From contig CANNEA010000001.1 of the NCBI GenBank assembly GCA_947503525.1, forward strand, positions 930,001 to 994,000: DNA of 64,000 nt, given 5' to 3'. Source of the DNA: an uncultured Carboxylicivirga sp. Its GTDB lineage: Bacteria > Bacteroidota > Bacteroidia > Bacteroidales > Marinilabiliaceae. Within the stretch, counting starts at the first letter, position 1. Every line of letters starts with the position of its first letter. The position numbers and the translations under genes are program-made. The notes below the pieces were generated by a model. That model saw only the letters and a list, made by a program, of their open reading frames with translations. It made no database searches and was not told the origin of the DNA. This document shows, piece by piece, positions 1 through 64,000 of this stretch.

Positions 1-27
1 TCTGTGGGGTTTTTAAATAAGCATAAT

Positions 28-429
28 ATGGAACCAAAAATAATCCAACTTCCAAAGCATCTTGATGCGAGGGGAAACCTTTCATTTATTGAAGAGGAAA
101 GTCACTTGCCGTTTAAAATTAAAAGAGTTTACTGGATTTATGATGTTCCGGGAGGAGAAATTCGTGGTGGACATGCATTTAAAGAAACAGAAGAATTAAT
201 TGTAGCACTTTCTGGAAGTTTTGATGTTATTCTTCACAATGGTAAAAAGGAGTTTAAGATTTCTTTAAATAGATCCTATAATGGTGTGTTAATTCCTAAG
301 TTGATGTGGAGACAATTAGAGAATTTCTCAACTAATTCCCTTGCGGTAATAGTTGCTTCAACCGAATATGATGAGCAGGATTATATCCGTGATTTTGATA
401 TATTTAAAAAAAATAAGTCCCTATGTTAA
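28..429 (+). CDS. FdtA/QdtA-like sugar 3,4-ketoisomerase (WxcM-like cupin), first copy
   Basis: Small single-domain cupin of 133 residues in the family that converts dTDP-4-keto-6-deoxyglucose to its 3-keto isomer, the first step towards dTDP-3-amino-3,6-dideoxyhexoses. The family block around the catalytic His pair reads RGGHAFK (H49, F51): the first His is kept and the second is Phe, unlike the next gene, which reads RGGHAHR. The YDVPGG segment and the C-terminal YDEQDYIRD segment are typical. The start is taken at ATG 28; an in-frame GTG at 4 would add eight residues without homology. It overlaps the next gene by 7 bases, so they are translated together. With the altered His it may be inactive, structural, or have a different regiochemistry; this is inference. 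Confidence 0.85.
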   Translation: MEPKIIQLPKHLDARGNLSFIEEESHLPFKIKRVYWIYDVPGGEIRGGHAFKETEELIVALSGSFDVILHNGKKEFKISLNRSYNGVLIPKLMWRQLENFSTNSLAVIVASTEYDEQDYIRDFDIFKKNKSLC

Positions 430-848
430 GTTATGTTTCCGACATTCATAATTGTAATGTGGTTGAATTATCAAAAATTCATAATCGTGCAGGTAATATG
501 ACCATTATTCAAAATGGAGAGCATTTACCATTTGATGTCAAACGGTTATATTATTTGTATGATGTCCCTGGTGGCTCTGAACGTGGAGGACATGCGCATA
601 GAGGTTTATATCAGCTAATTGTTGCTGCCAGTGGTAGTTTTGACGTGGTTATTAATGATGGAAAGCAGAAAAAGATTATTCAATTAAATAGACCGAATTT
701 TGGTTTAATGGTTATTCCAGGTATCTGGAGGGAGATCGTTAACTTTTCCTCTGGTGCGATATGTTTTGTATTGGCATCAGAAAAGTATAGTGAAGATGAT
801 TATATACGAGAATACTCAGAATTTGAGAAATGGAAATCATTAAAGTAG
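423..848 (+). CDS. fdtA: FdtA/QdtA-like dTDP-sugar 3,4-ketoisomerase, second copy
   Basis: Second tandem cupin of the FdtA/WxcM family, 141 residues. It keeps both family histidines (RGGHAHR, H57 and H59) and the YDVPGG segment, so it is the more likely active ketoisomerase of the pair. It overlaps the previous gene by 7 bases and the next by 19 bases. Together with the transaminase at 2691 it would make a dTDP-3-amino-3,6-dideoxyhexose from dTDP-4-keto-6-deoxyglucose. Product stereochemistry (Fuc3N versus Qui3N) depends on FdtA versus QdtA type and cannot be decided by eye. No rmlA or rmlB is in the window, so the precursor must come from elsewhere in the genome. Confidence 0.88.
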   Translation: MLSYVSDIHNCNVVELSKIHNRAGNMTIIQNGEHLPFDVKRLYYLYDVPGGSERGGHAHRGLYQLIVAASGSFDVVINDGKQKKIIQLNRPNFGLMVIPGIWREIVNFSSGAICFVLASEKYSEDDYIREYSEFEKWKSLK

Positions 849-1768
849 GAAAAAAAGAATTTGAGAGTGAAGTTGTAAAACCCTTACATGTTTTTCACTC
901 GGTATCATTTAATGAGTTGAATAGCGACAAGTGCAATAAATTGCATTATCTGTTATTCAAAGAAAGTAAGTTCAAACTTGCAATAGTAATAGGTATAACA
1001 GATAACGTGGCATTCTCACCATTTTCAGCCCCTTTTGGAGGTTTCGTACCAATCGCCAATAATACAAAACTTACAACTATTGATAGTGCAATTATAGCTT
1101 TAGTTGATTGGTTAAAAAATGAGGGGTGTGAGCGTTTAGAAATAGTACTTCCACCCGAAATATACAATTCAGGATTTATTGCTAAACAAGTTAATTGTTT
1201 GTACCGTAATGGATTTGATAATACTACGATTGATCTTAACTATTCTTTTAATACCTCTAAGTTTAGTGAGACTTATTTAGATGAGCTTCCTAGAAATGCA
1301 AGAAAAAACCTCAGATTAGGTTTAAAATCAGATTTACAATTTGTTAAGTGCAAGGGGGAAGATGAATATCAACTGGCTTATAATGTAATTGCTAAGAATA
1401 GGGAGGAACGTGGGTTTCCATTGCGTATGATGTGGAATCAAGTTCATAAAACAATTGAAGTAGTTAGGTCAGACTTCTTTTTACTGAAACACTCAAATGG
1501 TTATCCAATTGCTTCAGCAATTGTTTTTTATGTTACACCAAAAATTGTACAGGTTATTTATTGGGGTGATCTAGGAGAGTATTCTAATCTAAAAACAATG
1601 AATGTGCTTTCATATCGTGTGTTTGAGTATTATAAAAATACAAATATTCAGATTGTTGATGTTGGACCATCATCAGAAGATTCCATTCCTAATCATGGAT
1701 TAGCAGAATTTAAGGAGGGTATTGGCTGCAGTGTTAGTACGAAATTTAAATTTGCAATTAATTTATAG
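830..1768 (+). CDS. FemAB/GNAT-like acyltransferase
   Basis: 312-residue protein resembling the FemAB-like double-GNAT proteins of polysaccharide loci. The C-terminal half carries the familiar arrangement LPRNARKNLR, then a GYPIASAIVFYV strand, and ends with NHGLAEFKEGIG before a final beta strand, as in FemAB-type acetyltransferases. It sits between the ketoisomerases and the aminotransferases and overlaps the upstream gene by 19 bases. An N-acyltransferase acting on the 3-amino sugar is therefore the obvious role, in place of the hexapeptide acetyltransferase (FdtC/QdtC) usually found there. The role is inferred from position; the acyl donor is unknown. Confidence 0.65.
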   Translation: MEIIKVGKKEFESEVVKPLHVFHSVSFNELNSDKCNKLHYLLFKESKFKLAIVIGITDNVAFSPFSAPFGGFVPIANNTKLTTIDSAIIALVDWLKNEGCERLEIVLPPEIYNSGFIAKQVNCLYRNGFDNTTIDLNYSFNTSKFSETYLDELPRNARKNLRLGLKSDLQFVKCKGEDEYQLAYNVIAKNREERGFPLRMMWNQVHKTIEVVRSDFFLLKHSNGYPIASAIVFYVTPKIVQVIYWGDLGEYSNLKTMNVLSYRVFEYYKNTNIQIVDVGPSSEDSIPNHGLAEFKEGIGCSVSTKFKFAINL

Positions 1769-1770
1769 AT

Positions 1771-2694
1771 ATGTTCATTATTGAACCCGATCCTTTTCTC
1801 TTACCAACTTATCGAATTAGTCCTTTCAAAACATCTGATATTACTGCCAATTGTTTAATGGCAGATTCTGACGGTTTTAATGATTATTTAAATAATCGAT
1901 TTAAAGGAAAGCAATATTGGTATACTTTGAATGGTAGAGAAGCAATAGGCTTGGCTTTAGATGAATATGATCTGGCTAAAGATGATGTAGTCACAATTTT
2001 AACTACATCCAACAACTTTTATATTAGTGGTTGTGTAACAAAGGAAATTGAGAAGAGGTGTTCTTGGTCTAGAGATATTACAAAGAATACTAAGGTCATT
2101 TTTGTTAACCATGAATTTGGATACCCTTATGAAGGTATAAAAGAGCTAAAGAAATATAATATTCCTATAATTGAGGATTGCGCAAGTTCATTTTATTCCA
2201 TTGACAGTAATAAAATGATTGGTACCGTTGGTGATTTTGTGATCTATAGTTTTCCAAAAATGTTTAGTATTCAGATAGGAGGATTATTAGTTTCAAATAT
2301 TAAACATGAACTTGAAATAGAAACGCAGTTAGATCCTAAATTATGCACATACATTAAGAATGCATTGGCAAATCAGGTTGTAGTTCAAGACCAAATAATA
2401 AAGTCTAGACTTAACAATTACCAGCGGTTAAAGGAGGAATTTGAACAGTATGGTGTCAGCCAGTTTTTTTCTAATAAGGAAGGTAGTGTGCCAGGTGTTT
2501 TTATGTTTAGTACAGAGGGACTTGAACTGGACTTAACTAAATTAAAGGATTACTATAATCAACATGGTGTTCAGTGTAGTGTTTTTTATGGTAAGGAAGC
2601 ATTTTTTCTTCCGGTTCATCAAAATTTAAGTGATCAAGATCTACTCTATTTTTCGGAAATCTTCAATTCGTTTATTCAAAATACATTAAGATGA
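1771..2694 (+). CDS. Short DegT/DnrJ/EryC1-like PLP aminotransferase homologue
   Basis: 307-residue member of the DegT/DnrJ/EryC1/StrS fold-type I PLP family, shorter than the usual 360-400 residues. The family pattern can be followed: EDCASSF is the cofactor Asp region, and YSFPKM supplies a candidate Schiff-base lysine (K163). The following glycine-rich loop reads only IGGLLVSN, not the full GGEGG-type stretch, and the middle of the protein is contracted. It may be a divergent aminotransferase or a non-catalytic partner of the full-length aminotransferase that follows. It begins 2 bases after the previous gene and overlaps the next by an ATGA tetranucleotide, suggesting coupled translation. 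Confidence 0.7.
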
Positions 2695-3809
2695 ATATAA
2701 AGTTTCTGGATATTCAGAAAATAACTAATAGTTATGAACCTGAATTATCCTCTGCTGCAATGGAAGTTATAAAAAGTGGATGGTTTTTACTTGGAGAAGA
2801 AGTAAAGTCGTTTGAAGACGAATATGCGCAGTTTACAGGAGTTGAGCATTGTATAGGTGTGGCAAATGGTTTGGATGCACTTAGGCTTATTCTTAAGGCT
2901 TATATCTCTTTGGGAATTTTTCAAGAAGGCGATGAAATTCTTGTGCCCGCTAATACTTATATCGCTTCCATTTTAGCCATTACAGATAATAAGTTGCAGC
3001 CTGTTTTTGTGGAGCCTGATATGAAAACATTTAATTTGGATTACTCATTTCTGGAGAAGCATATTACTAAACGAACCAAGGCAATAATGCCAGTGCATTT
3101 ATATGGACAAATATGCTGGGATAATAAAATAGTTGAAGTAGCTACGAAATATGGACTGAAAATAATTGAGGATAATGCGCAAGCTTCAGGGGCAATTTTG
3201 GAAAGTGGTGTGCGCTCAGGAGCTTTAGGTGATGCAGCTGGTCATAGTTTTTATCCTGGTAAAAATTTAGGAGCATTAGGAGATGGCGGGGCTGTAACGA
3301 CAAGTGACGATAAATTAGCAGAACGAATTAGGGCTCTAGGCAATTATGGCTCAAGAATTAAGTATAGAAATGAATACAAAGGGCTTAATTCGAGGTTGGA
3401 TGAAATTCAAGCGGCTATTTTACGCGTTAAATTAAGACGTTTAGATGAAGACAATAAGCATAGAAGAGAAATAGCCAATTATTATATTCAGAATATTTCA
3501 AACTCTGATATTATTTTACCGCGTTCTAGTAAAGAATCGGTATTATCTTCTTTGGATCATGTATGGCATCTATTTGTTATTCGGCATGCTAAAAGAGATA
3601 GCTTATCTGAACATATGACTAAAAAGGGAATTCAAACACTTATACACTATCCAATACCTCCTCATAAGCAGTCAGCATATACTGAATTTAGAGAACAAAC
3701 ATTACCAATAACAGAAGCCATTCATAACGAAGTATTAAGTTTACCAATTAGTCAAGTATTAACATTAGAAGAAGCAAAAGAAGTAGTTAAGGCGATTAAT
3801 CAAATTTGA
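2691..3809 (+). CDS. fdtB: FdtB/QdtB-type dTDP-3-amino-3,6-dideoxyhexose transaminase
   Basis: Full-length 372-residue DegT/DnrJ/EryC1/StrS aminotransferase. It shows [10 protein letters not shown] (phosphate-binding region), EDNAQASGA, and [16 protein letters not shown] with the Schiff-base lysine K191, which is the signature of the FdtB/QdtB branch, followed by [12 protein letters not shown]. It would transfer an amino group to C3 of the 3-keto sugar made by the FdtA-like enzymes. It overlaps the previous gene by 4 bases. Assignment to the 3-aminotransferase branch is strong because of the adjacent ketoisomerases; whether galacto or gluco is not resolved. Confidence 0.88.
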
Positions 3810-3830
3810 AACATTAATTCCGAATAAGTC

Positions 3831-5399
3831 TTGACGAAGAATAATCAAAACAATCCTAATATTATAAATTTGGATCAAGCGGAAAAAGTCGATAATAGAA
3901 TAACTGAAAATAATAGTTCAAATGAAGATCGGTCATCCTATCGTCAAATATTTAAAGCTACTTCTCTTTTTGGTGGTGTTCAGGTTATCAATATTCTAAT
4001 AGGAATAATTAGAGTAAAATTTGTGGCAGTACTTCTTGGTACTGCAGGAGTTGGAATAATGGGATTGCTAAATGCACCTATTCAGCTAATTATTTCTATT
4101 ACTGGATTGGGAATTGCATTTAGCGCTGTTCGGGATGTGTCCGAAGCAAATGCTAAGGAGGATGGATCTGCCATTGCTCGAACCATTATTATTTTGCGCC
4201 GTTGGTCATGGTTTACCGGATTGTTTGGTGCAATTGTAACAATCTCATTTGCACCATTGCTAAGTGAATGGACTTTTGGCACAACAGATTATACCTGGTC
4301 GTTTGTATGGCTTTCTGTCATTCTTCTTCTTCATGCTATAATGGGTGGACAAAAAGCTGTACTACAAGGAACGAGACAGTTGAAATCTTTAGCTAAAGCA
4401 GGTGTTTTAGGATCGGCATTTGGTCTTGTTACTGCCATCCCATTATATTATTTTTATGGACTGGATGGAATCGTACCGTCAATGATAATTACGGCGTTAA
4501 CGGCTCTAATATTATCATGGTACTATTCCCGAAAGGTTATTATCCAGCAACAAAACATTTCAAAAAATGAGATGTGGTCTGGCGGATTATCTATGGCTAA
4601 ACTTGGAATTTCCATGACATTGGCAGGGTTTATTTCAACTCTTTCAACATATATATTAAATGCTTATATCAGTAATAATGGAGGAGTGGAACAAGTCGGG
4701 TTATATAATGCGGGATGGGGTGTTGTTGGTCAATATACTGGTATCGTCTTTACAGCTATGGCAACGGATTATTTCCCTAGGCTTTCGGCGGTTCAAGATA
4801 ATAATGAGCAAGTAAAAAAGCTCGTAAGCCAGCAGGCTGAAACGGCCCTTCTCATTATGACACCGCTATTGGCATTGATGATTGTTTCTATGCCTATAGT
4901 TGTTAGAGTTTTGTATACCAGTGCTTTTTTGCCAGTAGTAATGTTTGCTAACCTAACTGTACTTGGGATGCAGTTTAAAGCTGTTTCTTGGGCAATGGGA
5001 TATGTTTTTCTTGCAAAGGGAGATAGCCGGTTATTTCTGTTTCTTGAGATTCTATCGGGTGCTGTTATGCTTGGTTTTAATCTAATATTTTATTCGCTTT
5101 TTGGACTGAATGGTCTCGGCATTTCGTTTATTTTATCATTTATCATTGGAGGTGCAATTGCTTTTATCGCTCTATGGAGAAAATATAGTTTTGGTTTTCC
5201 TAGAACATTTTTCTTAAGGTTTTTGACAACCTATAGTATTGTTGTAGTTTCATTTTCAACTGTGTTTATATCCAATTCAATTTATAGATATGGAGCAGGA
5301 ATATTTCTATTTGTACTTGCAGCTTCATATTCATATGTTAAACTAAATCAATTGATGGATATTAAACAATTGGTGTTGAATAAAATTAGAAGAAAATAA
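3831..5399 (+). CDS. wzx: Wzx-type polysaccharide flippase
   Basis: 522-residue polytopic inner-membrane protein of the MATE-like/PST flippase superfamily. After about 40 hydrophilic residues the first helix has the typical LFGGVQVINILIGIIRVKFVAVLLG start, and a dozen or more hydrophobic segments follow. Its expected role is translocation of the undecaprenyl-linked repeat unit across the inner membrane. It follows the aminosugar genes, as in many O-antigen/capsule loci. The start is a TTG at 3831; the first in-frame ATG lies inside the second helix, so a non-ATG start is required. Confidence 0.85.
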   Translation: MTKNNQNNPNIINLDQAEKVDNRITENNSSNEDRSSYRQIFKATSLFGGVQVINILIGIIRVKFVAVLLGTAGVGIMGLLNAPIQLIISITGLGIAFSAVRDVSEANAKEDGSAIARTIIILRRWSWFTGLFGAIVTISFAPLLSEWTFGTTDYTWSFVWLSVILLLHAIMGGQKAVLQGTRQLKSLAKAGVLGSAFGLVTAIPLYYFYGLDGIVPSMIITALTALILSWYYSRKVIIQQQNISKNEMWSGGLSMAKLGISMTLAGFISTLSTYILNAYISNNGGVEQVGLYNAGWGVVGQYTGIVFTAMATDYFPRLSAVQDNNEQVKKLVSQQAETALLIMTPLLALMIVSMPIVVRVLYTSAFLPVVMFANLTVLGMQFKAVSWAMGYVFLAKGDSRLFLFLEILSGAVMLGFNLIFYSLFGLNGLGISFILSFIIGGAIAFIALWRKYSFGFPRTFFLRFLTTYSIVVVSFSTVFISNSIYRYGAGIFLFVLAASYSYVKLNQLMDIKQLVLNKIRRK

Positions 5400-5411
5400 T
5401 TATTTGGATTC

Positions 5412-6407
5412 ATGATAAGTATGAGTAGGCAAGAATATAGTTTAGTTTCAGTTTTAGTGGTGACCTATAATTCAGGACAGTATGTGGAAGAAACACTTGA
5501 AAGTGTTTATAAGCAATCCTGGCCAAACCTAGAATTAGTTATCACAGATGATTATTCTAAAGACAATACAATTGCTATTTGTAAGGAATGGCTAAGTAAA
5601 AACAGGGATCGCTTTACCAGAACTGTTATTGTTGAATCAGATATGAATACAGGAGTGCCGTCTAATTTAAATCGTGGTTTACAAGAGACTAATGGGGAAT
5701 GGTTAACTTTTCCTGCAGGAGATGATACTTTAAAACCTGATTGCATTAAAGAGAATATGGATTGGATTGCATCTAGACCAGAAATTAAAGTTCTTTTGTC
5801 AGGGGTTGATGTTTATAATGATACTTTTAAACCTGAAAATTATATATCTACAACACCTCTAAGTCCTATTCCAGATAACAGTATTGTTGCAAAAGAAAGA
5901 AATGCCAGTGAGCAATATCAGATGCTGTTAACTTCAGATCGCATTCATTTTACACCATCATTATTTCTTAATAGGAAAACCTTAATTTCTATAGGTTCTT
6001 TTGATGAGCGTTTTAGACTTTTAGAAGATTATCCTCTTTGGTTAAACTTAACTAAAAATGGACATAAGTTAGAGTTTATGGATAAGTCAACTGTAAATTA
6101 CAGAAAGCATTCAATGGCTATCAATAATAATGCTCAAAATACAGTTGTTAATTTAAATTATTTTGAATTAGAGTCATTCCGAAGAATTTATACGTATCCT
6201 AATTTACCGCTAGACATTCGCCTGAGTCAGCGTTATGAATGGATAGTTAAGCAGTTATTCCGAGTTAAATATTTTAACCGAAAAACAGGGTTTAATCAAA
6301 AGGTGTTGATGTTCTTAACAGTTTATTTTAACCCATTTAAATATATGGTTTGGTTGCATCGCAAAACAAATACGCGAGTTAAAAATTCGATGCTCTATAA
6401 CAGTTGA
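5412..6407 (+). CDS. Family 2 glycosyltransferase
   Basis: 331-residue GT-A glycosyltransferase of family GT2. The N-terminus VSVLVVTYNSGQYVEETLESV is the classic nucleotide-sugar-binding strand, followed by TDDYSKDNT and AGDDTLKPDC, the latter providing the DxD-type metal/nucleotide site. LLEDYPLW matches the ED motif of the catalytic base region. There is no obvious membrane helix, so it is probably cytoplasmic and membrane-associated. ATG 5421 is an alternative start three codons downstream. Donor and acceptor sugars are unknown. Confidence 0.85.
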   Translation: MISMSRQEYSLVSVLVVTYNSGQYVEETLESVYKQSWPNLELVITDDYSKDNTIAICKEWLSKNRDRFTRTVIVESDMNTGVPSNLNRGLQETNGEWLTFPAGDDTLKPDCIKENMDWIASRPEIKVLLSGVDVYNDTFKPENYISTTPLSPIPDNSIVAKERNASEQYQMLLTSDRIHFTPSLFLNRKTLISIGSFDERFRLLEDYPLWLNLTKNGHKLEFMDKSTVNYRKHSMAINNNAQNTVVNLNYFELESFRRIYTYPNLPLDIRLSQRYEWIVKQLFRVKYFNRKTGFNQKVLMFLTVYFNPFKYMVWLHRKTNTRVKNSMLYNS

Positions 6408-6470
6408 TAAAATTGCATCTATTTTTATTCAACCGTTTTATTTATTATAACTTAAATAATATTGCAAATA

Positions 6471-7460
6471 ATGAGAATTAGTAAATTAATGAAACTAAGT
6501 GTAATAATTATTGGAGTTTTATTAATAGGATTAGTATATGGTTACCTTATTTCTGAAAAGGAACTATTTCCTTATAATAACTTAAGACAGATGTATCAGT
6601 CCTTATCACAAGCTAAAAAAGGACCTTGGTCGATTGGCATTTATACTGGTGTTTCACCATTTTCATTGAAGGACTCTGAAGAATATTCGAATCCTATTAT
6701 AAAAGCAGAAGATGCCACGGATACAGAGGGAATATTTGCGGCTGATCCGTTTTTAATAGAAAATGATGGCAAGTATTTTATTTATTTCGAATTATTGAAT
6801 CGTAAAACTGGACAAGGTGATATAGCCTATGCCGAAAGTCAAGATTTAAGAAATTGGGACTACAAAAAGATTGTAATCGATGAACCTTTTCATTTGTCAT
6901 ACCCGTACGTGTTTGAATGGGGTGAGGAGCATTATATGATTCCCGAAAGCGGAGATGATTACACCGTTCGCTTGTATAAATCTAGTGCTTTTCCGCAGAA
7001 GTGGGAGTATATAGGTAATCTATTAGAAGGATTTAAATACAGAGATCCGTCGATATTTAGATTCAATAATAAATGGTGGATGTTTGTTAATTATCCAGAT
7101 AATGATGGTCTTCATTTATTCTTTTCGGATAGTTTGTTTAATGGATGGAAATTGCACCCTCAAAGCCCAATAATGGTTATGAATAAGAAGTATGCAAGAT
7201 CAGCAGGTCGCGTTTTTAATTATAATGGTAATTTGTATCGATTAGCACAAGATTGTGATGATTATTATGGAAAACAAGTATTCTGTTTTGAGATTTCTGA
7301 ATTAACTGATTCAACATATATTGAAAAAAAGGCTCAACATAACCCATTGGTAACAAAAACGGATATGGGTTGGAATGCAAACGGAATGCATCATATTGAT
7401 TTGCATGAAATAAATGGCCAATGGGTTGGCATAGTTGATGGTCAGATTAGAATGTATTAG
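6471..7460 (+). CDS. Membrane-anchored beta-propeller protein related to the GINT1 N-terminal domain
   Basis: One N-terminal membrane helix (about residues 8-28) is followed by a GH43/GH32-like five-bladed propeller: ADPFLIENDGKYFIYFE, YPYVFEWGEEHYMIPES, RDPSIFRFNNKWWMFVN. This resembles the domain found N-terminally in plant glucosamine inositolphosphorylceramide transferases and stand-alone in bacterial glycan loci. The blade openings carry an Asp each (ADPF, RDPS), as in sugar-cleaving or sugar-transferring propellers. The start is taken at ATG 6471; a TTG at 6462 adds only three residues. Substrate and reaction are not known; a membrane-tethered glycosyl-transfer or trimming role is inferred from the locus. 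Confidence 0.65.
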   Translation: MRISKLMKLSVIIIGVLLIGLVYGYLISEKELFPYNNLRQMYQSLSQAKKGPWSIGIYTGVSPFSLKDSEEYSNPIIKAEDATDTEGIFAADPFLIENDGKYFIYFELLNRKTGQGDIAYAESQDLRNWDYKKIVIDEPFHLSYPYVFEWGEEHYMIPESGDDYTVRLYKSSAFPQKWEYIGNLLEGFKYRDPSIFRFNNKWWMFVNYPDNDGLHLFFSDSLFNGWKLHPQSPIMVMNKKYARSAGRVFNYNGNLYRLAQDCDDYYGKQVFCFEISELTDSTYIEKKAQHNPLVTKTDMGWNANGMHHIDLHEINGQWVGIVDGQIRMY

Positions 7461-7490
7461 GCATAACTTTATAGAGTCAAATTTTAGTTC

Positions 7491-8624
7491 ATGAGAATAC
7501 TATTGTTATATGAATATTCCAACCATGATAAGCAAATGGATCGTTTAGGGGTTGAACTGAATAGGAATGGGATAGAATCGTCGGCGTTAAATATAGTTAG
7601 TTTTCGTTTTCGAAATTACGATAAAAGTAGACGACCACTTTGGTTAGTTTTATTAGCATTGGTTCATAGTATTCCTAAAGTAAGAGGTGTATTGTTACGA
7701 CTCTTTCGAACTAGTTGTATAATAAAAATTAGCAAAAGATTCGACCTTATTGACGTTCATTATTATAGCACATTTTATGATTCCATCATTCCTAAATTGA
7801 AAGAGCAAGGAAAGAAAATAAAGGTAACAGTTTGGGGTTCAGATTTTTTTAGGGTAGATGCGAAAAGGAGAGAGGAACAGCGCCGTATTTATAATACTGT
7901 AGAACGTATACAATTTGGAACGCCTCAAGTGAGTACTGAATTTCTTAAGGTTTTTCCAGAGTGTAAATCAAAAATAGAGATTGGTCATTTTGGTAACAAT
8001 AAATTGACGAGTATAGATAAGCAATTATCGGATTCGGCTATTAAAAAATGCAAGAAGCAGTTCAATATTCAAGAGAACAAGATTGTTTTAACTTGTGGAA
8101 CAAATGCCAGTGAAGGACATAGGCATTTATTACTTTTAGATGAAATTGCTAATCTTGCCCCAGCAACCAAGAGTAAATTTTTTATTGTATTGCCCATGAA
8201 TTATGGAGGAACACCCGAATATATTTCAAAAGTAGAGGAAAAAGTAAGAAGCATAGGAGTACCATATTTATTGTTAACTGATTTTCTGAGTAATGATGAG
8301 TTCGCTAAGATTGTGGTAATTAGTGATATAATACTAACCATTCAGATTACAGATTCCTTTTCTGCAGCTATACAAGAATATTTATATGCTGGTAATTATT
8401 TGCTAGCTGGAAATTGGTTACCATACGACATATTTACTGAGAATGGTATTGATTATAGGCGGATAACTCTGAGTTCTATTAAGGAAGGTATTGAGGAGAC
8501 AATAACTAACTTTATACAGATAAAATCCAAAAATGCTGGTAATAGAGCTAAGATTCATAATCTGTCTGCTTGGGATAGTGTAATTAATAAATGGATAATT
8601 ATTTATAAAAAAATGCTAAACTAG
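7491..8624 (+). CDS. Putative GT-B glycosyltransferase
   Basis: 377-residue protein with an N-terminal Rossmann strand (MRILLLYEYSN) and a C-terminal GT-B half. VHYYSTFYDSIIPKLKEQGKKIKVTVWGSDFFR corresponds to the sugar-acceptor domain seen in GT4-like enzymes, and SAAIQEYLYAGNYLLAGNW is the donor-binding region, where an E-x6-A pattern is usual. It is divergent: the canonical EGFGxxxxE motif is absent. It lies among glycosyltransferase genes with short spacers. A role in repeat-unit assembly is inferred; linkage is unknown. Confidence 0.65.
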   Translation: MRILLLYEYSNHDKQMDRLGVELNRNGIESSALNIVSFRFRNYDKSRRPLWLVLLALVHSIPKVRGVLLRLFRTSCIIKISKRFDLIDVHYYSTFYDSIIPKLKEQGKKIKVTVWGSDFFRVDAKRREEQRRIYNTVERIQFGTPQVSTEFLKVFPECKSKIEIGHFGNNKLTSIDKQLSDSAIKKCKKQFNIQENKIVLTCGTNASEGHRHLLLLDEIANLAPATKSKFFIVLPMNYGGTPEYISKVEEKVRSIGVPYLLLTDFLSNDEFAKIVVISDIILTIQITDSFSAAIQEYLYAGNYLLAGNWLPYDIFTENGIDYRRITLSSIKEGIEETITNFIQIKSKNAGNRAKIHNLSAWDSVINKWIIIYKKMLN

Positions 8625-8634
8625 TATTAATAGT

Positions 8635-9654
8635 ATGCTACAATTATCAATAGTTATACCGATGTATAATGTAGAACCCTATGTAGAAAAGTGCATTAGG
8701 AGTTTAGAAGATCAGGATATTCCTAAAGAGGATTATGAAATTATATGCATAAATGATGGGTCTCCTGATAATTGTAAAGCAGTTATTCAGGAATTGCAAT
8801 GCGAGTTTAATAATATTCAATTAATAGATCAGGAGAATCAGGGTGTTTCGGCTGCACGTAATAATGGAATTGACATAGCTCAAGGACATTATTTGTTGTT
8901 CATTGATCCGGATGATTATGTTCTATCAAATAGTTTTTCATCTATTTTAAATAAGGCAAAAAGTGATCATGCAGAAATCGCCTTTCTTGGTTTCACAGTT
9001 TTGGACACAGATGGAAATAAAAAAAATAGTATTTTAAACCAACAAGTTGGTTCCAAAATAATAAGCGGTGTTGATGCTTACTTTGCATCTCGTGGAGATG
9101 GTCTAACAGATCCAGATCGGATGTGGGCAATTTTGTATGATTTGAATTTTATTAATTCTAATGAGTTACGGTTTTTACCCAACGTACCATACTTAGAAGA
9201 CGGTGAATTTATTGCCCGGATTTTATGTTTGGCTAAACGATGCATTTTTATAGATATACCATTTTATGAGAGGACAACTCGAATTGGTTCGGCAACTAAC
9301 TCAAACCTTTACTTTAGTGAAAAGGCAGTTACTGGTTTCATACTTGCTGCAAAAAATTTAAAGAACTTTCAGCGAAATAGGAATTTAAATAAAGAACAGA
9401 CAATATTTATAAATCATCCCATTAGTAAATTTGTCTTGTTGGCAATGAATTCGGCGCTACAAAGACCTTTATTAAAGAGCTATAGTAATGTTATTGGAAA
9501 GTTAAGAAGTAATAATTTACTTGTTCTACAATCGGAAGGTGTCGCAAAAGCCTATCAAGGAAATACTAATTTGTATAATAATTGGAAATATTATTTTTTA
9601 TGGTCCGCGTTCTATCGCGAATGTAAATATTTAATAAAACGGATTCTCAAATAA
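8635..9654 (+). CDS. Family 2 glycosyltransferase
   Basis: 339-residue GT2 enzyme. LSIVIPMYNVEPYVEKCIRSL opens the GT-A domain, ICINDGSPDN and FIDPDDYV give the two acidic nucleotide/metal motifs, and YLEDGEF is the probable catalytic-base region. The remaining C-terminal third is alpha-helical and basic, as in capsule GT2 enzymes. Only 10 bases separate it from the preceding glycosyltransferase. Sugar specificity cannot be assigned. Confidence 0.87.
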   Translation: MLQLSIVIPMYNVEPYVEKCIRSLEDQDIPKEDYEIICINDGSPDNCKAVIQELQCEFNNIQLIDQENQGVSAARNNGIDIAQGHYLLFIDPDDYVLSNSFSSILNKAKSDHAEIAFLGFTVLDTDGNKKNSILNQQVGSKIISGVDAYFASRGDGLTDPDRMWAILYDLNFINSNELRFLPNVPYLEDGEFIARILCLAKRCIFIDIPFYERTTRIGSATNSNLYFSEKAVTGFILAAKNLKNFQRNRNLNKEQTIFINHPISKFVLLAMNSALQRPLLKSYSNVIGKLRSNNLLVLQSEGVAKAYQGNTNLYNNWKYYFLWSAFYRECKYLIKRILK

Positions 9655-9690
9655 CATTTTGATTTAGAATCATATTTATTGATTTTGTAA

Positions 9691-10794
9691 ATGAAAGCTA
9701 GAAAAAGAATACTACTTGTCTCAAGTGCATTTTACCCTGAGATATCTCCAAGAAGTTTTAGGGCTACGGAACTTGCAAAGGAGTTTTATCGTTTAGGACA
9801 TGAAGTGACTGTTATTACAAAGCATCGAGATTTTGATTATTCTAATTTTCTTGCAAAATATCCAATCAAATTTCAAATGTGGTCTAGATCTAGATTGAAG
9901 CCTATTAATTCTATTGAATTTTTTAGAATTTTATCACTGAACGGGATATTTAATAGATTATTAAGTTTGTTGTTTGAGTACCCAGCCATTGAAGAAATGT
10001 TTAAGGTAAAAAAGGCATTAAGTTTAGTTGCAGGATATGATGTAATGATTTCATTTGCAGTTCCGTATCCGGTTCAATGGGGAGCTGCATGGGCTTGGAG
10101 AAAAGAAAAAAAAATAGCTAGTACCTGGATTGCAGACTGCGGAGATCCATATATGGGGGATAGATTAGATTCTTTTCGAAAGATGTTCTATTTTGCTTAC
10201 CTTGAGAAATCGTTTTGTAAACAAGCTAATTATATTGCTATTCCAGTTGAAAGTGCCCGCCCAGCCTATTATAAAGAATTCCAATCGAAAATTAGAATTA
10301 TCCCTCAGGGTTTTAGTTTTGATTTAGATAAGACTATAGTTGAACCGAATAATGTAATACCTCAATTTGCATATGCAGGAGGGTTCTTAAAGGGTATTAG
10401 GGATCCAAGTCAATTGTTGGAGTTTTTAACAACTATTGAGTCTCCATTCCGATTCTATGTTTTTACCAATCAAGATGAATTACTTAATCCATATAAAAAA
10501 CGATTAGAGGATAAATTAATAGTTTCTGACTTTATTCCGAGGAATGATTTAATGATAGAATTATCTAAGATGGATTTCTTGATTAATTTTGATAATGGGA
10601 CTACTTTAAATGTACCTAGTAAATTGATTGATTATGCTATCACTAATCGACCAGTATTAAATATTGATTCACAGTTGAAAAAGGATGAAATTGAGGCATT
10701 CATTAATAAAGATTATTCTAGAAGAATGCCATTACCAACGGCATCTGATTATCATATAAATAATATCGCTACTAAATTTATTAAACTATTTTAG
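9691..10794 (+). CDS. Family 4-like glycosyltransferase
   Basis: 367-residue GT-B protein. The N-terminus ILLVSSAFYPEISPRSFRATELAKEFYRLGHEVTVIT is typical of family 4 glycosyltransferases. The C-terminal half contains IPQGFSFD and the donor-site region IELSKMDFLINFDNGTTLNVPSKLIDYAITNRPVL, where the usual Glu cluster is replaced by a PSKLIDYA motif common in the WbuB-like subgroup. It is followed immediately by the polymerase gene with no gap. Probably adds one sugar of the repeat unit. Confidence 0.75.
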   Translation: MKARKRILLVSSAFYPEISPRSFRATELAKEFYRLGHEVTVITKHRDFDYSNFLAKYPIKFQMWSRSRLKPINSIEFFRILSLNGIFNRLLSLLFEYPAIEEMFKVKKALSLVAGYDVMISFAVPYPVQWGAAWAWRKEKKIASTWIADCGDPYMGDRLDSFRKMFYFAYLEKSFCKQANYIAIPVESARPAYYKEFQSKIRIIPQGFSFDLDKTIVEPNNVIPQFAYAGGFLKGIRDPSQLLEFLTTIESPFRFYVFTNQDELLNPYKKRLEDKLIVSDFIPRNDLMIELSKMDFLINFDNGTTLNVPSKLIDYAITNRPVLNIDSQLKKDEIEAFINKDYSRRMPLPTASDYHINNIATKFIKLF

Positions 10795-12063
10795 TTGTAT
10801 ACATTGGTGCAAGACATAGAAGCTAGCCTAAACAAAAGGCTATTGTACGTATCAAATAGTAAATACTACTTGATTTTGTTTCTTGTATGGCCATTTTTGG
10901 CGTTCCTTTTTGCGGTAGCTAATTATAGCCAGAAGAACGCTAAGCTTGTTGTGTATTTTTTTTTACTTTATTATGGTTTTTCGTTTATCAGTAGTAATCC
11001 GCATATGGATTCGGCGGGCTATGCGGAGAAATTGATTAAGACAGCTGCTTTGCCATTTGCTGATATCCTTAGAATTGTAGATGGTTTTTTCTCAGGAACA
11101 ACAGTTGATATTATAGAGCCATTAAGTCGGTTTTTAATATCAAGATTTACAAATGATCCAACAGTTTATTTTGCTTTTTGGACAGGTTTAATGGGATTCT
11201 TCTATTTGAAAACCATAAGCTTATTGCATGATCGTTGTTTAGTATATAAAAATTGGACCAGTTACATAGTGCTCGGTTTTTTTATTTGTATTGCTCCAAT
11301 TACTACAATTACTGGAATCCGTATGCCTACTGCAATGTGGATTTTCTTTTACGGAGCATACCATGTTGTTTTATATAGAGATAAAAGATATTTACTCTTA
11401 ACCTTGTCTGCATGTCTAGTGCATTGGAGTTTTGCCACTGCCAATGCAGTACTGTTTATTTACTATTTTGTTGGTAATCGAAATATTATTTATATCCCAT
11501 TAACGGTATTGTCTTTTATTGTACCTAATTTACTTGCACCAGTGTTTAAGACATTAGCAAATAGTGCTGGAGGTGCAGTTCAGAACAGATATAAAGGTTA
11601 TTCGAATAAAGACTATGTTGCCAGTATGCAAGATTCATACGAAGGTGCTTCATGGTTTCTAATTCTTTTCGAAAATTTAATAATGTATTGTTTATTGGCA
11701 ATAATCATTATTATTCAGCTTAGATATAGGCATATAATGAAAAGTAAATCTGAACGAAATTTGTTTAGTTTTACCTTGTTATTTTTATCATTTGCAAATT
11801 TTGGAAAAATAATACCGTCATTTGGAGGTCGTTTCTCTGTAGTTTTTTATTTATTAGCGACCTTGTATATTTATATTTTCACCACTAAGCAAAGAACAGG
11901 TGTATTTAACTTTGTTAAGTTAATAGGCATATTTCCTATGCTTTTGTTCTCTGCTGTTCAATTTAGAATTGGTTCTGAAAGTATAAATACCTGGATATTT
12001 TATCCTGGATTAGGATTATCGAAGTTAATTTCTGAGCTATCACTAACTGAACTACTATTTTAA
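10795..12063 (+). CDS. wzy: EpsG/Wzy-like polysaccharide polymerase
   Basis: 422-residue polytopic membrane protein with about ten hydrophobic helices and an early periplasmic-loop motif NPHMDSAGY, typical of EpsG-family proteins in exopolysaccharide loci. This family is usually taken as the Wzy-type polymerase that joins flipped repeat units at the periplasmic face. The only in-frame ATG near the start lies inside the conserved region, so initiation is at a non-ATG codon: TTG 10795 directly after the upstream stop, or GTG 10807. It is the only Wzy candidate in the window and pairs with the flippase at 3831. Confidence 0.72.
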   Translation: MYTLVQDIEASLNKRLLYVSNSKYYLILFLVWPFLAFLFAVANYSQKNAKLVVYFFLLYYGFSFISSNPHMDSAGYAEKLIKTAALPFADILRIVDGFFSGTTVDIIEPLSRFLISRFTNDPTVYFAFWTGLMGFFYLKTISLLHDRCLVYKNWTSYIVLGFFICIAPITTITGIRMPTAMWIFFYGAYHVVLYRDKRYLLLTLSACLVHWSFATANAVLFIYYFVGNRNIIYIPLTVLSFIVPNLLAPVFKTLANSAGGAVQNRYKGYSNKDYVASMQDSYEGASWFLILFENLIMYCLLAIIIIIQLRYRHIMKSKSERNLFSFTLLFLSFANFGKIIPSFGGRFSVVFYLLATLYIYIFTTKQRTGVFNFVKLIGIFPMLLFSAVQFRIGSESINTWIFYPGLGLSKLISELSLTELLF

Positions 12064-12074
12064 TTACTGTAACA

Positions 12075-13196
12075 ATGGCTTTATTATCTTCTATAAAATC
12101 GGCTATTTCGCAGCGAATGATTAATATTCCTGGATATAGAACCAAAGATCCGATACTGCTTATCGAAAGTGATGATTGGGGAAGTATCCGTATGCCAACA
12201 ATAGAGGTTTATGACAAGTTTGTTGATAATGGTTTTAGTTTGGCTGATTCAGATTATAATCGTTTAGATACTTTAGAAAGTAATGATGACCTGACGGCTT
12301 TATTTGAAGTTTTAACAAGTCATACTGATGGTCATGGAAACCATCCAGTTATTACGGCTAATACGATAACTGGGAATCCTGATTTTATTAGAATTAAAGA
12401 AAGTGATTTTCAATACTATTATTTTGAAAATGTAATTACGACCATTGAGAATTATAAACATAGAGATAAAGTTGAAGAATTATGGAAAGAAGGTATTAGT
12501 CAAGGTATATATCGTCCGCAATTTCATGGAAGAGAACACGTAAATGTTATAAGATGGATGGAAGCTTTACGTAAGAGAACACCTGAAATTATGTATGCAT
12601 TCGATAATAAAACTACCTTTTCAGGAGAAGGTGATTATAATTTTATGGAAGTATTGGATTATAATTCGCTCAATGATTTGAATTCCATGAAGTCAAGTTT
12701 AAAAGAAGGTCTCGATATGTTTGAAGATCTATTTGGTTATCGTTCAAAATCATTTATACCACCGTGTTATGCATGGGATAGTAATATTGAAGATGCATTG
12801 GTGGAAAATGGAGTTAAGTACATACAGGGACTGATAGTCCAATCGGTACCAACAGGTAAGTTTGGAGAATATAAGCGTAAATATCACTACATGGGAAGTA
12901 AGAATAAGCTGGGACTTACCTATCTTACTCGTAATTGTTTCTTTGAACCTTCATTAACAAGAGCTAATGATCCGGTTGGTGATTGTTTGAAACGTATTGA
13001 TTTGGCATTTAAATGGAGAAAGCCTGCAATTATAAGTTCGCATAGAATTAATTTTATTGGTAGTCTGGTTGAAAGTAACCGTACCCAAAATTTAAAATTC
13101 CTAGACGACCTATTAGCTCAAGTATTGAAGAAATGGCCAAATGTACAATTTCTTAGTACAGATCAATTAGGTGACCGAATTACTGATGTTAAATGA
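12075..13196 (+). CDS. NodB-like polysaccharide deacetylase homologue, copy 1
   Basis: 373-residue protein of a family annotated in Bacteroidota as polysaccharide (de)acetylase. Visible features are LLIESDDWGSIRMP (the Asp-Asp position of NodB motif 1), FHGREH (candidate metal histidines) and ISSHRINF near the C-terminus, the SxHR position. A clear paralogue lies at 20596; the two align along their whole length. There is no signal peptide or membrane helix, so it would act in the cytoplasm on a lipid-linked or nucleotide sugar, or on an as yet unknown substrate. Deacetylation is inferred from fold motifs only. Confidence 0.7.
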   Translation: MALLSSIKSAISQRMINIPGYRTKDPILLIESDDWGSIRMPTIEVYDKFVDNGFSLADSDYNRLDTLESNDDLTALFEVLTSHTDGHGNHPVITANTITGNPDFIRIKESDFQYYYFENVITTIENYKHRDKVEELWKEGISQGIYRPQFHGREHVNVIRWMEALRKRTPEIMYAFDNKTTFSGEGDYNFMEVLDYNSLNDLNSMKSSLKEGLDMFEDLFGYRSKSFIPPCYAWDSNIEDALVENGVKYIQGLIVQSVPTGKFGEYKRKYHYMGSKNKLGLTYLTRNCFFEPSLTRANDPVGDCLKRIDLAFKWRKPAIISSHRINFIGSLVESNRTQNLKFLDDLLAQVLKKWPNVQFLSTDQLGDRITDVK

Positions 13197-13254
13197 TCAT
13201 TAATGGATGCTTGAGGTAGAAAATATAAATATAGTATTTTATTATAACTAAAGT

Positions 13255-14391
13255 TTGGAAAGAGAATCGATTAAAATCCTAATTACAGGTGATGTGTGCC
13301 CAATTAATAGGGTAGAAGACTTAGCGATAAATGGTAAGTACTCTTCAATTTATAATGATTTTATTGATGTATTTCAAGAAAATGATTTAAATGTTGTGGA
13401 TTTAGAATGTCCATTAACCTTATCCAAGAATGAAAGACCCAAGACTGGTCCATATCAGAAAGCATCCCCGGAAACGATTGGCGTATTAAAACATGCTGGA
13501 ATTGGTCTTGTTGCAATGGCTAATAATCACATTATGGATTATGGGTCTGAAGGTGTTGAAGATACTTTAACTGTTTGTGCTCAGAACAATATTAGAACTT
13601 TTGGAATAGGGAATTCTATTAAAGAGGCGAGTGAAGATTATACTTTTGAGATAAAAGAAAAAAGAATAGCTTTTCTGAATTTTGCGGACAATGAGTTTCT
13701 TTCCACTCCGGATGGCAAATATGTTTGTAATGCTATTGATCCAATTAAAAGTTCATATAGTATTAAAGCAGCTAAAAAAAATCATGATCTAGTTTTCGCA
13801 ATAGTTCATGCAGGAAATGAATTCTACGAACTGCCTTCGCCGCGTACTAAGGAGCTTTATCGTTATTTAATTGACCAGGGAGCAGATGTTGTTGTGGCTC
13901 ATCATACTCATGCGCATTCAGGTTATGAGGTTTACAATTCAAAACCTATTTTTTATGGTTTGGGAAATTTTATATATGATTGGCCCTCAAAACAAAATGA
14001 AAGATGGAATAAGGGGTATGTTGTAAGGTTTGATATTGATGAAACCATTAATTTTACGATTATTCCATTAAAACAAGGTAATGAGATACCTGGCGTATTC
14101 CATCTTAATGATAAGGAGAAAAAGATATTTGAAGATGAACTGGAAAGGCTTAATGTCATTATTCAAGATGATAAGTTGCTCGAGGAAGCTTTTCAAAAGT
14201 ATTGCAGAGCCATTAACCCAATGTATGATGCTTTTATCGAACCCTATTTCGGTAAGTATTATACAGCACTTAGAAAAAGGAAGTTGCTACCTAATATAAT
14301 GACCAGAAAGAAAAGGTTATTGCTACTCAATATTATTCGATGTGAATCTCATCGAGATGTATTATTACGAATGTTAAAAAAGTACGAATAA
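13255..14391 (+). CDS. CapA/PgsA-like metallophosphoesterase-fold protein
   Basis: 378-residue protein of the CapA (poly-gamma-glutamate synthesis) family with a calcineurin-like metallophosphoesterase fold. Motifs are ILITGDVCP, VVDLECPLT, ANNHIMDYGSEG, IVHAGNEFY and VVAHHTHAHSGYEVY followed by FYGLGNFIYD. CapA proteins occur in many capsule loci; the biochemical role is unsettled. No signal peptide is present. The start is TTG 13255 (next residues ERESIKILITGDV), because no ATG precedes the first conserved strand. There is a 58-base gap to the upstream gene. Confidence 0.8.
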   Translation: MERESIKILITGDVCPINRVEDLAINGKYSSIYNDFIDVFQENDLNVVDLECPLTLSKNERPKTGPYQKASPETIGVLKHAGIGLVAMANNHIMDYGSEGVEDTLTVCAQNNIRTFGIGNSIKEASEDYTFEIKEKRIAFLNFADNEFLSTPDGKYVCNAIDPIKSSYSIKAAKKNHDLVFAIVHAGNEFYELPSPRTKELYRYLIDQGADVVVAHHTHAHSGYEVYNSKPIFYGLGNFIYDWPSKQNERWNKGYVVRFDIDETINFTIIPLKQGNEIPGVFHLNDKEKKIFEDELERLNVIIQDDKLLEEAFQKYCRAINPMYDAFIEPYFGKYYTALRKRKLLPNIMTRKKRLLLLNIIRCESHRDVLLRMLKKYE

Positions 14392-14443
14392 CAGTATTGT
14401 TTCTATTTATTAGAATATGGTATTGTTGTAACAACTAAAGTTA

Positions 14444-16372
14444 ATGTGTGGAATTGTAGGATATATAAAGGTTAATAGAGAATATATTACAGATACTTCA
14501 TCGATATTACCAATGTTGAAAGTTCAAGAACATCGTGGACCTGATGATTCTGGTATAAGAGCGTTTAGTTTGATAAATGGCCATTCTCAAAAGTTAAAAA
14601 GCGATAAGCCGGATGCCATAGGTGGACAATTTGAGGGCTTATTAGGCTTCAACCGATTAAGTATAATGGATCTTTCGGCTAATGGGCACCAGCCTATGAT
14701 TAGTCCAGATAATAAAGTTGTACTTGCCTTTAATGGAGAAATTTATAATGCATTTGATTATAAACAAGAGCTTGAAGAATGGGGGTATAAGTTTAGAAGT
14801 AGTACGGATACTGAGGTTGTTTTAGCTTTATACCTTAAATATGGCTTTGAAGCCATGCTAAACAAACTTAACGGGATGTTTGCCATTGTTATTGCCGACC
14901 TTAGAACACAAAAACTATTTGTTGCACGAGATAGGTTTGGTATTAAGCCAATGTATTTTATTTCTAACCACTCTACATTTGCTTTTTCTTCGGAACTAAA
15001 AAGTTTTAAATACTTAGAGAATTTCTCGTATAGTTTAAATAGAGATAAGCTTGATGAATATCTATTATTTCGGAATAATCTAAAGGATACTTTATTTAAG
15101 GATATAAATTCGCTCGATCCAGGTACCTATATTGAATATAGCCATCAGGATGGTTTACGAGTTCGTAAATATTTTAACATAGATGATTATGTGCGGAAGA
15201 GCGATCATCATATAGATTTAAACTCTTCGAGAGAGAAACTGGAAGGATGGCTCGGGGATAGTGTTCAAAGACAATTGATGAGTGATGTTAAGCTGGGTTG
15301 TCAGCTTTCAGGAGGGATTGATTCTTCATTGGTAACCTGGTTAGCTAATAATAATAGTAATAAAGGAAACTTTGAATCTGTTTCTATTGTATTTAATGAT
15401 GTACGCTTTTCTGAAGAAAAATATATTGATATTGTTCGTGATCAATTAGGTATTCAATCTCATAAGTTTGTTTTAGATTCTGAATATTACCTTAATCATT
15501 TTGAACAGGCTACATGGCATTTAGAGACACCTTTGAATCATCCTAATACAATTGGCATATACAAACTATCACAGAGAGCAAAAGAGTATGTCACTGTTTT
15601 ACTTAGCGGCGAAGGTGCCGATGAAGTATTTGGTGGATACGGTCGATTCTATGATATTTATTATCCTTTTCGTTTTAAGAAGTTAATGAGTGAATTTAAA
15701 AAGAATCGTAGTAATTTTGGAGGCCTATTAGACTACCTAAGTCCTGAAATGCGAGCTGTTATGCCCACCGCATTTATGAATCCAACTTTTGCCAAAGGAA
15801 TGTTCAGTGATTTTAGTTTTGATAAAGCTGTTGAAGATCGAATAAATATGTATAAAGACTTGAATGGTTCAGTATTTGATCGTCAGGTGAAATATGAAAT
15901 GAAAACTTACCTGCCTGATTTATTGATTAGACAAGATAAAATGTCAATGGCTCATTCGATTGAAAATAGAGTGCCTTTTTTGGATAATGATTTAGTAAAG
16001 AATGCATTTTCTATTCCTGAAAAGTATTTGATGATTAGGGCAAATAACGGAAAACAGAATACAGAAAAGTATCTGCTGAAGAAAATGGGTGAGAATGTGT
16101 TTGGAGAAGGGTTTGCATTCCGTGACAAAATGGGATTTGGTATTCCGATAAGGGAATTTTTTTCTAATAAAAGATTTATGGAATACCTGAATGATAAAGC
16201 ACTTGAAGGAATAAAGACCCGAGGATTATTTAATCATACACAGGTAACGAACTGGTTATCAAAAATTGATAGGCTTAGGTTCGATGAGTTAGAAGCCCTA
16301 TGGGTTATCATTGCTTTTGAAACTTGGGCATCAAAATATATAGATAATGAAGATTGGAATACATCAGACTAA
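14444..16372 (+). CDS. asnB: Asparagine synthase (glutamine-hydrolysing) family amidotransferase, copy 1
   Basis: 642 residues with the standard two-domain layout. The N-terminal Ntn glutaminase begins MCGIVGY with nucleophile Cys2, then EHRGPDDSG and AFNGEIYN. The C-terminal ATP-pyrophosphatase domain has the PP-loop SGGIDSS at 289-295. In polysaccharide loci such enzymes commonly amidate a carboxylate (for example a uronic acid, or a compound that decorates the chain) instead of making free asparagine; that is inference here. Its end overlaps the next gene, an ATP-grasp ligase, by 26 bases, pointing to tight co-expression and perhaps a shared substrate. A second copy is at 47888. Confidence 0.9.
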   Translation: MCGIVGYIKVNREYITDTSSILPMLKVQEHRGPDDSGIRAFSLINGHSQKLKSDKPDAIGGQFEGLLGFNRLSIMDLSANGHQPMISPDNKVVLAFNGEIYNAFDYKQELEEWGYKFRSSTDTEVVLALYLKYGFEAMLNKLNGMFAIVIADLRTQKLFVARDRFGIKPMYFISNHSTFAFSSELKSFKYLENFSYSLNRDKLDEYLLFRNNLKDTLFKDINSLDPGTYIEYSHQDGLRVRKYFNIDDYVRKSDHHIDLNSSREKLEGWLGDSVQRQLMSDVKLGCQLSGGIDSSLVTWLANNNSNKGNFESVSIVFNDVRFSEEKYIDIVRDQLGIQSHKFVLDSEYYLNHFEQATWHLETPLNHPNTIGIYKLSQRAKEYVTVLLSGEGADEVFGGYGRFYDIYYPFRFKKLMSEFKKNRSNFGGLLDYLSPEMRAVMPTAFMNPTFAKGMFSDFSFDKAVEDRINMYKDLNGSVFDRQVKYEMKTYLPDLLIRQDKMSMAHSIENRVPFLDNDLVKNAFSIPEKYLMIRANNGKQNTEKYLLKKMGENVFGEGFAFRDKMGFGIPIREFFSNKRFMEYLNDKALEGIKTRGLFNHTQVTNWLSKIDRLRFDELEALWVIIAFETWASKYIDNEDWNTSD

Positions 16373-17366
16373 AGGAACATTTAGTGACAGATGGATTGCT
16401 TATTGTATTGATAAATCAATTGATTATAAATTAGTTGATTGTTACGGGTCTAATATAATTGAGCAACTGGCAGATTGTGATGCCTTGATGTGGCATTTTA
16501 ATCATAAAGGCTCTAAGGAAAGTAAATTTGCCAAGCAATTATTATTTTCTGTTCAAGCTGCAGGTAAAAAAGTTTTTCCGGATTACAATACGGTTTGGCA
16601 TTTTGACGATAAAGTGGCACAGAAATATTTGTTAGAAGGTATTAATGTAGCTATGGCCAAAGTTGATGTATTCTACGACAGAAAAGATGCCTTGCATTGG
16701 GCTAAGGATACAAACTATCCAACAGTATTTAAGCTTAGAAATGGTGCAGGATCAGATAATGTAAAGTTGGTTAGAAATTTTAGAGATGCTAAAAAATTAA
16801 TTCGTAAAGCTTTTGGAAAAGGATTCGAACAGTATGATGCATGGGGTAATTTAAAAGAGCGAATTAGAAAATATAAAGCGGGTAAAACTTCATTAACTAA
16901 TGTATTAAAAGGAGCTGTAAGATTAGTACATACCACCGAATATGCTCGATTAACTGGTAATGAACAAGGGTATGTTTATTTTCAAGAGTTTATACCTGAC
17001 AATGATTCTGACATTCGTGTTATTGTTATTGGCAATAAAGCTTTTGCCATAAAGCGATTGGTAAGAGAGAATGATTTTCGTGCTTCGGGAAGTGGAACAA
17101 TACTATACGACAAGAAGCATTTTGATGATAAAACAATAATGAGCGCATTTGAAACTTCTGAAAAGCTTCAAGACCAATGCATGGCTTATGATTTTGTTTA
17201 CCACGATACGAAACCGTTAATAGTTGAAGTAAGTTATGGCTTTGCAGCAGAAGGTTATGATGATTGTGTAGGTTACTGGGATAAGGATATGACTTGGAAT
17301 CCCGGACCGTTTAATCCGTATGGATGGATGGTTGAGGATTTAATTAAATCTTGTTCTGAATGCTGA
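16347..17366 (+). CDS. ATP-grasp domain ligase-like protein
   Basis: 339-residue protein with a RimK/ATP-grasp-like core. The N-terminal Rossmann-like domain runs to about residue 90 and ends VFPDYNTVWHFDDKVAQKYLL, the usual entry to the ATP-grasp domain. TVFKLRNGAGSDNVKLV is the flexible glycine-rich ATP loop, FQEFIPDNDSDIRVIVIG is the adenine-binding region, and VEVSYGFA supplies late metal-binding acidic residues. ATP-grasp enzymes join a carboxylate to an amine or similar nucleophile. It overlaps asnB by 26 bases. Substrate unknown; a link between an amino-acid-like group and a sugar is possible. Confidence 0.72.
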   Translation: MKIGIHQTKGTFSDRWIAYCIDKSIDYKLVDCYGSNIIEQLADCDALMWHFNHKGSKESKFAKQLLFSVQAAGKKVFPDYNTVWHFDDKVAQKYLLEGINVAMAKVDVFYDRKDALHWAKDTNYPTVFKLRNGAGSDNVKLVRNFRDAKKLIRKAFGKGFEQYDAWGNLKERIRKYKAGKTSLTNVLKGAVRLVHTTEYARLTGNEQGYVYFQEFIPDNDSDIRVIVIGNKAFAIKRLVRENDFRASGSGTILYDKKHFDDKTIMSAFETSEKLQDQCMAYDFVYHDTKPLIVEVSYGFAAEGYDDCVGYWDKDMTWNPGPFNPYGWMVEDLIKSCSEC

Positions 17367-17378
17367 TTATTTTTAATA

Positions 17379-18494
17379 ATGAGTTATAAAAATAGCACTA
17401 AAAAATTGAGAATAGCATTAGTAATCCCTTCATTACAAGCTGGGGGAATGGAACGTGTAATGTCTGAGCTAGCTAAGGATTTTTCTTTAATAAAGGGGAC
17501 TGATATCCACTTGATATTGTATGGTATTACTCGAGAGTTATTTTTTACTATTCCGGATAATATTGTTGTACACAAACCCACATTTGAATTTAATAATAAA
17601 TGGCGATTTCTAAATACGCTTAAAACATTATTGTTCTTAAGAAAAACAATAAAAAATCTTAATCCGGACAGTCTATTAAGTTTTGGAGAGTATTGGAATA
17701 ATTTCTTTCTTCTCTCATTGTTAGGATTAAAATATAAGACTTATGTGTCCGATAGGAGTCAGCCTGATAAGAGTTTGGGACGATTACATGATTATTTAAG
17801 ACACTGGTTGTACCCAAAATCAACAGGTCTTATATTACAAACTGAAAAAGCTAAGAATATTTTTCTTTCACAAACAAATCATACAAATATTGCAGTAATA
17901 GGAAATCCGATTCGGGAGATTGTTCAGCCCGAAAGAGGACCGATTAAAGAGAAGAATGTTATCATGGTCGGTCGTCTGATTAAAAGTAAAAATCAAGATC
18001 GCTTAATCAGAATTTTTGCTGATGTTGCTCCTTCTGATTGGAAACTTACAATAGTTGGATATGACCATCTTAAACAAAATAATATGGAGCGCTTAAAAGA
18101 ATTAGCCTCTGAATTAAATATTGCAGATAGAGTCATTTTTATGGGAAAGCAAAACAAAATTGACAATATATTGAATAGAAGTTCAATTTTTGCTTTTACA
18201 TCAAGCTCCGAAGGATTTCCAAACGTAATCGGTGAAGCAATGTCAGCGGGATTGCCTGTTATAGCTTATGACTGCAATGCTGGGCCATCTGATATGATTG
18301 ATGATGGGAAAAATGGATTCTTGATTCCATTGTTTAATGATGAATTGTTTAGAAAAAAGTTAGCCATATTAATGGCAGATGAAGCTCTAAGGAATGAAAT
18401 GGGCAATTCTGGTAAAGAAAGCATAAGAGCCTTCTCAAAGGATATCATTAGTGCAGAGTTTTATAATTTTATCACTTCTGAGGTTTGTAAATAA
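17379..18494 (+). CDS. Family 4 glycosyltransferase
   Basis: 371-residue GT-B enzyme. The N-terminus IALVIPSLQAGGMERVMSELAKDF and the C-terminal donor-site block SSEGFPNVIGEAMSAGLPVIAYDC with the E-x7-E pattern are classical GT4 signatures, close to the PglH/PglJ and WbnH-like group that adds N-acetylhexosamines. VGRLIKSKNQDRLI is the linker/second-domain start. It probably works in the cytoplasm on the undecaprenyl-linked intermediate. Specificity is not resolved. Confidence 0.88.
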   Translation: MSYKNSTKKLRIALVIPSLQAGGMERVMSELAKDFSLIKGTDIHLILYGITRELFFTIPDNIVVHKPTFEFNNKWRFLNTLKTLLFLRKTIKNLNPDSLLSFGEYWNNFFLLSLLGLKYKTYVSDRSQPDKSLGRLHDYLRHWLYPKSTGLILQTEKAKNIFLSQTNHTNIAVIGNPIREIVQPERGPIKEKNVIMVGRLIKSKNQDRLIRIFADVAPSDWKLTIVGYDHLKQNNMERLKELASELNIADRVIFMGKQNKIDNILNRSSIFAFTSSSEGFPNVIGEAMSAGLPVIAYDCNAGPSDMIDDGKNGFLIPLFNDELFRKKLAILMADEALRNEMGNSGKESIRAFSKDIISAEFYNFITSEVCK

Positions 18495-18531
18495 CTTGAA
18501 ATTTAGCTTCACATTTAATCAATAATTCTAT

Positions 18532-19431
18532 ATGAAGACAGTAGTTATAGGTTCCAAAGGTTTTATAGGACAACATTTAGTTAACTATTTTAAGGGTTTG
18601 GGGCATGAAGTTTGGGGGGCTGATGTTGTGGTTGATTATGCTGAAACGGATCACTATTTTTTAATGGATGCATCTAATTCAGATTTTAATAATATTTTTC
18701 AGAATGTTAAGTATGACCTTTGTGTCAATTGTTCAGGTGCAGCTAGCGTACCTGATTCTATAAATAATCCTATGAGAGATTATTATTTAAATACAGTAAA
18801 TGTATTTAATATTCTTTCTGCTATCAATAAGTATCAAAAGGAATGTCGATTTATTAACCTTGGAAGTGCAGCAGTTTATGGAAACCCTAAACAACTACCA
18901 ATAAATGAATCGGCACAAATTAAGCCATTATCTCCATATGGAATTCATAAGTTTCAGGCGGAACAGATCTGTGAAGAATTCCATTGTTTTTTTGGTTTAA
19001 AAACCTGTTCACTCAGGATTTTTTCTGTCTATGGTTTGGGGTTGAAAAAACAGCTGTTCTGGGATTTATTTAAAAAAGCGAAAAAGGAAGATAAAATCGA
19101 ATTATTTGGAAGTGGAAATGAATCACGAGATTTTATTCACATTAATGACTTAGTTAAGGCAATTGACCTTGTATTTAAGAATTCAAGTTTTGAGGCAGAT
19201 ATTATTAATTTAGCCAACGGTAAAGAAATATTAATAAAAGATGCTGTATCCACATTTTTCTCATTCTTCGAAAAAAGGATAAATTATAATTTTTCAGGTT
19301 CATCAAGAAAGGGTGATCCTTTAAATTGGAAAGCGGACATTAGTCGCTTAAAATCATTTTCTTATAGTCCATCTGTAGACATTGAAGATGGATTAAAAGA
19401 TTATTTTAATTGGGTTATTAAAAATTACTAG
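18532..19431 (+). CDS. NAD-dependent epimerase/dehydratase (extended SDR)
   Basis: 299-residue extended short-chain dehydrogenase of the NDP-sugar epimerase/dehydratase family. GSKGFIG near the N-terminus is the GxxGxxG nucleotide site, LGSAAVYG holds the catalytic Ser region, PYGIHK gives the YxxxK pair, and RDFIHINDLVKAI is the usual substrate-domain motif. It would interconvert or reduce a nucleotide sugar feeding the glycosyltransferases next to it. Which sugar is not evident; it could also be a reductase of the RmlD/Fcl type, but the FIHINDL pattern favours epimerase-like members. Confidence 0.82.
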   Translation: MKTVVIGSKGFIGQHLVNYFKGLGHEVWGADVVVDYAETDHYFLMDASNSDFNNIFQNVKYDLCVNCSGAASVPDSINNPMRDYYLNTVNVFNILSAINKYQKECRFINLGSAAVYGNPKQLPINESAQIKPLSPYGIHKFQAEQICEEFHCFFGLKTCSLRIFSVYGLGLKKQLFWDLFKKAKKEDKIELFGSGNESRDFIHINDLVKAIDLVFKNSSFEADIINLANGKEILIKDAVSTFFSFFEKRINYNFSGSSRKGDPLNWKADISRLKSFSYSPSVDIEDGLKDYFNWVIKNY

Positions 19432-19433
19432 TA

Positions 19434-20582
19434 ATGACAGAATTGTCGCAGCAGAGAACTAAACTCGGTATTTTATTTGATTTTCAAGCTTCTTGGATGG
19501 GAGGAGTAACATATATTATAAATTTGGTAAAAACTCTCAATTACCTTGATGATAAAGATAAACCCGAAGTTTATTTTTTTTATACTGAAGAACTGGAGAA
19601 GTTTATTGACGAAGTCGAATATCCTTATATTCATCTTATCAAGAAAACGACGCCTTCAATAGTTAAAGGTTTTGTGTCATCTTGGATTAAACGTAAAAAT
19701 GTTTTTGTAGATGACCTTATTAACGAATATTCACTCGATTCAATATTTCCAAACAGAAATTACCCTATAAAAACAAGTACTTCAGCGAAAGTGGTAGCGT
19801 GGTACGCAGATTTACAACATAAATATTATCCTGAGTTTTTTACTAAAGAAACGTTAATTCATCGCGCAATTCGTTTGTTTTTTATGCTTAAAAACACAAA
19901 CTCACTTGTTGTCTCGAGTCAGGCGGTAAAGAGTGATTTCGATAAGTTTTATCGCTTAAGAAGCAGTTTGGTGTTTCATATTTACCATTTTGTATCGATT
20001 AATGAAAATTGGACGGATATTAGCTTTAAGGATTTGAAACATAAATATGGTGTGCCAGATCATTATTTTATGGTATCTAATCAATTTCATCAGCATAAGA
20101 ATCATAAAGTTGTATTAGAAGCATTAACAAAACTTAAACTGAAAGGAATAATCAAGCATGTCGTTTTTACAGGTCGATTTCCTAAAGCTAAAAATGCTCC
20201 TCATATTACAGAATTAAAACAGTTAATTCTTGATAACGAGTTAAGCGACAACATAAGCATGCTAGAGGTTATTCCTCGCAATGATCAAATACAATTAATG
20301 AAAAATGCGCAGGCCGTCATTCAGCCAAGTTTATTTGAAGGGTGGAGTACAGTAATAGAAGATGCGATATCGATTCAAGTTCCTGTAATTGCTGCGTCAC
20401 TGCCTGTGAATATTGAACATCTTGGTGATAAAGGAACTTATTTTGATGCCCATAATACAGATCAATTGTCCGGTATTCTCGAAAATTATCCCAACAGAGA
20501 AGAGAGTAGTATAGTTTATGGAGATTATTCCCTGCGTATTAAAGAATCCATTGAGGGGTTAATGAGAGTTCTAAATAAGTAA
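19434..20582 (+). CDS. Family 4 glycosyltransferase
   Basis: 382-residue GT-B enzyme. LGILFDFQASWMGGVTYI marks the N-terminal domain, and QPSLFEGWSTVIEDAISIQVPVIAA is the donor-binding EGWxxxxED motif of GT4 enzymes such as mannosyl- and rhamnosyltransferases. MVSNQFHQHKNHKVVLEAL opens the second Rossmann domain. It starts 2 bases after the epimerase gene. Sugar specificity is unknown. Confidence 0.85.
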   Translation: MTELSQQRTKLGILFDFQASWMGGVTYIINLVKTLNYLDDKDKPEVYFFYTEELEKFIDEVEYPYIHLIKKTTPSIVKGFVSSWIKRKNVFVDDLINEYSLDSIFPNRNYPIKTSTSAKVVAWYADLQHKYYPEFFTKETLIHRAIRLFFMLKNTNSLVVSSQAVKSDFDKFYRLRSSLVFHIYHFVSINENWTDISFKDLKHKYGVPDHYFMVSNQFHQHKNHKVVLEALTKLKLKGIIKHVVFTGRFPKAKNAPHITELKQLILDNELSDNISMLEVIPRNDQIQLMKNAQAVIQPSLFEGWSTVIEDAISIQVPVIAASLPVNIEHLGDKGTYFDAHNTDQLSGILENYPNREESSIVYGDYSLRIKESIEGLMRVLNK

Positions 20583-20595
20583 TTTTATTTGTCAT

Positions 20596-21726
20596 ATGAT
20601 TGGAGAACTAAAACAAGCTTTATTCACCAACATTAAGAATATACCTGGTTGGAAAACGAATCGTAAGATTTTAATTATTGAATGTGACGATTGGGGAGGG
20701 ATACGTATGCCTTCGAAACAAGCTTATAAGCGCTTAGAATCTTTAGGTTTAGCGGTAGGAACAAGTCGTTTTAATAAGTATGATACACTAGCCAATACTA
20801 GAGATTTTGAATATTTGTTTTCCGTACTACAATCGGTTAAAGATCATAATGGTAATTCGGCCGTTTTAACTGCGATTTCTAATGTTGCAAATCCAGATTT
20901 TTCCAAAATTATGGATGCTGACTATTCACAATATATTTATGAACCCTTTACAGAAACCTTAAAGAAGTACTATCCAGAGGAGGATGTTTTTGCTAAATGG
21001 CAGGAAGGAATAAGAGAAGGTATTTTTATTCCAGAATTACATGGTAAAGAGCATATTTGTGTACCGCTTTGGATGGAGGCCTTGCAAAGTGGTTCTCGAG
21101 ATGTTTTAAAGGCATTTATGCATGAGTTTGTTTCAGTTCAAGTAAATGATACTGATATAAATGCAAGTGAATTTAGGCCAGAATTCTATTTCAATAAAGA
21201 GATTCAAAAAACATTTCTAAAGAATTCATGTAAAGAAGGGATTAATCTCTTTGAGAATATTTTTGGCTATAAACCTCGTGTTTTTGTTCCTGCGAATGGT
21301 GTCTTTCATCCAGATTTTGATAAAATTGTTGTTAATAATGGTATAAAATATTTATATACTTCGCACTCAATGCCCTACCCAAATGGAAATGGAGGCTTTC
21401 ATTATCGATGGTTTTATCCCGGACAAAAGGGTATAGATGGCTTAAGGTATTACACTCGAAATTGTGCTTTTGAACCAACTGATACATCTTATAGCGGTAT
21501 TGATTTTACTATGAAGCAGATTGGGGCTGCGTTTAGATGGGGCAAAGCTGCTAATATAAGTACACATCGAGCTAATTTTGTGGGGGCCATTGATCCTCAA
21601 AATCGATCAAAAGGACTTAATGAATTAAGCGTTTTGTTAAAAGCAATTGTTACAAAATGGCCCGAAGTAGAGTTTATGTCTTCCGCGGATGGATTAAAAG
21701 TAATGGAAGGAGAATTGTCTAATTAA
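20596..21726 (+). CDS. NodB-like polysaccharide deacetylase homologue, copy 2
   Basis: 376-residue paralogue of the protein at 12075. Shared landmarks are IPGWKTNRKILIIECDDWGG (copy 1: IPGYRTKDPILLIESDDWGS), LHGKEH, a FGYKPRVFVPANG segment (copy 1 FGYRSKSFIPPCY) and ISTHRANFVGA. In copy 2 the first acidic block reads ECDDWG, so the Asp pair is kept. No signal peptide. The stop codon overlaps the ATG of the next gene by one base (TAATG), suggesting translational coupling. Function is assumed to be hydrolytic deacetylation of a glycan intermediate; not proven by sequence. Confidence 0.7.
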   Translation: MIGELKQALFTNIKNIPGWKTNRKILIIECDDWGGIRMPSKQAYKRLESLGLAVGTSRFNKYDTLANTRDFEYLFSVLQSVKDHNGNSAVLTAISNVANPDFSKIMDADYSQYIYEPFTETLKKYYPEEDVFAKWQEGIREGIFIPELHGKEHICVPLWMEALQSGSRDVLKAFMHEFVSVQVNDTDINASEFRPEFYFNKEIQKTFLKNSCKEGINLFENIFGYKPRVFVPANGVFHPDFDKIVVNNGIKYLYTSHSMPYPNGNGGFHYRWFYPGQKGIDGLRYYTRNCAFEPTDTSYSGIDFTMKQIGAAFRWGKAANISTHRANFVGAIDPQNRSKGLNELSVLLKAIVTKWPEVEFMSSADGLKVMEGELSN

Positions 21727-22868
21727 TGAATAAAAAAATTGTATTTATTAATCAAGCTACTGGATATCTTACTATAGATACTATTAATGAGTTTACCAAA
21801 AGTTTTGATAATGTAGCTTTAATAACAGGAAGTATTAGAGTTCAAGATGATGAGCTTGATACGAAAGTAAAGATTTCTAAAATAGTTAAATATAATAGAG
21901 GCAGTTCAATAAAGAAAGCATTATCCTGGCTCATAGGAACGGTACAAATTTTATTCTTATTGCTATTTAAATATAGAGATTATGAACGAGTGTTTTATTC
22001 AATACCACCTACCGCGTACTTACTGCCACTGTCTCATGTAAAGCGATTTTCAATTATTATTTATGATCTTTATCCTGAGGCTTTAAAAATAAACGGAATA
22101 GATGATGGGAATTTAATTTATAAGTGGTGGGTAAAGCGAAATGCAAAAGTGTTCCCTAAGGCGCATAAGATTTACACCTTAAGTGAAGAAATGAAAAAAG
22201 GTGTCTTAAACTACTCCCCAAATTCAAAAGTTAGTGTGATAGCTAACTGGTCTGCCTTCTCAGGCCATAAGCCAATAACAAAAGGTAATAATAAGATAGT
22301 AACAAGGGAAGGCTTACATTCAAAATTCATTGTGCAGTATTCTGGGAATATAGGTACAACTCATAATGTTGAAACAATAGTAGAATTAGCAGAGCTCTTA
22401 CAAAATGAGAAGGATATTCTTTTTCAAATTATAGGAAGAGGAGTTAGAACTCAAAACATTGCAAAAGAAATTTCAGAAAAGAATTTGTTAAATTGTAGTT
22501 TATTACCATTTCGAGCGGATGAAGAATTATATGAATCCTTATGTGCTAGCGATATTTCTATTGTAACTTTAGATGATAGAACTGCAGATGTTAGTATCCC
22601 CAGTAAAACCTATAATTTGATGGCTGCAGGTATTCCTATTTTGGCAATTGCGAAAGAAAATTCTGGAGTTGCTAAAATTGTATCCAATTATAATATTGGT
22701 GTTTCTTTTGAGAAACATCAACTTGGTAAAATGAAAGATTTTATATTGAAAGCAAAAAAAGATCCTAATTATAGGCAGGCAATGGCGCAGAATGCCCAAA
22801 AGGCCTCAATGGATTTTTCTAGGATTAATGCAACAGAGTATTTAAATTGCTATAAAAGAAATTCATAA
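21726..22868 (+). CDS. WbuB-like family 4 glycosyltransferase
   Basis: 380-residue GT-B protein. KFIVQYSGNIGTTHNVETIVELAELL is the hallmark second-domain start of the WbuB/WcaI subgroup, and LDDRTADVSIPSKTYNLMAAGIPILAIA is its donor-site motif (PSKxYxxMAxGxPI). The N-terminal half is divergent. Start shares one base with the preceding stop. Members of this group often transfer fucosamine or similar aminosugars, but this is only a family tendency. Confidence 0.83.
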   Translation: MNKKIVFINQATGYLTIDTINEFTKSFDNVALITGSIRVQDDELDTKVKISKIVKYNRGSSIKKALSWLIGTVQILFLLLFKYRDYERVFYSIPPTAYLLPLSHVKRFSIIIYDLYPEALKINGIDDGNLIYKWWVKRNAKVFPKAHKIYTLSEEMKKGVLNYSPNSKVSVIANWSAFSGHKPITKGNNKIVTREGLHSKFIVQYSGNIGTTHNVETIVELAELLQNEKDILFQIIGRGVRTQNIAKEISEKNLLNCSLLPFRADEELYESLCASDISIVTLDDRTADVSIPSKTYNLMAAGIPILAIAKENSGVAKIVSNYNIGVSFEKHQLGKMKDFILKAKKDPNYRQAMAQNAQKASMDFSRINATEYLNCYKRNS

Positions 22869-22875
22869 GTTAAAA

Positions 22876-23883
22876 ATGAACATATTTAAACAAACCATAT
22901 ATCTTTTGTATTATCTGAAAGAGGCCGATTTTAAAACTTTAAAAAAGTTCAATGATTACGCAAGAAAGGTAACTGGAAGATCAAAAATAAATCTAAAATT
23001 TGATGTTATTAAGTCTGTTTACAAATATAATATCTCATTGAAAGATTATTATTACTTCCGTTTTTTTGAAATGTCTCACAAAGATAGACAACAATGGGCA
23101 GGTACGGGTTTTATGTATGAGTATCAATTGAAGATGAATCCCAAAACTGAACGTCATATACTGGAGGATAAGATACTTTTTCTTAAAAGTTATGCCGCTT
23201 TTATTCGGCGTGATTTTCTAACTATTGATCAGATAAAAGATAATCAAGAGCAGTTGGAAAAACTATTAAATAATAGCTCTGGCCGAGTGGTATTAAAAAA
23301 TGCAACAGGTCAAGTAGGTGCTGAAGTAGAGGTTGTAAACTGCATTGATTTATCAAAGGACAGTATAGTTGAACTAATGAGACAGAAAAACTATAACCTT
23401 ATTGAAGAGTATGTTATTCAGCATTCAAGTGTCATGGAATTATCTCCATCGGGTTTAAATACATTAAGGGTATTTACACAATTAAATAACGGATTGGTAG
23501 ATATATTAGGAGTACGATTAAGAATTTCTGTTAATTCTCCGGTTGATAATATGGCTGCTGGAAACATAGCTGCACCAGTAGATTTGAATACAGGCAAGGT
23601 GAATGGTCCTGGAGTATATAGTGACATAACCAAAAAGGATGAAGAAATTCATCCAATTACGCAGTCTAGAATTATAGATTTTGAGATTCCTTACTGGAAT
23701 GAAATTATTGAATTAGTTAAAAAGGCAGCTATTCATGATTCCTCAAATACTTCAATTGGATGGGATGTTGCCATTGGATCAGAAGGACCTGAACTTATTG
23801 AAGGTAATCATAATTGGTGTAAACTGCTTTGGCAGTTACCAGTTAAGAAGGGACTTAAGAATGACCTATTAAAGTATTTTTAA
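22876..23883 (+). CDS. Sugar-transfer-associated ATP-grasp protein
   Basis: 335-residue protein matching the pattern of the ATP-grasp group found beside sugar-transfer genes. About 100 alpha-helical residues lead into DKILFLKSYAAFIRRDFL, then VVLKNATGQVGAEVEVV (ATP-binding loop), LIEEYVIQHSSVMELSPSGLNTLRVFT (typical of the family) and GWDVAIGSEGPELIEGNHNWC, whose acidic and Asn residues form the metal site. It is expected to couple ATP hydrolysis to ligation of a carboxylate to a sugar or lipid-linked glycan. It overlaps the following GNAT gene by one base. Confidence 0.78.
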   Translation: MNIFKQTIYLLYYLKEADFKTLKKFNDYARKVTGRSKINLKFDVIKSVYKYNISLKDYYYFRFFEMSHKDRQQWAGTGFMYEYQLKMNPKTERHILEDKILFLKSYAAFIRRDFLTIDQIKDNQEQLEKLLNNSSGRVVLKNATGQVGAEVEVVNCIDLSKDSIVELMRQKNYNLIEEYVIQHSSVMELSPSGLNTLRVFTQLNNGLVDILGVRLRISVNSPVDNMAAGNIAAPVDLNTGKVNGPGVYSDITKKDEEIHPITQSRIIDFEIPYWNEIIELVKKAAIHDSSNTSIGWDVAIGSEGPELIEGNHNWCKLLWQLPVKKGLKNDLLKYF

Positions 23884-24476
23884 TGGAGCAATTTTTTATT
23901 TTTATAAAACATCACTTTTCATTTATTTGGAGAGTAATTGAATTAGCTAATGGCATTAGTTTCGAGCTTTTATACCAAAAGAAATTAGATCTAGTTGTTG
24001 AAAGAACGTTTAAGAATATTAAAAATTCAGAATTTGAATTTAGGCTTCTAGATTCAAAAGACGCAAATGAACTAAGTTTGTTGATTAAAAAACAAAATCC
24101 TAAGCATTTAGATTATTTTAAACCACATGGATTTGATTTAAGGTCAATTCAGAAGCAAATTAAGGTGAAGGCTTTTCTGATGATGGGTGTATTTGATAAT
24201 CAAAAATTGATTGGTTATTTTTTCTTACGTTTCTTTACTACAGGCAAATCTTTTGTTGGTAGAATGATTGATACCTCTTATAGAGGTAAAGGTATTGGTG
24301 CAGTAATGAATACCATAATGTATCAAATATCTTGGAATATGGGATTTAAATGTCAATCAACTATATCGAAGGATAATAAACTGGTTATGAAAGCACATGA
24401 AAATAATCCAAGTCTTAGAATTTTGAAAGAGCTTCCAAACAATTATCTACTCGTAGAGTTTATAGACAATATTTAA
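23883..24476 (+). CDS. GNAT family N-acetyltransferase
   Basis: 197-residue GNAT protein. FRLLDSKDANELSLLI opens the fold, and MIDTSYRGKGIGAVMNTIMYQ contains the acyl-CoA pyrophosphate-binding motif (RGKGIG). STISKDNKLVMKAHENN resembles the late alpha-helix region. It lies directly upstream of the adenylation enzyme and downstream of an ATP-grasp gene. It could N-acylate an aminosugar; with carrier-protein genes downstream the donor might be an acyl-carrier thioester instead of acetyl-CoA. The donor is speculative. Confidence 0.75.
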   Translation: MEQFFIFIKHHFSFIWRVIELANGISFELLYQKKLDLVVERTFKNIKNSEFEFRLLDSKDANELSLLIKKQNPKHLDYFKPHGFDLRSIQKQIKVKAFLMMGVFDNQKLIGYFFLRFFTTGKSFVGRMIDTSYRGKGIGAVMNTIMYQISWNMGFKCQSTISKDNKLVMKAHENNPSLRILKELPNNYLLVEFIDNI

Positions 24477-24494
24477 TTAAAACAATAATATCTG

Positions 24495-25982
24495 ATGTTT
24501 AATCAAAATGTACTTAATCCGATTTTGGAATCAATTGATTCTTTTTCGAATCGAAATGCGTTTGTGATAAATGAAGAATCGCATAGTTATCTTGAGCTTT
24601 CTAAGCATATCTCAAAGATTCGAACTGAAATCCAGAATACTAAATTTACCGGGAAAAATATTGGATTGGTGGCAAATGACGATATTGAAACATATGCTTC
24701 AATAATTGCAATATGGCTGGAAGGGTTCGCTTATGTTCCAATACATCCAAAGCATCCGGTTAAACGAGGAAATGAGATTATAGAACAAGCAAAGATTAAT
24801 ATTATTATTGATTCGTCTGAATCGAGCATTTATCCAGAAACACAAACTATTCAAAGTAGATTTCTGAAATTTGAACAATATAATCTTAAATTAAAGGAAA
24901 TTGATGAGTCAGAATTAGCTTATATCCTATTTACTTCAGGAAGCACAGGTAAGCCTAAAGGAGTTCAAATTACAAGGCTTAATGTAGGAGCATTCATGGA
25001 GGCATTTTGGGTAATAGGATTTGATATTAGCGAGTCAGACAGGTGTCTTCAATGTTTTGATTTAACTTTTGATGTATCAGTTCAATCGTATTTAACACCT
25101 TTATGCAAAGGTGCTTGTGCTTATACAATTCCTCATGACCAAATAAAGTACAATTATGCTTCGGTAATTCTTGAAGAAGAAAAAATAACTTTTGCAGCAA
25201 TGGCTCCATCAATGGTCCGTTTTTATCGTCCTTATTTCGATGAAATAGATTTACCATATATGCGATATAATATTTTAACGGCAGAGGCCTCACCTCTTGA
25301 TTTAGTTGAGGAATGGTCTTCATGCGTTCCGAATGCTGAAATATTTGATTTATATGGACCTACAGAAGCAACTATTTATTGCACATATAATAGATATGAA
25401 AGAGAAAAACCTAATAAGCAGCTTAATGGAATGTTATCGATTGGGAAACCTTTCAATGGAATAGATATAGTTATAAAGGATGAAGAGAATAATCTTTTAG
25501 AGAAGAATATAAAAGGAGAGCTCTGTGTTGCTGGCAATCAGGTTACAGTGGGCTATTGGGAAAATGAGAGCAAGAATAAAGAAGCATTTATCCAGTTAAA
25601 TATTAATGGTTTAGAAAGAATATTTTATCGTACAGGTGATGCCTGTTATATTGATGATGATGGAGATTTAATGTTATCTGGTAGGCTGGATTATCAAGTA
25701 AAAATTCAGGGTTATCGCATTGAATTGGGTGAGATTGAACACCATGCTAGAGAATTTCTAAACGGGCACAATGCGGTTGCTTTGGCATTTAGCAATCAAC
25801 TTGGGACTACAGAACTTGCACTTTTTATTGAAGGTGAGTTACTAGATCAAGATAGTTTAGTTAATTATCTTAAAAGTAAAATGCCACACTATATGGTGCC
25901 CTTAAAGTATTATGTTGAGACGGAGTTTCCGCTAAATGCCAATGGAAAAGTGGATAGAAATAAATTACATACTAAACTATAA
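24495..25982 (+). CDS. DltA-like amino acid/acyl adenylation enzyme
   Basis: 495-residue stand-alone adenylation domain of the ANL superfamily, the length of DltA (D-alanine:carrier ligase) and of free NRPS A domains. Core A3 TSGSTGKPKG lies at 147-156, A5 reads DLYGPTEATIYC, A7/A8 are YRTGDACYI and GRLDYQVKIQGYRIELGEIE, and A10 NANGKVDR carries the adenylating lysine K485. No condensation or carrier domain is attached. Two separate carrier genes follow at 26463 and 27473, and an MBOAT and a DltD-like gene complete a Dlt-type set. The substrate residue set (amino acid or other acid) was not decoded. Confidence 0.85.
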   Translation: MFNQNVLNPILESIDSFSNRNAFVINEESHSYLELSKHISKIRTEIQNTKFTGKNIGLVANDDIETYASIIAIWLEGFAYVPIHPKHPVKRGNEIIEQAKINIIIDSSESSIYPETQTIQSRFLKFEQYNLKLKEIDESELAYILFTSGSTGKPKGVQITRLNVGAFMEAFWVIGFDISESDRCLQCFDLTFDVSVQSYLTPLCKGACAYTIPHDQIKYNYASVILEEEKITFAAMAPSMVRFYRPYFDEIDLPYMRYNILTAEASPLDLVEEWSSCVPNAEIFDLYGPTEATIYCTYNRYEREKPNKQLNGMLSIGKPFNGIDIVIKDEENNLLEKNIKGELCVAGNQVTVGYWENESKNKEAFIQLNINGLERIFYRTGDACYIDDDGDLMLSGRLDYQVKIQGYRIELGEIEHHAREFLNGHNAVALAFSNQLGTTELALFIEGELLDQDSLVNYLKSKMPHYMVPLKYYVETEFPLNANGKVDRNKLHTKL

Positions 25983-26012
25983 GAATCATTTGATTCACGT
26001 TTATATCATATT

Positions 26013-26420
26013 ATGAATACAAAATATAAATTGCATCACTTTGGCATTGCTACAAAAAGTATCGAAAGATGTGCCGCTATTTATTCAAAACTTGGATTTG
26101 AAAAATCTGAAACTGTTGTAGAACCGTCTCAAAAGGTAAAAATCTGCTTTCTTACAAATGAAGTTGGAACAACTTTAGAATTGGTAGAACCAATTGGAGA
26201 TGATTCACCAGTTACACGATTTGTGAAACAATCAGGAACAACACCTTACCATTCATGTTATGAAGTGGATGATATCTATGAGGCAATAGATGAATTAGAG
26301 GATTTAAATTTCAGGGTTATGTTTGAACCAGTAGAATCAGAAGCAATGGATAAAGGGTTGATTTGTTATTTATTCTCGGTTGAAATAGGATTGTTTGAAT
26401 TATATCAAAAAGCAGTGTAA
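26013..26420 (+). CDS. VOC (glyoxalase/methylmalonyl-CoA epimerase-like) protein
   Basis: 135-residue vicinal-oxygen-chelate protein with two beta-alpha-beta-beta-beta modules. The four metal-ligand positions can be read: HHFGIATKS, LELVEPIG, TPYHSCYEVDD and LFELYQK, giving a His-Glu-His-Glu arrangement as in methylmalonyl-CoA epimerases. It sits between the adenylation enzyme and a carrier protein. A similar protein is found beside another carrier at 46815. An epimerase or other action on an alpha-carbon of the carrier-bound acyl group is an attractive inference; other VOC reactions are possible. Confidence 0.75.
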   Translation: MNTKYKLHHFGIATKSIERCAAIYSKLGFEKSETVVEPSQKVKICFLTNEVGTTLELVEPIGDDSPVTRFVKQSGTTPYHSCYEVDDIYEAIDELEDLNFRVMFEPVESEAMDKGLICYLFSVEIGLFELYQKAV

Positions 26421-26462
26421 TAGAACTCACTTATTTAAACAATACCGTTAAAATAATACTTA

Positions 26463-26759
26463 ATGAAAGATCAAATTATAAAACTAATATATAAGTCAAT
26501 AGAAGAGTATAATTTATCTGTTACTAAAGAACGAAGATTGGAATTGGAATTAAATACGGTTTTGTATGGTAATAATAGTCAACTTGATTCACTAGGTTTA
26601 GCGAATCTATTATTGTCGGTGGAGAATCAGTTTAATATGGATTATAAGAAAGAGCTTTGTATGGTTGATAGCGCAATTCAAATTGAACCAATAAATCCCT
26701 TTCTAAATGTTGATTCATTAGCAACATTTTTGAAAGAATTGGCATTAAATGATGCATGA
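26463..26759 (+). CDS. Acyl/peptidyl carrier-like protein, copy 1
   Basis: 98-residue acidic helical protein with a phosphopantetheine site QLDSLGLANLL, Ser43 being the expected attachment residue. It is longer than a standard 75-80-residue carrier because of an extended segment after the second helix. It lies 42 bases after the VOC gene. It most likely receives the acid activated by the adenylation enzyme at 24495, or hands it on to a transferase. Divergent, so carrier function is probable but not certain. Confidence 0.7.
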   Translation: MKDQIIKLIYKSIEEYNLSVTKERRLELELNTVLYGNNSQLDSLGLANLLLSVENQFNMDYKKELCMVDSAIQIEPINPFLNVDSLATFLKELALNDA

Positions 26760-26821
26760 CACATAGTAGTTTATGCATATTTTACCCTCCAATTATTGTA
26801 TAATCCAATTTAATAAATATC

Positions 26822-27466
26822 ATGAATAATTATATTTATAGAACAGCAGAATTAAAAGATATCAGTTTTCTAGTGGAAGCGATTATACAAGCTGAAAAAT
26901 CAGGAACAGACATATTAAGTTATACAACATTATTTGGGTTATCAGAGTCTAAAGCAAGAGTGTTGTTAGCCGATATGCTTGAGGAAGAAGTGGAAGATTG
27001 TGATTTGGCCTTGTCAGGGTTTATGATTGCTGAGTATGAGGGGTATCCTGTGGCTACTTTAAATGCTTGGTTAGAAGGAAAAGATGGTTTACCTTCAACT
27101 ACAATTAAAGGTAACTTATTAAGTTTCTATCTGCCTAAGGAGGCCATAGTGAAAGCGCAGAGTTTGAACGAATTATTTTCAGATTTATCAATAGAGCATA
27201 TTTCAGGAAGTTTATGTTTTGGACCAGCATATGTGGTTCCAGAACATGAAGGAGCTTTATTATTGGTTAAACTATGTCAGCTTCAAATTAGAAAACATTC
27301 GGATGCTTTGGAAGCTTATTGTCCAATATTTTCAAATAACTTGTCTTCAATTCAAAATTTTAAGTTGCAGAATTTCAAAGTTTTTAAAGAATATATTTCA
27401 CATAACGAAGAGATAAAAAATCTCTTACCGTCCAATAAAAAATTATTAATGTATAAAAAGCTATAG
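26822..27466 (+). CDS. GNAT-like acyltransferase, divergent
   Basis: 214-residue protein whose N-terminus YRTAELKDISFLVEAI and following MIAEYEGYPVATLNAWLEG look like the first helix and central strands of a GNAT fold. A clear acetyl-CoA loop (Q/RxxGxG/A) is not visible; the region VVPEHEGALLLVKLC occupies its place (cf. PxxxGxGL...). It lies between two carrier-protein genes. This positions it as a transferase using a carrier-bound acyl group, or as an accessory protein. Function is uncertain. Confidence 0.5.
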   Translation: MNNYIYRTAELKDISFLVEAIIQAEKSGTDILSYTTLFGLSESKARVLLADMLEEEVEDCDLALSGFMIAEYEGYPVATLNAWLEGKDGLPSTTIKGNLLSFYLPKEAIVKAQSLNELFSDLSIEHISGSLCFGPAYVVPEHEGALLLVKLCQLQIRKHSDALEAYCPIFSNNLSSIQNFKLQNFKVFKEYISHNEEIKNLLPSNKKLLMYKKL

Positions 27467-27472
27467 TGAGCT

Positions 27473-27712
27473 ATGGGAAAAGAGGAATTACAAAGTAAGT
27501 TAACGGCAATTTTTCAGAAAACATTTAACGATGAATCATTAGAGTTGTCAGATGAATTAACAGCGAACGATGTAGAAAACTGGGATTCATTGTCGCATAT
27601 GATTTTAATTGCTGAAGTTGAAAATAGTTTTTCGATAAAGTTTAAACTCAAAGATCTAAATAAGATGCGGAATGTTGGGGATATGTTAAATATTATTGAA
27701 TCGAAATTATAA
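27473..27712 (+). CDS. Acyl carrier protein, copy 2
   Basis: 79-residue protein of normal carrier length with the 4-helix pattern and site NWDSLSHMILIAEVE (Ser39 for phosphopantetheine). It is 6 bases after the GNAT-like gene and 18 bases before the MBOAT gene, the same order as carrier-membrane transferase pairs of Dlt-type systems. It probably delivers the activated acyl group to the MBOAT at the membrane. Having two carriers in one module suggests two acyl groups or a relay. Confidence 0.85.
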   Translation: MGKEELQSKLTAIFQKTFNDESLELSDELTANDVENWDSLSHMILIAEVENSFSIKFKLKDLNKMRNVGDMLNIIESKL

Positions 27713-27730
27713 AGTTATTGCAACCTTAGT

Positions 27731-29164
27731 ATGGTTTTTACTTCGCTGAATTTTTTAATTTTTTTACCGGTTGTTATGTTGTTATTTTACATAACTCCGG
27801 TAAAATATAGGTGGCTCACACTTCTCATCTCAAGTTATTTTTTTTACATTAATATTAAACCGATTTACGCTCTATTAAGTGGTGGTATAACTGTTTCAAC
27901 TTATGTATTTACACGTTTGATTGATAAAACTCCTGATGATAATAAAAAAAGGATTTTAATGATCTTAAATGTAATTATTATTCTTCTTCCTTTACTCTTC
28001 TTTAAGTACTTCGCAGTAATTAATAATGAATTAATATTACTACTGGATGATTGGCATTTAAGATGGCCGTTACCAGAAATGAGATATATACTTCCTATAG
28101 GAATATCATATTATACTTTTATGTGTATCGGGTATACAATAGATGTATACAATGAAGAAATAGAGGCGGAGAAAAACATTGGAATAGTAGCTCTCTTTGT
28201 TTCATTTTTCCCTTTAATCTTATCAGGACCTATAGAAAGAGCTAAGAACATGTTACCTCAGTTTAGAGATTTTCAAAGGATTAATTATGACGATCTTGTA
28301 AAAGGTATGCAGCTAATGCTTTGGGGCTTTTTCATGAAATTAGTGGTTGCTGATAGAATTGCTATGTATGTTGATGTAGTGTATGGCAATATAGAATCTT
28401 ATAGTGGTAATTCACTATTATTGGCAGCAATATTATACCCTTTTCAAGTTTATGCTGATCTTGGAGGATATTCTTTAATTGCTATAGGAGTGTCAAAGGT
28501 CCTTGGCATAAGAGTAATAGATAATTTTAAACGTCCGTTTTTTGCAACAACTATGGCAGAGTTTTGGAGAAGATGGCATATTTCACTAATAACATGGTTA
28601 ACAGACTATTTGTATACTCCACTTTCATTCTCTCTTCGGAAATGGGGTCTATGGGGTATTATATTGGCGTTAGAACTAACTTTTTTAATTAGTGGTATTT
28701 GGCATATGGCATCAATGACAATGGTAGTTTGGGGACTTTTGCAAGGTACTTTTTTGAGCATTGAAGCAGTGACTAGTAAAAGGCGGACTAAATTTGAAGG
28801 TAAGTATTCGTTATCAAATAAGAAATGGTACATGTTATTATCAATGATGTTTACCTTTATCCTTTTTGCTATCTCTCAAGTTGTTGGGCGGGTTGATACT
28901 GTTGGAGAGTCTTGGATGGTATTTAGAAAGATCTTTTCTGAATGGGGAAGTTTCTATCTTGATATGACAACATTATTTTATGCATTTATTGGAATTGTTA
29001 TTATTATTTTAAAAGATTTCATAGATGAATTTTTCCCTGAGCGAATTAATTTCTTCACCAATAAAAGAGTGTGGGTTAGGTATTCTTCATATTTAACAGT
29101 TGCATTTGTAATTATCTTATTTGGAGTTCTGGAAGGGAATAGTTTTATTTATTTTCATTTCTAA
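27731..29164 (+). CDS. MBOAT family O-acyltransferase (DltB/AlgI-like), copy 1
   Basis: 477-residue polytopic membrane protein of the MBOAT family. LNFLIFLPVVMLLFYITP is the usual first helix, FFPLILSGPIERAKNMLPQF is the re-entrant conserved block, ADLGGYSLIAIGVSKVLGI and FWRRWHISLITWLTDYLY follow, and the invariant catalytic histidine is H325 in SGIWHMAS. MBOAT proteins pass acyl groups across the membrane onto an extracytoplasmic hydroxyl. The gene is preceded by a carrier and followed 3 bases later by an SGNH protein with an N-terminal membrane anchor, paralleling dltB-dltD and algI-algJ/X arrangements. Confidence 0.9.
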   Translation: MVFTSLNFLIFLPVVMLLFYITPVKYRWLTLLISSYFFYINIKPIYALLSGGITVSTYVFTRLIDKTPDDNKKRILMILNVIIILLPLLFFKYFAVINNELILLLDDWHLRWPLPEMRYILPIGISYYTFMCIGYTIDVYNEEIEAEKNIGIVALFVSFFPLILSGPIERAKNMLPQFRDFQRINYDDLVKGMQLMLWGFFMKLVVADRIAMYVDVVYGNIESYSGNSLLLAAILYPFQVYADLGGYSLIAIGVSKVLGIRVIDNFKRPFFATTMAEFWRRWHISLITWLTDYLYTPLSFSLRKWGLWGIILALELTFLISGIWHMASMTMVVWGLLQGTFLSIEAVTSKRRTKFEGKYSLSNKKWYMLLSMMFTFILFAISQVVGRVDTVGESWMVFRKIFSEWGSFYLDMTTLFYAFIGIVIIILKDFIDEFFPERINFFTNKRVWVRYSSYLTVAFVIILFGVLEGNSFIYFHF

Positions 29165-29167
29165 ATT

Positions 29168-30052
29168 ATGACAGCTAAGGCATTTTTTATAAGAGGAGTT
29201 GTGCTTATATGCATTTTCTTCTTTGTTGATTTTATTATTTCTCTTTTTTTAGTTGAAGGTCTTAAAAAGTACTATGGCATTAATGATAGTCCAAATGTAT
29301 TAATTAACGGTTCATCAATGGCGATGAATGGTTTTAATAGAGATGCAATTTCAAAGAGGAGTGGTAAGAAGGTTGCTTCATATTCCCTTGAAGGTGTTGG
29401 ATTAGGTGAGAGATATGAAATGATTAGTCATTTTTATCAGACAAATAGTAATGTAGAGAAGGTGATATTTGAGGTAAGCCCAGTTATATTTGAGTCAAGT
29501 TCACTGTCTAAGAATATCTATACAATATTTTATCCATTCATGGATGCAAAAAACATGGATACATACATTTATAATCGTGCACCAATAAAAGATTATTTAG
29601 TACACAAGTTTATTCGTTGTTCTCGTTTTGATTCAAGGTTGATGAGGTTAATTATTATGGGATTTATGGGTAACTTTGATAATATGAAAACAAATGAGTT
29701 GAGTGGAGATGAAATTGCAGATGATAAGATAGGCTTTGTTTCAATACCATATGATGAAACAAAAAAAGATATTTTCGGCGAGACAATGAACTTAATTGAA
29801 GCCAACGGATCCGATGTTATATTAGTCATGATGCCAATGTACAAAGCAAAGTATTTATCCTTTAATCCAAATGAGTATACTCAATTATCTGATTATTTTC
29901 GGAATTTTTGTTTGAATAGAAAAGGGTTTACATTTATTGATTTAAACCGAAAGGAGCTCATAGAGAACACAAAAAATTTCTCAGATGAAGTGCATTTAAA
30001 TGTAAATGGACAAGACGAAGTCACAAAAATGATAATACCCTATCTTCAATAG
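29168..30052 (+). CDS. Membrane-anchored SGNH-like (DltD/AlgX-type) protein, copy 1
   Basis: 294 residues with one N-terminal membrane helix (about 8-30) and an extracytoplasmic domain. Block I reads LINGSSMAMNGF (G48-S49-S50) and the C-terminal block reads DEVHLNVNG (D273, H276), which fit the Ser and Asp-His positions of an SGNH hydrolase or acyltransferase. It follows its MBOAT partner by 3 bases. Such proteins receive or position the acyl group for final O-acylation of the polymer in the periplasm. Assignment as DltD-like is by architecture; residue identity is low. Confidence 0.7.
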   Translation: MTAKAFFIRGVVLICIFFFVDFIISLFLVEGLKKYYGINDSPNVLINGSSMAMNGFNRDAISKRSGKKVASYSLEGVGLGERYEMISHFYQTNSNVEKVIFEVSPVIFESSSLSKNIYTIFYPFMDAKNMDTYIYNRAPIKDYLVHKFIRCSRFDSRLMRLIIMGFMGNFDNMKTNELSGDEIADDKIGFVSIPYDETKKDIFGETMNLIEANGSDVILVMMPMYKAKYLSFNPNEYTQLSDYFRNFCLNRKGFTFIDLNRKELIENTKNFSDEVHLNVNGQDEVTKMIIPYLQ

Positions 30053-30077
30053 TTAATATTGTAAAGGATTAAATAGT

Positions 30078-30653
30078 ATGCTAAAAAGATTATTTGACAT
30101 AGTTGCTTCATTTATTGGCTTGGTATTTATAGCTCCATTTTTATTGGTTATTGCAATAATCATTTTAATTAAAATGGGCAAACCTATACTTTTTCATCAG
30201 AAAAGGGCAGGATTACAAGGAAAATTATTCACTATACATAAATTCCGAACCATGTCTATAGGACATTCAGGTAATACAATTTCGGTTAAAGGTGAAAGTA
30301 GAATAACTCAGTTAGGTGCTGTTTTACGAAAATATAAATTGGATGAATTACCTGAATTGTGGAATGTATTAGAAGGTAATATGAGTTTTGTTGGACCTCG
30401 ACCTGATATGCCTGAGTTTTTTGATAGGTTAAAAGGAGAAGAAAGAAAGATTTTAGAGTTACGTCCAGGCATCACGGGCCCTGCATCTCTAAAATATTCG
30501 AATGAAGAAGAATTGCTCTCTGCTGTTGAGGATCCGCATAAATACAATGATGAAGTAATTTGGCCTGATAAGGTGAAAATTAACTTAGATTACTACTATA
30601 ATAAAACGTTCTTCGGCGATCTACGACTTATATTTAAGACCGTATTTAAATAG
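30078..30653 (+). CDS. PglC-type monotopic phosphoglycosyl transferase
   Basis: 191-residue bacterial sugar transferase consisting only of the catalytic domain. An N-terminal re-entrant hydrophobic hairpin (RLFDIVASFIGLVFIAPFLL) is followed by KFRTM (55-59) and KLDELPELWNVLEGNMSFVGPRPDMPEF with the catalytic Asp-Glu dyad D89-E90. It transfers phospho-sugar from a UDP-sugar to undecaprenyl phosphate and so starts a repeat unit. Size and the following PglE-type aminotransferase suggest UDP-diNAc-bacillosamine or a related sugar as donor; the matching PglF-type dehydratase is at 41188. Confidence 0.87.
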   Translation: MLKRLFDIVASFIGLVFIAPFLLVIAIIILIKMGKPILFHQKRAGLQGKLFTIHKFRTMSIGHSGNTISVKGESRITQLGAVLRKYKLDELPELWNVLEGNMSFVGPRPDMPEFFDRLKGEERKILELRPGITGPASLKYSNEEELLSAVEDPHKYNDEVIWPDKVKINLDYYYNKTFFGDLRLIFKTVFK

Positions 30654-30706
30654 CGTTATTTTTTATTGTACAATACTAAATTTATAATTTCGAATAATAT
30701 TTTGTC

Positions 30707-31858
30707 ATGAATACAAAGCAGAATAGAATATACCTTTCTAGTCCTCATATGTCTGGTGATGAACAAAAATATATCAATCAAGCGTTTGAACAAAATTGGA
30801 TCGCACCATTGGGACCAAATGTTAATGAATTAGAGAATACTTTAGCAAAATATTCTGGTGTTAAGCATGCATCTGCTTTAAGTTCTGGAACTGCAGCCCT
30901 TCATCTAAGCTTAATATTATTAGGTGTGAAAGCAGGCGATGAAATTATGGTGTCCACATTTACATTTTCGGCATCTGTAAATCCGATTGTCTATCAAGGT
31001 GCCTCACCTGTATTTATTGATAGTGAAAGGGAGACTTGGAATATGGATCCTGAACTTCTGGAAAAAGCATTGTCAGAACGTATAGCAAATGGAACTATAG
31101 ATAAAGTTAAGGCAATAATACTTGTTCATCTATATGGTATGCCTTCCAAGATGGATGAAATACTGAATATTGCAGGAACATATAATATTCCTATAATTGA
31201 GGATGCAGCAGAAGCCTTGGGAAGTAAATACAAGGACCAACCAATTGGTTCTTTTGGTATGATGTCTATTCTTTCATTCAATGGGAACAAAATAATAACG
31301 ACATCAGGAGGAGGTGCCCTTCTTTCAAACGACGAGCAATTAATAGAAAAGTCAAGATTTTTAGCGACACAAGCCAGAGATGCTGCACCTCATTATCAGC
31401 ATAGTCAAATTGGATATAATTACAGAATGAGTAATGTTTTAGCTGGCATTGGTCGCGGACAAATGGAGGTTATTGATGATAGGGTTGAGCAAAGAAGAGC
31501 AAATTATGATTTCTACAAATCCATTTTTAAAAATGTTGAAGGAGTGTCGTTATTAGAGGAACCAGAAGGAATGTATTCTAACAGATGGTTGTCCGCAATA
31601 TTAATTGATTTTAAAAGGTTCCAATTATCCATTCCGGATTTTCAAGCAGCACTAGAAGAAGATAATATAGAGTGTAGGCCATTATGGAAACCTATGCATA
31701 TGCAGCCGATATTCTCAAAATACGAATGTTATATTAACGGTACTTCAGAAGAACTCTTCAATATGGGAATCTGTTTGCCATCAGGATCAAATATGTCAGA
31801 TGATGATAGACAGCGAATTTTAGATTCTATTTGCAAACTATTAAATATTGGCCATTAG
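30707..31858 (+). CDS. PglE/LegC-type UDP-sugar aminotransferase (DegT family)
   Basis: 383-residue DegT/DnrJ/EryC1/StrS aminotransferase. IYLSSPHMSGDEQKYINQAF and WIAPLGPNVNELE are typical of the PglE branch, and SFNGNKIITTSGGGAL contains the Schiff-base lysine K195. GYNYRMSNVLAGIGRGQ closes the active site. Expected to aminate UDP-4-keto-6-deoxy-N-acetylhexosamine at C4, the second step of UDP-bacillosamine synthesis. The neighbouring PglC-type transferase supports this. No PglD-like hexapeptide acetyltransferase is in the window, so N-acetylation would need another enzyme, perhaps one of the GNAT proteins. Confidence 0.85.
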   Translation: MNTKQNRIYLSSPHMSGDEQKYINQAFEQNWIAPLGPNVNELENTLAKYSGVKHASALSSGTAALHLSLILLGVKAGDEIMVSTFTFSASVNPIVYQGASPVFIDSERETWNMDPELLEKALSERIANGTIDKVKAIILVHLYGMPSKMDEILNIAGTYNIPIIEDAAEALGSKYKDQPIGSFGMMSILSFNGNKIITTSGGGALLSNDEQLIEKSRFLATQARDAAPHYQHSQIGYNYRMSNVLAGIGRGQMEVIDDRVEQRRANYDFYKSIFKNVEGVSLLEEPEGMYSNRWLSAILIDFKRFQLSIPDFQAALEEDNIECRPLWKPMHMQPIFSKYECYINGTSEELFNMGICLPSGSNMSDDDRQRILDSICKLLNIGH

Positions 31859-31946
31859 TCAAAAAAGAAAAGCAGAATATCATAATTATACATTCAATAA
31901 AGAAACACTTTGTATACTTATACTTTAAATCTACGGTAATAAGTTT

Positions 31947-33380
31947 ATGGAAATCATTTCGGTAAGATTTGTACTTTTAGCCCTTGGTGCGGTATTTATC
32001 TTTTACTTTTTAAAGAACAAGTTTAAAACACTTTTTTTAGCAGTTTTAAGCTGTGCTTTTATTGCAACCTTTAATTACTTGTTATTAGCGTATGTTCTGG
32101 TGTATGCTCTAATTAATTATTACATTGGAATAAAGCTCTTTGAATCCAATCGTAAAACTGTGTACTATCGTATTGGATTGATATTTAATGTTCTTCAACT
32201 TGCGCTACTCAAATATGCGGATTTTCTTTTAGACCCGATAATCACATTAATTGATAGCAATATTGAAATAGCTAATTTGGCAAGACTTATTACACCGATT
32301 GGTATTTCATACTTTACCCTTCAAGGAATTGGTTATATTATTAATATTAAGTTAGGTGTTGAAAAGGTGGAACGTCGATTTGCTAATTTTTTGGTTTATA
32401 TCACCTTTTTCCCTAAATTTTTATCAGGTCCTGTTGAACGTTCAAATCATTTTCTTCCGCAGCTTGATAATTATAAGACCTTTGATAATAGTAGAATAAT
32501 TGAAGGTATTCGCATAGCTTTATTTGGATGTTTTAAAAAAGTGGCAATAGCTAATCAACTTGCTCCAATAATTATAGAAGCATATGGAAATGTCTCAGGA
32601 AGTGATGGGGCATTATTATTTACAGTAATATTTATCCAACCCCTTTACTTGTATTTTGATTTTTCTGGGTATACGGATATTGCAGTTGGTGTATCTAAAA
32701 TGTTTGGAATTAATATACTTCCGAATTTTAACCGTCCATTTTTTGCAGAGAATGTTACTTCATTTTGGCGTAAGTTTCATATGTCACTTTCGATTTGGTT
32801 TAGTGATTATGTGTTTAAACCTACGATGTTCAAACGAAGGAAATGGGGTAATTTGGCATCCATTTATGCCCTTTTATTAACCTGGAGTTTATTTGGTATA
32901 TGGCATGGTGCAGGCTGGAATTTTATGGTTCTTGGAATTATTCAGGCTGCTGCTGTCATTTATGAATTTTTCACCAAAAAGTGGAGAATGCAGTTTTTCT
33001 CTATACTTCCAAATCCACTTAGAGCATGGTTAGGTAGGTTGATAACATATTCATTTTATGGTGCATCCTTGGTGTTTTTCTTTGCTCCGGATTTGAAGGC
33101 TGCATTGACCTTTTTCTCTAGATTAAATATTTGGAATGGTTATTCATTTACTAGTAACCAAGAAACCGTATTCTTTGTAACTTTCCTTTTTGGATCAGCA
33201 TTTATGTTGGTGGAACTTTTCCAGAACGATTATCCAGATATTGCTGGTAGAATTGATAGTTGGTGGAGAGGAAAGAAGCAAGTTTATCGTGTTTTTAGGT
33301 GGTCGCTATATTTTTTCTTAATGTCAATCATCATTGTATTAAGTAATGAAGTTCAAAGTTTTATTTATTTTCAATTTTAA
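31947..33380 (+). CDS. MBOAT family O-acyltransferase (AlgI-like), copy 2
   Basis: Second 477-residue MBOAT membrane protein. Conserved parts are FFPKFLSGPVERSNHFLPQL, YFDFSGYTDIAVGVSKMFGI, FWRKFHMSLSIWFSDYVFKP and the invariant histidine H320 in LFGIWHGAGWNF. It is closer in motif spelling to AlgI-type alginate O-acetylases than copy 1 is. It shares one base (TAATG) with the following SGNH-like gene, so the pair is translationally coupled. It would acylate a second hydroxyl or use a different donor from copy 1. Confidence 0.9.
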   Translation: MEIISVRFVLLALGAVFIFYFLKNKFKTLFLAVLSCAFIATFNYLLLAYVLVYALINYYIGIKLFESNRKTVYYRIGLIFNVLQLALLKYADFLLDPIITLIDSNIEIANLARLITPIGISYFTLQGIGYIINIKLGVEKVERRFANFLVYITFFPKFLSGPVERSNHFLPQLDNYKTFDNSRIIEGIRIALFGCFKKVAIANQLAPIIIEAYGNVSGSDGALLFTVIFIQPLYLYFDFSGYTDIAVGVSKMFGINILPNFNRPFFAENVTSFWRKFHMSLSIWFSDYVFKPTMFKRRKWGNLASIYALLLTWSLFGIWHGAGWNFMVLGIIQAAAVIYEFFTKKWRMQFFSILPNPLRAWLGRLITYSFYGASLVFFFAPDLKAALTFFSRLNIWNGYSFTSNQETVFFVTFLFGSAFMLVELFQNDYPDIAGRIDSWWRGKKQVYRVFRWSLYFFLMSIIIVLSNEVQSFIYFQF

Positions 33381-34303
33381 TGGTAAAATTCGTTTTTAAG
33401 ATATTCTTATTTTTAATTGTCTTTTTTATTCTTGATAAACTTTTTCTTATTGTGACTCACTATTCTGCAGAGGCAGAAGTTGATAAAAGATTGGAATTAG
33501 TTGTAACAGGACAAATGGAAAAGGATATTATTATAGCTGGTTCATCACGAGGTAGTAGAGATATAATAGCAAAGCAATTAGAAGATAGTTTAGGTTTGTC
33601 TGCATATAATCTTTGTTTTCCTGGTTCTGATGTGAGGTTCCATGAGTTCTTAGCAAAATCATTATTGAATTTTAATAAGCCACCAAAATGTGTTCTGCTT
33701 GTCGTTGATGATGATCAGGAGCTTACAGATGATAGTGCAATTTTATTTCGCAAGGATAGATTATATCCCTTGGCTAAATATGAATATATATGGGAGGCCT
33801 TGGCAATAGAGGAAGGTAAAAACCCCTTTGTATCCAGGTTTCTTGTACTGGATAGACTAAATAAATATAATTTTGACTTGAGAAAAAAGAAGTTTACAGA
33901 GTTGGATTCAATATTGAATTGTGGCTCTATGCCTATTTCATGGTATCGTGATGACTGGGAATATGAATATTGCGTTGATAATGAATACAATATAGATGAT
34001 GAGGTTCCAAGTAAGGTAATTGCTTTCCTAAATATGATTAAATTAATTGAGTCATCGGGTAGTGAACTGGTGGTAGTTTTTCCACCAAATTTCAAATCTC
34101 ATAGTATTGATTTTGAAAATAGAATTAAAGAATTATCAGGAGATTCTGTTGACTTCTATGTTTATAATGTTTCGGATAGCGTGTACTTAAGAAAAGAAAG
34201 CTTTTTCGATGAGAGTCATCTAATGAAACATTCTGCAAAAATATTTACAAATGAAATAACGAATTATCTCAGAACTAAACATGATGAATTACTTGTCGAG
34301 TAA
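33380..34303 (+). CDS. Membrane-anchored SGNH-like protein, copy 2
   Basis: 307 residues with an N-terminal membrane helix (about 3-26) followed by an extracytoplasmic SGNH-like domain: IIAGSSRGSRD (G54-S55-S56) and DESHLMKHSAKIF (D277, H280). Partner of the MBOAT gene upstream, which it overlaps by one base. The two MBOAT/SGNH pairs in this stretch have the same order and spacing style. Its 3' end overlaps convergently by 15 bases with the lipoprotein gene on the opposite strand. Exact acyl-transfer role is inferred. Confidence 0.7.
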   Translation: MVKFVFKIFLFLIVFFILDKLFLIVTHYSAEAEVDKRLELVVTGQMEKDIIIAGSSRGSRDIIAKQLEDSLGLSAYNLCFPGSDVRFHEFLAKSLLNFNKPPKCVLLVVDDDQELTDDSAILFRKDRLYPLAKYEYIWEALAIEEGKNPFVSRFLVLDRLNKYNFDLRKKKFTELDSILNCGSMPISWYRDDWEYEYCVDNEYNIDDEVPSKVIAFLNMIKLIESSGSELVVVFPPNFKSHSIDFENRIKELSGDSVDFYVYNVSDSVYLRKESFFDESHLMKHSAKIFTNEITNYLRTKHDELLVE

Positions 34304-35158
34304 TTCTCCATTAAGTGTTGTTTTATTGCCATTATTTTCAATTACATCAATAACTCTATTTGCAAATAAGGGAGCTACTTTTCCTGCAAATAATTCATTG
34401 GGATGCGAGTCTCGGTCAGATGTACTATATTTCTCATTAAAATAAAGCTCATTTTCTGTCTGTAAGGAATATAGATCCCATAAGAAAATATTGTCATTGT
34501 CTTCATTCCATTTATTCTTTACCCAATTATAAAATGCTTTAGCTCTTGCAGCTTCTTCTTCAGTACACGCATTTTTGGTGAGAGCAGGTCCTGTGAAAAG
34601 AATAAATTTAGTATCTGGAAAACTATTCATTTTCGTCTTCAGTGCTTCGTATTGCAATTTGTAATTGGCTAGAGTTTTTATATCTGAATTTATATCTGGA
34701 GTTTTATTATCTTCTTCAATACTTCCTATCGGGAAACAATGCTTAAAGATAATTACCTGATATTTTTGAGTGAGAATTTCAAGAGTCGGTTCGTCTTCGA
34801 ATTTATTTATACCTTCGTTTTTACACCAAATGTTGTAATAGTCATAAGGGAAATTATTCCATCCATATGGGGAGGCTTTAGGAAAAATTTGTTCTTCAAT
34901 TAGATAACTAGAACTATTTGTTTTATTGTAATCAGAGAAGATTTTTGGCACATCTGCTTTTATCCCAAGTAAATTAGATATTTTTTTACTCTTTCTTAAT
35001 ATAAACTTAGAGATCTTCGAATTTGAATCACCATTCCATAGCACTCTACCCGTGCTATGGTGAAGGAATAAAATATTTATTTCAGCCTCCTTCTTTTGGC
35101 ATGAAGTAAGAGATAGTAATATAATTATTAGTGCTGTAAGTTTAGATTTATATTTCAT
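34289..35158 (-). CDS. SGNH-like lipoprotein
   Basis: 289-residue protein starting with a lipoprotein signal peptide; the lipobox is LTSC with lipidated Cys20. Directly after it, ILFLHHSTGRVLW (candidate nucleophile Ser35) and C-terminal DRDSHPNELFAGKVAPLFA match the first and last blocks of SGNH-type esterases or acyltransferases. It faces the periplasm or cell surface. It is convergent with the preceding operon and its 3' end overlaps that gene by 15 bases. A related but divergent secreted protein lies divergently next to it at 35288. An esterase acting on the acylated polysaccharide is a reasonable guess. Confidence 0.6.
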   Translation of the reverse strand: MKYKSKLTALIIILLSLTSCQKKEAEINILFLHHSTGRVLWNGDSNSKISKFILRKSKKISNLLGIKADVPKIFSDYNKTNSSSYLIEEQIFPKASPYGWNNFPYDYYNIWCKNEGINKFEDEPTLEILTQKYQVIIFKHCFPIGSIEEDNKTPDINSDIKTLANYKLQYEALKTKMNSFPDTKFILFTGPALTKNACTEEEAARAKAFYNWVKNKWNEDNDNIFLWDLYSLQTENELYFNEKYSTSDRDSHPNELFAGKVAPLFANRVIDVIENNGNKTTLNGELLDK

Positions 35159-35287
35159 TATTGAAAAGATTGAATACTAAAATAAACAAAAATAGTTCAT
35201 AGATGTTTACTTTACAGATCTTTATTTTTTTTTTATAAAGCCTTTAAGCATTTGTTGTAGACTAATTTACCCAAAAAAAATAAAATT

Positions 35288-36547
35288 ATGAAAGCAATAT
35301 TGTTACCTATTCTATTCGTTTTTTGTGTAAACACTATTAAAGGGCAAATTATAGCAGATCATAATGCTGTTGATGATTTTGATAATATTCCGGATGAATA
35401 CTTGGAGAAAGTAAAAAGAATGGTAGTAGAAATGGCAGGAGAGTCACACGCATCAGGCTTTAACTATGGTCAAGAATTATTAGCAATACTTTATCCTATT
35501 TGTTTAACTGATTTTTGGGATGGAACACCGCCAGTTAATTCAAATGGACACTTAAGATTAGGATCAACTGCAACAACAAGCGATGGAGATTATTTTACTA
35601 ATACTGCTGCCATTGAATCTTACAAACAGCGCATTGCAAATCAGAATAATTCAGGAGTTGAATTTGATGTAATGGGATTTGTTTGGTGTTGGGATATGTA
35701 TTATACTCAACCTAATTCGTGGAATACTCAACGAGATCCGGTTTATAATGTCAGGTGGGGTGGCAGTGTTGAACAAGCTCCACAGAATATACCAATAATT
35801 GGTCTGGATGATGGAGATCAAAATTTAACAGAGAATTCTGTTAGCGTACAAAGTTATTTAGATGCAGTAGTAAACTATCAAGAATATTGTGTAGAAAACG
35901 GATGGAAAACAAAAATTATTTTCACGACTGGCCCAGTTGACGATACATATCCTGTTTCAGCTGGAACAGAAGATGGTGTTCAGAGGGAAATTAAACATGA
36001 TTTCATAAGAGAATTTGTAAAGGAGAATAGTGAACGAATTTTATTTGATTACGCTGATATTCTTTGTTGGAACAATAATGGCGAAAAACATACTGAAACC
36101 TGGGATGATAATGGCAATCATCGAATTCATGCTCATCTACATCCAGATAATACATTTGATTATGATGATAATCTTAATGTGATACCTGGCGAAGAAGATG
36201 GAGATCATATTGGAGAGATTGGTTCTGTGCGTATCTCAAAAGCGCTTTGGTGGATGCTTGCAAGAATTGCTGGATGGGAGGGTGTTGCTACAACTATTGC
36301 CAATACGACGAAAAATAATTGTTCTAAATTATTTACATCTAGTAATCAAATAAGAATTGAAATTTGTGATGAAGTCGAACGTTATGATACTGTATGTTTC
36401 TATGACATTAAAGGTTCAAAAGTTTCCGAAAGAATAATTCTGAAAGACTCTATAGATTTGAGTACTGTTGGTTGGAGAAGTGGTGTATATCTTGTTGTTC
36501 TTTCTGGGTCAACACATACAGAAACTTTTAAAGTATTTATTAATTAG
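35288..36547 (+). CDS. Secreted SGNH-like protein with a degenerate T9SS-type C-terminal domain
   Basis: 419 residues with a signal peptide (cleavage near residue 20). MAGESHASGFNYG (candidate Ser) and DGDHIGEIGSVRISKALWWMLA (candidate Asp-His) suggest an SGNH-like catalytic domain of about 320 residues. The last 80 residues (VCFYDIKGSKVSERIIL to SGVYLVVLSGSTHTETFKVFIN) have the shape of a T9SS sorting domain with its SGVYxV and KxFI endings, though the usual early NP motif is missing. It is thus likely exported to or beyond the outer membrane. Substrate unknown. Confidence 0.6.
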   Translation: MKAILLPILFVFCVNTIKGQIIADHNAVDDFDNIPDEYLEKVKRMVVEMAGESHASGFNYGQELLAILYPICLTDFWDGTPPVNSNGHLRLGSTATTSDGDYFTNTAAIESYKQRIANQNNSGVEFDVMGFVWCWDMYYTQPNSWNTQRDPVYNVRWGGSVEQAPQNIPIIGLDDGDQNLTENSVSVQSYLDAVVNYQEYCVENGWKTKIIFTTGPVDDTYPVSAGTEDGVQREIKHDFIREFVKENSERILFDYADILCWNNNGEKHTETWDDNGNHRIHAHLHPDNTFDYDDNLNVIPGEEDGDHIGEIGSVRISKALWWMLARIAGWEGVATTIANTTKNNCSKLFTSSNQIRIEICDEVERYDTVCFYDIKGSKVSERIILKDSIDLSTVGWRSGVYLVVLSGSTHTETFKVFIN

Positions 36548-36678
36548 TCGATATCTTCCATAGCTCTTTAGTTTTAATAAATACAAATTTTAGGAGAGGA
36601 GAACAAAAAAGAAATTTGTCTATTTAGAAATCGTCCTGTAATGGGCAAGGCTTCAAAACTTTAATACAAAAAAGATAT

Positions 36679-36716
36679 AAAAAAGTTCCTAAGAGAAAAT
36701 CTTAGAAACTTTTTTT
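36679..36716. terminator. Bidirectional intrinsic terminator
   Basis: A 16-base inverted repeat (arms 36679-36694 and 36700-36715, one mismatch) encloses a 5-base loop. The left arm begins with an A-run and the right arm ends in a T-run, so it can terminate both the rightward gene ending at 36547 and the leftward gene ending at 36746. Confidence 0.8.
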
Positions 36717-36745
36717 ATACTAGCGTTGTCTTTGTTTATAAACTC

Positions 36746-39313
36746 CTATTGGTAATACGATTGAACGGTAACTGTTCTTTCTATATTCTTAACTCCGTCA
36801 CTTAAAATAATAGTGTAATCACCAGCTTCCAATTCTGATAAATTGATTACAGCTTTATTTCTGCCTTTATTGCAATAATAGTTATCTATAAGTTTAATCA
36901 CTCCTGTTTCATCAATAACAGTAATTGTCATGGTGCGACTTTCTGGATAGTTAAATGCTATGGCAAAAAGATCGATAGTTACTTTTGGCTCACTTGAGAT
37001 TATCTCAAATACTATTTCCTCATCTTCTTCTTTCTTTGTAACATAACAACTAACAGACGTGACGCCATCATATAATGTTACTCTGTATTCACCTCTTTCT
37101 AATTCTGAAATATCAATATTTACTTCATTGTCTCCTTTATAGCAGCCTTCAATCTGTTTTTTTACACTATTCCCGAGTTCGTTAAAAAACTCAATTGTAA
37201 CATTCCCTTGTTCAGGGCAAGTGAACTTAATATTGAAAATATCATAAGTTTCGTCTGTATAACTTATTATTTCAAGTCTATCATCTCCAGGTGGGTTGGT
37301 ATTACTTTGTAGAGTAAGCTTAGCTGAAGATGTTGTTGTTTCATCAGTTATGCTGATGGTATATATCCCAACAACAAGCCCAGTTAGTTCTACTGTTGTC
37401 TCATTATTTTCTCCTTCAATGGCAGAATGGTTATGAGTTAAGACTTCTACCCCTAAGGAGTTATAAGTTGATACTGATATTTCCTGTTGCTCAGGAGAAT
37501 AATACTTGATCTGAGATGCGCCCTGCGTTGGATTAGGCGTAATACTGATAATTTCTAATTCACGAGCAGGGTCTTCTTTTGTGACGGAACAACTAGCAGT
37601 TGAAGTTCCATCATTTAATTTTATGGAGTACACTCCTGAAGCAAAAGGTTCAAGATTTACAGGTACTAGATTATTATCACCTATAACAGCATCATGATCG
37701 GAAGTGAGAATTAATTCATCTTGTTGATTATAAACATGAATATTAATCTTTGTATTTTGAGAAGAGTAATAAGTAATGTTAACTATGTCTGTAGTTGGAT
37801 TTGGCGAATATTCTATTATTCTTATCGGTTCTGGAGCTGTACCTGAAGAATATTCAAAAGCTCCAAGATCTGGTGCCGAACCAACATATGGTAAACCAAT
37901 ATCTACACCTGCATCAATTAGTAATGATCCTTCAGCTAATGCAAGAGCTGTAAAATCAGGTAGGGAACCATCTGATTTTCGTGGCGCAGTAAACTGCGCA
38001 TATATAATGTCAGGATCTACTGAAATAAAATCAGCATCTGAAACTTGATGTTCCTCTTTTTCCGAATATTTAAAGTGAGGATAATCTTGATGATGTTGCC
38101 ATGAGTTATGACTTTCATCATATGCCTCAGACATAAGGTTTACTTCATATGGTTCTTTATTCCCAGGATCTAATGATGTACTTCCCCAAACAATATTATT
38201 CCTATAAATTGATGTTCGAGGACCCTCTTGAACAGTTGAAGAACCTGAAAAACCAATACCACATTTGTATGCTGTATTATTATGAACAAGAGCATTATTT
38301 CTCAAGTAACCACCTCCATCCAACTCGTAAAATCCATGTTTACAGTTATAGGCTAAACAATTTTCCCAGATTAAATGGTTACCATCAGGCATATATACAC
38401 GATCTATATGAGGACCACTTACTTTAAAGCCATTTCGTTCCACATCACCATTGTCAGTATACTTGTATTTATCACCAGCCATAGCCCAGCAATTTTTAAA
38501 ATGGCGAATGCCTCCCAGCCCTGTAGGATCAAATCCATCATCTGAATAGTTCCATGCTCTACATCCTTCAAAGTAAACATAATTGCCAGAATAGTGAATG
38601 GTTTTCCAACCATCTGCAGCATTGCCTATATTACTTACCAGTGAGTCGCATAAGTTGTACACATCGCAGTTTATCCATTTGGTGGTGTCTGGATGATTAA
38701 AACCCCATTTTGAAGGGCCAATCGGCACATCAGGATTTGGTCCATCCCATTCATTCCATACACCCCCTTGTACCCAGTAACCTCGTTGACCAATATCGTG
38801 CATTATAATGTGTTCAAAGGTAAGATTACAGCAATCTTCCGCACTTACTGCTCCGTCAATCACACTATCACATTGAAAGACATTACGTATTTCAAAATCT
38901 TTAAAATGCCAATGTTCAACACCTTTAATACTTAGTGCAGAATTATATGTTCCTCCATAAGGATTATCAGGTATAGTTTCACAGTGTAAAGAACAATCCA
39001 AAATGGGCCATTCACCAGGGTAGCCAAAAAAGCTAATAGGATTTTCAGCCGTCCCACTGGCGCCTTTAGGTCCACCGTAAGCATCTGGATCAATAGTAGT
39101 TACTTCTGTTGAATAATATATGCCACCTCTGATGTAAACAACATCTCCTGGCTCAGCCATTTGAATGGCTTTTTGCCAAGTAGCAAATGGTTTATCATAG
39201 GTTCCAGGATTTGAGTTGCTACCATCAACCGCCACATAAAAATCTCCCCCTATATCCTGAGCCTGAATAGAATAACTAATCAGGAGTAATAGTGCTATTA
39301 CAACTCTTTTCAT
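36746..39313 (-). CDS. Secreted right-handed beta-helix protein with four tandem C-terminal sorting-like domains
   Basis: 855 residues. A signal peptide (to about 19) is followed by a right-handed parallel beta-helix (about 20-490) opening DFYVAVDGSNSNPGTYDKPFATWQKAI, a DUF1565-type start seen in pectate-lyase-like proteins (PL9 and relatives). Residues 497-855 are four tandem domains of 87-94 residues, each beginning with (L/I/F)(E/R)II and ending in a (V/I)YxIx-type strand. Repeats 1 and 2 carry the SPNPT/TPNPT motif of T9SS type A sorting domains; repeats 3 and 4 do not. It probably binds or cleaves acidic polysaccharide at the cell surface; catalytic residues were not identified. Confidence 0.75.
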   Translation of the reverse strand: MKRVVIALLLLISYSIQAQDIGGDFYVAVDGSNSNPGTYDKPFATWQKAIQMAEPGDVVYIRGGIYYSTEVTTIDPDAYGGPKGASGTAENPISFFGYPGEWPILDCSLHCETIPDNPYGGTYNSALSIKGVEHWHFKDFEIRNVFQCDSVIDGAVSAEDCCNLTFEHIIMHDIGQRGYWVQGGVWNEWDGPNPDVPIGPSKWGFNHPDTTKWINCDVYNLCDSLVSNIGNAADGWKTIHYSGNYVYFEGCRAWNYSDDGFDPTGLGGIRHFKNCWAMAGDKYKYTDNGDVERNGFKVSGPHIDRVYMPDGNHLIWENCLAYNCKHGFYELDGGGYLRNNALVHNNTAYKCGIGFSGSSTVQEGPRTSIYRNNIVWGSTSLDPGNKEPYEVNLMSEAYDESHNSWQHHQDYPHFKYSEKEEHQVSDADFISVDPDIIYAQFTAPRKSDGSLPDFTALALAEGSLLIDAGVDIGLPYVGSAPDLGAFEYSSGTAPEPIRIIEYSPNPTTDIVNITYYSSQNTKINIHVYNQQDELILTSDHDAVIGDNNLVPVNLEPFASGVYSIKLNDGTSTASCSVTKEDPARELEIISITPNPTQGASQIKYYSPEQQEISVSTYNSLGVEVLTHNHSAIEGENNETTVELTGLVVGIYTISITDETTTSSAKLTLQSNTNPPGDDRLEIISYTDETYDIFNIKFTCPEQGNVTIEFFNELGNSVKKQIEGCYKGDNEVNIDISELERGEYRVTLYDGVTSVSCYVTKKEEDEEIVFEIISSEPKVTIDLFAIAFNYPESRTMTITVIDETGVIKLIDNYYCNKGRNKAVINLSELEAGDYTIILSDGVKNIERTVTVQSYYQ
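36749..37825 (-). repeat. Four tandem sorting-like domains within the beta-helix protein
   Basis: Coding repeats of 89, 94, 89 and 87 residues (protein positions 497-585, 586-679, 680-768, 769-855). Each shows a shared pattern: EII start, FN/VYN-type strand, GDN/GEN/GRN turn, LexGxYxIxLxDG strand. The DNA itself has diverged, so this is an old protein-level duplication. Confidence 0.75.
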
Positions 39314-39462
39314 TTTTTTTAGTTTTGTTTAATTACATTTGAAAATTAGTAATTAGATCACATTTTTTAATTAGAGTAATTTGACAAATAAGATATAATG
39401 GAGTAATCTTTAAATATAGAGAACCTAAAAAATCATATTTATCAAATCAGTCTCGAAATTAT

Positions 39463-40758
39463 TTATTTTTTAATAAATTTCATAGAAGCCTGAGTGTCAC
39501 CAAAGGATATAATTGCTATGTACATGCCTGATCGCAAGCGACTAATGTTAACAGAACGGTATATTGATGGTACCAATTCTTGCAATACAACTGCACCATC
39601 CATACTGATTATTTTTAAATCTTTAGCTTCACCTGAAAATTTTAAGTAAATTTCGGATTGTGCAGGATTAGGAAATATAACTAAGTCTGTGTTTTGTTCT
39701 TTATCATCATTTTCTGAATCACTTATTTTAGAATAGTGATAAGCGGTTTTAACATGGTTATTCCATTCAGAAGTGTTTTTATTCCAGTAAAAAGTTGCTG
39801 CTTCTGTTTTAATACCATCTTCGTTGAAAGTATAAATATCAATTCTATGCGGGATCCAATCATTGGAAGTTATATCCCAATATTCTCTACTTACTTCGGA
39901 TAGTTTACCAAGTTGATTAAAAGTCTCAGTAATTCTCATGTTATTTGACCATGAACCAAATTCATCATTCCAATTTTGTTTTGTCTTAACTATTTTGTTT
40001 GCTTCTGAATGGTCAATTAATTGAGTTGTTAGATTATTCCATTGTTCACTATCATTATCCCAATCAATAATTTGTTCATGGGTTCTGTTGCCTGAATTAT
40101 TGTATTCATGGATACATTCCCATTCATCTGTCCATTGATTGGATTTGGTATCAAATGATTTGTTAGTGATCTGAATTAATTTACCCTCATTGTCATAATG
40201 ACATACATAATTCCAGTAATTCTCTTTTTCATTACTTTCATTATTCCATCTTACCGTATTATATGTTGCAAGACGTCCTTCACTATCATAAGTCTGCTTT
40301 TGTTGCCATTTTTTATCCCAAGAATTAGATTCCCATTTAGAGAATAGCACATCTAGTTCTCCAGTTGATCGATTTTGTATGTATTGCTTTTGAGACAAGT
40401 TTTGCCATTCTGAATTTAAACTGTGCCAAATGTGATCATTTTTCTCCCAACTAGAATTATCTTCTGAATAGGAGTAAGTTGTTTTTTTGCTATTTATCCA
40501 TTCATTAGAATCGAACGTTTGAAACAGAAAACCCGAAAGGCGCTTGTTGTTGTCATAAGCATAATAACTCTTTCCTTTTTGAATCCAAAGGCTGTTATTG
40601 TCAATGTAGGTTAATGTAGAATCTAATTGATAATAGGTTTGATCTGAAAATTGAATCACATTAGCACTATTTGTCGTTCTTGCATGAACATCAAATTGTG
40701 CATTTACATGTACTATACATGCCGCAAGGGCCGCCACTAAAGTTACAATACTCTTCAT
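39463..40758 (-). CDS. Secreted Trp-rich repeat protein with T9SS type A sorting domain
   Basis: 431 residues. The signal peptide ends near residue 21. The body (about 40-345) is built of imperfect repeats with spaced Trp/Asn and Tyr patterns such as WNNESNEKENYWNYVCHYDNEGKLIQI, resembling YD/RHS-like beta-repeats. The last 75 residues (VIFPNPAQSEIYLKF to SGMYIAIISFGDTQASMKFIKK) are a classical T9SS type A sorting domain with the PNP motif. So it is exported by the type IX system. Its function may be adhesive; no enzyme motif was seen. Preceded by a good Bacteroidota promoter. Confidence 0.75.
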   Translation of the reverse strand: MKSIVTLVAALAACIVHVNAQFDVHARTTNSANVIQFSDQTYYQLDSTLTYIDNNSLWIQKGKSYYAYDNNKRLSGFLFQTFDSNEWINSKKTTYSYSEDNSSWEKNDHIWHSLNSEWQNLSQKQYIQNRSTGELDVLFSKWESNSWDKKWQQKQTYDSEGRLATYNTVRWNNESNEKENYWNYVCHYDNEGKLIQITNKSFDTKSNQWTDEWECIHEYNNSGNRTHEQIIDWDNDSEQWNNLTTQLIDHSEANKIVKTKQNWNDEFGSWSNNMRITETFNQLGKLSEVSREYWDITSNDWIPHRIDIYTFNEDGIKTEAATFYWNKNTSEWNNHVKTAYHYSKISDSENDDKEQNTDLVIFPNPAQSEIYLKFSGEAKDLKIISMDGAVVLQELVPSIYRSVNISRLRSGMYIAIISFGDTQASMKFIKK

Positions 40759-40796
40759 CTCAACAATAATTCAGGTGTTTAGGACATAGTACGGTG

Positions 40797-40825
40797 CAAA
40801 AATAAAATAGTTATCGGTTATCAAA
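40797..40825 (-). promoter_or_regulatory. Bacteroidota-type sigma promoter of the Trp-repeat protein gene
   Basis: On the minus strand TTTG (40825-40822), a 17-base spacer and TATTTTTG (40804-40797) match the TTTG / TAnnTTTG consensus. The start point would fall about 30 bases before the ATG at 40758. Confidence 0.55.
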
Positions 40826-41187
40826 AAAAACAATTGATTGAAAACCATTTATTTTACATTTAAGTACGAAACAATAACGTTCGTCAAAGATGAAATATTG
40901 CTTAGTGATTTAAGGTGTCAAATAATCGGTCTAAGCGTTGATAATATTAAAAAACTTGAAATAGCGACGGTGTAGCTTCACTTATGTATTGATATAAGCA
41001 AAAATGCACTAAAATAGTCACATATAGGGGAGTAAGAAATATTTATATTTAATACAATATAGAATGATTCTAAATAATTAATATTGGTTAACTTCTCAAT
41101 TTATTGTTGTTTTTAAACATGAACCCACTTCATTGCAGATACAAATTTAGAAACAATGCATTTTTAGAAATTAAATAAACTCATATA
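40826..41187. other. Intergenic region without recognised gene
   Basis: AT-rich gap between the start of the Trp-repeat protein gene and the 3' end of the PglF-like gene, both on the minus strand. No ORF with coding character, no hairpin followed by a T-run and no RNA gene was recognised here. Confidence 0.5.
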
Positions 41188-43098
41188 TCAGAAGATATTG
41201 CCTTCAATTTGTTTGTCGAGTTCACTATATCTGCTATTCTGAGATTTATATTCAGGTACCATTTCTTTCATTCTGGATACTAGTAAGTTGCTGTTTTCAA
41301 TTTGTAAGGCGAATAGCATGTCTTCAATGAGTTTATTAACCTTTTTGAAATTATGTTGACGAACTTTACCAATCATTATTTTTTCGTTGTGAGTCGGTAA
41401 AGTATTTTCTTTAGATGCTAATAATTCTTCATAAAGCTTTTCACCAGGCCTTAGACCTGTGAACTTTAGTTTGATGTCTTCATCAACCTTTAATCCAGAT
41501 AATCTAATCATTTCAGTAGCTAAATCTACTATCTTAACGGGCTCACCCATGTCAAATAAGAAAATCTCTCCACCTTCACCCATAAAACCTGCTTCAAGAA
41601 CTAATTGACAAGCTTCAGGAATTGTCATAAAGTATCTCGTGATGTCTTTATGTGTTACAGTGATTGGACCTCCTTGTTCAATTTGCCTTTTAAACAATGG
41701 AACGACAGAACCATTTGAACCAAGTACATTACCAAACCTAGTAGTTATAAACGCCGTATCTATATTATTGAGTTGGGATAGGGCTTGAATATATATTTCA
41801 CAAATGCGTTTGGAAGTTCCCATGACATTAGTTGGATTTACCGCCTTATCTGTGGAAATCATCACAAACTTTTCAACTTTGTATCGAATTGCTATATCAG
41901 CAAGGTTTTTAGCCCCTCCAATATTAACCCGGATTGCTTCGTAAGGAAATGCTTCCATCAATGGCACATGTTTATATGCAGCCGCATTAAAAACAATTTC
42001 TGGCTGGTGATTTTGAAATACTTCTTCTATTCTTTTAGTATTTGTAACATCAGCTAATATAACTTCAAATGGAGCATCGCTGTGACTTAGTAAAAGCTCT
42101 TGTTGTAGATCGTATAATGCAGATTCGGCATTATCAAGCATAATTATTTTTTGGACAGTAAACCGTAGTAGTTGTCTTACAATCTCAGATCCTATAGACC
42201 CTGCAGCTCCAGTGACTAAAATAACCTTTCCATCAAGACCTTCCATAATGCGCCCCAGGTTCAGTTGAATTTCATCTCGACCAAGAATATCATCAATTCT
42301 AATATCTCTAATTTGTTTCTGATTGGAGATACCATTTACCCAATTTCTAACAGAAGGCATTACTTTTAGTTTCCAACCTCTATCTATACATACTTTTGTA
42401 ATTTCATGTTTTCTTTGGACGCTTATGTTTTTTATGGCTAATATTACAACCTTTATTTGTTTACTTTCGCCAAGTTCAAGTGCTTTCGTCCATGACATAA
42501 CAGGGCAGGAATGCAACATTATATTCCATTTTGAGGCCTTGTCATCAATAAACCCAACAACGTTGAATTTGTTATCCTTGTCATTTTTTATGGCTTCCAT
42601 GGTTATTTGCCCCATATCTCCAGCCCCATAAATAAGGACGCCATCTGATGTTTCTTTTTTAGTAAGAAAAATATAAATCTCTTTAACAAACATTCGAAAT
42701 CCTATGGTTAATGCTATGGATAGGAAAAAGTGTAGCATCAGAACCAATCTAGATATTCTTATCCACCTTAAGTCAAAATGTATAACAAGTTCATTAAAGG
42801 CAAAAATACATCCGAAGGCTGCCGAACTTGTTAATATCATTAATTTGAATTCATTGTAGTTACTATGTCTAATAACTCCTTTGAATGAGCCAGAGATTAA
42901 GAAGGCAATTAGAAAAATAAACACAACCCATAAACTGCTAAAAATAACGTTAGATGCAGAGTATTGGGATAGTAAGACATTAAGTCTAACAATATATGCT
43001 AAAACAAATGCGTTGGCTACTATTATTAAGTCAATAAACAATATTAACCAAGGCGAAACTATTCGGCCGTTAAATACTTTTAAAAGCAAAGATCTCAT
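41188..43098 (-). CDS. PglF/CapD-type membrane-bound UDP-GlcNAc 4,6-dehydratase
   Basis: 636 residues with the full PglF/WbpM/CapD layout: four N-terminal membrane helices (about 15-125), a CoA-binding-like Rossmann domain (YGAGDMGQITMEAI), and an SDR domain starting VTGAAGSIGSEIVRQLL, with YKHVPLMEAFPYEAI and STDKAVNPTNVMGTSKR. The Met-x3-Lys in place of Tyr-x3-Lys is usual in this subfamily. It makes the UDP-4-keto-6-deoxy-N-acetylhexosamine that the PglE-type aminotransferase at 30707 would use. It is transcribed opposite to the main operon and divergent from wza-wzc. Confidence 0.9.
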   Translation of the reverse strand: MRSLLLKVFNGRIVSPWLILFIDLIIVANAFVLAYIVRLNVLLSQYSASNVIFSSLWVVFIFLIAFLISGSFKGVIRHSNYNEFKLMILTSSAAFGCIFAFNELVIHFDLRWIRISRLVLMLHFFLSIALTIGFRMFVKEIYIFLTKKETSDGVLIYGAGDMGQITMEAIKNDKDNKFNVVGFIDDKASKWNIMLHSCPVMSWTKALELGESKQIKVVILAIKNISVQRKHEITKVCIDRGWKLKVMPSVRNWVNGISNQKQIRDIRIDDILGRDEIQLNLGRIMEGLDGKVILVTGAAGSIGSEIVRQLLRFTVQKIIMLDNAESALYDLQQELLLSHSDAPFEVILADVTNTKRIEEVFQNHQPEIVFNAAAYKHVPLMEAFPYEAIRVNIGGAKNLADIAIRYKVEKFVMISTDKAVNPTNVMGTSKRICEIYIQALSQLNNIDTAFITTRFGNVLGSNGSVVPLFKRQIEQGGPITVTHKDITRYFMTIPEACQLVLEAGFMGEGGEIFLFDMGEPVKIVDLATEMIRLSGLKVDEDIKLKFTGLRPGEKLYEELLASKENTLPTHNEKIMIGKVRQHNFKKVNKLIEDMLFALQIENSNLLVSRMKEMVPEYKSQNSRYSELDKQIEGNIF

Positions 43099-43644
43099 AT
43101 TCTATAATTATTTCTTTATCAACCCACAAACTTTCTACTCGTCATTATAAACTGATTTCTCCATTAAATATCTAATAATCAATAAGCGATCGGGTTTTTG
43201 CTGCGTATTTTATTAAATTGTTACGTCGTATTACTTGATTAAATATTTATTGACAATTTTGGTTTTGTTAATATGCAATATATGACAAGCCATTTATAAA
43301 AGTTGTTTAATAAAGACTTTATTCTTTTAGTTTATGACGAAAGTACGTGAAATTCATGGCGAATTGCTTAAAATATTATATTAAGGATTAACCTTATATG
43401 CCTTAATTTCGTTGCCTTAATAGTAATACTAACTCACCTATCATTAATATAGGTGGTTATGTGCAATAGTTACTCTATTTATTTGTTGTGACAAATAGAT
43501 GGATAAATATATTTTTTGACTAAATACTATAATGAACTGATTAATTTAAGTGTGTAGCTTGTATATTTGTTAAATATTATGAAAGTATTATTTCCTTAAC
43601 AAAAAGGGGGAATAATCTAACTTTAAAACATTAGTTAAAGTTCT
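43099..43644. other. Divergent regulatory intergenic region
   Basis: 546 bases between the divergent PglF-like and wza genes with no credible ORF. It is very AT-rich and contains a short inverted repeat CACCTAT / ATAGGTG (43435-43441 and 43449-43455) without a T-run. It probably holds both promoters and a long 5' leader for the gene on the minus strand. No riboswitch class could be recognised. Confidence 0.5.
43562..43569 (+). promoter_or_regulatory. Possible -7 element upstream of wza
   Basis: TATATTTG fits TAnnTTTG. No good -33 TTTG at the right spacing was found, so support is limited. Transcription would begin about 70 bases before the wza ATG. Confidence 0.35.
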
Positions 43645-44445
43645 ATGAAAAACTACATCGTTTTGATTGCCAGTGTGTTATATGCACTTCTTTTGGCTTC
43701 GTGTGTTCCTTTAAAGAAATCTATCTATTTGCAAGGTGATATGGCAAAAAGTTTAGAAGAGATTGAGGCGACTTATGAGACAAAAAAGTCATCTTACCTA
43801 ATCAAACCTAATGATAATCTATATATAAGGGTTACGAGTTTGGATTCGCGAACATCTGCATTTTTAAATAATGATCAAGAAAATGCAAGTAATAGAATTG
43901 ATAATGCGATGGCAGCTAGCTTAGCCGGATATAGAGTTGATTTAGATGGTTCGATTAGTTATCCGTTTGTTGGAAAAATATATGTTGCAAATTTAACTTT
44001 ACCCGAGGTTACCAATAAAATACAATTAGCGGTAAGTAAGTTTATTGAGGAAAGTAGTGTTAATGTTAAATTATTAAACGATAATATAACTATTATTGGA
44101 GAGGTTCAGAGACCTGGTCGATTTTTGCTATATGCAGAGGAAGTGAATATTCTGGAAGCTATCAGTATGGCAGGAGACATGACTGATTATTCAAATCGTA
44201 AAAAAGTCAGGTTAATACGGCAAGATGGAGATACTCAACAGATGATTGTAATCAATACATTAGATGAGAATATTGTATTTTCTCCATATTATTATCTTAA
44301 ACCTGGTGATATAATATATGTTGAACCTAGAAGGTTAAAGTCATGGAGTTTGAGTTCAATTCCTATAGGTTTGACATTAACTTTTATTAATACAGCACTG
44401 CTATTATATACATTTTATAGTACACAATTTGATACGGGTAATTAA
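43645..44445 (+). CDS. wza: Wza-type polysaccharide export outer-membrane lipoprotein
   Basis: 266 residues with a lipoprotein signal peptide, LLASC with Cys20 lipidated. The poly-export domain begins SYLIKPNDNLYIRV, followed by a region GYRVDLDGSISYPFVGKIYVANLT and an SLBB-type segment NITIIGEVQRPGRFLLYAEEVNILEAISMAG. A C-terminal hydrophobic helix (SIPIGLTLTFINTALLLYTFY) is typical of the Bacteroidota version. It forms the outer-membrane channel for polymer export and is followed 14 bases later by its Wzc partner. Confidence 0.92.
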   Translation: MKNYIVLIASVLYALLLASCVPLKKSIYLQGDMAKSLEEIEATYETKKSSYLIKPNDNLYIRVTSLDSRTSAFLNNDQENASNRIDNAMAASLAGYRVDLDGSISYPFVGKIYVANLTLPEVTNKIQLAVSKFIEESSVNVKLLNDNITIIGEVQRPGRFLLYAEEVNILEAISMAGDMTDYSNRKKVRLIRQDGDTQQMIVINTLDENIVFSPYYYLKPGDIIYVEPRRLKSWSLSSIPIGLTLTFINTALLLYTFYSTQFDTGN

Positions 44446-44459
44446 ATAATTAGTTTGTA

Positions 44460-46802
44460 ATGGCAGAGCAAGTAAAAGTTGATCAAGAAAATATTTTTGA
44501 TTTAAAGAAAATAATTTTTAGAGCTTTAAGTTATTGGTATTGGATACCATTTTGTTTTTTAGTTTTTGCATCTCTTGGGATATATAAATATAGAATAACT
44601 ACACCTGTTCATAAAATTGGAACGCAATTATTAATTTCAGGTGGAGAAACTAATAGAGCCTCTATTGGTGGAGGTGAGAAGGATTTATTATCTGGAGTTA
44701 AATTAGGAGCACAAAATAACTTAGATAACCAATTAATCATTCTGACATCTTCCAACCAGATTGAAAAAACACTAAAGCAACTTGACTTTGCCGTTTCCTA
44801 TTATTTGTCTGGAATGCTTTTAACAACAGAAATTTATCAGGAATCTCCTTTTAAAGTGGTTGTTGATACTTCACAAACAAGCCTTAGTGCAAATCTATTT
44901 CATATTGAGTTTATAAATGACAAAGATTATACCTTAACGATTGAAGGGGATAAAGAGTTTAAGCGTAAAGGGACCTTTTTTGAGAAAATTGAGGAAGATG
45001 ATTATGTCTTTAGTATACTTCCTGTAGATGAATATGTAAAAGGAGGAGAATACATAGGGAATCACTATTCATTTCATTTTAATTCACTTTCTGGTTTGGT
45101 TGGTACTTACAAGTCTAAACTTAATATCGAGCAAGTACAGAGTTCTTCTATATATGAAATTTCAATAGTTGAGAATAACATCCAGAAAGGAATGGATTTC
45201 TTAAATAAATTAGCGTATAACTCGGTGGTTTATACATTGGAAAAGAAAAATTTAATCGCAAATAACAAGATACAGTTTATAGATAATCAGCTCATTGGAG
45301 TGACTGACTCTCTCGATAATGCGAAGAGTGTGTTAGAGAATTTCCGATCGAGAAATGAAGTGATGGATGTTAGTATGCAAGGGCAAATGATCATTCAGCA
45401 ATCTCAAGATTTGGAAGCTAGAAGATATAAAATTTCTGATCAACTTGATTATTATAATTACCTTTTGGATTACATACAAAATAATGAGGATATAAGTAAC
45501 CAGATATCTGCTCCATCATCTCAAAATGTAACTGACCCTACCTTATCAGCTCAGATTGCTGAACTTTCAAAGCTAAATGCGGAGAAAGCTAGTTTGCAAT
45601 TTAATTCAAGAATTGATAATCCTAATATAAAAAGTATTGATAGAAGAATTGAAACCATTAAGAATTCAATTATTGAAATTACTAAAAGCTTAATTAGTAC
45701 CACAAATAGTACATTGGAAGATCTTGATGAACGGATGATGAGTTTAAGTCATCAAATTAGACGACTTCCTCGAACTGAGCAAAAATTACTTGATATCCAG
45801 AGAAATTTTGAGATGAATGAACAACTTTATACTTACCTGCTTCAAAAGCGTTCAGATGCTCAATTGGCGAAAGCATCAAATTTGCCGGATAACGAAATTA
45901 TTGAATATGCTGTCTTTCAAGGACGTATTTCACCAAGTCCAATTAAGCTTGGATTCTTAATTGTTTTATTAGGCGTAGTATTGCCAGTTGGTGTAATTTT
46001 TTTGTTCGTATTCTTAAATAATAAGATTCAGGATCAAGATGATATTGAGCCATTAGGCTTGCCAGTAATTGGTTCTATTCCATTGCAGAGAAGAAGAGTA
46101 AAAGGATTAGAAGCAATATTATATCCAAGATCGGCCATTGCTGAGGCTTATAGGAGCGTGCGAACATCGCTTGGTTTTTATGTGGTTGATGGAGTAGAAA
46201 AGTGTAAAACTATTATGGTAACTTCATCTATTCCAGGGGAAGGTAAATCCTTTTGTGCAACTAATTTAGCAATCTCATTTGCTCAGCTGAATAAGAAGAC
46301 AATTATTCTTGGATTTGATATGCGCAAACCAACCCTACATGAATTATTAGATTTGAAAGTTAATAATAACGGATTAAGTAGGTTTCTTGTAAATGATCAC
46401 TTTCATGATAAAAGAAACCATTTAATTGAGCAAACATCCATAAAGAATCTGGATGTTATTCTAACCGGAGAAATACCTCCGAATCCTGTTGAATTAATTG
46501 CTGGTAATGCAACGGAAATATTGTTTACTGAATTAAAACAATTGTATGATGTCATCATAATAGATACCCCACCTTTAGGTTTAGTTACTGATGCGATCTT
46601 ATTATCAAAATTTTCAGATATTAATATAATTACCGTAAGACATAACTACACGCCTTTAAATACATTTTCCTATGTTATGCAGGATGATCGAGTTAAGCAG
46701 CTTAAGAATTTAAATGTTTGTATAAATGGTTTGCCTTTAACAAAGAAAGGGTATTCTTCGGGGTACAGTTATGGATTAAAGAGTAATTACTATGTAAATT
46801 AG
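44460..46802 (+). CDS. wzc: Wzc-type polysaccharide co-polymerase / bacterial tyrosine kinase
   Basis: 780 residues. Layout: first membrane helix near residue 22-42, Wzz periplasmic domain with long coiled-coil (about 260-480), second helix near 505-525, then a cytoplasmic BY-kinase domain with Walker A SSIPGEGKSF (Lys596), Walker A' LGFDMRKPTLHE and Walker B VIIIDTPPLGLVTDA. A C-terminal Tyr cluster (Y765, Y769, Y771, Y777, Y778) is the autophosphorylation site. It controls chain length and export together with Wza. No separate Wzb-like phosphatase gene lies beside it. Confidence 0.93.
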   Translation: MAEQVKVDQENIFDLKKIIFRALSYWYWIPFCFLVFASLGIYKYRITTPVHKIGTQLLISGGETNRASIGGGEKDLLSGVKLGAQNNLDNQLIILTSSNQIEKTLKQLDFAVSYYLSGMLLTTEIYQESPFKVVVDTSQTSLSANLFHIEFINDKDYTLTIEGDKEFKRKGTFFEKIEEDDYVFSILPVDEYVKGGEYIGNHYSFHFNSLSGLVGTYKSKLNIEQVQSSSIYEISIVENNIQKGMDFLNKLAYNSVVYTLEKKNLIANNKIQFIDNQLIGVTDSLDNAKSVLENFRSRNEVMDVSMQGQMIIQQSQDLEARRYKISDQLDYYNYLLDYIQNNEDISNQISAPSSQNVTDPTLSAQIAELSKLNAEKASLQFNSRIDNPNIKSIDRRIETIKNSIIEITKSLISTTNSTLEDLDERMMSLSHQIRRLPRTEQKLLDIQRNFEMNEQLYTYLLQKRSDAQLAKASNLPDNEIIEYAVFQGRISPSPIKLGFLIVLLGVVLPVGVIFLFVFLNNKIQDQDDIEPLGLPVIGSIPLQRRRVKGLEAILYPRSAIAEAYRSVRTSLGFYVVDGVEKCKTIMVTSSIPGEGKSFCATNLAISFAQLNKKTIILGFDMRKPTLHELLDLKVNNNGLSRFLVNDHFHDKRNHLIEQTSIKNLDVILTGEIPPNPVELIAGNATEILFTELKQLYDVIIIDTPPLGLVTDAILLSKFSDINIITVRHNYTPLNTFSYVMQDDRVKQLKNLNVCINGLPLTKKGYSSGYSYGLKSNYYVN

Positions 46803-46814
46803 GATAAAAAATAG

Positions 46815-47234
46815 TTATTCCGAAATTATATGGGCTCTTTCAAGTGTGTCTATTAATTCAATATTAAGATTGTTCTGAGCCAATATAAAAGCTATGTTTT
46901 GATTGTTAAATGCTTCTCCTGGTTGAGGGGGTGAAATCAATAAGCATTTCTCATTTTTCATAAATCCAAGAGTTTTATCCATGTCTTTCGAATAAAAACA
47001 AAGATGATGAAGTCCGCCTCCTTTCTTAGCAAACTTGTATATTGGGGAGGATTCATCTGATGGTTCTATTAGCTTTATTTCAATACTTTTCTCCTTTTTC
47101 ATAAAAACAACATTGACCTGCTGTACAGAATTATGTACGATCTCAGTTGATTGTACGTAACCAAATGTGTTTTTCCATTGTAGTATACTGTTAGCTAGTG
47201 ACTTTGTTACGATTCCAATATGATTAATAACCAT
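46815..47234 (-). CDS. VOC family protein, second copy
   Basis: 139-residue VOC protein with metal positions visible at NHIGIVTKS, IEIKLIEPS, GLHHLCFYSKD and NIELIDTLER (His-Glu-His-Glu), like the one at 26013 and like methylmalonyl-CoA epimerase. It is convergent with wzc (12-base gap) and divergent from a carrier-protein gene, with 311 bases between the starts. The repeated VOC plus carrier neighbourhood suggests that both VOC proteins act on carrier-bound acyl groups; this is inference. Confidence 0.75.
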   Translation of the reverse strand: MVINHIGIVTKSLANSILQWKNTFGYVQSTEIVHNSVQQVNVVFMKKEKSIEIKLIEPSDESSPIYKFAKKGGGLHHLCFYSKDMDKTLGFMKNEKCLLISPPQPGEAFNNQNIAFILAQNNLNIELIDTLERAHIISE

Positions 47235-47509
47235 TTTTATTGTTTAGGTTTTTGTGAATATAGCGATTATTGGGAAAGATTGCAATTTACTAATGGAGTT
47301 GCAATATTAATTTGGGAAACGTATTGGAATATTAAAAAAAAACGCTTTCTCTGTAAGGTAATTGGTTCTCTTACGTCACATGATTAAGTGACTTTTGTTT
47401 GGTTATAAATTAATCATGAAAAAACATCTAATCATCTATAAAAAATGATAGTCAGACAAACAAACTAATCATATTAAGTTAATCTTTAGTATTTTAAATT
47501 AAGAGATAA
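47235..47509. other. Divergent intergenic region upstream of the carrier gene
   Basis: AT-rich sequence between the VOC and carrier-protein genes with no coding ORF. A short inverted repeat GTCAC-(8)-GTGAC lies near 47376-47393 and could be an operator, but no regulator gene is adjacent. Confidence 0.4.
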
Positions 47510-47517
47510 TAACTTTG
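47510..47517 (+). promoter_or_regulatory. Possible -7 element of the carrier/asnB module
   Basis: TAACTTTG matches TAnnTTTG; a weak TTTAG lies about 20 bases upstream. Transcription would begin near 47524, which rules out the in-frame TTG at 47520 as a start and favours ATG 47535 or 47547. Confidence 0.45.
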
Positions 47518-47546
47518 TTTTGATTGAATATTTAATGAGAAGGGAA

Positions 47547-47789
47547 ATGAAAGAAAAGATTAGGAATTTTATAGCAGAAACAACTTTTGTTGATTCAAGT
47601 ACGATTAAAGATGAAACTCTGATTTTTGATGAGGGTATATTTGATTCAATGGGCCTTTTGGGCTTAATTAATTTTTTAGAGTCGGAGTTTGGGGTGGTAA
47701 CTGATGATACCGAATTACAAGAAGAAAATTTTGGTAGTGTTGAGCGAATTGCGGCTTTTATTGATCGCAAAGTTGCAGTGGCCAGTTAA
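47547..47789 (+). CDS. Acyl carrier protein, copy 3
   Basis: 80-residue carrier protein, MKEKIRNFIAET to FIDRKVAVAS, with the phosphopantetheine site GIFDSMGLLGLINFLE (Ser34). Start is placed at ATG 47547, which is preceded by AGAAGGGAA, an unusually good ribosome binding site for this genome; ATG 47535 would add four residues. It precedes asnB, the NadE-like gene and the AMP ligase, separated from them by a hairpin. It probably carries the acid activated by the ligase at 50879. Confidence 0.82.
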   Translation: MKEKIRNFIAETTFVDSSTIKDETLIFDEGIFDSMGLLGLINFLESEFGVVTDDTELQEENFGSVERIAAFIDRKVAVAS

Positions 47790-47823
47790 TTATACTTAAG
47801 GGGATAAGTGTATAGCGTAATAG

Positions 47824-47866
47824 AAAGAACTATGATGATTATGTATAATTATAGTTCTTTTTTTTC
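47824..47866 (+). terminator. Intrinsic terminator or attenuator between carrier gene and asnB
   Basis: A perfect 10-base inverted repeat (47824-47833 AAAGAACTAT, 47851-47860 ATAGTTCTTT) with a 17-base loop is followed by a further T-run. It may partly uncouple the highly needed small carrier from the four enzymes downstream, for which no separate promoter is obvious. Confidence 0.7.
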
Positions 47867-47887
47867 TTTATAACCAGACAAGAGCCT

Positions 47888-49858
47888 ATGTGCGGAATTA
47901 CCGGTTTTGCTAATGCAGCAAGACTTATTAAGCATGATAATAAAGAACATCTGTTAAATCGTATGCTTAATCGAATTATTCATAGAGGACCGGATGAGAT
48001 GGGTTTATATCTTTCTGATTCCTGTTGCATGGGTAATGTTAGATTAAGCATTGTTGATTTGAAAGGGGGCCAACAACCGCTTTCGAATGATGATGGTACT
48101 CTTTGGATTGCATATAATGGCGAAGTCTATAATCATCTTGAATTACGCAATAGGCTCATTCAATTAGGACATTCATTTAAAACACATTGTGATACTGAAG
48201 TTGTTCTTCATATGTATGAAGAATATGGAGAGAATTGTTTGCAATACCTCAATGGTCAGTTTGCTTTTTCTATATGGAATGAAGAAAACCAGACTCTGTT
48301 TATGGCTCGAGATAGGGTAGGGATAAGGCCTTTATATTATACTCAGATAAAAGATTCAATTGTCTATGGATCTGAAATTAAGTCTATTTTTGAGTTTCCG
48401 GAAGTTGAACGTAAGATCGATGTAAAATCCTTGCAACAGGTGTTTACATTCTGGACTTGTCTTTCACCATCAACAATTTTTGAAAATATTTTAGAAGTTC
48501 CACCGGGACACTATCTTACTTTTTGTAATGGTACAGCAAAAGTCCAGGCTTATTGGGAAGATAAGAAGGTCTTAAATAATCCGTTTAAGGGAAATTTGGA
48601 GGAAGCTGTTGAGGAATTCAGAAGCTTATTTCATGATTCTGTCAATCTTAGATTACGAGCTGATGTTCAGGTAGCAGCATACCTTAGTGGTGGGCTTGAC
48701 TCAAGTATTACTACTTCATTTGTTAAAACTATTCAGCCGGAAGTACTAAATACTTTTTCCATTGGTTTTCAGGATAAAGACTTTGATGAATCCATTTACC
48801 AGAATGAGGTATCGGATTATTTTCAAACCAATCACAATTCCGTGGCATGTACTGATGCTGATATACCGGATTTGTTAGAACAGGCAATTTGGCATTCAGA
48901 GACTCCATTAATGCGGACCTCACCAGTGCCAATGATGAAGTTGTCAAAATTGGTTAGAGATAATGGTATTAAGGTAGTACTAACCGGAGAAGGTGCTGAT
49001 GAGTATCTGGGAGGATATAATATTTTTAAGGAAGCCATGGTACGACAATTCTGGGCGAAAGAACCGGATTCCAAACTTAGACCATTGCTGTTAAAGAAAC
49101 TATATCCTTATATTCCCCAATTGAAGAATGCTTCACCGGCTATGCTACGGATGTTTTTTGGATACAAATTAAATGAAACTGATTCGCCGGTTTATTCACA
49201 TTTGTTGAGGTGGCGAAATGGGCAGAATGTAGGTTTACATTTTTCTGATGATATAAAAAGTCGCATAAATGCTTATGATCCTATAGGTGATTATGTTGAC
49301 ACAATTAAAGATAAGCTTTGTGGCTATAGTACTTTGGAAAAGGCACAATATATAGAATCTAAGGTTTTTATGTCGGGATATCTTCTGTCATCGCAAGGAG
49401 ATCGAATGGGAATGGCCAATTCTATTGAGGGAAGATATCCATTTTTGGATCATCGCCTAATAGAGTTTTGTGCATCTTTACCTGATGAGTTTAAGCTTAA
49501 TGGCATGAATGAAAAGTATTTGCTTAAGCAAATGATGAAAGGTAAATTGCCCGATGTGGTTGTTAATCGACCTAAGCAAGCTTATAGAGCGCCTGTGGCT
49601 AATGCTATTTTGAAATATGGCCAAGTCTTATTGGATAAGTATCTCAACTCGGAAGCTTTGGTTGAAAGCGCATTGTTTAATCCAAAGAGTGTTGGGCAGT
49701 TGCTTAAAAAACTCAAATCTTCCAAATTTATTTCGGAGTATGATAATATGGCTTTTATAGGTCTTCTGACAACACAAATATTACATAGGCAATATATATC
49801 TGATTTCACCCCTCTTAGGGATAATGAAGTGATAAAGGGAGTTGTAAGAAATAAATAA
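47888..49858 (+). CDS. asnB: Asparagine synthase (glutamine-hydrolysing) family amidotransferase, copy 2
   Basis: 656 residues with nucleophile Cys2 (MCGITGF), HRGPDEMG, AYNGEVYN and the ATP-pyrophosphatase loop SGGLDSS at 267-273, then GEGADEYLGGY. It is only distantly similar to copy 1 at 14444. Similar AsnB-type amidotransferases sit beside AMP ligases and carrier proteins in exopolysaccharide loci of exosortase-carrying bacteria. Here it is followed by an NadE-like enzyme and an AMP ligase. An amidation of a locus-specific carboxylate, or supply of ammonia to the neighbour, is inferred. Confidence 0.9.
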   Translation: MCGITGFANAARLIKHDNKEHLLNRMLNRIIHRGPDEMGLYLSDSCCMGNVRLSIVDLKGGQQPLSNDDGTLWIAYNGEVYNHLELRNRLIQLGHSFKTHCDTEVVLHMYEEYGENCLQYLNGQFAFSIWNEENQTLFMARDRVGIRPLYYTQIKDSIVYGSEIKSIFEFPEVERKIDVKSLQQVFTFWTCLSPSTIFENILEVPPGHYLTFCNGTAKVQAYWEDKKVLNNPFKGNLEEAVEEFRSLFHDSVNLRLRADVQVAAYLSGGLDSSITTSFVKTIQPEVLNTFSIGFQDKDFDESIYQNEVSDYFQTNHNSVACTDADIPDLLEQAIWHSETPLMRTSPVPMMKLSKLVRDNGIKVVLTGEGADEYLGGYNIFKEAMVRQFWAKEPDSKLRPLLLKKLYPYIPQLKNASPAMLRMFFGYKLNETDSPVYSHLLRWRNGQNVGLHFSDDIKSRINAYDPIGDYVDTIKDKLCGYSTLEKAQYIESKVFMSGYLLSSQGDRMGMANSIEGRYPFLDHRLIEFCASLPDEFKLNGMNEKYLLKQMMKGKLPDVVVNRPKQAYRAPVANAILKYGQVLLDKYLNSEALVESALFNPKSVGQLLKKLKSSKFISEYDNMAFIGLLTTQILHRQYISDFTPLRDNEVIKGVVRNK

Positions 49859-49886
49859 ACTAAAATAAAAATCTAAACCATAAACA

Positions 49887-50870
49887 ATGAAGGAAATATT
49901 TTCAAGAGATATTATAAAACTTAAAGATATCGAAGGTACCATTAATGGTATCTGTATCAAATTAAAGTCTGATGTCAATCAGGTGTTAAGACGAAAAGGT
50001 GGAGTTATCGGAGTAAGCGGTGGAATTGATTCTTCCGTTACATTAGCTATTGCAGTACGTGCTTTTGGGGCAGAAAATCTTCTGGGTATAATGTTGCCGG
50101 AAAAGGATTCAAGTCCTGATAGTAAAGATTTTGCTGAGTTGCTGACTAAGAAATTTGGAGTTAAGGTAATTGAAGAAAATATAGGTGGAGCTTTAGAAGG
50201 TTTTCAATGTTATCAACGAAGAGATGAGGCTGTATCTCGGGTTATACCCGAGTTCAATCCTGCTACTGATAAAATGAAGATCGTAATACCGGAAGAGTTG
50301 ATCAGGAAGAACTTACCACCGGTATTTTACGTGACTGTAATATTTCAAGATGGCTCTGAAAAGAGTGTTCGACTGCCAATGAATGAGTATTTGCAGATTG
50401 TAGCATCATCAAACTTTAAACAGCGCTGCCGAATGTCCATGTTGTATTATCATGCCGAGGCATTGCATTATGCAGTGCTGGGAACACCTAATAAACATGA
50501 GGTTGAACAAGGGTTTTTCGTAAAGTATGGAGATGGAGGTGCAGATGTTATGCCAATTGGGAATCTATATAAAACTCAGGTTTATGAAATTGCTCGTCAT
50601 TTAGGTGTGCCGGATGAAATAATTGAGAGAACACCAACGACTGATACATATTCTGCGGAACAAACTCAGGAAGAGTTCTTCTATCAAATGCCTTTTGAAG
50701 ATATGGACCTTTTATGGTATGGATGGGAAAATGGATATACTCCTGAGGAAGTAGCTCCGGTTATGAATTTATCTACGGAAGCGGTTTTAAAGATCTTTAA
50801 GAATTTTGGCAGGAAAAAGAAGACTACCGATTATTTACGAAGAGCTCCAATTCACGATTATCCTTGTTAA
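49887..50870 (+). CDS. NadE-like ammonia-dependent amide synthase homologue
   Basis: 327 residues of the NAD synthetase (adenylating) fold. The PP-loop SGGIDSS is at 44-50, SNFKQRCRMSMLYYHAEAL and GTPNKHEVEQGFFVKYGDGGADVMPIGNLYKTQVYEIARHLGVP match the NadE active-site segments, and RTPTTDTY corresponds to the C-terminal substrate loop. It lacks the nitrilase glutaminase domain and carries an insertion of about 50 residues (about 105-160) not usual in NH3-dependent NadE of 240-280 residues. Its place between asnB and an AMP ligase argues for a dedicated amidation role and not housekeeping NAD synthesis; that is inference. Confidence 0.75.
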   Translation: MKEIFSRDIIKLKDIEGTINGICIKLKSDVNQVLRRKGGVIGVSGGIDSSVTLAIAVRAFGAENLLGIMLPEKDSSPDSKDFAELLTKKFGVKVIEENIGGALEGFQCYQRRDEAVSRVIPEFNPATDKMKIVIPEELIRKNLPPVFYVTVIFQDGSEKSVRLPMNEYLQIVASSNFKQRCRMSMLYYHAEALHYAVLGTPNKHEVEQGFFVKYGDGGADVMPIGNLYKTQVYEIARHLGVPDEIIERTPTTDTYSAEQTQEEFFYQMPFEDMDLLWYGWENGYTPEEVAPVMNLSTEAVLKIFKNFGRKKKTTDYLRRAPIHDYPC

Positions 50871-50878
50871 ATAATAAT

Positions 50879-52339
50879 ATGAATTGTGTAGATTTTTTAT
50901 TTCAGGATCAATTAGAGCGATCTGCTGATTTTATTCTTGGTAGATCCGAAACACTAAGTTACAAAGAGCTCAATGATCGAGTTTCAAAGGTGGCTTACTG
51001 GTTGGGGCAACATATTGGGACAAATAAAAATATTTTATTATTGGCTCCCAATAGTAGTTTTTTTATAGTTAGCTATTTGGCAATTATGAAATCAGGTAAT
51101 GTTGTGGTGCCATTAAATCCGGGAATTGAATTTACACAGTTTGATTATGTAAGGTCGCATTGTGAATGTGAACATGTTTTTATAGTTAAGCAGGTCAAAA
51201 AAAGATTAAAACTAACGGGAGACGAGTATATAGATGAAGATGCCTATGCATCTGTAATTGAATCTTCAAATAGTATTGAATGGAATGAAGTTGAATTTAA
51301 TTCAAATTGTTTGGCTCAGATCATTTATACTTCAGGTTCTACTTCTTTGCCAAAAGGAGTTATGCTTTCGCATAAAAATATCATTGCCAATACAAATTCT
51401 ATTATCAAGTATTTAGAACTGACGGATAATGATGTTATGGAGGTTGTATTGCCATTTTTTTATTGTTATGGCTTATCTCTTTTGCATACACATCTTAAAG
51501 TTGGTGCTTCGATAGTTTTAAATAATACATTTATATTTCTTGGATCTGTTCTATCGGATTTTGAGAAATATAAATGTACCGGATTTGCAGGTGTTCCCAG
51601 TCATTTTCAAATATTGCTTCGCAAATCGGATTCTTTCAAAAATGGTGAATTTCCTCATTTAAGATATGTTACTCAAGCAGGAGGAAAGTTGCATACCGCC
51701 TTTATTAATGAGTTCAGAGAGTCAAAGCCTGATGTCAAATTTTTTGTAATGTATGGTCAGACTGAAGCGACAGCCCGTCTTTCCTATTTATCTCCGGACT
51801 TACTCAATGATAAGCTTGGTTCATTGGGTAAAGGTATACCGGATGTGGAATTAAAGGTTGTAGATGATCAGGGTAATAAAGTAAAGCCTAGAGTCGTAGG
51901 GGAGATAATTGCCAAAGGACAAAATGTGATGTTGGGCTATTATAAGGATGAGCAAGAAACGAACGAGGCTCTGAAGGATGGATGGCTTTACACCGGTGAC
52001 TTAGCGAAAGTGGATGAAGAGGGTTTTATCTATCATGCTGCGAGGCGTAAAGAAATTATTAAAGTTGGCGGTAAACGAGTAAGTCCTAAAGAAATTGAAG
52101 AAGTTATCGTTAGTATTCCAGGAGTAATTGACTGCACAATTGAGGCCGTTGAAGATGCATTGCTTGGAGAGGCGATTAAAGCCATTATTGTGCCCAATAA
52201 AGAGCATGATGAAATTACAGAAAAATACATAAAAGAGTATTGTTCCATAAGATTGGAAATGTTTAAAGTGCCAGGTCTTATTGAATTTAAGGCTAATGTA
52301 GATGTTAACGCTGCAGGAAAAAAAGTAAAGAAGATATAG
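50879..52339 (+). CDS. AMP-dependent acyl ligase (ANL superfamily)
   Basis: 486 residues. IIYTSGSTSLPKGVMLSH is the A3 P-loop, MYGQTEATARLS the A5 motif, GWLYTGDLAKVDEEGFIYHAARRKEIIKVGGKRVSPKEIEEVI spans A7-A8, and NAAGKKVKKI ends with the adenylation lysine region. It resembles acyl-CoA/aryl ligases and the AMP ligases of exosortase-type EPS loci. The start is set at ATG 50879, after the stop of the NadE-like gene; an upstream TTG at 50864 would overlap that gene by 7 bases. It probably loads the carrier at 47547. Confidence 0.85.
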   Translation: MNCVDFLFQDQLERSADFILGRSETLSYKELNDRVSKVAYWLGQHIGTNKNILLLAPNSSFFIVSYLAIMKSGNVVVPLNPGIEFTQFDYVRSHCECEHVFIVKQVKKRLKLTGDEYIDEDAYASVIESSNSIEWNEVEFNSNCLAQIIYTSGSTSLPKGVMLSHKNIIANTNSIIKYLELTDNDVMEVVLPFFYCYGLSLLHTHLKVGASIVLNNTFIFLGSVLSDFEKYKCTGFAGVPSHFQILLRKSDSFKNGEFPHLRYVTQAGGKLHTAFINEFRESKPDVKFFVMYGQTEATARLSYLSPDLLNDKLGSLGKGIPDVELKVVDDQGNKVKPRVVGEIIAKGQNVMLGYYKDEQETNEALKDGWLYTGDLAKVDEEGFIYHAARRKEIIKVGGKRVSPKEIEEVIVSIPGVIDCTIEAVEDALLGEAIKAIIVPNKEHDEITEKYIKEYCSIRLEMFKVPGLIEFKANVDVNAAGKKVKKI

Positions 52340-52422
52340 CTGTTTGGTGGACGTATTGTGTTGAATAATCAAATATACTTATCTTTCCAACCGTAAAATC
52401 AGTAATATTAGAAAGATATTAT

Positions 52423-53424
52423 GTGTCTATGGTTGTTAAGCTAAAAACAGATGAGTACCAATATAATTCAGAAGTAAGGTATGTTAATGGCATGTCTCCA
52501 AATGTTGGTGCTTTGATTGAAGCTGGAGGGGAGATCTATAAATTTGCCAGTGAAAATGTTTCACTCAATCATGAGGGCTTAAAGCTTGTTTCAAATTTAT
52601 GGGATGTTGATTTCGATAAGAATAAAAAGTTAAATGTCATTATTGATTTATCGCCTGTTAATTTGAGTGAAGGCCAGGCGCGCTTGCATATGGTCAATAC
52701 TTTGCTTGAAGATGGAGGAATATATATAGGATGCTCGAATTTGCAGGTCAGAGAATCACTTATCAATTATGCCTTACTTAAAAATAACTACAATTTTATT
52801 TCAAAAGCTGAGATTCTTGGGCGTTTGGTTAATGCCGGCTTCTCAATAGTGGATTATCGTGTAATTGAAGGGAAATTATTCTTTTGTGTGATTAATACCG
52901 ATAAACCGATGTTGGAACCCAAAAAAGCTGATAATTGGGTTATTCCTATGACAAGAATCGGTAGATCAGGTAAAGAACTTCAAATATTTAAATTTCGAAC
53001 AATGTATCCGTATTCCGAATATCTGCAGGATTATGTAGTTGGACTGAACGGATATAATGAGAAGGGCAAACCTCAGAATGATTTTCGACTTACAAGAGTG
53101 GGGAGATTGATACGTAAATTTTGGATTGATGAATTACCTCAGGTTTTTAATTTATTAAAAGGTGAATTGGCACTTGTTGGGGTTAGACCATTAAGTAAAT
53201 CTCGTTTTAATGAATTACCTGAAGATGTGAGGAAAGAAAGAATCAAATATAAGCCAGGCTGTATCCCTCCATACGTTGCTCTGCGTATGCCTGATAGTGT
53301 TGGAAATATTCAGGCGGAGCGAATTTATTTTGAAGCAAAATCAAAATACTATTATTGGACAGATGTAAAGTATTTCTTTTTAGCTGTTTACAATGTTCTC
53401 ACCGGACGAATTACCAGTTCGTAG
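52423..53424 (+). CDS. Phosphoglycosyl transferase domain fused to an N-terminal domain, lacking the membrane hairpin
   Basis: 333 residues. The C-terminal half (about 170-330) is a bacterial sugar transferase domain: KFRTM at 190-194, FRLTRVGRLIRKFWIDELPQVFNLLKGELALVGVRP with the catalytic Asp-Glu dyad D236-E237. The re-entrant hydrophobic hairpin that normally precedes KFRTM is absent; instead WVIPMTRIGRSGKELQIFKF follows directly on an N-terminal domain of about 165 residues. That domain looks like the tail of a SAM-dependent methyltransferase fold (LLEDGGIYIGCSNL, AEILGRLVNAGFSIVDYRVIEGKLFFCVI). The start has an alternative two codons downstream. Membrane association and donor are unknown. 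Confidence 0.75.
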   Translation: MSMVVKLKTDEYQYNSEVRYVNGMSPNVGALIEAGGEIYKFASENVSLNHEGLKLVSNLWDVDFDKNKKLNVIIDLSPVNLSEGQARLHMVNTLLEDGGIYIGCSNLQVRESLINYALLKNNYNFISKAEILGRLVNAGFSIVDYRVIEGKLFFCVINTDKPMLEPKKADNWVIPMTRIGRSGKELQIFKFRTMYPYSEYLQDYVVGLNGYNEKGKPQNDFRLTRVGRLIRKFWIDELPQVFNLLKGELALVGVRPLSKSRFNELPEDVRKERIKYKPGCIPPYVALRMPDSVGNIQAERIYFEAKSKYYYWTDVKYFFLAVYNVLTGRITSS

Positions 53425-53598
53425 AGACTTCCTGGAATTCTGGCAATTTCTATCTTCTTTATGCTTAAATTGCCCCCTTATACCTAGAATCCATTATGTG
53501 GATTCAATTCTCAAGTCATGGTTAGTTAATAAGTTCTTTCTTAGATTTTTGTTAAGATGTAGCTTTTGATTATTTTGGATTTTATTAAAGTTTTTGAA

Positions 53599-56517
53599 AT
53601 GCATATATCTTCTCGTGAATATCCTCAAATATTATTTTTAATACTACTGTTTTTATCAAGCTCTAATTTGCCTTTGGTGGCCCAGAAAATTGGGCTTCCG
53701 GAAATTGAATACTTCAACAGGCGTCAATATGGCGCTGGAACGCAAAATTGGAAAATAACTCAAAATCAACACGATTTAATCTATTTTGCCAACAATGATG
53801 GGGTAGTTGAGCATGATGGTGTTAACTGGAAATTACATAGAGAGGACTCACCTTTCGTGGTTAGATGTGTTCATGCGGTAGAAGAAAGGATATATGCGGG
53901 TTTGTATAATCAGTTGGGGTATTACGAATATGACTCACTGCATCATTTGGTATATCACTCCTTATTGATTGATCCATCGTTAAAAAATAATGGAGACTAC
54001 TGGAATATTCATGAATGGAATAATAATGTTGTATTTCAGTCAGAAAGTAATATTTGTCTTTTTGAGCATGACCAATTAAAAGTTTCTATACCTGCAACAT
54101 CTCGGTTTACAGCCTCGTTTCTGGTTAACGGTCTATTGTTGGTGCATGAAGAAACCGAAGGTCTTATGGAGATCAGGGGTAATACAGCTTACCCAATCTC
54201 AGGAGGTAATATTTTTTCAGATAAAATGATAACCTCCATGATGCCACTTTCGGATAATGAGATTTTAATAGGTACAATGAGACAAGGTCTATATATCTGG
54301 AATATGCACTCTATTAAGCCATGGCAGGTAGAGGCCAATTCTTTACTGAAAGAATCCAATATTTTTTGTGGAACCAATTACCGTAATGACTATTTGATTT
54401 TTGGTACCATTCAAAGTGGCTTTGTTATCACTGATAAAGCAGGTAAAGTTATCATGCACGTTGACAAGGATAAGGGACTTGTGAATAATACAGTTCTAAG
54501 TGTATTTGTTGATAAAGAAGGGAATATTTGGGGCGGTTTGGATAATGGAATAGTGCGATTAAGCTTTAATTCCAGCATAACTTTTCTTCAGGGATATTAT
54601 GATATTGGTACCGGTTATGTGATGAAGAAACTTGGAGATAGATACTTGTTGGGCACCAATCAGGCTTTATTTCAGATTGATGAAGGCAAACTCTTTGATC
54701 CATTAAAGAAGAGAAAAGATTTTAAACGCATAAAAGGAACGGATGGCCAGGTGTGGAGTTTATATGAGATTGATGGGCAAATTTTATGTGGACATAACTT
54801 AGGCGTTTATAGTATTAATTCGAATTCATCTAAGCTCTTAACTCCACCAACCATAAAAGGGGCATGGATTTTTCGAGAAATAAACAATAGACCTGACCTG
54901 ATGATGGTTGGTACGTATAGTGGTTTGGTGATATTGGAAAAAAGAAATGGAAGATGGGCCTATCGAAATAAGATTGAAGGCTTTGATGAATCTTCACGAT
55001 ATATAGAGTGGGATGAAGATGGGAGTCTTTGGATGTCGAATGGCTATAGCGGAATCTACAAATTAAGTTTTGATCCGAATTATAAGCGAGTTACTAGTGC
55101 GGTCAATATGGATTTTGACAATTTCGAAGGCAACTCGGCAGATTTGGTTTTAACAAAGATTGAAGATAAGTGTATGTTAGTTGGTTCGGACGGTTTTTTT
55201 GCCTATGATCCAGATTCTAAAAGCTTTAAGCCTTATACTCAATGGGATCAGTTTTTTGATGCAGGTAACTTCCCAAAGTTGGCCTATGATGATGAATATG
55301 ATAATATTTGGTATTTTCATTCCGGGCGAGTAGGAGTTCTTCGTTTAATGGAAGATGCTTCGTATAAAAAGATAGACTATCCTTTTAAGCCTTTACAGAA
55401 TAAATTGGTGAATAGTTTTGAGTCAGTTGCTGTAACTGATGGAGACAATGTTTTTTTCGGAATTGAAGATGGTTTTGCACATTATTCGGCAAGGGAATCC
55501 AGAAATTACCGGAAACCATTTTTGGTTAACGTCAGGTCTTTTAGTGGTAAGTCAGATTCTGTGCCATTTGTCTTCAATCAATATAGTGATAAGCGAGTAG
55601 AGCAAATAAGTATTCCTACATATGAGTTTAAAGATAACTCATTCGAAATTCAATTTGCGGCGGCTTATTATGAAGATGATGACCTTGAATATTCAACTTT
55701 TTTAAAAGGAGTTGATACGAATAAAGATATATGGTCAGATAGAACAATGCGTGAGTTTACAGAGCTTAAGGAGGGTGATTATGAGTTTGTAATTAAGGCA
55801 AGAAATAGATATGGCGTGCAGTCGCGACCACTTTCCTTTAGGTTTAAGATAATGCCTCCCTGGCATCGGTCAAATTATGCCCGCATGGTGTATGTGCTGC
55901 TTATTATTGTGATTACGTTTTTAGTGTTCTCCATATTTAACAGGCGTCTTGAGGTCAGTCGAACCAAAGAGAAACTAAGGCAAAGAGCGCACTATAAAGA
56001 AAAGGAAGAAGTGCTTACAAAAGAGGCCTTGCGAGCAGAAAAGGAAATGATTCGAATGCGTAATGAAAAACTTCGTAATGAGATGGTGTTTAAAGAAAAA
56101 GAATTGGCCAACTCTACAATGAATATTATTCGTAAAAATGAGTTTCTGGGCTTGTTAAAAGGGCAATTGAAAAAACTGAAATCGGTAAATGATAAAGCCG
56201 AGTTGGAGGCTAAGCTTCAAAGTATGATAAAAAGGATTGATAAAGATATCGATAGCGAAAGTTATTGGGAGGTATTTGAAATGCATCTGGAACAAGTCCA
56301 TGAATCCTTTCTTAATCGCTTAAAAGATATACATCCGGATTTGACACCACGTGAACTAAAATTAGTTGCTTATATACGCATGGGAATGTCCTCCAAAGAA
56401 ATTGCCACATTAATGAACATATCTTCAAGAGCTGTTGAAAACAACAGATATAAACTAAGACAGAAGCTAAATATTGAACAAGGTGAAAATCTGGGTAGAT
56501 ATATTACTAATCTGTGA
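53599..56517 (+). CDS. Membrane-spanning sensor-regulator: beta-propeller, Y_Y_Y domain and LuxR-type HTH
   Basis: 972 residues counted from ATG 53599; an earlier TTG at 53566 only adds residues ahead of the signal peptide. Order: signal peptide (to about 30), periplasmic two-bladed-propeller region with Reg_prop-type motifs (VFVDKEGNIWGGLDNGIVRL), Y_Y_Y domain (YEFKDNSFEIQFAAAYYED to LKEGDYEFVIKARNRYG), one membrane helix (MVYVLLIIVITFLVFSIF), a basic coiled-coil, and a C-terminal LuxR/GerE-type HTH (LTPRELKLVAYIRMGMSSKEIATLMNISSRAVENNRYKLRQKLN). No kinase or receiver domain is present, so it is a one-component trans-membrane regulator. It probably senses a glycan and controls the susCD genes downstream. 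Confidence 0.85.
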   Translation: MHISSREYPQILFLILLFLSSSNLPLVAQKIGLPEIEYFNRRQYGAGTQNWKITQNQHDLIYFANNDGVVEHDGVNWKLHREDSPFVVRCVHAVEERIYAGLYNQLGYYEYDSLHHLVYHSLLIDPSLKNNGDYWNIHEWNNNVVFQSESNICLFEHDQLKVSIPATSRFTASFLVNGLLLVHEETEGLMEIRGNTAYPISGGNIFSDKMITSMMPLSDNEILIGTMRQGLYIWNMHSIKPWQVEANSLLKESNIFCGTNYRNDYLIFGTIQSGFVITDKAGKVIMHVDKDKGLVNNTVLSVFVDKEGNIWGGLDNGIVRLSFNSSITFLQGYYDIGTGYVMKKLGDRYLLGTNQALFQIDEGKLFDPLKKRKDFKRIKGTDGQVWSLYEIDGQILCGHNLGVYSINSNSSKLLTPPTIKGAWIFREINNRPDLMMVGTYSGLVILEKRNGRWAYRNKIEGFDESSRYIEWDEDGSLWMSNGYSGIYKLSFDPNYKRVTSAVNMDFDNFEGNSADLVLTKIEDKCMLVGSDGFFAYDPDSKSFKPYTQWDQFFDAGNFPKLAYDDEYDNIWYFHSGRVGVLRLMEDASYKKIDYPFKPLQNKLVNSFESVAVTDGDNVFFGIEDGFAHYSARESRNYRKPFLVNVRSFSGKSDSVPFVFNQYSDKRVEQISIPTYEFKDNSFEIQFAAAYYEDDDLEYSTFLKGVDTNKDIWSDRTMREFTELKEGDYEFVIKARNRYGVQSRPLSFRFKIMPPWHRSNYARMVYVLLIIVITFLVFSIFNRRLEVSRTKEKLRQRAHYKEKEEVLTKEALRAEKEMIRMRNEKLRNEMVFKEKELANSTMNIIRKNEFLGLLKGQLKKLKSVNDKAELEAKLQSMIKRIDKDIDSESYWEVFEMHLEQVHESFLNRLKDIHPDLTPRELKLVAYIRMGMSSKEIATLMNISSRAVENNRYKLRQKLNIEQGENLGRYITNL

Positions 56518-56521
56518 GAGA

Positions 56522-56546
56522 AAGTGTTTATAAGACACTTATTTTT
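56522..56546 (+). terminator. Likely intrinsic terminator after the regulator gene
   Basis: A 6-base stem AAGTGT/ACACTT (56522-56527, 56535-56540) with a 7-base loop is followed by ATTTTT. It is short, so moderate support. Confidence 0.5.
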
Positions 56547-56756
56547 GATTTCGTTAAAATCTGTTAATCAAAGAGCCTTGCTTGTAAAAGCAATAAATGA
56601 GTGGGTGAGATGAGTAGTATTTTCAAGAAAGTAAAAATTAAAGTGCAGTAAAATAGATATATAGTAAATTTGGTGTGAGTTTTTTATGAGGTAATATGTG
56701 TGTTGTAATGAGGTTTATGTGTATTTAAAAATTAGCATTCGTTAACAGTTGTTTTG

Positions 56757-56764
56757 TATTTTTG
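56757..56764 (+). promoter_or_regulatory. -7 element of the susC promoter
   Basis: TATTTTTG fits TAnnTTTG and lies 30 bases before the susC ATG at 56795. The -33 box is not clear, as expected if a regulator is needed. Its position shows that the in-frame TTG at 56762 is part of the promoter and not the start codon. Confidence 0.5.
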
Positions 56765-56794
56765 AACAAGTTTTTATCATTAATCCAAAATATT

Positions 56795-59700
56795 ATGAAA
56801 CATCTGTTAGGGATATTCCTACTCTTTCTGACTTTAAGTAGTCAGGCTCAAGAATTGACTGTTACTGGTAAAGTAACGGATGCATCGGACGGTTTACCTA
56901 TACCCGGTGTAAGTGTTGTTGTAAAGGGGACAACTAATGGTACTATCACAACTATAGAAGGTACCTATTCATTAGTAGTTAATCAAGGCGATGTGCTTGT
57001 TTATTCTTTTGTAGGAATGAACCCGCAAGAGAGAACAGTAGAAGGTAGTGTTATTGATATTGCGCTATCTGCTGACATGACGGACCTTGATGAAGTGGTT
57101 GTTGTTGGTTATGGTGTGAAAAAGAAAGCACTGGTAACCGGAGCTAACCTTAACGTTAAAGGAGATGAGATTGTTGAAAAGAATTCGGGTACTGCTATGG
57201 AGGCATTACAAGGTATTTCACCAGGGGTTAATATTACCCGCAACAATGGTGCTCCTGGAGCTGGAACCAAGGTTACCATTCGCGGTATAGGTACTATCGG
57301 TACAGCAAGTCCATTGTATGTTGTGGATGGAGTACAAGTAGATGGTGGTATAGATTACTTAAATCCAAGTGATATTGAATCCATTGATGTATTAAAAGAC
57401 GCGGCTTCAGCTGCTATTTATGGTTCTCGTGCTGCAAATGGTGTTATTCTTGTCACTACGAAGAAGGCCAAGGCCGGATCAAAAACACGTGTAACCTACG
57501 ATGGTTATTATGGTGTGCAAAATATTTATAAGAACGTTACACCATTGAATGCTCAGGAATACATGTACATCATGGATGAGGGGCGTGCAAATGACGGAAT
57601 TGCGCCAATGGATTGGGAGTCAGTGTTAAAAAACAATTCTTGGTTAAATAATAGTTATCCAAACGATCTAGGAACTCAATTAGGAGAAGATATTTGGGGA
57701 CGTCTCCAAGAAGGTTGGAAAGGCACTGATTGGATAAGTGAAATGACACAAAAAAATGCACCTGTTCAGAACCACGCTATAAATATTACTGGTTCAGGTG
57801 AAGATATTACTTATGCATTAGGTGTTTCTTACTTTGATCAAACAGGTATGATTGGTGGTGATGTAACAGATGCTGGTTATAAGCGTTTAACTACACGCTT
57901 TAATTCGGAAATGATTCTATTCAAGAATGATCGTTTTAACGTTGTTAAGATAGGGAACAACTTTACCTATACAAATACTGAAAACAGAGCTGTTGCAACC
58001 GGTAATATTTATTGGAATGACTTGCATAATGCCATTGTGCAAAACCCTTTAATGCCTGCGTATTGGGATAAATCACCTGATCAGTTTGGTTATACACCAA
58101 CCTTAGATGGTTTGGCAAATGATCAACACAACCCTGTTGCCACAATGTATTATCGCCATAATTATAATTGGGGTAAAGGAAATACTGTGGTAGGTAATGT
58201 TTTTGCTGAAATTCAACCTATCAAAGACTTAAAGTTTCGTTCTTCTTTCGGTATTAATGCATGGTTTGGTAATAGTCGCTCATGGGCGCCAACATATGCC
58301 TTAGGTACCTTATATCAGAATCAAAATGATGCCGCACAACAAGATGCTTATCAAGGAGCACGCCACACTTTTACCAATACTTTAAGTTATGATTACATAC
58401 TTAATGAACATAAGTTCTCGGCATTAGCGGGTATTGAAATGATTAAGGAGCATGTTAATATGAATGTGGGAGGTAGAATTGCAAATACCATATACCAATC
58501 ACCAGAGTATGCTTATTTAAACAATGCCCAAAAAGGAGAGACCTCACAAGGGATTGATACTTGGGGTGCTGATTATGGTGCTCAAGGCGGTGGTATTTTG
58601 TCCTATTTTGGTCGTTTATCATATAACTTTAAAGAGAAATATCTATTAGATATTACTGTTCGTCGTGATGGCTCTTCGAATTTCTCAAAAGGAAATAAGT
58701 ATGGTACCTTTCCTTCATTCTCGGCTGGTTGGATTTTCACTGAAGAAGGTTTTATGTCTGACTTAGACTTTATGACTTTTGGTAAGTTAAGGGCCAGTTG
58801 GGGGCAAAATGGTAATGAGCGTATTGGTGCTTTTATGTACTCGGCTAATATTTCTTACATTAATCCAGGTTATTTCTTCGGAGATACAAAACCAATTTCA
58901 GGTTTAACTACAATACCTGCTAATGTTCCAACTCCTGATGTAACTTGGGAAACTTCTGAGCAAATTAATATTGGTTTAGATACTCGTTTTCTATCATCTC
59001 GATTAGGTTTAACTTTTGATTGGTATAAAAAGACAACTCGCGATTGGTTACTTCCAGTGCCTGTGCAAGCAACAGCGGGTGCCGGTTGGCCTACAATGAA
59101 TGCAGGTGCAGTTGAAAACAAGGGTTTTGAAGTTTCTCTTTCATGGAATGATAATGTGGGAGATTTTAAATATGGTGCTACTTTAACAGGAGCATATAAC
59201 AAGAATAAAGTAACAGAAATTGCCAATGCTGAGGGTATCATATACGGACCTTCTCACGTATTATCCCAAGGAACATCTGATGTTTCAAGGGTACAGGTAG
59301 GTCGACCTATTGGCTTCTTTATTGGATACGAAACGGATGGTCTATTGCAAACTCAGGATGATGTTGATGCTTATGTTGCTCCGGAAGGTGCTTCAAACGC
59401 TGGTCAACAATATTTCGAAGATCAGCGCCCGGGTGATGTTAAGTTTGTGGATCAGAATGGTGATGGTGTAATAGATGATAAAGATCGAATTATGCTTGGT
59501 GATCCAAATCCTGATTTTGAAATGGGTATTCAATTGAATGCAGAATACAAAGGGTTTTATTCAAGTGTAACCATGGCTGGTAAGTTTGGAATGCAGGTAA
59601 TGCAGTCGTATCGTTCTTTTGCCGACAGATTTGATCAAAACTATACTACTGAAATTTTTAACAGATGGCATGGTGCAGGTACTTCAAATACAATTCCTCG

Positions 59701-60004
59701 CTTAACCGCGGGTTCTCATCGAAATCAGCAATTTATTTCTGATCTTTATATGCAAGATGCAGATTACTTAAGAATTAACAACTTAACCGTAGGTTATAAG
59801 TTTGATAAATTACTTCGGGATTATGATTGGGTACAAGGGGCTAAGTTATACCTTGCTTTTAATAACCTTTATACTTTCACTGGATTTGAAGGAATGGACC
59901 CTGAAGTAGGATTTGGACATGATGCATCTTGGGCATCCGGAATTGATTTAGGTTTGTATCCATTACCTCGAACAGTAATGGTAGGTGTAAGTGTTACATT
60001 CTAA
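56795..60004 (+). CDS. susC: SusC/RagA-type TonB-dependent glycan transporter
   Basis: 1069 residues from ATG 56795. Signal peptide (MKHLLGIFLLFLTLSSQAQ), carboxypeptidase-D regulatory-like domain (VTGKVTDASDGLPIPGVSVVVKG), the Ton-box-like DEVVVVGYG, plug domain with NNGAPGAGTKVTIRGIGTIG and DVLKDAASAAIYGSRAANGVILVTTK, then a large beta-barrel ending in Phe (MVGVSVTF). It imports oligosaccharides across the outer membrane with TonB energy and pairs with the SusD lipoprotein 15 bases downstream. Confidence 0.96.
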   Translation: MKHLLGIFLLFLTLSSQAQELTVTGKVTDASDGLPIPGVSVVVKGTTNGTITTIEGTYSLVVNQGDVLVYSFVGMNPQERTVEGSVIDIALSADMTDLDEVVVVGYGVKKKALVTGANLNVKGDEIVEKNSGTAMEALQGISPGVNITRNNGAPGAGTKVTIRGIGTIGTASPLYVVDGVQVDGGIDYLNPSDIESIDVLKDAASAAIYGSRAANGVILVTTKKAKAGSKTRVTYDGYYGVQNIYKNVTPLNAQEYMYIMDEGRANDGIAPMDWESVLKNNSWLNNSYPNDLGTQLGEDIWGRLQEGWKGTDWISEMTQKNAPVQNHAINITGSGEDITYALGVSYFDQTGMIGGDVTDAGYKRLTTRFNSEMILFKNDRFNVVKIGNNFTYTNTENRAVATGNIYWNDLHNAIVQNPLMPAYWDKSPDQFGYTPTLDGLANDQHNPVATMYYRHNYNWGKGNTVVGNVFAEIQPIKDLKFRSSFGINAWFGNSRSWAPTYALGTLYQNQNDAAQQDAYQGARHTFTNTLSYDYILNEHKFSALAGIEMIKEHVNMNVGGRIANTIYQSPEYAYLNNAQKGETSQGIDTWGADYGAQGGGILSYFGRLSYNFKEKYLLDITVRRDGSSNFSKGNKYGTFPSFSAGWIFTEEGFMSDLDFMTFGKLRASWGQNGNERIGAFMYSANISYINPGYFFGDTKPISGLTTIPANVPTPDVTWETSEQINIGLDTRFLSSRLGLTFDWYKKTTRDWLLPVPVQATAGAGWPTMNAGAVENKGFEVSLSWNDNVGDFKYGATLTGAYNKNKVTEIANAEGIIYGPSHVLSQGTSDVSRVQVGRPIGFFIGYETDGLLQTQDDVDAYVAPEGASNAGQQYFEDQRPGDVKFVDQNGDGVIDDKDRIMLGDPNPDFEMGIQLNAEYKGFYSSVTMAGKFGMQVMQSYRSFADRFDQNYTTEIFNRWHGAGTSNTIPRLTAGSHRNQQFISDLYMQDADYLRINNLTVGYKFDKLLRDYDWVQGAKLYLAFNNLYTFTGFEGMDPEVGFGHDASWASGIDLGLYPLPRTVMVGVSVTF

Positions 60005-60019
60005 TTAAAAACAAAGAAA

Positions 60020-61765
60020 ATGAAGAAAATAATATATAGTATCGGAATTATAGTTGCAGTTGCTCTTTCGAGTTGTGACGATAGTTTTCTAGATCAAAAA
60101 AACTTGTTTCAGGCAAGTTACGAATCCTACTATTCTACTCCTGCTCAGATTGAGGAAGCAATGGGTGGAGTGTATAATGCTCTATATGTTGGTAGTCCGC
60201 ATAGTAATGAGCATCTTGCTGCCAATTTATTATCAGATTGTATGCTTGCCGGAGGAGGACCAGATGATAGAACTGCTAAATGGGTAGATAATTTTGAGGA
60301 TCCTAACGAAGATACATATAAGGATCTGTGGGTTGAAACTTATAAAGGAGTAAATCGTTGTAATGCAATTATTGAAGCGGTTCAAACAAAAGACTTCTCA
60401 AATTTCTTTAAAACAGATGAGGAAGCAGAAGCCTTTAAAAACCAATCTATAGGAGAAGCTCATTTTATGAGAGCATTTCATATGTTCAGAGGTGCTAAGT
60501 TCTTTGGAGGAATGCCTCTAATACCAACTACTTTGTCTCCTTTAGATGTACCACGTGCAAGTTTGGATAGTACTTATGCTTTTATTGCTTCTGATCTAAA
60601 AATGGCCATTGACTTATTACCTGCTGTTCCTGCGAATGATATTAGCATCGACCGTTATGGACATGCAAATAAGTGGGTTGCTGAAGCTTATATGGCAAAG
60701 GTGTATTTGTTTTATACGGGTTATATGACCAATATTGAAAAGAAAGCCACTAGCGAATTACCATTAATGGATGGAGGATCTATTACAAAAACGAATGCAG
60801 TTGGCTATTTAGAGGACTGTATGACAAACAGTAATTTTGCATTAGCAAGTGATTTTCGTAATCTATGGCCTTATTCATTTCTAAATGAAAATGCAAGGAC
60901 ATTTGATCCTAATGGTACTCACCCGGTACTTCCTTGGGCTGAAACTGAAGGTCTTTCATGGGTTGGTCAAGATGGACATAAATCTGTCAATGGAACTGGC
61001 AATACTGAAGTCATGTTTGCTCAACGTTTTGCTTTTGGTAACTGGGGCTGGGATAAAGGCCAAAGTTATAATAACCGTGTGTGTTTATATTTTGGTATTC
61101 GTGATAACTCAATGGTTCCATTTGGACAAGGATGGGGATGGGGTACCATTCATCCAACTTTACGAAACGAATGGCCAAACGAAGATTTGCGTAAAAAAGG
61201 TTCTATCCTTGATATGGGTGATGATGAGCAAGGTACTGGAGGGTACAGTGCGAATAAAGGTGATCATGAAACAGGAATGTTTAATAAAAAGTATACAACC
61301 ATACAACATGGAGGTAAAGATGATGTAAAAGGTATGTTTTACTATTTATACGATATGGATAATGGTGATCCTCTTCAGCTATGGGCAGCGCAGGATTTTT
61401 ACTTTATGCGATATGCCGACGTACTGTTGATGCATTCGGAACTTACTGAAACAGCGACGGGATTAAACCAGGTAAGAAAACGAGCGGGTTATACCGATGA
61501 TATTGCTTACTCTTTGGATGCTATTAAAATCGAAAGAAAATATGAATTTGCTTTCGAAGGTATACGTTGGTTTGACTTGGTACGTTGGGGAGATGTTGAG
61601 GATGATTCTAAAAATTACTTCTCAAATGTAGTTGATGTTGTTAATTCTGGAGTGGAAGCTACTTACAGTGTGAAATACAGACCGGAAACAAAAGGTTTGT
61701 TGCCAGTGCCTGAGTCAGAAATTCGCTTGTCTAATGGTGTTTATTCACAAAACCCAGGATGGTAA
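60020..61765 (+). CDS. susD: SusD/RagB-type surface glycan-binding lipoprotein
   Basis: 581 residues; lipoprotein signal peptide ending ALSSC. SFLDQKNLFQASYESYYSTPAQIEEAMGGVYNAL is a typical SusD opening, and FMRAFHMFRGAKFFGGMPLI together with IKIERKYEFAFEGIRWFDLVRWGD and YRPETKGLLPVPESEIRLSNGVYSQNPGW are hallmark blocks. It caps the SusC channel and delivers glycan. Located 15 bases after susC, in the same operon. Confidence 0.96.
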   Translation: MKKIIYSIGIIVAVALSSCDDSFLDQKNLFQASYESYYSTPAQIEEAMGGVYNALYVGSPHSNEHLAANLLSDCMLAGGGPDDRTAKWVDNFEDPNEDTYKDLWVETYKGVNRCNAIIEAVQTKDFSNFFKTDEEAEAFKNQSIGEAHFMRAFHMFRGAKFFGGMPLIPTTLSPLDVPRASLDSTYAFIASDLKMAIDLLPAVPANDISIDRYGHANKWVAEAYMAKVYLFYTGYMTNIEKKATSELPLMDGGSITKTNAVGYLEDCMTNSNFALASDFRNLWPYSFLNENARTFDPNGTHPVLPWAETEGLSWVGQDGHKSVNGTGNTEVMFAQRFAFGNWGWDKGQSYNNRVCLYFGIRDNSMVPFGQGWGWGTIHPTLRNEWPNEDLRKKGSILDMGDDEQGTGGYSANKGDHETGMFNKKYTTIQHGGKDDVKGMFYYLYDMDNGDPLQLWAAQDFYFMRYADVLLMHSELTETATGLNQVRKRAGYTDDIAYSLDAIKIERKYEFAFEGIRWFDLVRWGDVEDDSKNYFSNVVDVVNSGVEATYSVKYRPETKGLLPVPESEIRLSNGVYSQNPGW

Positions 61766-61791
61766 TAGTGTTAAACCAAAAACGTAGAAAA

Positions 61792-62619
61792 ATGAAATTT
61801 AGATATATATCAAATGTAATTGCTGGCCTTCTGTTGCTATTTGCAGCAGGATGTGATCCAATCGAAGATCGTAAAATTTTAGAGAATAGTTATAATCCGG
61901 ATAATATTCAGCTGGAAGCTGTTCAAACTACCAATGGTGGTAATAGTTTGATTCTAAAAATGAATACTCCAGGTGTAACCGGATACTGGGATTATAACAT
62001 TGGTACTAAATATACCGATAGAGTTGAGTTTGTTTATCCAATACCAGGAAAAAACACCTTTACTTATCATGTTACTACGGCTTATATGCCAAATGGTAAT
62101 CCTTCAGAAACCGAATATATTTCTAAGACGATTGATGTAACAATTGATGTGTTAGATCATCCGCTACCAGAACAATGGTATTACTTAGTAGGTGATGAAC
62201 TAGAAGGTAAGACTTGGGTATTTGATGGAGTTGGTGGTGATGAGCGTATTTGGTGGACTATGGTCGCACCATACAATCATGCTGAAGTTTGGTGGAATGC
62301 AGGAGGAACTTGTTGCCCTCCTTTGGATGCAAGTGGAAGTATTCGTTTTGATTTAGATGGGGCTGCTAATTATACATACAAAGCTTCGCCCGATGGTGAT
62401 GAGGTAGTTGGATCCTACGCTTTAGATACCAATAATGGTAAATTGGCCATTGTTGATGCAGAACTAATTGGTAAAACGCATAATGAAGCAGAACCTAGTC
62501 GCTTAAATCCTGACGGTATTTATGAGGTAATTGAGCTAAGTAAGGATAAGCTTGTACTATATACCAATACCAATGACGGAGGTACAGGTTGGAAATGGAT
62601 TTTTAAACCACAATCATAG
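61792..62619 (+). CDS. PUL-encoded surface lipoprotein, putative glycan-binding (SusE-position) protein
   Basis: 275 residues from ATG 61792, the start that gives a lipoprotein signal peptide (lipobox FAAGC). An earlier in-frame ATG at 61759, overlapping the susD stop, would put 11 polar residues before it. The N-terminal 110 residues look like an immunoglobulin/PKD-like module, and the C-terminal part (WYYLVGDELEGKTWVFDG, GGTCCPPLDASGSIRFDLDG) a lipocalin-like beta domain. It stands in the position of SusE/SusF-type surface glycan-binding proteins directly after SusD. No catalytic motif was seen. Confidence 0.75.
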   Translation: MKFRYISNVIAGLLLLFAAGCDPIEDRKILENSYNPDNIQLEAVQTTNGGNSLILKMNTPGVTGYWDYNIGTKYTDRVEFVYPIPGKNTFTYHVTTAYMPNGNPSETEYISKTIDVTIDVLDHPLPEQWYYLVGDELEGKTWVFDGVGGDERIWWTMVAPYNHAEVWWNAGGTCCPPLDASGSIRFDLDGAANYTYKASPDGDEVVGSYALDTNNGKLAIVDAELIGKTHNEAEPSRLNPDGIYEVIELSKDKLVLYTNTNDGGTGWKWIFKPQS

Positions 62620-62668
62620 ATTTTTCATAAGCGCCTGTTGATTCAGGTTTAATTTAGGTTAGTTAGAC

Positions 62669-62699
62669 ATTTTCCGATTCCTCTTAGGAATCGGAAAAT
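62669..62699. terminator. Strong hairpin after the SGBP gene
   Basis: Perfect 13-base inverted repeat (62669-62681 and 62687-62699) with a 5-base loop, lacking a long T-run on the right. It may act as a terminator or as an RNA-processing/stability hairpin that lowers expression of the GH5 gene relative to susCD. Confidence 0.75.
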
Positions 62700-62809
62700 T
62701 CTAGCCAACAAGTATACTTTCTACTATATTGTAAATTCAATGTTTTAATGGCTTTTAAAGTAAGCTAGTAAGGATTATCATGTTTCAAAATGAACAATAC
62801 TTGTTAATC

Positions 62810-64000
62810 ATGAATACTACTTTTAAGAAAATCCTTATTTTATTTACCTTCCTATTATTTGTACTGCCCGCCTTTTCTCAAGGCTTTCTTCGATGCGAAG
62901 GGCAACAAATAGTTAATGACAATGGTCCATTTATTATCCGCAGTATTGGCACAGGCAATTGGATGATCCAAGAAGGCTACATGATGCAGTCTACCAGTGC
63001 CGGAATTCATACCCATACACAATTTAGAAATAAACTAAACCATACAATTGGAGTAGAGCGATGCAATCAATTTTACGATTATTGGTTAAGAGAGCACTTC
63101 ACCAAAACGGATTTAGATTCAATGAAGGCCTGGGGTTTTAATGCCGTGCGGCCGGCTTTGCATTATAAATGGTTTACACTTCCAATCGAAGAAGAACAGG
63201 TACAAGATAATGGCACTTTATCCAATACATGGGTTGAAAAAGGTTTTATAATGCTTGATGAACTGGTGTCGTGGTGTGAGCAAAATCAAATGTATGTCAT
63301 TTTTGATATGCATGGAGCACCGGGAGGTCAGGGTAAAAATGCAGATATAAGTGATTATGACCACAACCTACCATCTTTATGGGAAAGTGAAGCCAATAAG
63401 GAGAAATTAATTGCACTATGGATTAAATTGGCTGAACGCTATAAAGATTCGAAGTGGGTAGGTGGTTATGATATTATCAATGAAACGAATTGGGATGTTG
63501 ATGGAAATACTGGTCATGAAAATGGATGTAACTGTCAGCAAAATAAAGCTCTGTGGGATTTGCAACTTCGATTAACGGAAGCGATTAGAGAGCTGGATCA
63601 AAAACACATCATTTATATATCTGGTAATTGCTGGGGAAACAATTACAAAGGCTTTGAGGAACACAATTTAAAGGGCTTTGATAAAAATACAGCCTTAACC
63701 TTCCATAAGTATTGGAATGTGAATGATTACAATTCAATTAAATGGGTGCTTGACATGCGGAAGCGCTTGAACATGCCAATTTGGATGAGTGAGGGAGGTG
63801 AAAACTCCAACCACTGGTTTGCCGAAGCTGTTGAACTTTTTGAAAAAAACAATATCGGATGGTCATGGTGGCCGGTTAAAAAGAGTCGATTAAATAACAT
63901 TTTAAAAGTCACTACCAACGATGATTATTATAAGTTGATAGATTCCTGGAAAGAAGGTAATACTCCTTTGTCAGGTGATGAAACTTATGAAGCAGTCATG
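62810..64000 (+). CDS. Glycoside hydrolase family 5 enzyme, 3' end beyond the window
   Basis: Open reading frame of 397 codons running off the window end, so partial at the C-terminus. Start at ATG 62810 gives a signal peptide (MNTTFKKILILFTFLLFVLPAFSQ); ATG 62780 would add ten residues. GH5 signatures are WGFNAVRPALHYKW, VIFDMHGAPGGQG, acid/base Glu225 in YDIINETNWD and nucleophile Glu328 in IWMSEGGE, followed by GWSWWPVKK. It probably cleaves a beta-glucan or beta-mannan-type polymer; the subfamily is not decided. As part of the PUL, its products would be taken up by SusCD. Confidence 0.9.
   Translation, partial: MNTTFKKILILFTFLLFVLPAFSQGFLRCEGQQIVNDNGPFIIRSIGTGNWMIQEGYMMQSTSAGIHTHTQFRNKLNHTIGVERCNQFYDYWLREHFTKTDLDSMKAWGFNAVRPALHYKWFTLPIEEEQVQDNGTLSNTWVEKGFIMLDELVSWCEQNQMYVIFDMHGAPGGQGKNADISDYDHNLPSLWESEANKEKLIALWIKLAERYKDSKWVGGYDIINETNWDVDGNTGHENGCNCQQNKALWDLQLRLTEAIRELDQKHIIYISGNCWGNNYKGFEEHNLKGFDKNTALTFHKYWNVNDYNSIKWVLDMRKRLNMPIWMSEGGENSNHWFAEAVELFEKNNIGWSWWPVKKSRLNNILKVTTNDDYYKLIDSWKEGNTPLSGDETYEAVM

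Follow-up and report, generated by a model that had tools for sequence, protein, structure and literature searches.

The window (the whole stretch of DNA analysed, 64,000 nucleotides from an uncultured Carboxylicivirga sp.) contains a recurrent unit of four genes encoding a carrier protein, an AsnB-like amidotransferase, a NadE-like PP-loop ligase and an AMP-forming ligase, a smaller unit than the six-gene set singled out in the first-pass annotation. We tentatively propose, with slightly less than even confidence, that the products of the four genes build an amidated acyl group on the carrier for the decoration of surface sugars. The six genes of that annotation were confirmed at their positions after wza and wzc, and their Pfam and NCBIfam profile matches, on which our family assignments are based, agreed with the families named there:

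43645-44445, + strand: wza; context, surface-polysaccharide locus directly upstream of the module region
44460-46802, + strand: wzc; same context, directly upstream of the module region
46815-47234, - strand: VOC protein; accessory and occasional neighbour, resembling methylmalonyl-CoA epimerase
47520-47789, + strand: carrier protein (4'-phosphopantetheine carrier); PP-binding, 29.6 bits; attachment Asp-Ser
47888-49858, + strand: AsnB-like glutamine-dependent amidotransferase; Asn_synthase, 301 bits, plus glutaminase domain; both active sites intact
49887-50870, + strand: NadE-like PP-loop ligase; NF002048/PRK00876 'NAD(+) synthase', 420 bits (cut-off 313)
50864-52339, + strand: AMP-forming acid:carrier ligase; AMP-binding, 241 bits
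52423-53424, + strand: phosphoglycosyl transferase (PGT) fusion; accessory; Bac_transf, 89 bits, fused to the C-terminal half of a methyltransferase-like domain

As had been recognized, two PP-loop enzymes adjoin each other, AsnB with a glutaminase domain and the NadE-like protein without one. The listed start of the carrier (47520) is a TTG followed by ATGs at 47535 and 47547, one of which is probably the true start. The listed start of the AMP ligase (50864) is also a TTG, and its relatives begin near an ATG at 50879, which is the likely start.

An unselected search of 395 Bacteroidota retrieved 12 further genomes with the module (all matches other than the window's own, one of them, L143, a 4.7-kb contig). 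All four core genes stood together in 10 of these genomes and at least three in all 12, a grouping that exceeds chance. The arrangement of the core set varies, with at least six gene orders, and the set was also present in Alphaproteobacteria, rhizobia among them, while Methanosarcina acetivorans gave a match among the controls of the search; the genes do co-occur elsewhere, the point on which the earlier idea of a recurrent module had been staked. Incomplete loci had relatives of the missing genes at a distance in two genomes: G243 lacked AsnB at the locus and encoded a 40-percent relative elsewhere, its nearest AsnB lying on another contig, and G132 had a 38-percent ligase relative 35 kb away. 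Among 80 named loci, the best 80 of 123 confirmed relatives picked by closeness to the window, two (L044 and L088) were without an intact NadE frame and four were without AsnB in the cluster. In three of these four (L032, L069 and L097) the NadE frame starts 313 to 321 bases into the stretch; in the fourth (L083) 3.9 kb of contig extend beyond NadE. Tree distances for NadE correlated with those for AsnB (r = 0.88, n = 26) and with those for the ligase (0.68, n = 26); none of 2000 permutations reached either value, and both correlations partly reflect shared organism history. AsnB and NadE were the most tightly co-inherited of the three pairs tested. The ligase has been swapped more freely, which suggests that the acid may vary, or that the NadE-like enzyme may work on something other than the acid of the ligase.

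The other two genes of the original set proved to lie outside the core. VOC proteins are occasional accessories: 4 of the 80 loci have one within three genes, and in L136 one stands immediately behind NadE. The PGT fusion has a scattered distribution in Bacteroidota: members of its cluster occurred in just 22 of the 80 loci (two genes behind NadE in 17 of them), and the type occurs elsewhere in the phylum, so we rejected it as a core component. When 148 genomes, including the window's own, were searched for the fusion, 37 matched; 12 non-own genomes did so strongly from about residue 115 on, into the fused domain, and the other 24 more weakly and mostly within the PGT domain. Its Asp-Glu dyad (D236 and E237) was invariant in 21 of 21 aligned proteins and its best fold match was PglC (8g1n), while the Bac_transf profile was matched only from position 39 of 179 and the N-terminal re-entrant membrane helix was absent (best 19-residue hydropathy 1.18, versus 3.28 in the window's small PGT).

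We agree with the earlier suggestion of carrier chemistry with amide formation as its theme. The Asp-Ser attachment site was invariant in all 63 aligned module carriers. Loading of the carrier by the AMP ligase is well supported. For the Sinorhizobium meliloti homologues, PMC7232532 reports that ligase and carrier are transcribed together and that the carrier becomes acylated in Escherichia coli when the ligase is expressed alongside it. All 84 aligned module ligases had Arg305 in a loop following the TE motif, one residue shorter in 13 of the 84; this is the pocket loop of adenylation domains.

AsnB appears to be a complete enzyme throughout the module. Its synthetase site (SGG-D-S, GEG-DE, E338, R343, K543, R561 and K563) and Cys2 were invariant in 73 of 73 aligned module AsnBs; on this basis we consider it very likely that carboxylate activation is carried out by AsnB itself. 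The closest solved relative of the window protein is 7ylz, labelled 'hydroxyamidotransferase', which we take to be the trichostatin enzyme, whose substrate would be a polyketide acid. A role in asparagine supply was set aside, as the window genome has AsnA and two more AsnB relatives. In the AsnB tree, a single clade of the module proteins, set against three others, had a support of only 0.234 and was left out of the evidence.

For the NadE-like protein, the best PDB matches of the AlphaFold model (pLDDT 84.5) were NadEs. Relative to NH3-dependent NadE the protein has some 55 inserted residues (at roughly 107-165), and in a tree the NadE-like proteins formed a clade separate from housekeeping NadEs. 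We compared 34 module NadEs (one gene counted twice, under L118 and L139) with 13 housekeeping NadEs. The PP-loop ATP site was common to both groups (S44, G45, G46, D48, S49, K229 and others), and there were consistent differences at ten positions, including V212, F210, G217, T254, T260 and F264, where housekeeping enzymes have T (13/13), Y (12/13), M (10/13), L (12/13), D (12/13) and L (11/13), respectively. These six positions lie around the substrate loops, and the residues that true NadEs commonly have there are missing from the NadE-like protein.

Many copies of the module have acyltransferases beside them, and these belong to unrelated folds (GNAT, left-handed beta-helix and MBOAT). In profile searches, a beta-helix protein or MBOAT was found within three genes in 33 of the 80 loci, MBOATs in 5 of them, and neither type in the remaining 47, a count that does not include GNATs. 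The profiles replaced a regular expression for beta-helix repeats, which had missed known beta-helix proteins (5/80 loci; p = 0.34 against distant genes). Enrichment near the module was not significant for a second beta-helix family (p = 0.2) or for MBOATs (p = 0.11), related loci being treated as independent in both tests. An acyltransferase or GNAT-like protein adjoined the core in 8 of the 12 unselected genomes; none was seen in L134, L139 or L140, and neither an MBOAT nor any other acyltransferase adjoins the core in the window itself. A GNAT-like family of about 360 residues is common to rhizobia and L132/L133, its rhizobial member matching GNAT models below cut-off or not at all, and some loci pair an MBOAT (DltB-related, below cut-off) with an SGNH-like protein. 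One module variant includes a PrmC-like methyltransferase, with the NPPY motif of amino-methyltransferases in 9 of 10; PrmC itself acts on a glutamine amide. The PrmC-like protein also occurs in Mesorhizobium and in S. meliloti, where it and the GNAT-like partner are found at a polysaccharide locus 10 kb from the core.

Polysaccharide-type genes lay within three genes of the module in 40 of the 80 loci, a count with no background rate to set it against. Of the 12 unselected loci, 3 (L136-L138) had a Wza, Wzc or PGT match within three genes; over the whole stretch, 5 did (additionally L139 and, weakly, L140). In L138 the order is FdtA-FdtA-carrier-AsnB-NadE-ligase-beta-helix-wza-wzc, the second FdtA being called by eye; FdtA acts in 3-amino-sugar synthesis. 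The ComEC-like, TrkA and RecG genes found beside many copies are housekeeping genes and were set aside.

In the proposed pathway, the AMP ligase would attach a carboxylic acid, probably with two acidic groups, to the carrier. AsnB, using glutamine, would then convert the free carboxylate of the carrier-bound acid to a primary amide, as in the malonamyl-ACP proposal discussed below, and the NadE-like enzyme would use ATP and ammonia to add nitrogen a second time, either to this acyl unit or to a precursor of it. A lineage-specific acyltransferase (a GNAT, a left-handed beta-helix protein, or an MBOAT with its SGNH protein) would transfer the product to an amino sugar or polymer, and in the PrmC-like type the amide nitrogen would be methylated. 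We infer the acid, the reaction of the NadE-like enzyme and the acceptor, as well as the AsnB, NadE-like and transfer steps and their order.

Two alternatives concern the PP-loop enzymes themselves. The first-pass annotation suggested that AsnB may supply ammonia for an amide formed by the NadE-like enzyme on a carrier-bound or sugar carboxylate. Taken strictly, with this as the sole amide, the idea is consistent with the missing glutaminase of the NadE-like enzyme and with the tight co-inheritance of the two. We consider it very doubtful: in known AsnB enzymes the ammonia is channelled to the enzyme's own synthetase site, all 73 aligned module AsnBs have this site intact, and the nearest AsnB of G243 is on a different contig. 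Since catalytic residues are kept in both PP-loop enzymes, AsnB is unlikely to be a pure ammonia pump, although it may be an additional, side source of ammonia. That the NadE-like protein is instead a second NAD synthetase or nucleotide-acting enzyme with unrelated neighbours would accord with the NCBI label of its subfamily and with the many NadE catalytic residues that it retains. We set this aside as highly improbable, because a further NadE besides the module copy was present in all 13 genomes examined (in the window genome within a 552-aa frame, G000:C13:38364-39098), because of the ten consistent residue differences and the 55-residue insert, and because the carrier, ligase and AsnB are constant companions across at least six gene orders. 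The NadE-like protein is not the genome's sole NadE; had it been the only one, and active on deamido-NAD, the earlier annotation would have counted its idea as refuted. Judged from these sequences, an NF002048-type gene very likely does something other than NAD synthesis.

Other readings concern the product. It might be a diffusible small molecule or a modified lipid, such as a fatty or diacid amide, with coincidental polysaccharide neighbours; the half of the 80 loci (40/80) without polysaccharide genes within three genes, several rhizobia likewise, and the resemblance of AsnB to 7ylz, presumably the trichostatin enzyme, point in this direction. The other 40 loci point away from it, as do the GNAT-like and PrmC-like genes at the S. 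meliloti polysaccharide locus; moreover, the annotated recurrent neighbour clusters, which are part of all such clusters, included no enzyme for chain building, no oxidase and no transporter, and according to PMC7232532 SMb20650 did not replace FadD. We regard such a product as unlikely, if by no means negligible. An amidine seems improbable: here both nitrogens would be placed at one carbon, AsnB forming an amide that the NadE-like enzyme converts to an amidine, which PrmC-like proteins then methylate. This would account for two different PP-loop enzymes staying together and for an NPPY methyltransferase joining one type; the related PP-loop enzyme GuaA converts a lactam to an amidine, and N-methylated acetimidoyl groups occur in bacterial surface sugars. 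Against this, the group on which NadE itself works is a carboxylate, and the NadE-like protein retains the catalytic residues of NadE. A still broader reading, a general donor pathway across phyla with interchangeable acyltransferases and the same amidine, N-methylated where a PrmC-like protein is present, strikes us as a similarly long shot.

If the four genes do make an amidated acyl donor for surface sugars, the pathway would bring to light a substituent of bacterial surface polymers that bears an amide, give a function to the whole NCBI subfamily NF002048, currently labelled 'NAD(+) synthase', and account for a model symbiont's operon of unknown product, reportedly described in 2009. Were the amidine the product, cell-surface sugars would gain a new class of substituent and the NadE fold a new activity. 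The annotation correction is useful by itself, as NAD synthesis can be ascribed to genomes on the strength of an NF002048 gene that very likely has another function.

Several known systems resemble parts of the module. The AsnB (TIGR03108) and ligase (TIGR03098) of XrtA/PEP-CTERM exopolysaccharide loci belong to related families, but the window proteins score far below the cut-offs of these models (450.6 versus 816.9 bits and 311.4 versus 592.35 bits), and 11 of 13 module genomes have no match to the exosortase model PF09721; we therefore set the exosortase system aside. Two of the 13 do match PF09721, and in the window genome, where the match lies on another contig, there may be a distant exosortase link. 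Dlt-type acylation (AMP ligase, carrier, MBOAT and DltD) shares a ligase and carrier with the module and, in some loci, an MBOAT with an SGNH-like protein; it differs in that the module core has AsnB and a NadE-like enzyme, with an MBOAT nearby in just 5 of 80 loci. In the gene trios of glutarimide antibiotics (SmdFGH, ChxBCD and GdsBCD), malonamyl-ACP is proposed to arise when a homologue of AsnB amidates an acyl-carrier thioester (PMC7756379). The carrier of these trios is loaded by an acyltransferase; the module lacks a malonyl acyltransferase and has the AMP ligase in its place. No NadE-like enzyme is named among the three proteins, and their product passes to a polyketide synthase.

The closest counterpart is in S. 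meliloti, where locus L102 on pSymB has the same four families. L102 is probably the SMb20651 operon, to judge from its place on pSymB, from the carrier-ligase pair described in PMC7232532 and from the abstract of Ramos-Vega et al. (2009; cited in PMC9386255), in which the operon was reportedly described. On that identification the gene set is not new, and the earlier view that it belonged to no obvious described pathway has to be amended; no function for the four-gene set was found in open-licence papers. Both the window and L102 combine carrier, AMP ligase, AsnB and an NF002048 NadE-like protein (532 bits for the L102 NadE), with identities of 42 percent for asnB, 37 for the carrier, 34 for the AMP ligase and 45 for nadE. 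L102 differs from the window in its order, asnB-carrier-ligase-nadE, in having no adjoining wza-wzc, and in its ligase, which belongs to the XrtA-like branch, the window ligase falling in a different one.

The module flagged in the first-pass annotation is real: four of its genes form a mobile pathway that spans two phyla. The window spans positions 930001-994000 of contig 1 of a 6.56-Mb genome, and much of its 1-34303 stretch is occupied by a surface-polysaccharide locus. The gene run reported to follow wza-wzc is present as described:

43645-46802, wza-wzc, after the polysaccharide locus
46815-47234, minus strand, VOC protein
47520-47789, plus strand, carrier
47888-49858, plus strand, AsnB
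49887-50870, plus strand, NadE-like protein
50864-52339, plus strand, AMP ligase
52423-53424, plus strand, phosphoglycosyl transferase (PGT) fusion

A propeller-type sensor-regulator lies 3' of the module, and a SusC/SusD-like pair was seen downstream by eye.

A multi-gene core does recur; the unit, however, consists of four genes (carrier, AsnB, NadE-like, ligase). We examined 80 named loci that carry a relative of the NadE-like gene, picked by similarity as the best among 123. The nearest named relatives are Marinilabiliaceae and Carboxylicivirga, whose NadE-like proteins are 86 to 87 percent identical to that of the window, which places the window in the Bacteroidota. All 80 loci have a ligase frame, 78 an intact NadE frame and 76 an AsnB; the immediate upstream neighbour of NadE is AsnB in 66 of the 80, and the immediate downstream neighbour is the ligase in 70. 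Profile searches detected a carrier in 68 of these 78 loci with intact NadE. In eight of the ten others the contig extends at most 2.1 kb beyond NadE on its upstream side; by eye, L083, counted among the ten, has a different carrier, and in L038 the carrier is seemingly truly absent. Because these loci had been picked by similarity, we used an unselected second set. Of 395 Bacteroidota genomes, 13, the window's own included, have a match above cut-off to NF002048 (PRK00876), the NCBIfam subfamily of the NadE-like protein, and we examined up to 20 kb around the match in each of the other 12 (L132-L143). The genes do co-occur elsewhere, with all four at 10 of these 12 loci and at least three at every one. 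AsnB is split into three frames in L135; L134 has no local AsnB (a 40-percent relative lies elsewhere in the genome), and L136 no local ligase (a 38-percent relative lies ~35 kb off).

The module occurs in at least six gene orders and two phyla. The window and most other loci have carrier-AsnB-NadE-ligase; L132 and L140 have NadE-AsnB-carrier-ligase, as does L133 with the ligase inverted; L141, L142 and L143 have AsnB-NadE-carrier-ligase, and L137 carrier-AsnB-ligase-NadE. Sinorhizobium, Shinella, Mesorhizobium and Rhizobium share AsnB-carrier-ligase-NadE, Azospirillum has carrier-ligase-AsnB-NadE, and loci with MBOAT and PrmC-like genes show further orders. Since the gene set stays constant while its order varies, joint function is the best explanation for its being kept together. 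The NadE-like protein was found in 116 plasmid records, 76 of them from Sinorhizobium. The NadE tree places the module proteins in a single clade (support 0.878), separate from 13 housekeeping NadEs; within it, alphaproteobacterial proteins group with those of the Bacteroidota loci L132, L133, L134 and L140, a topology that points to probable transfer between phyla. Tree distances correlated at r = 0.88 for NadE/AsnB, 0.68 for NadE/ligase and 0.62 for AsnB/ligase (n = 26; none of 2000 permutations as high), values that still include shared organism history.

What the two PP-loop enzymes do was weighed against simpler roles. NF002048 is named NAD(+) synthase, and in the module copy the ATP site is conserved, as are several residues of the substrate loops; its structure model (pLDDT 84.5) best matches the NadEs 2e18 and 1xng (TM by target length 0.82 and 0.84). 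We nevertheless rejected it as the NAD synthetase. A separate nadE, which the first-pass annotation had proposed to look for, is present in the window's own genome (552-aa frame, contig 13), and all 13 module genomes encode another NadE, that of genome G109 being a weaker match (102 bits, 647-aa frame). Ten positions nearly fixed in module proteins (95 percent of 34 rows) carry another residue in 10-13 of 13 housekeeping NadEs. The module protein also has an insert of about 55 residues, for part of which the structure model shows strands and a helix (129-162), and most housekeeping NadEs have a gap opposite C108, Y109, K131 and K310. Together with the fold matches, these differences make it very likely that the enzyme retains NadE-type chemistry acting on another acid, and suggest that the function of NF002048 differs from its label, at least in the loci examined. 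The proposal that AsnB merely supplies ammonia is disfavoured. Its glutaminase Cys2 is invariant in 73 of 73 aligned module AsnBs, and so are the synthetase residues S267, G268, G269, D271, S272, E338, R343, G367, E368, G369, D371, E372, K543, R561 and K563; judged by this conservation, AsnB very likely makes its own acyl-adenylate. Both PP-loop enzymes thus look active. The closest solved AsnB relative, 7ylz, is annotated as a hydroxyamidotransferase, and AsnA is present in the window's genome as a possible asparagine source.

The carrier's Asp-Ser attachment site is invariant (63/63 aligned). In adenylating enzymes the loop after the TE motif lines the acid pocket, and the Arg that 84 of 84 module ligases have in this loop hints weakly that the acid bears a second negative group, weakly because the nearest solved ligases include feruloyl and fatty-acid enzymes besides oxalate and malonate CoA ligases. 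The ligases form two branches, one of most Bacteroidota loci, the other of rhizobia and most loci of the PrmC-containing type.

Module partners are often ACYLTRANSFERASES. In 33 of the 80 named loci a beta-helix protein or MBOAT is encoded no more than three genes away. A 200-aa beta-helix family was enriched near the module relative to distant genes (14 near, 1 far, p = 0.00045); enrichment was not significant for another beta-helix family (14 near, 8 far) or for MBOATs (10 near, 4 far), related loci being treated as independent. Among the 12 unselected loci, 8 have an acyltransferase or GNAT-like neighbour. L135 to L138 have beta-helix proteins (the one in L136 identified without a Pfam scan), L141 has a GNAT, L142 a GNAT and an MBOAT, and L132 and L133 a 360-aa protein with no Pfam match that resembles the rhizobial GNAT-like protein (21 to 27 percent, E 5e-45 to 3e-30). 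No such neighbour was seen within the up to 20 kb read at L134, L139 and L140, and L143 is too short to judge. The 360- to 370-aa rhizobial protein adjoins the module and reaches 17.7 and 17.0 bits against GNAT models (cut-off 25) or has no match; in S. meliloti it lies 10 kb away, next to genes for GumC, an O-antigen ligase and glycosyltransferases. The Azospirillum neighbour, a different protein, exceeds a GNAT cut-off. In L135, genes for a phosphopantetheinyl transferase and a beta-helix protein stand immediately 5' of the carrier; in L101, a further carrier-like protein and a probable phosphopantetheinyl transferase follow the module (18204-20025, by eye).

PrmC methylates a glutamine amide nitrogen, so the presence of PrmC-like methyltransferases near the core in 9 of 80 named loci (11 near, 1 far, p = 0.003) would fit an amide product. 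Nine of ten cluster members carry NPPY and the tenth APPY; in Mesorhizobium and S. meliloti an NPPY protein adjoins the GNAT-like gene and is 37 to 43 percent identical to its counterparts in L032, L095 and L101. The order in L138 is FdtA-FdtA-carrier-AsnB-NadE-ligase-beta-helix-wza-wzc (second FdtA by eye). FdtA enzymes act in the synthesis of 3-amino sugars, so the natural guess is that an amino sugar is N-acylated.

The VOC protein (61 bits against methylmalonyl-CoA epimerase, cut-off 115) is an occasional partner, one that would be in keeping with an acyl thioester whose alpha carbon is acidic. In 4 of the 80 named loci a relative is encoded no more than three genes away (4 near, 1 far, not significant, p = 0.22); in L051 and L065 it stands between genes of the run, and in L136 a relative follows immediately behind NadE. 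The PGT fusion joins a PglC-like catalytic domain (8g1n) to a part matching the C-terminal half of methyltransferases and keeps the Asp-Glu dyad (21/21). No strongly hydrophobic segment was found in it or in its close relatives L022-L024; 52423-53424 thus has no membrane helix although the phosphoglycosyl transferase class is membrane-bound. Related fused forms gave strong matches in 12 further genomes of 148 searched.

The polysaccharide locus holds a second carrier cassette (23883-30052), in which AMP ligase and VOC are paired for a second time in the window:

24495-25982, AMP ligase
26013-26420, VOC protein
26457-26756 and 27470-27709, frames with weak carrier matches
27731-29164, MBOAT
29168-30052, DltD-like protein
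within 23883-30052, GNAT (weak match)

By eye, 31947-34303 encodes a second MBOAT-like protein and then another SGNH-like protein, which had no Pfam match. Another AsnB (14444-16372) is overlapped by a RimK-type ATP-grasp protein (16347-17366), possibly two more amide-forming enzymes. Two FdtA-type proteins encoded side by side, together with a DegT-type aminotransferase (4-848 and 2691-3809), represent an amino-sugar route, and 6462-7460 encodes a GINT1_N domain, which takes its name from glucosamine inositolphosphorylceramide transferase 1, here in a bacterial polysaccharide locus. By eye, the near surroundings of the module in L141 and L142 include nucleotide-sugar genes (epimerase, DegT aminotransferase, nucleotidylyltransferase or RmlD-like reductase).

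Tentatively, and with slightly more doubt than belief, we propose that the module makes an amidated acyl group on the carrier for surface sugars; that just 3 of the 12 unselected loci have polysaccharide genes nearby speaks slightly against this. Consecutive formation of an amide and then an amidine is improbable. Our literature search found no description of the four-gene pathway's product. The gene set itself was presumably already known from S. meliloti, where we take smb20650 and smb20651, from a 2009 abstract, to be part of the pSymB asnB-carrier-ligase-nadE set (L102). It has been reported that smb20650 and smb20651 are co-transcribed, that SMb20650 cannot replace FadD, and that co-expression of the S. 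meliloti genes in E. coli yields acylated carrier (PMC7232532).
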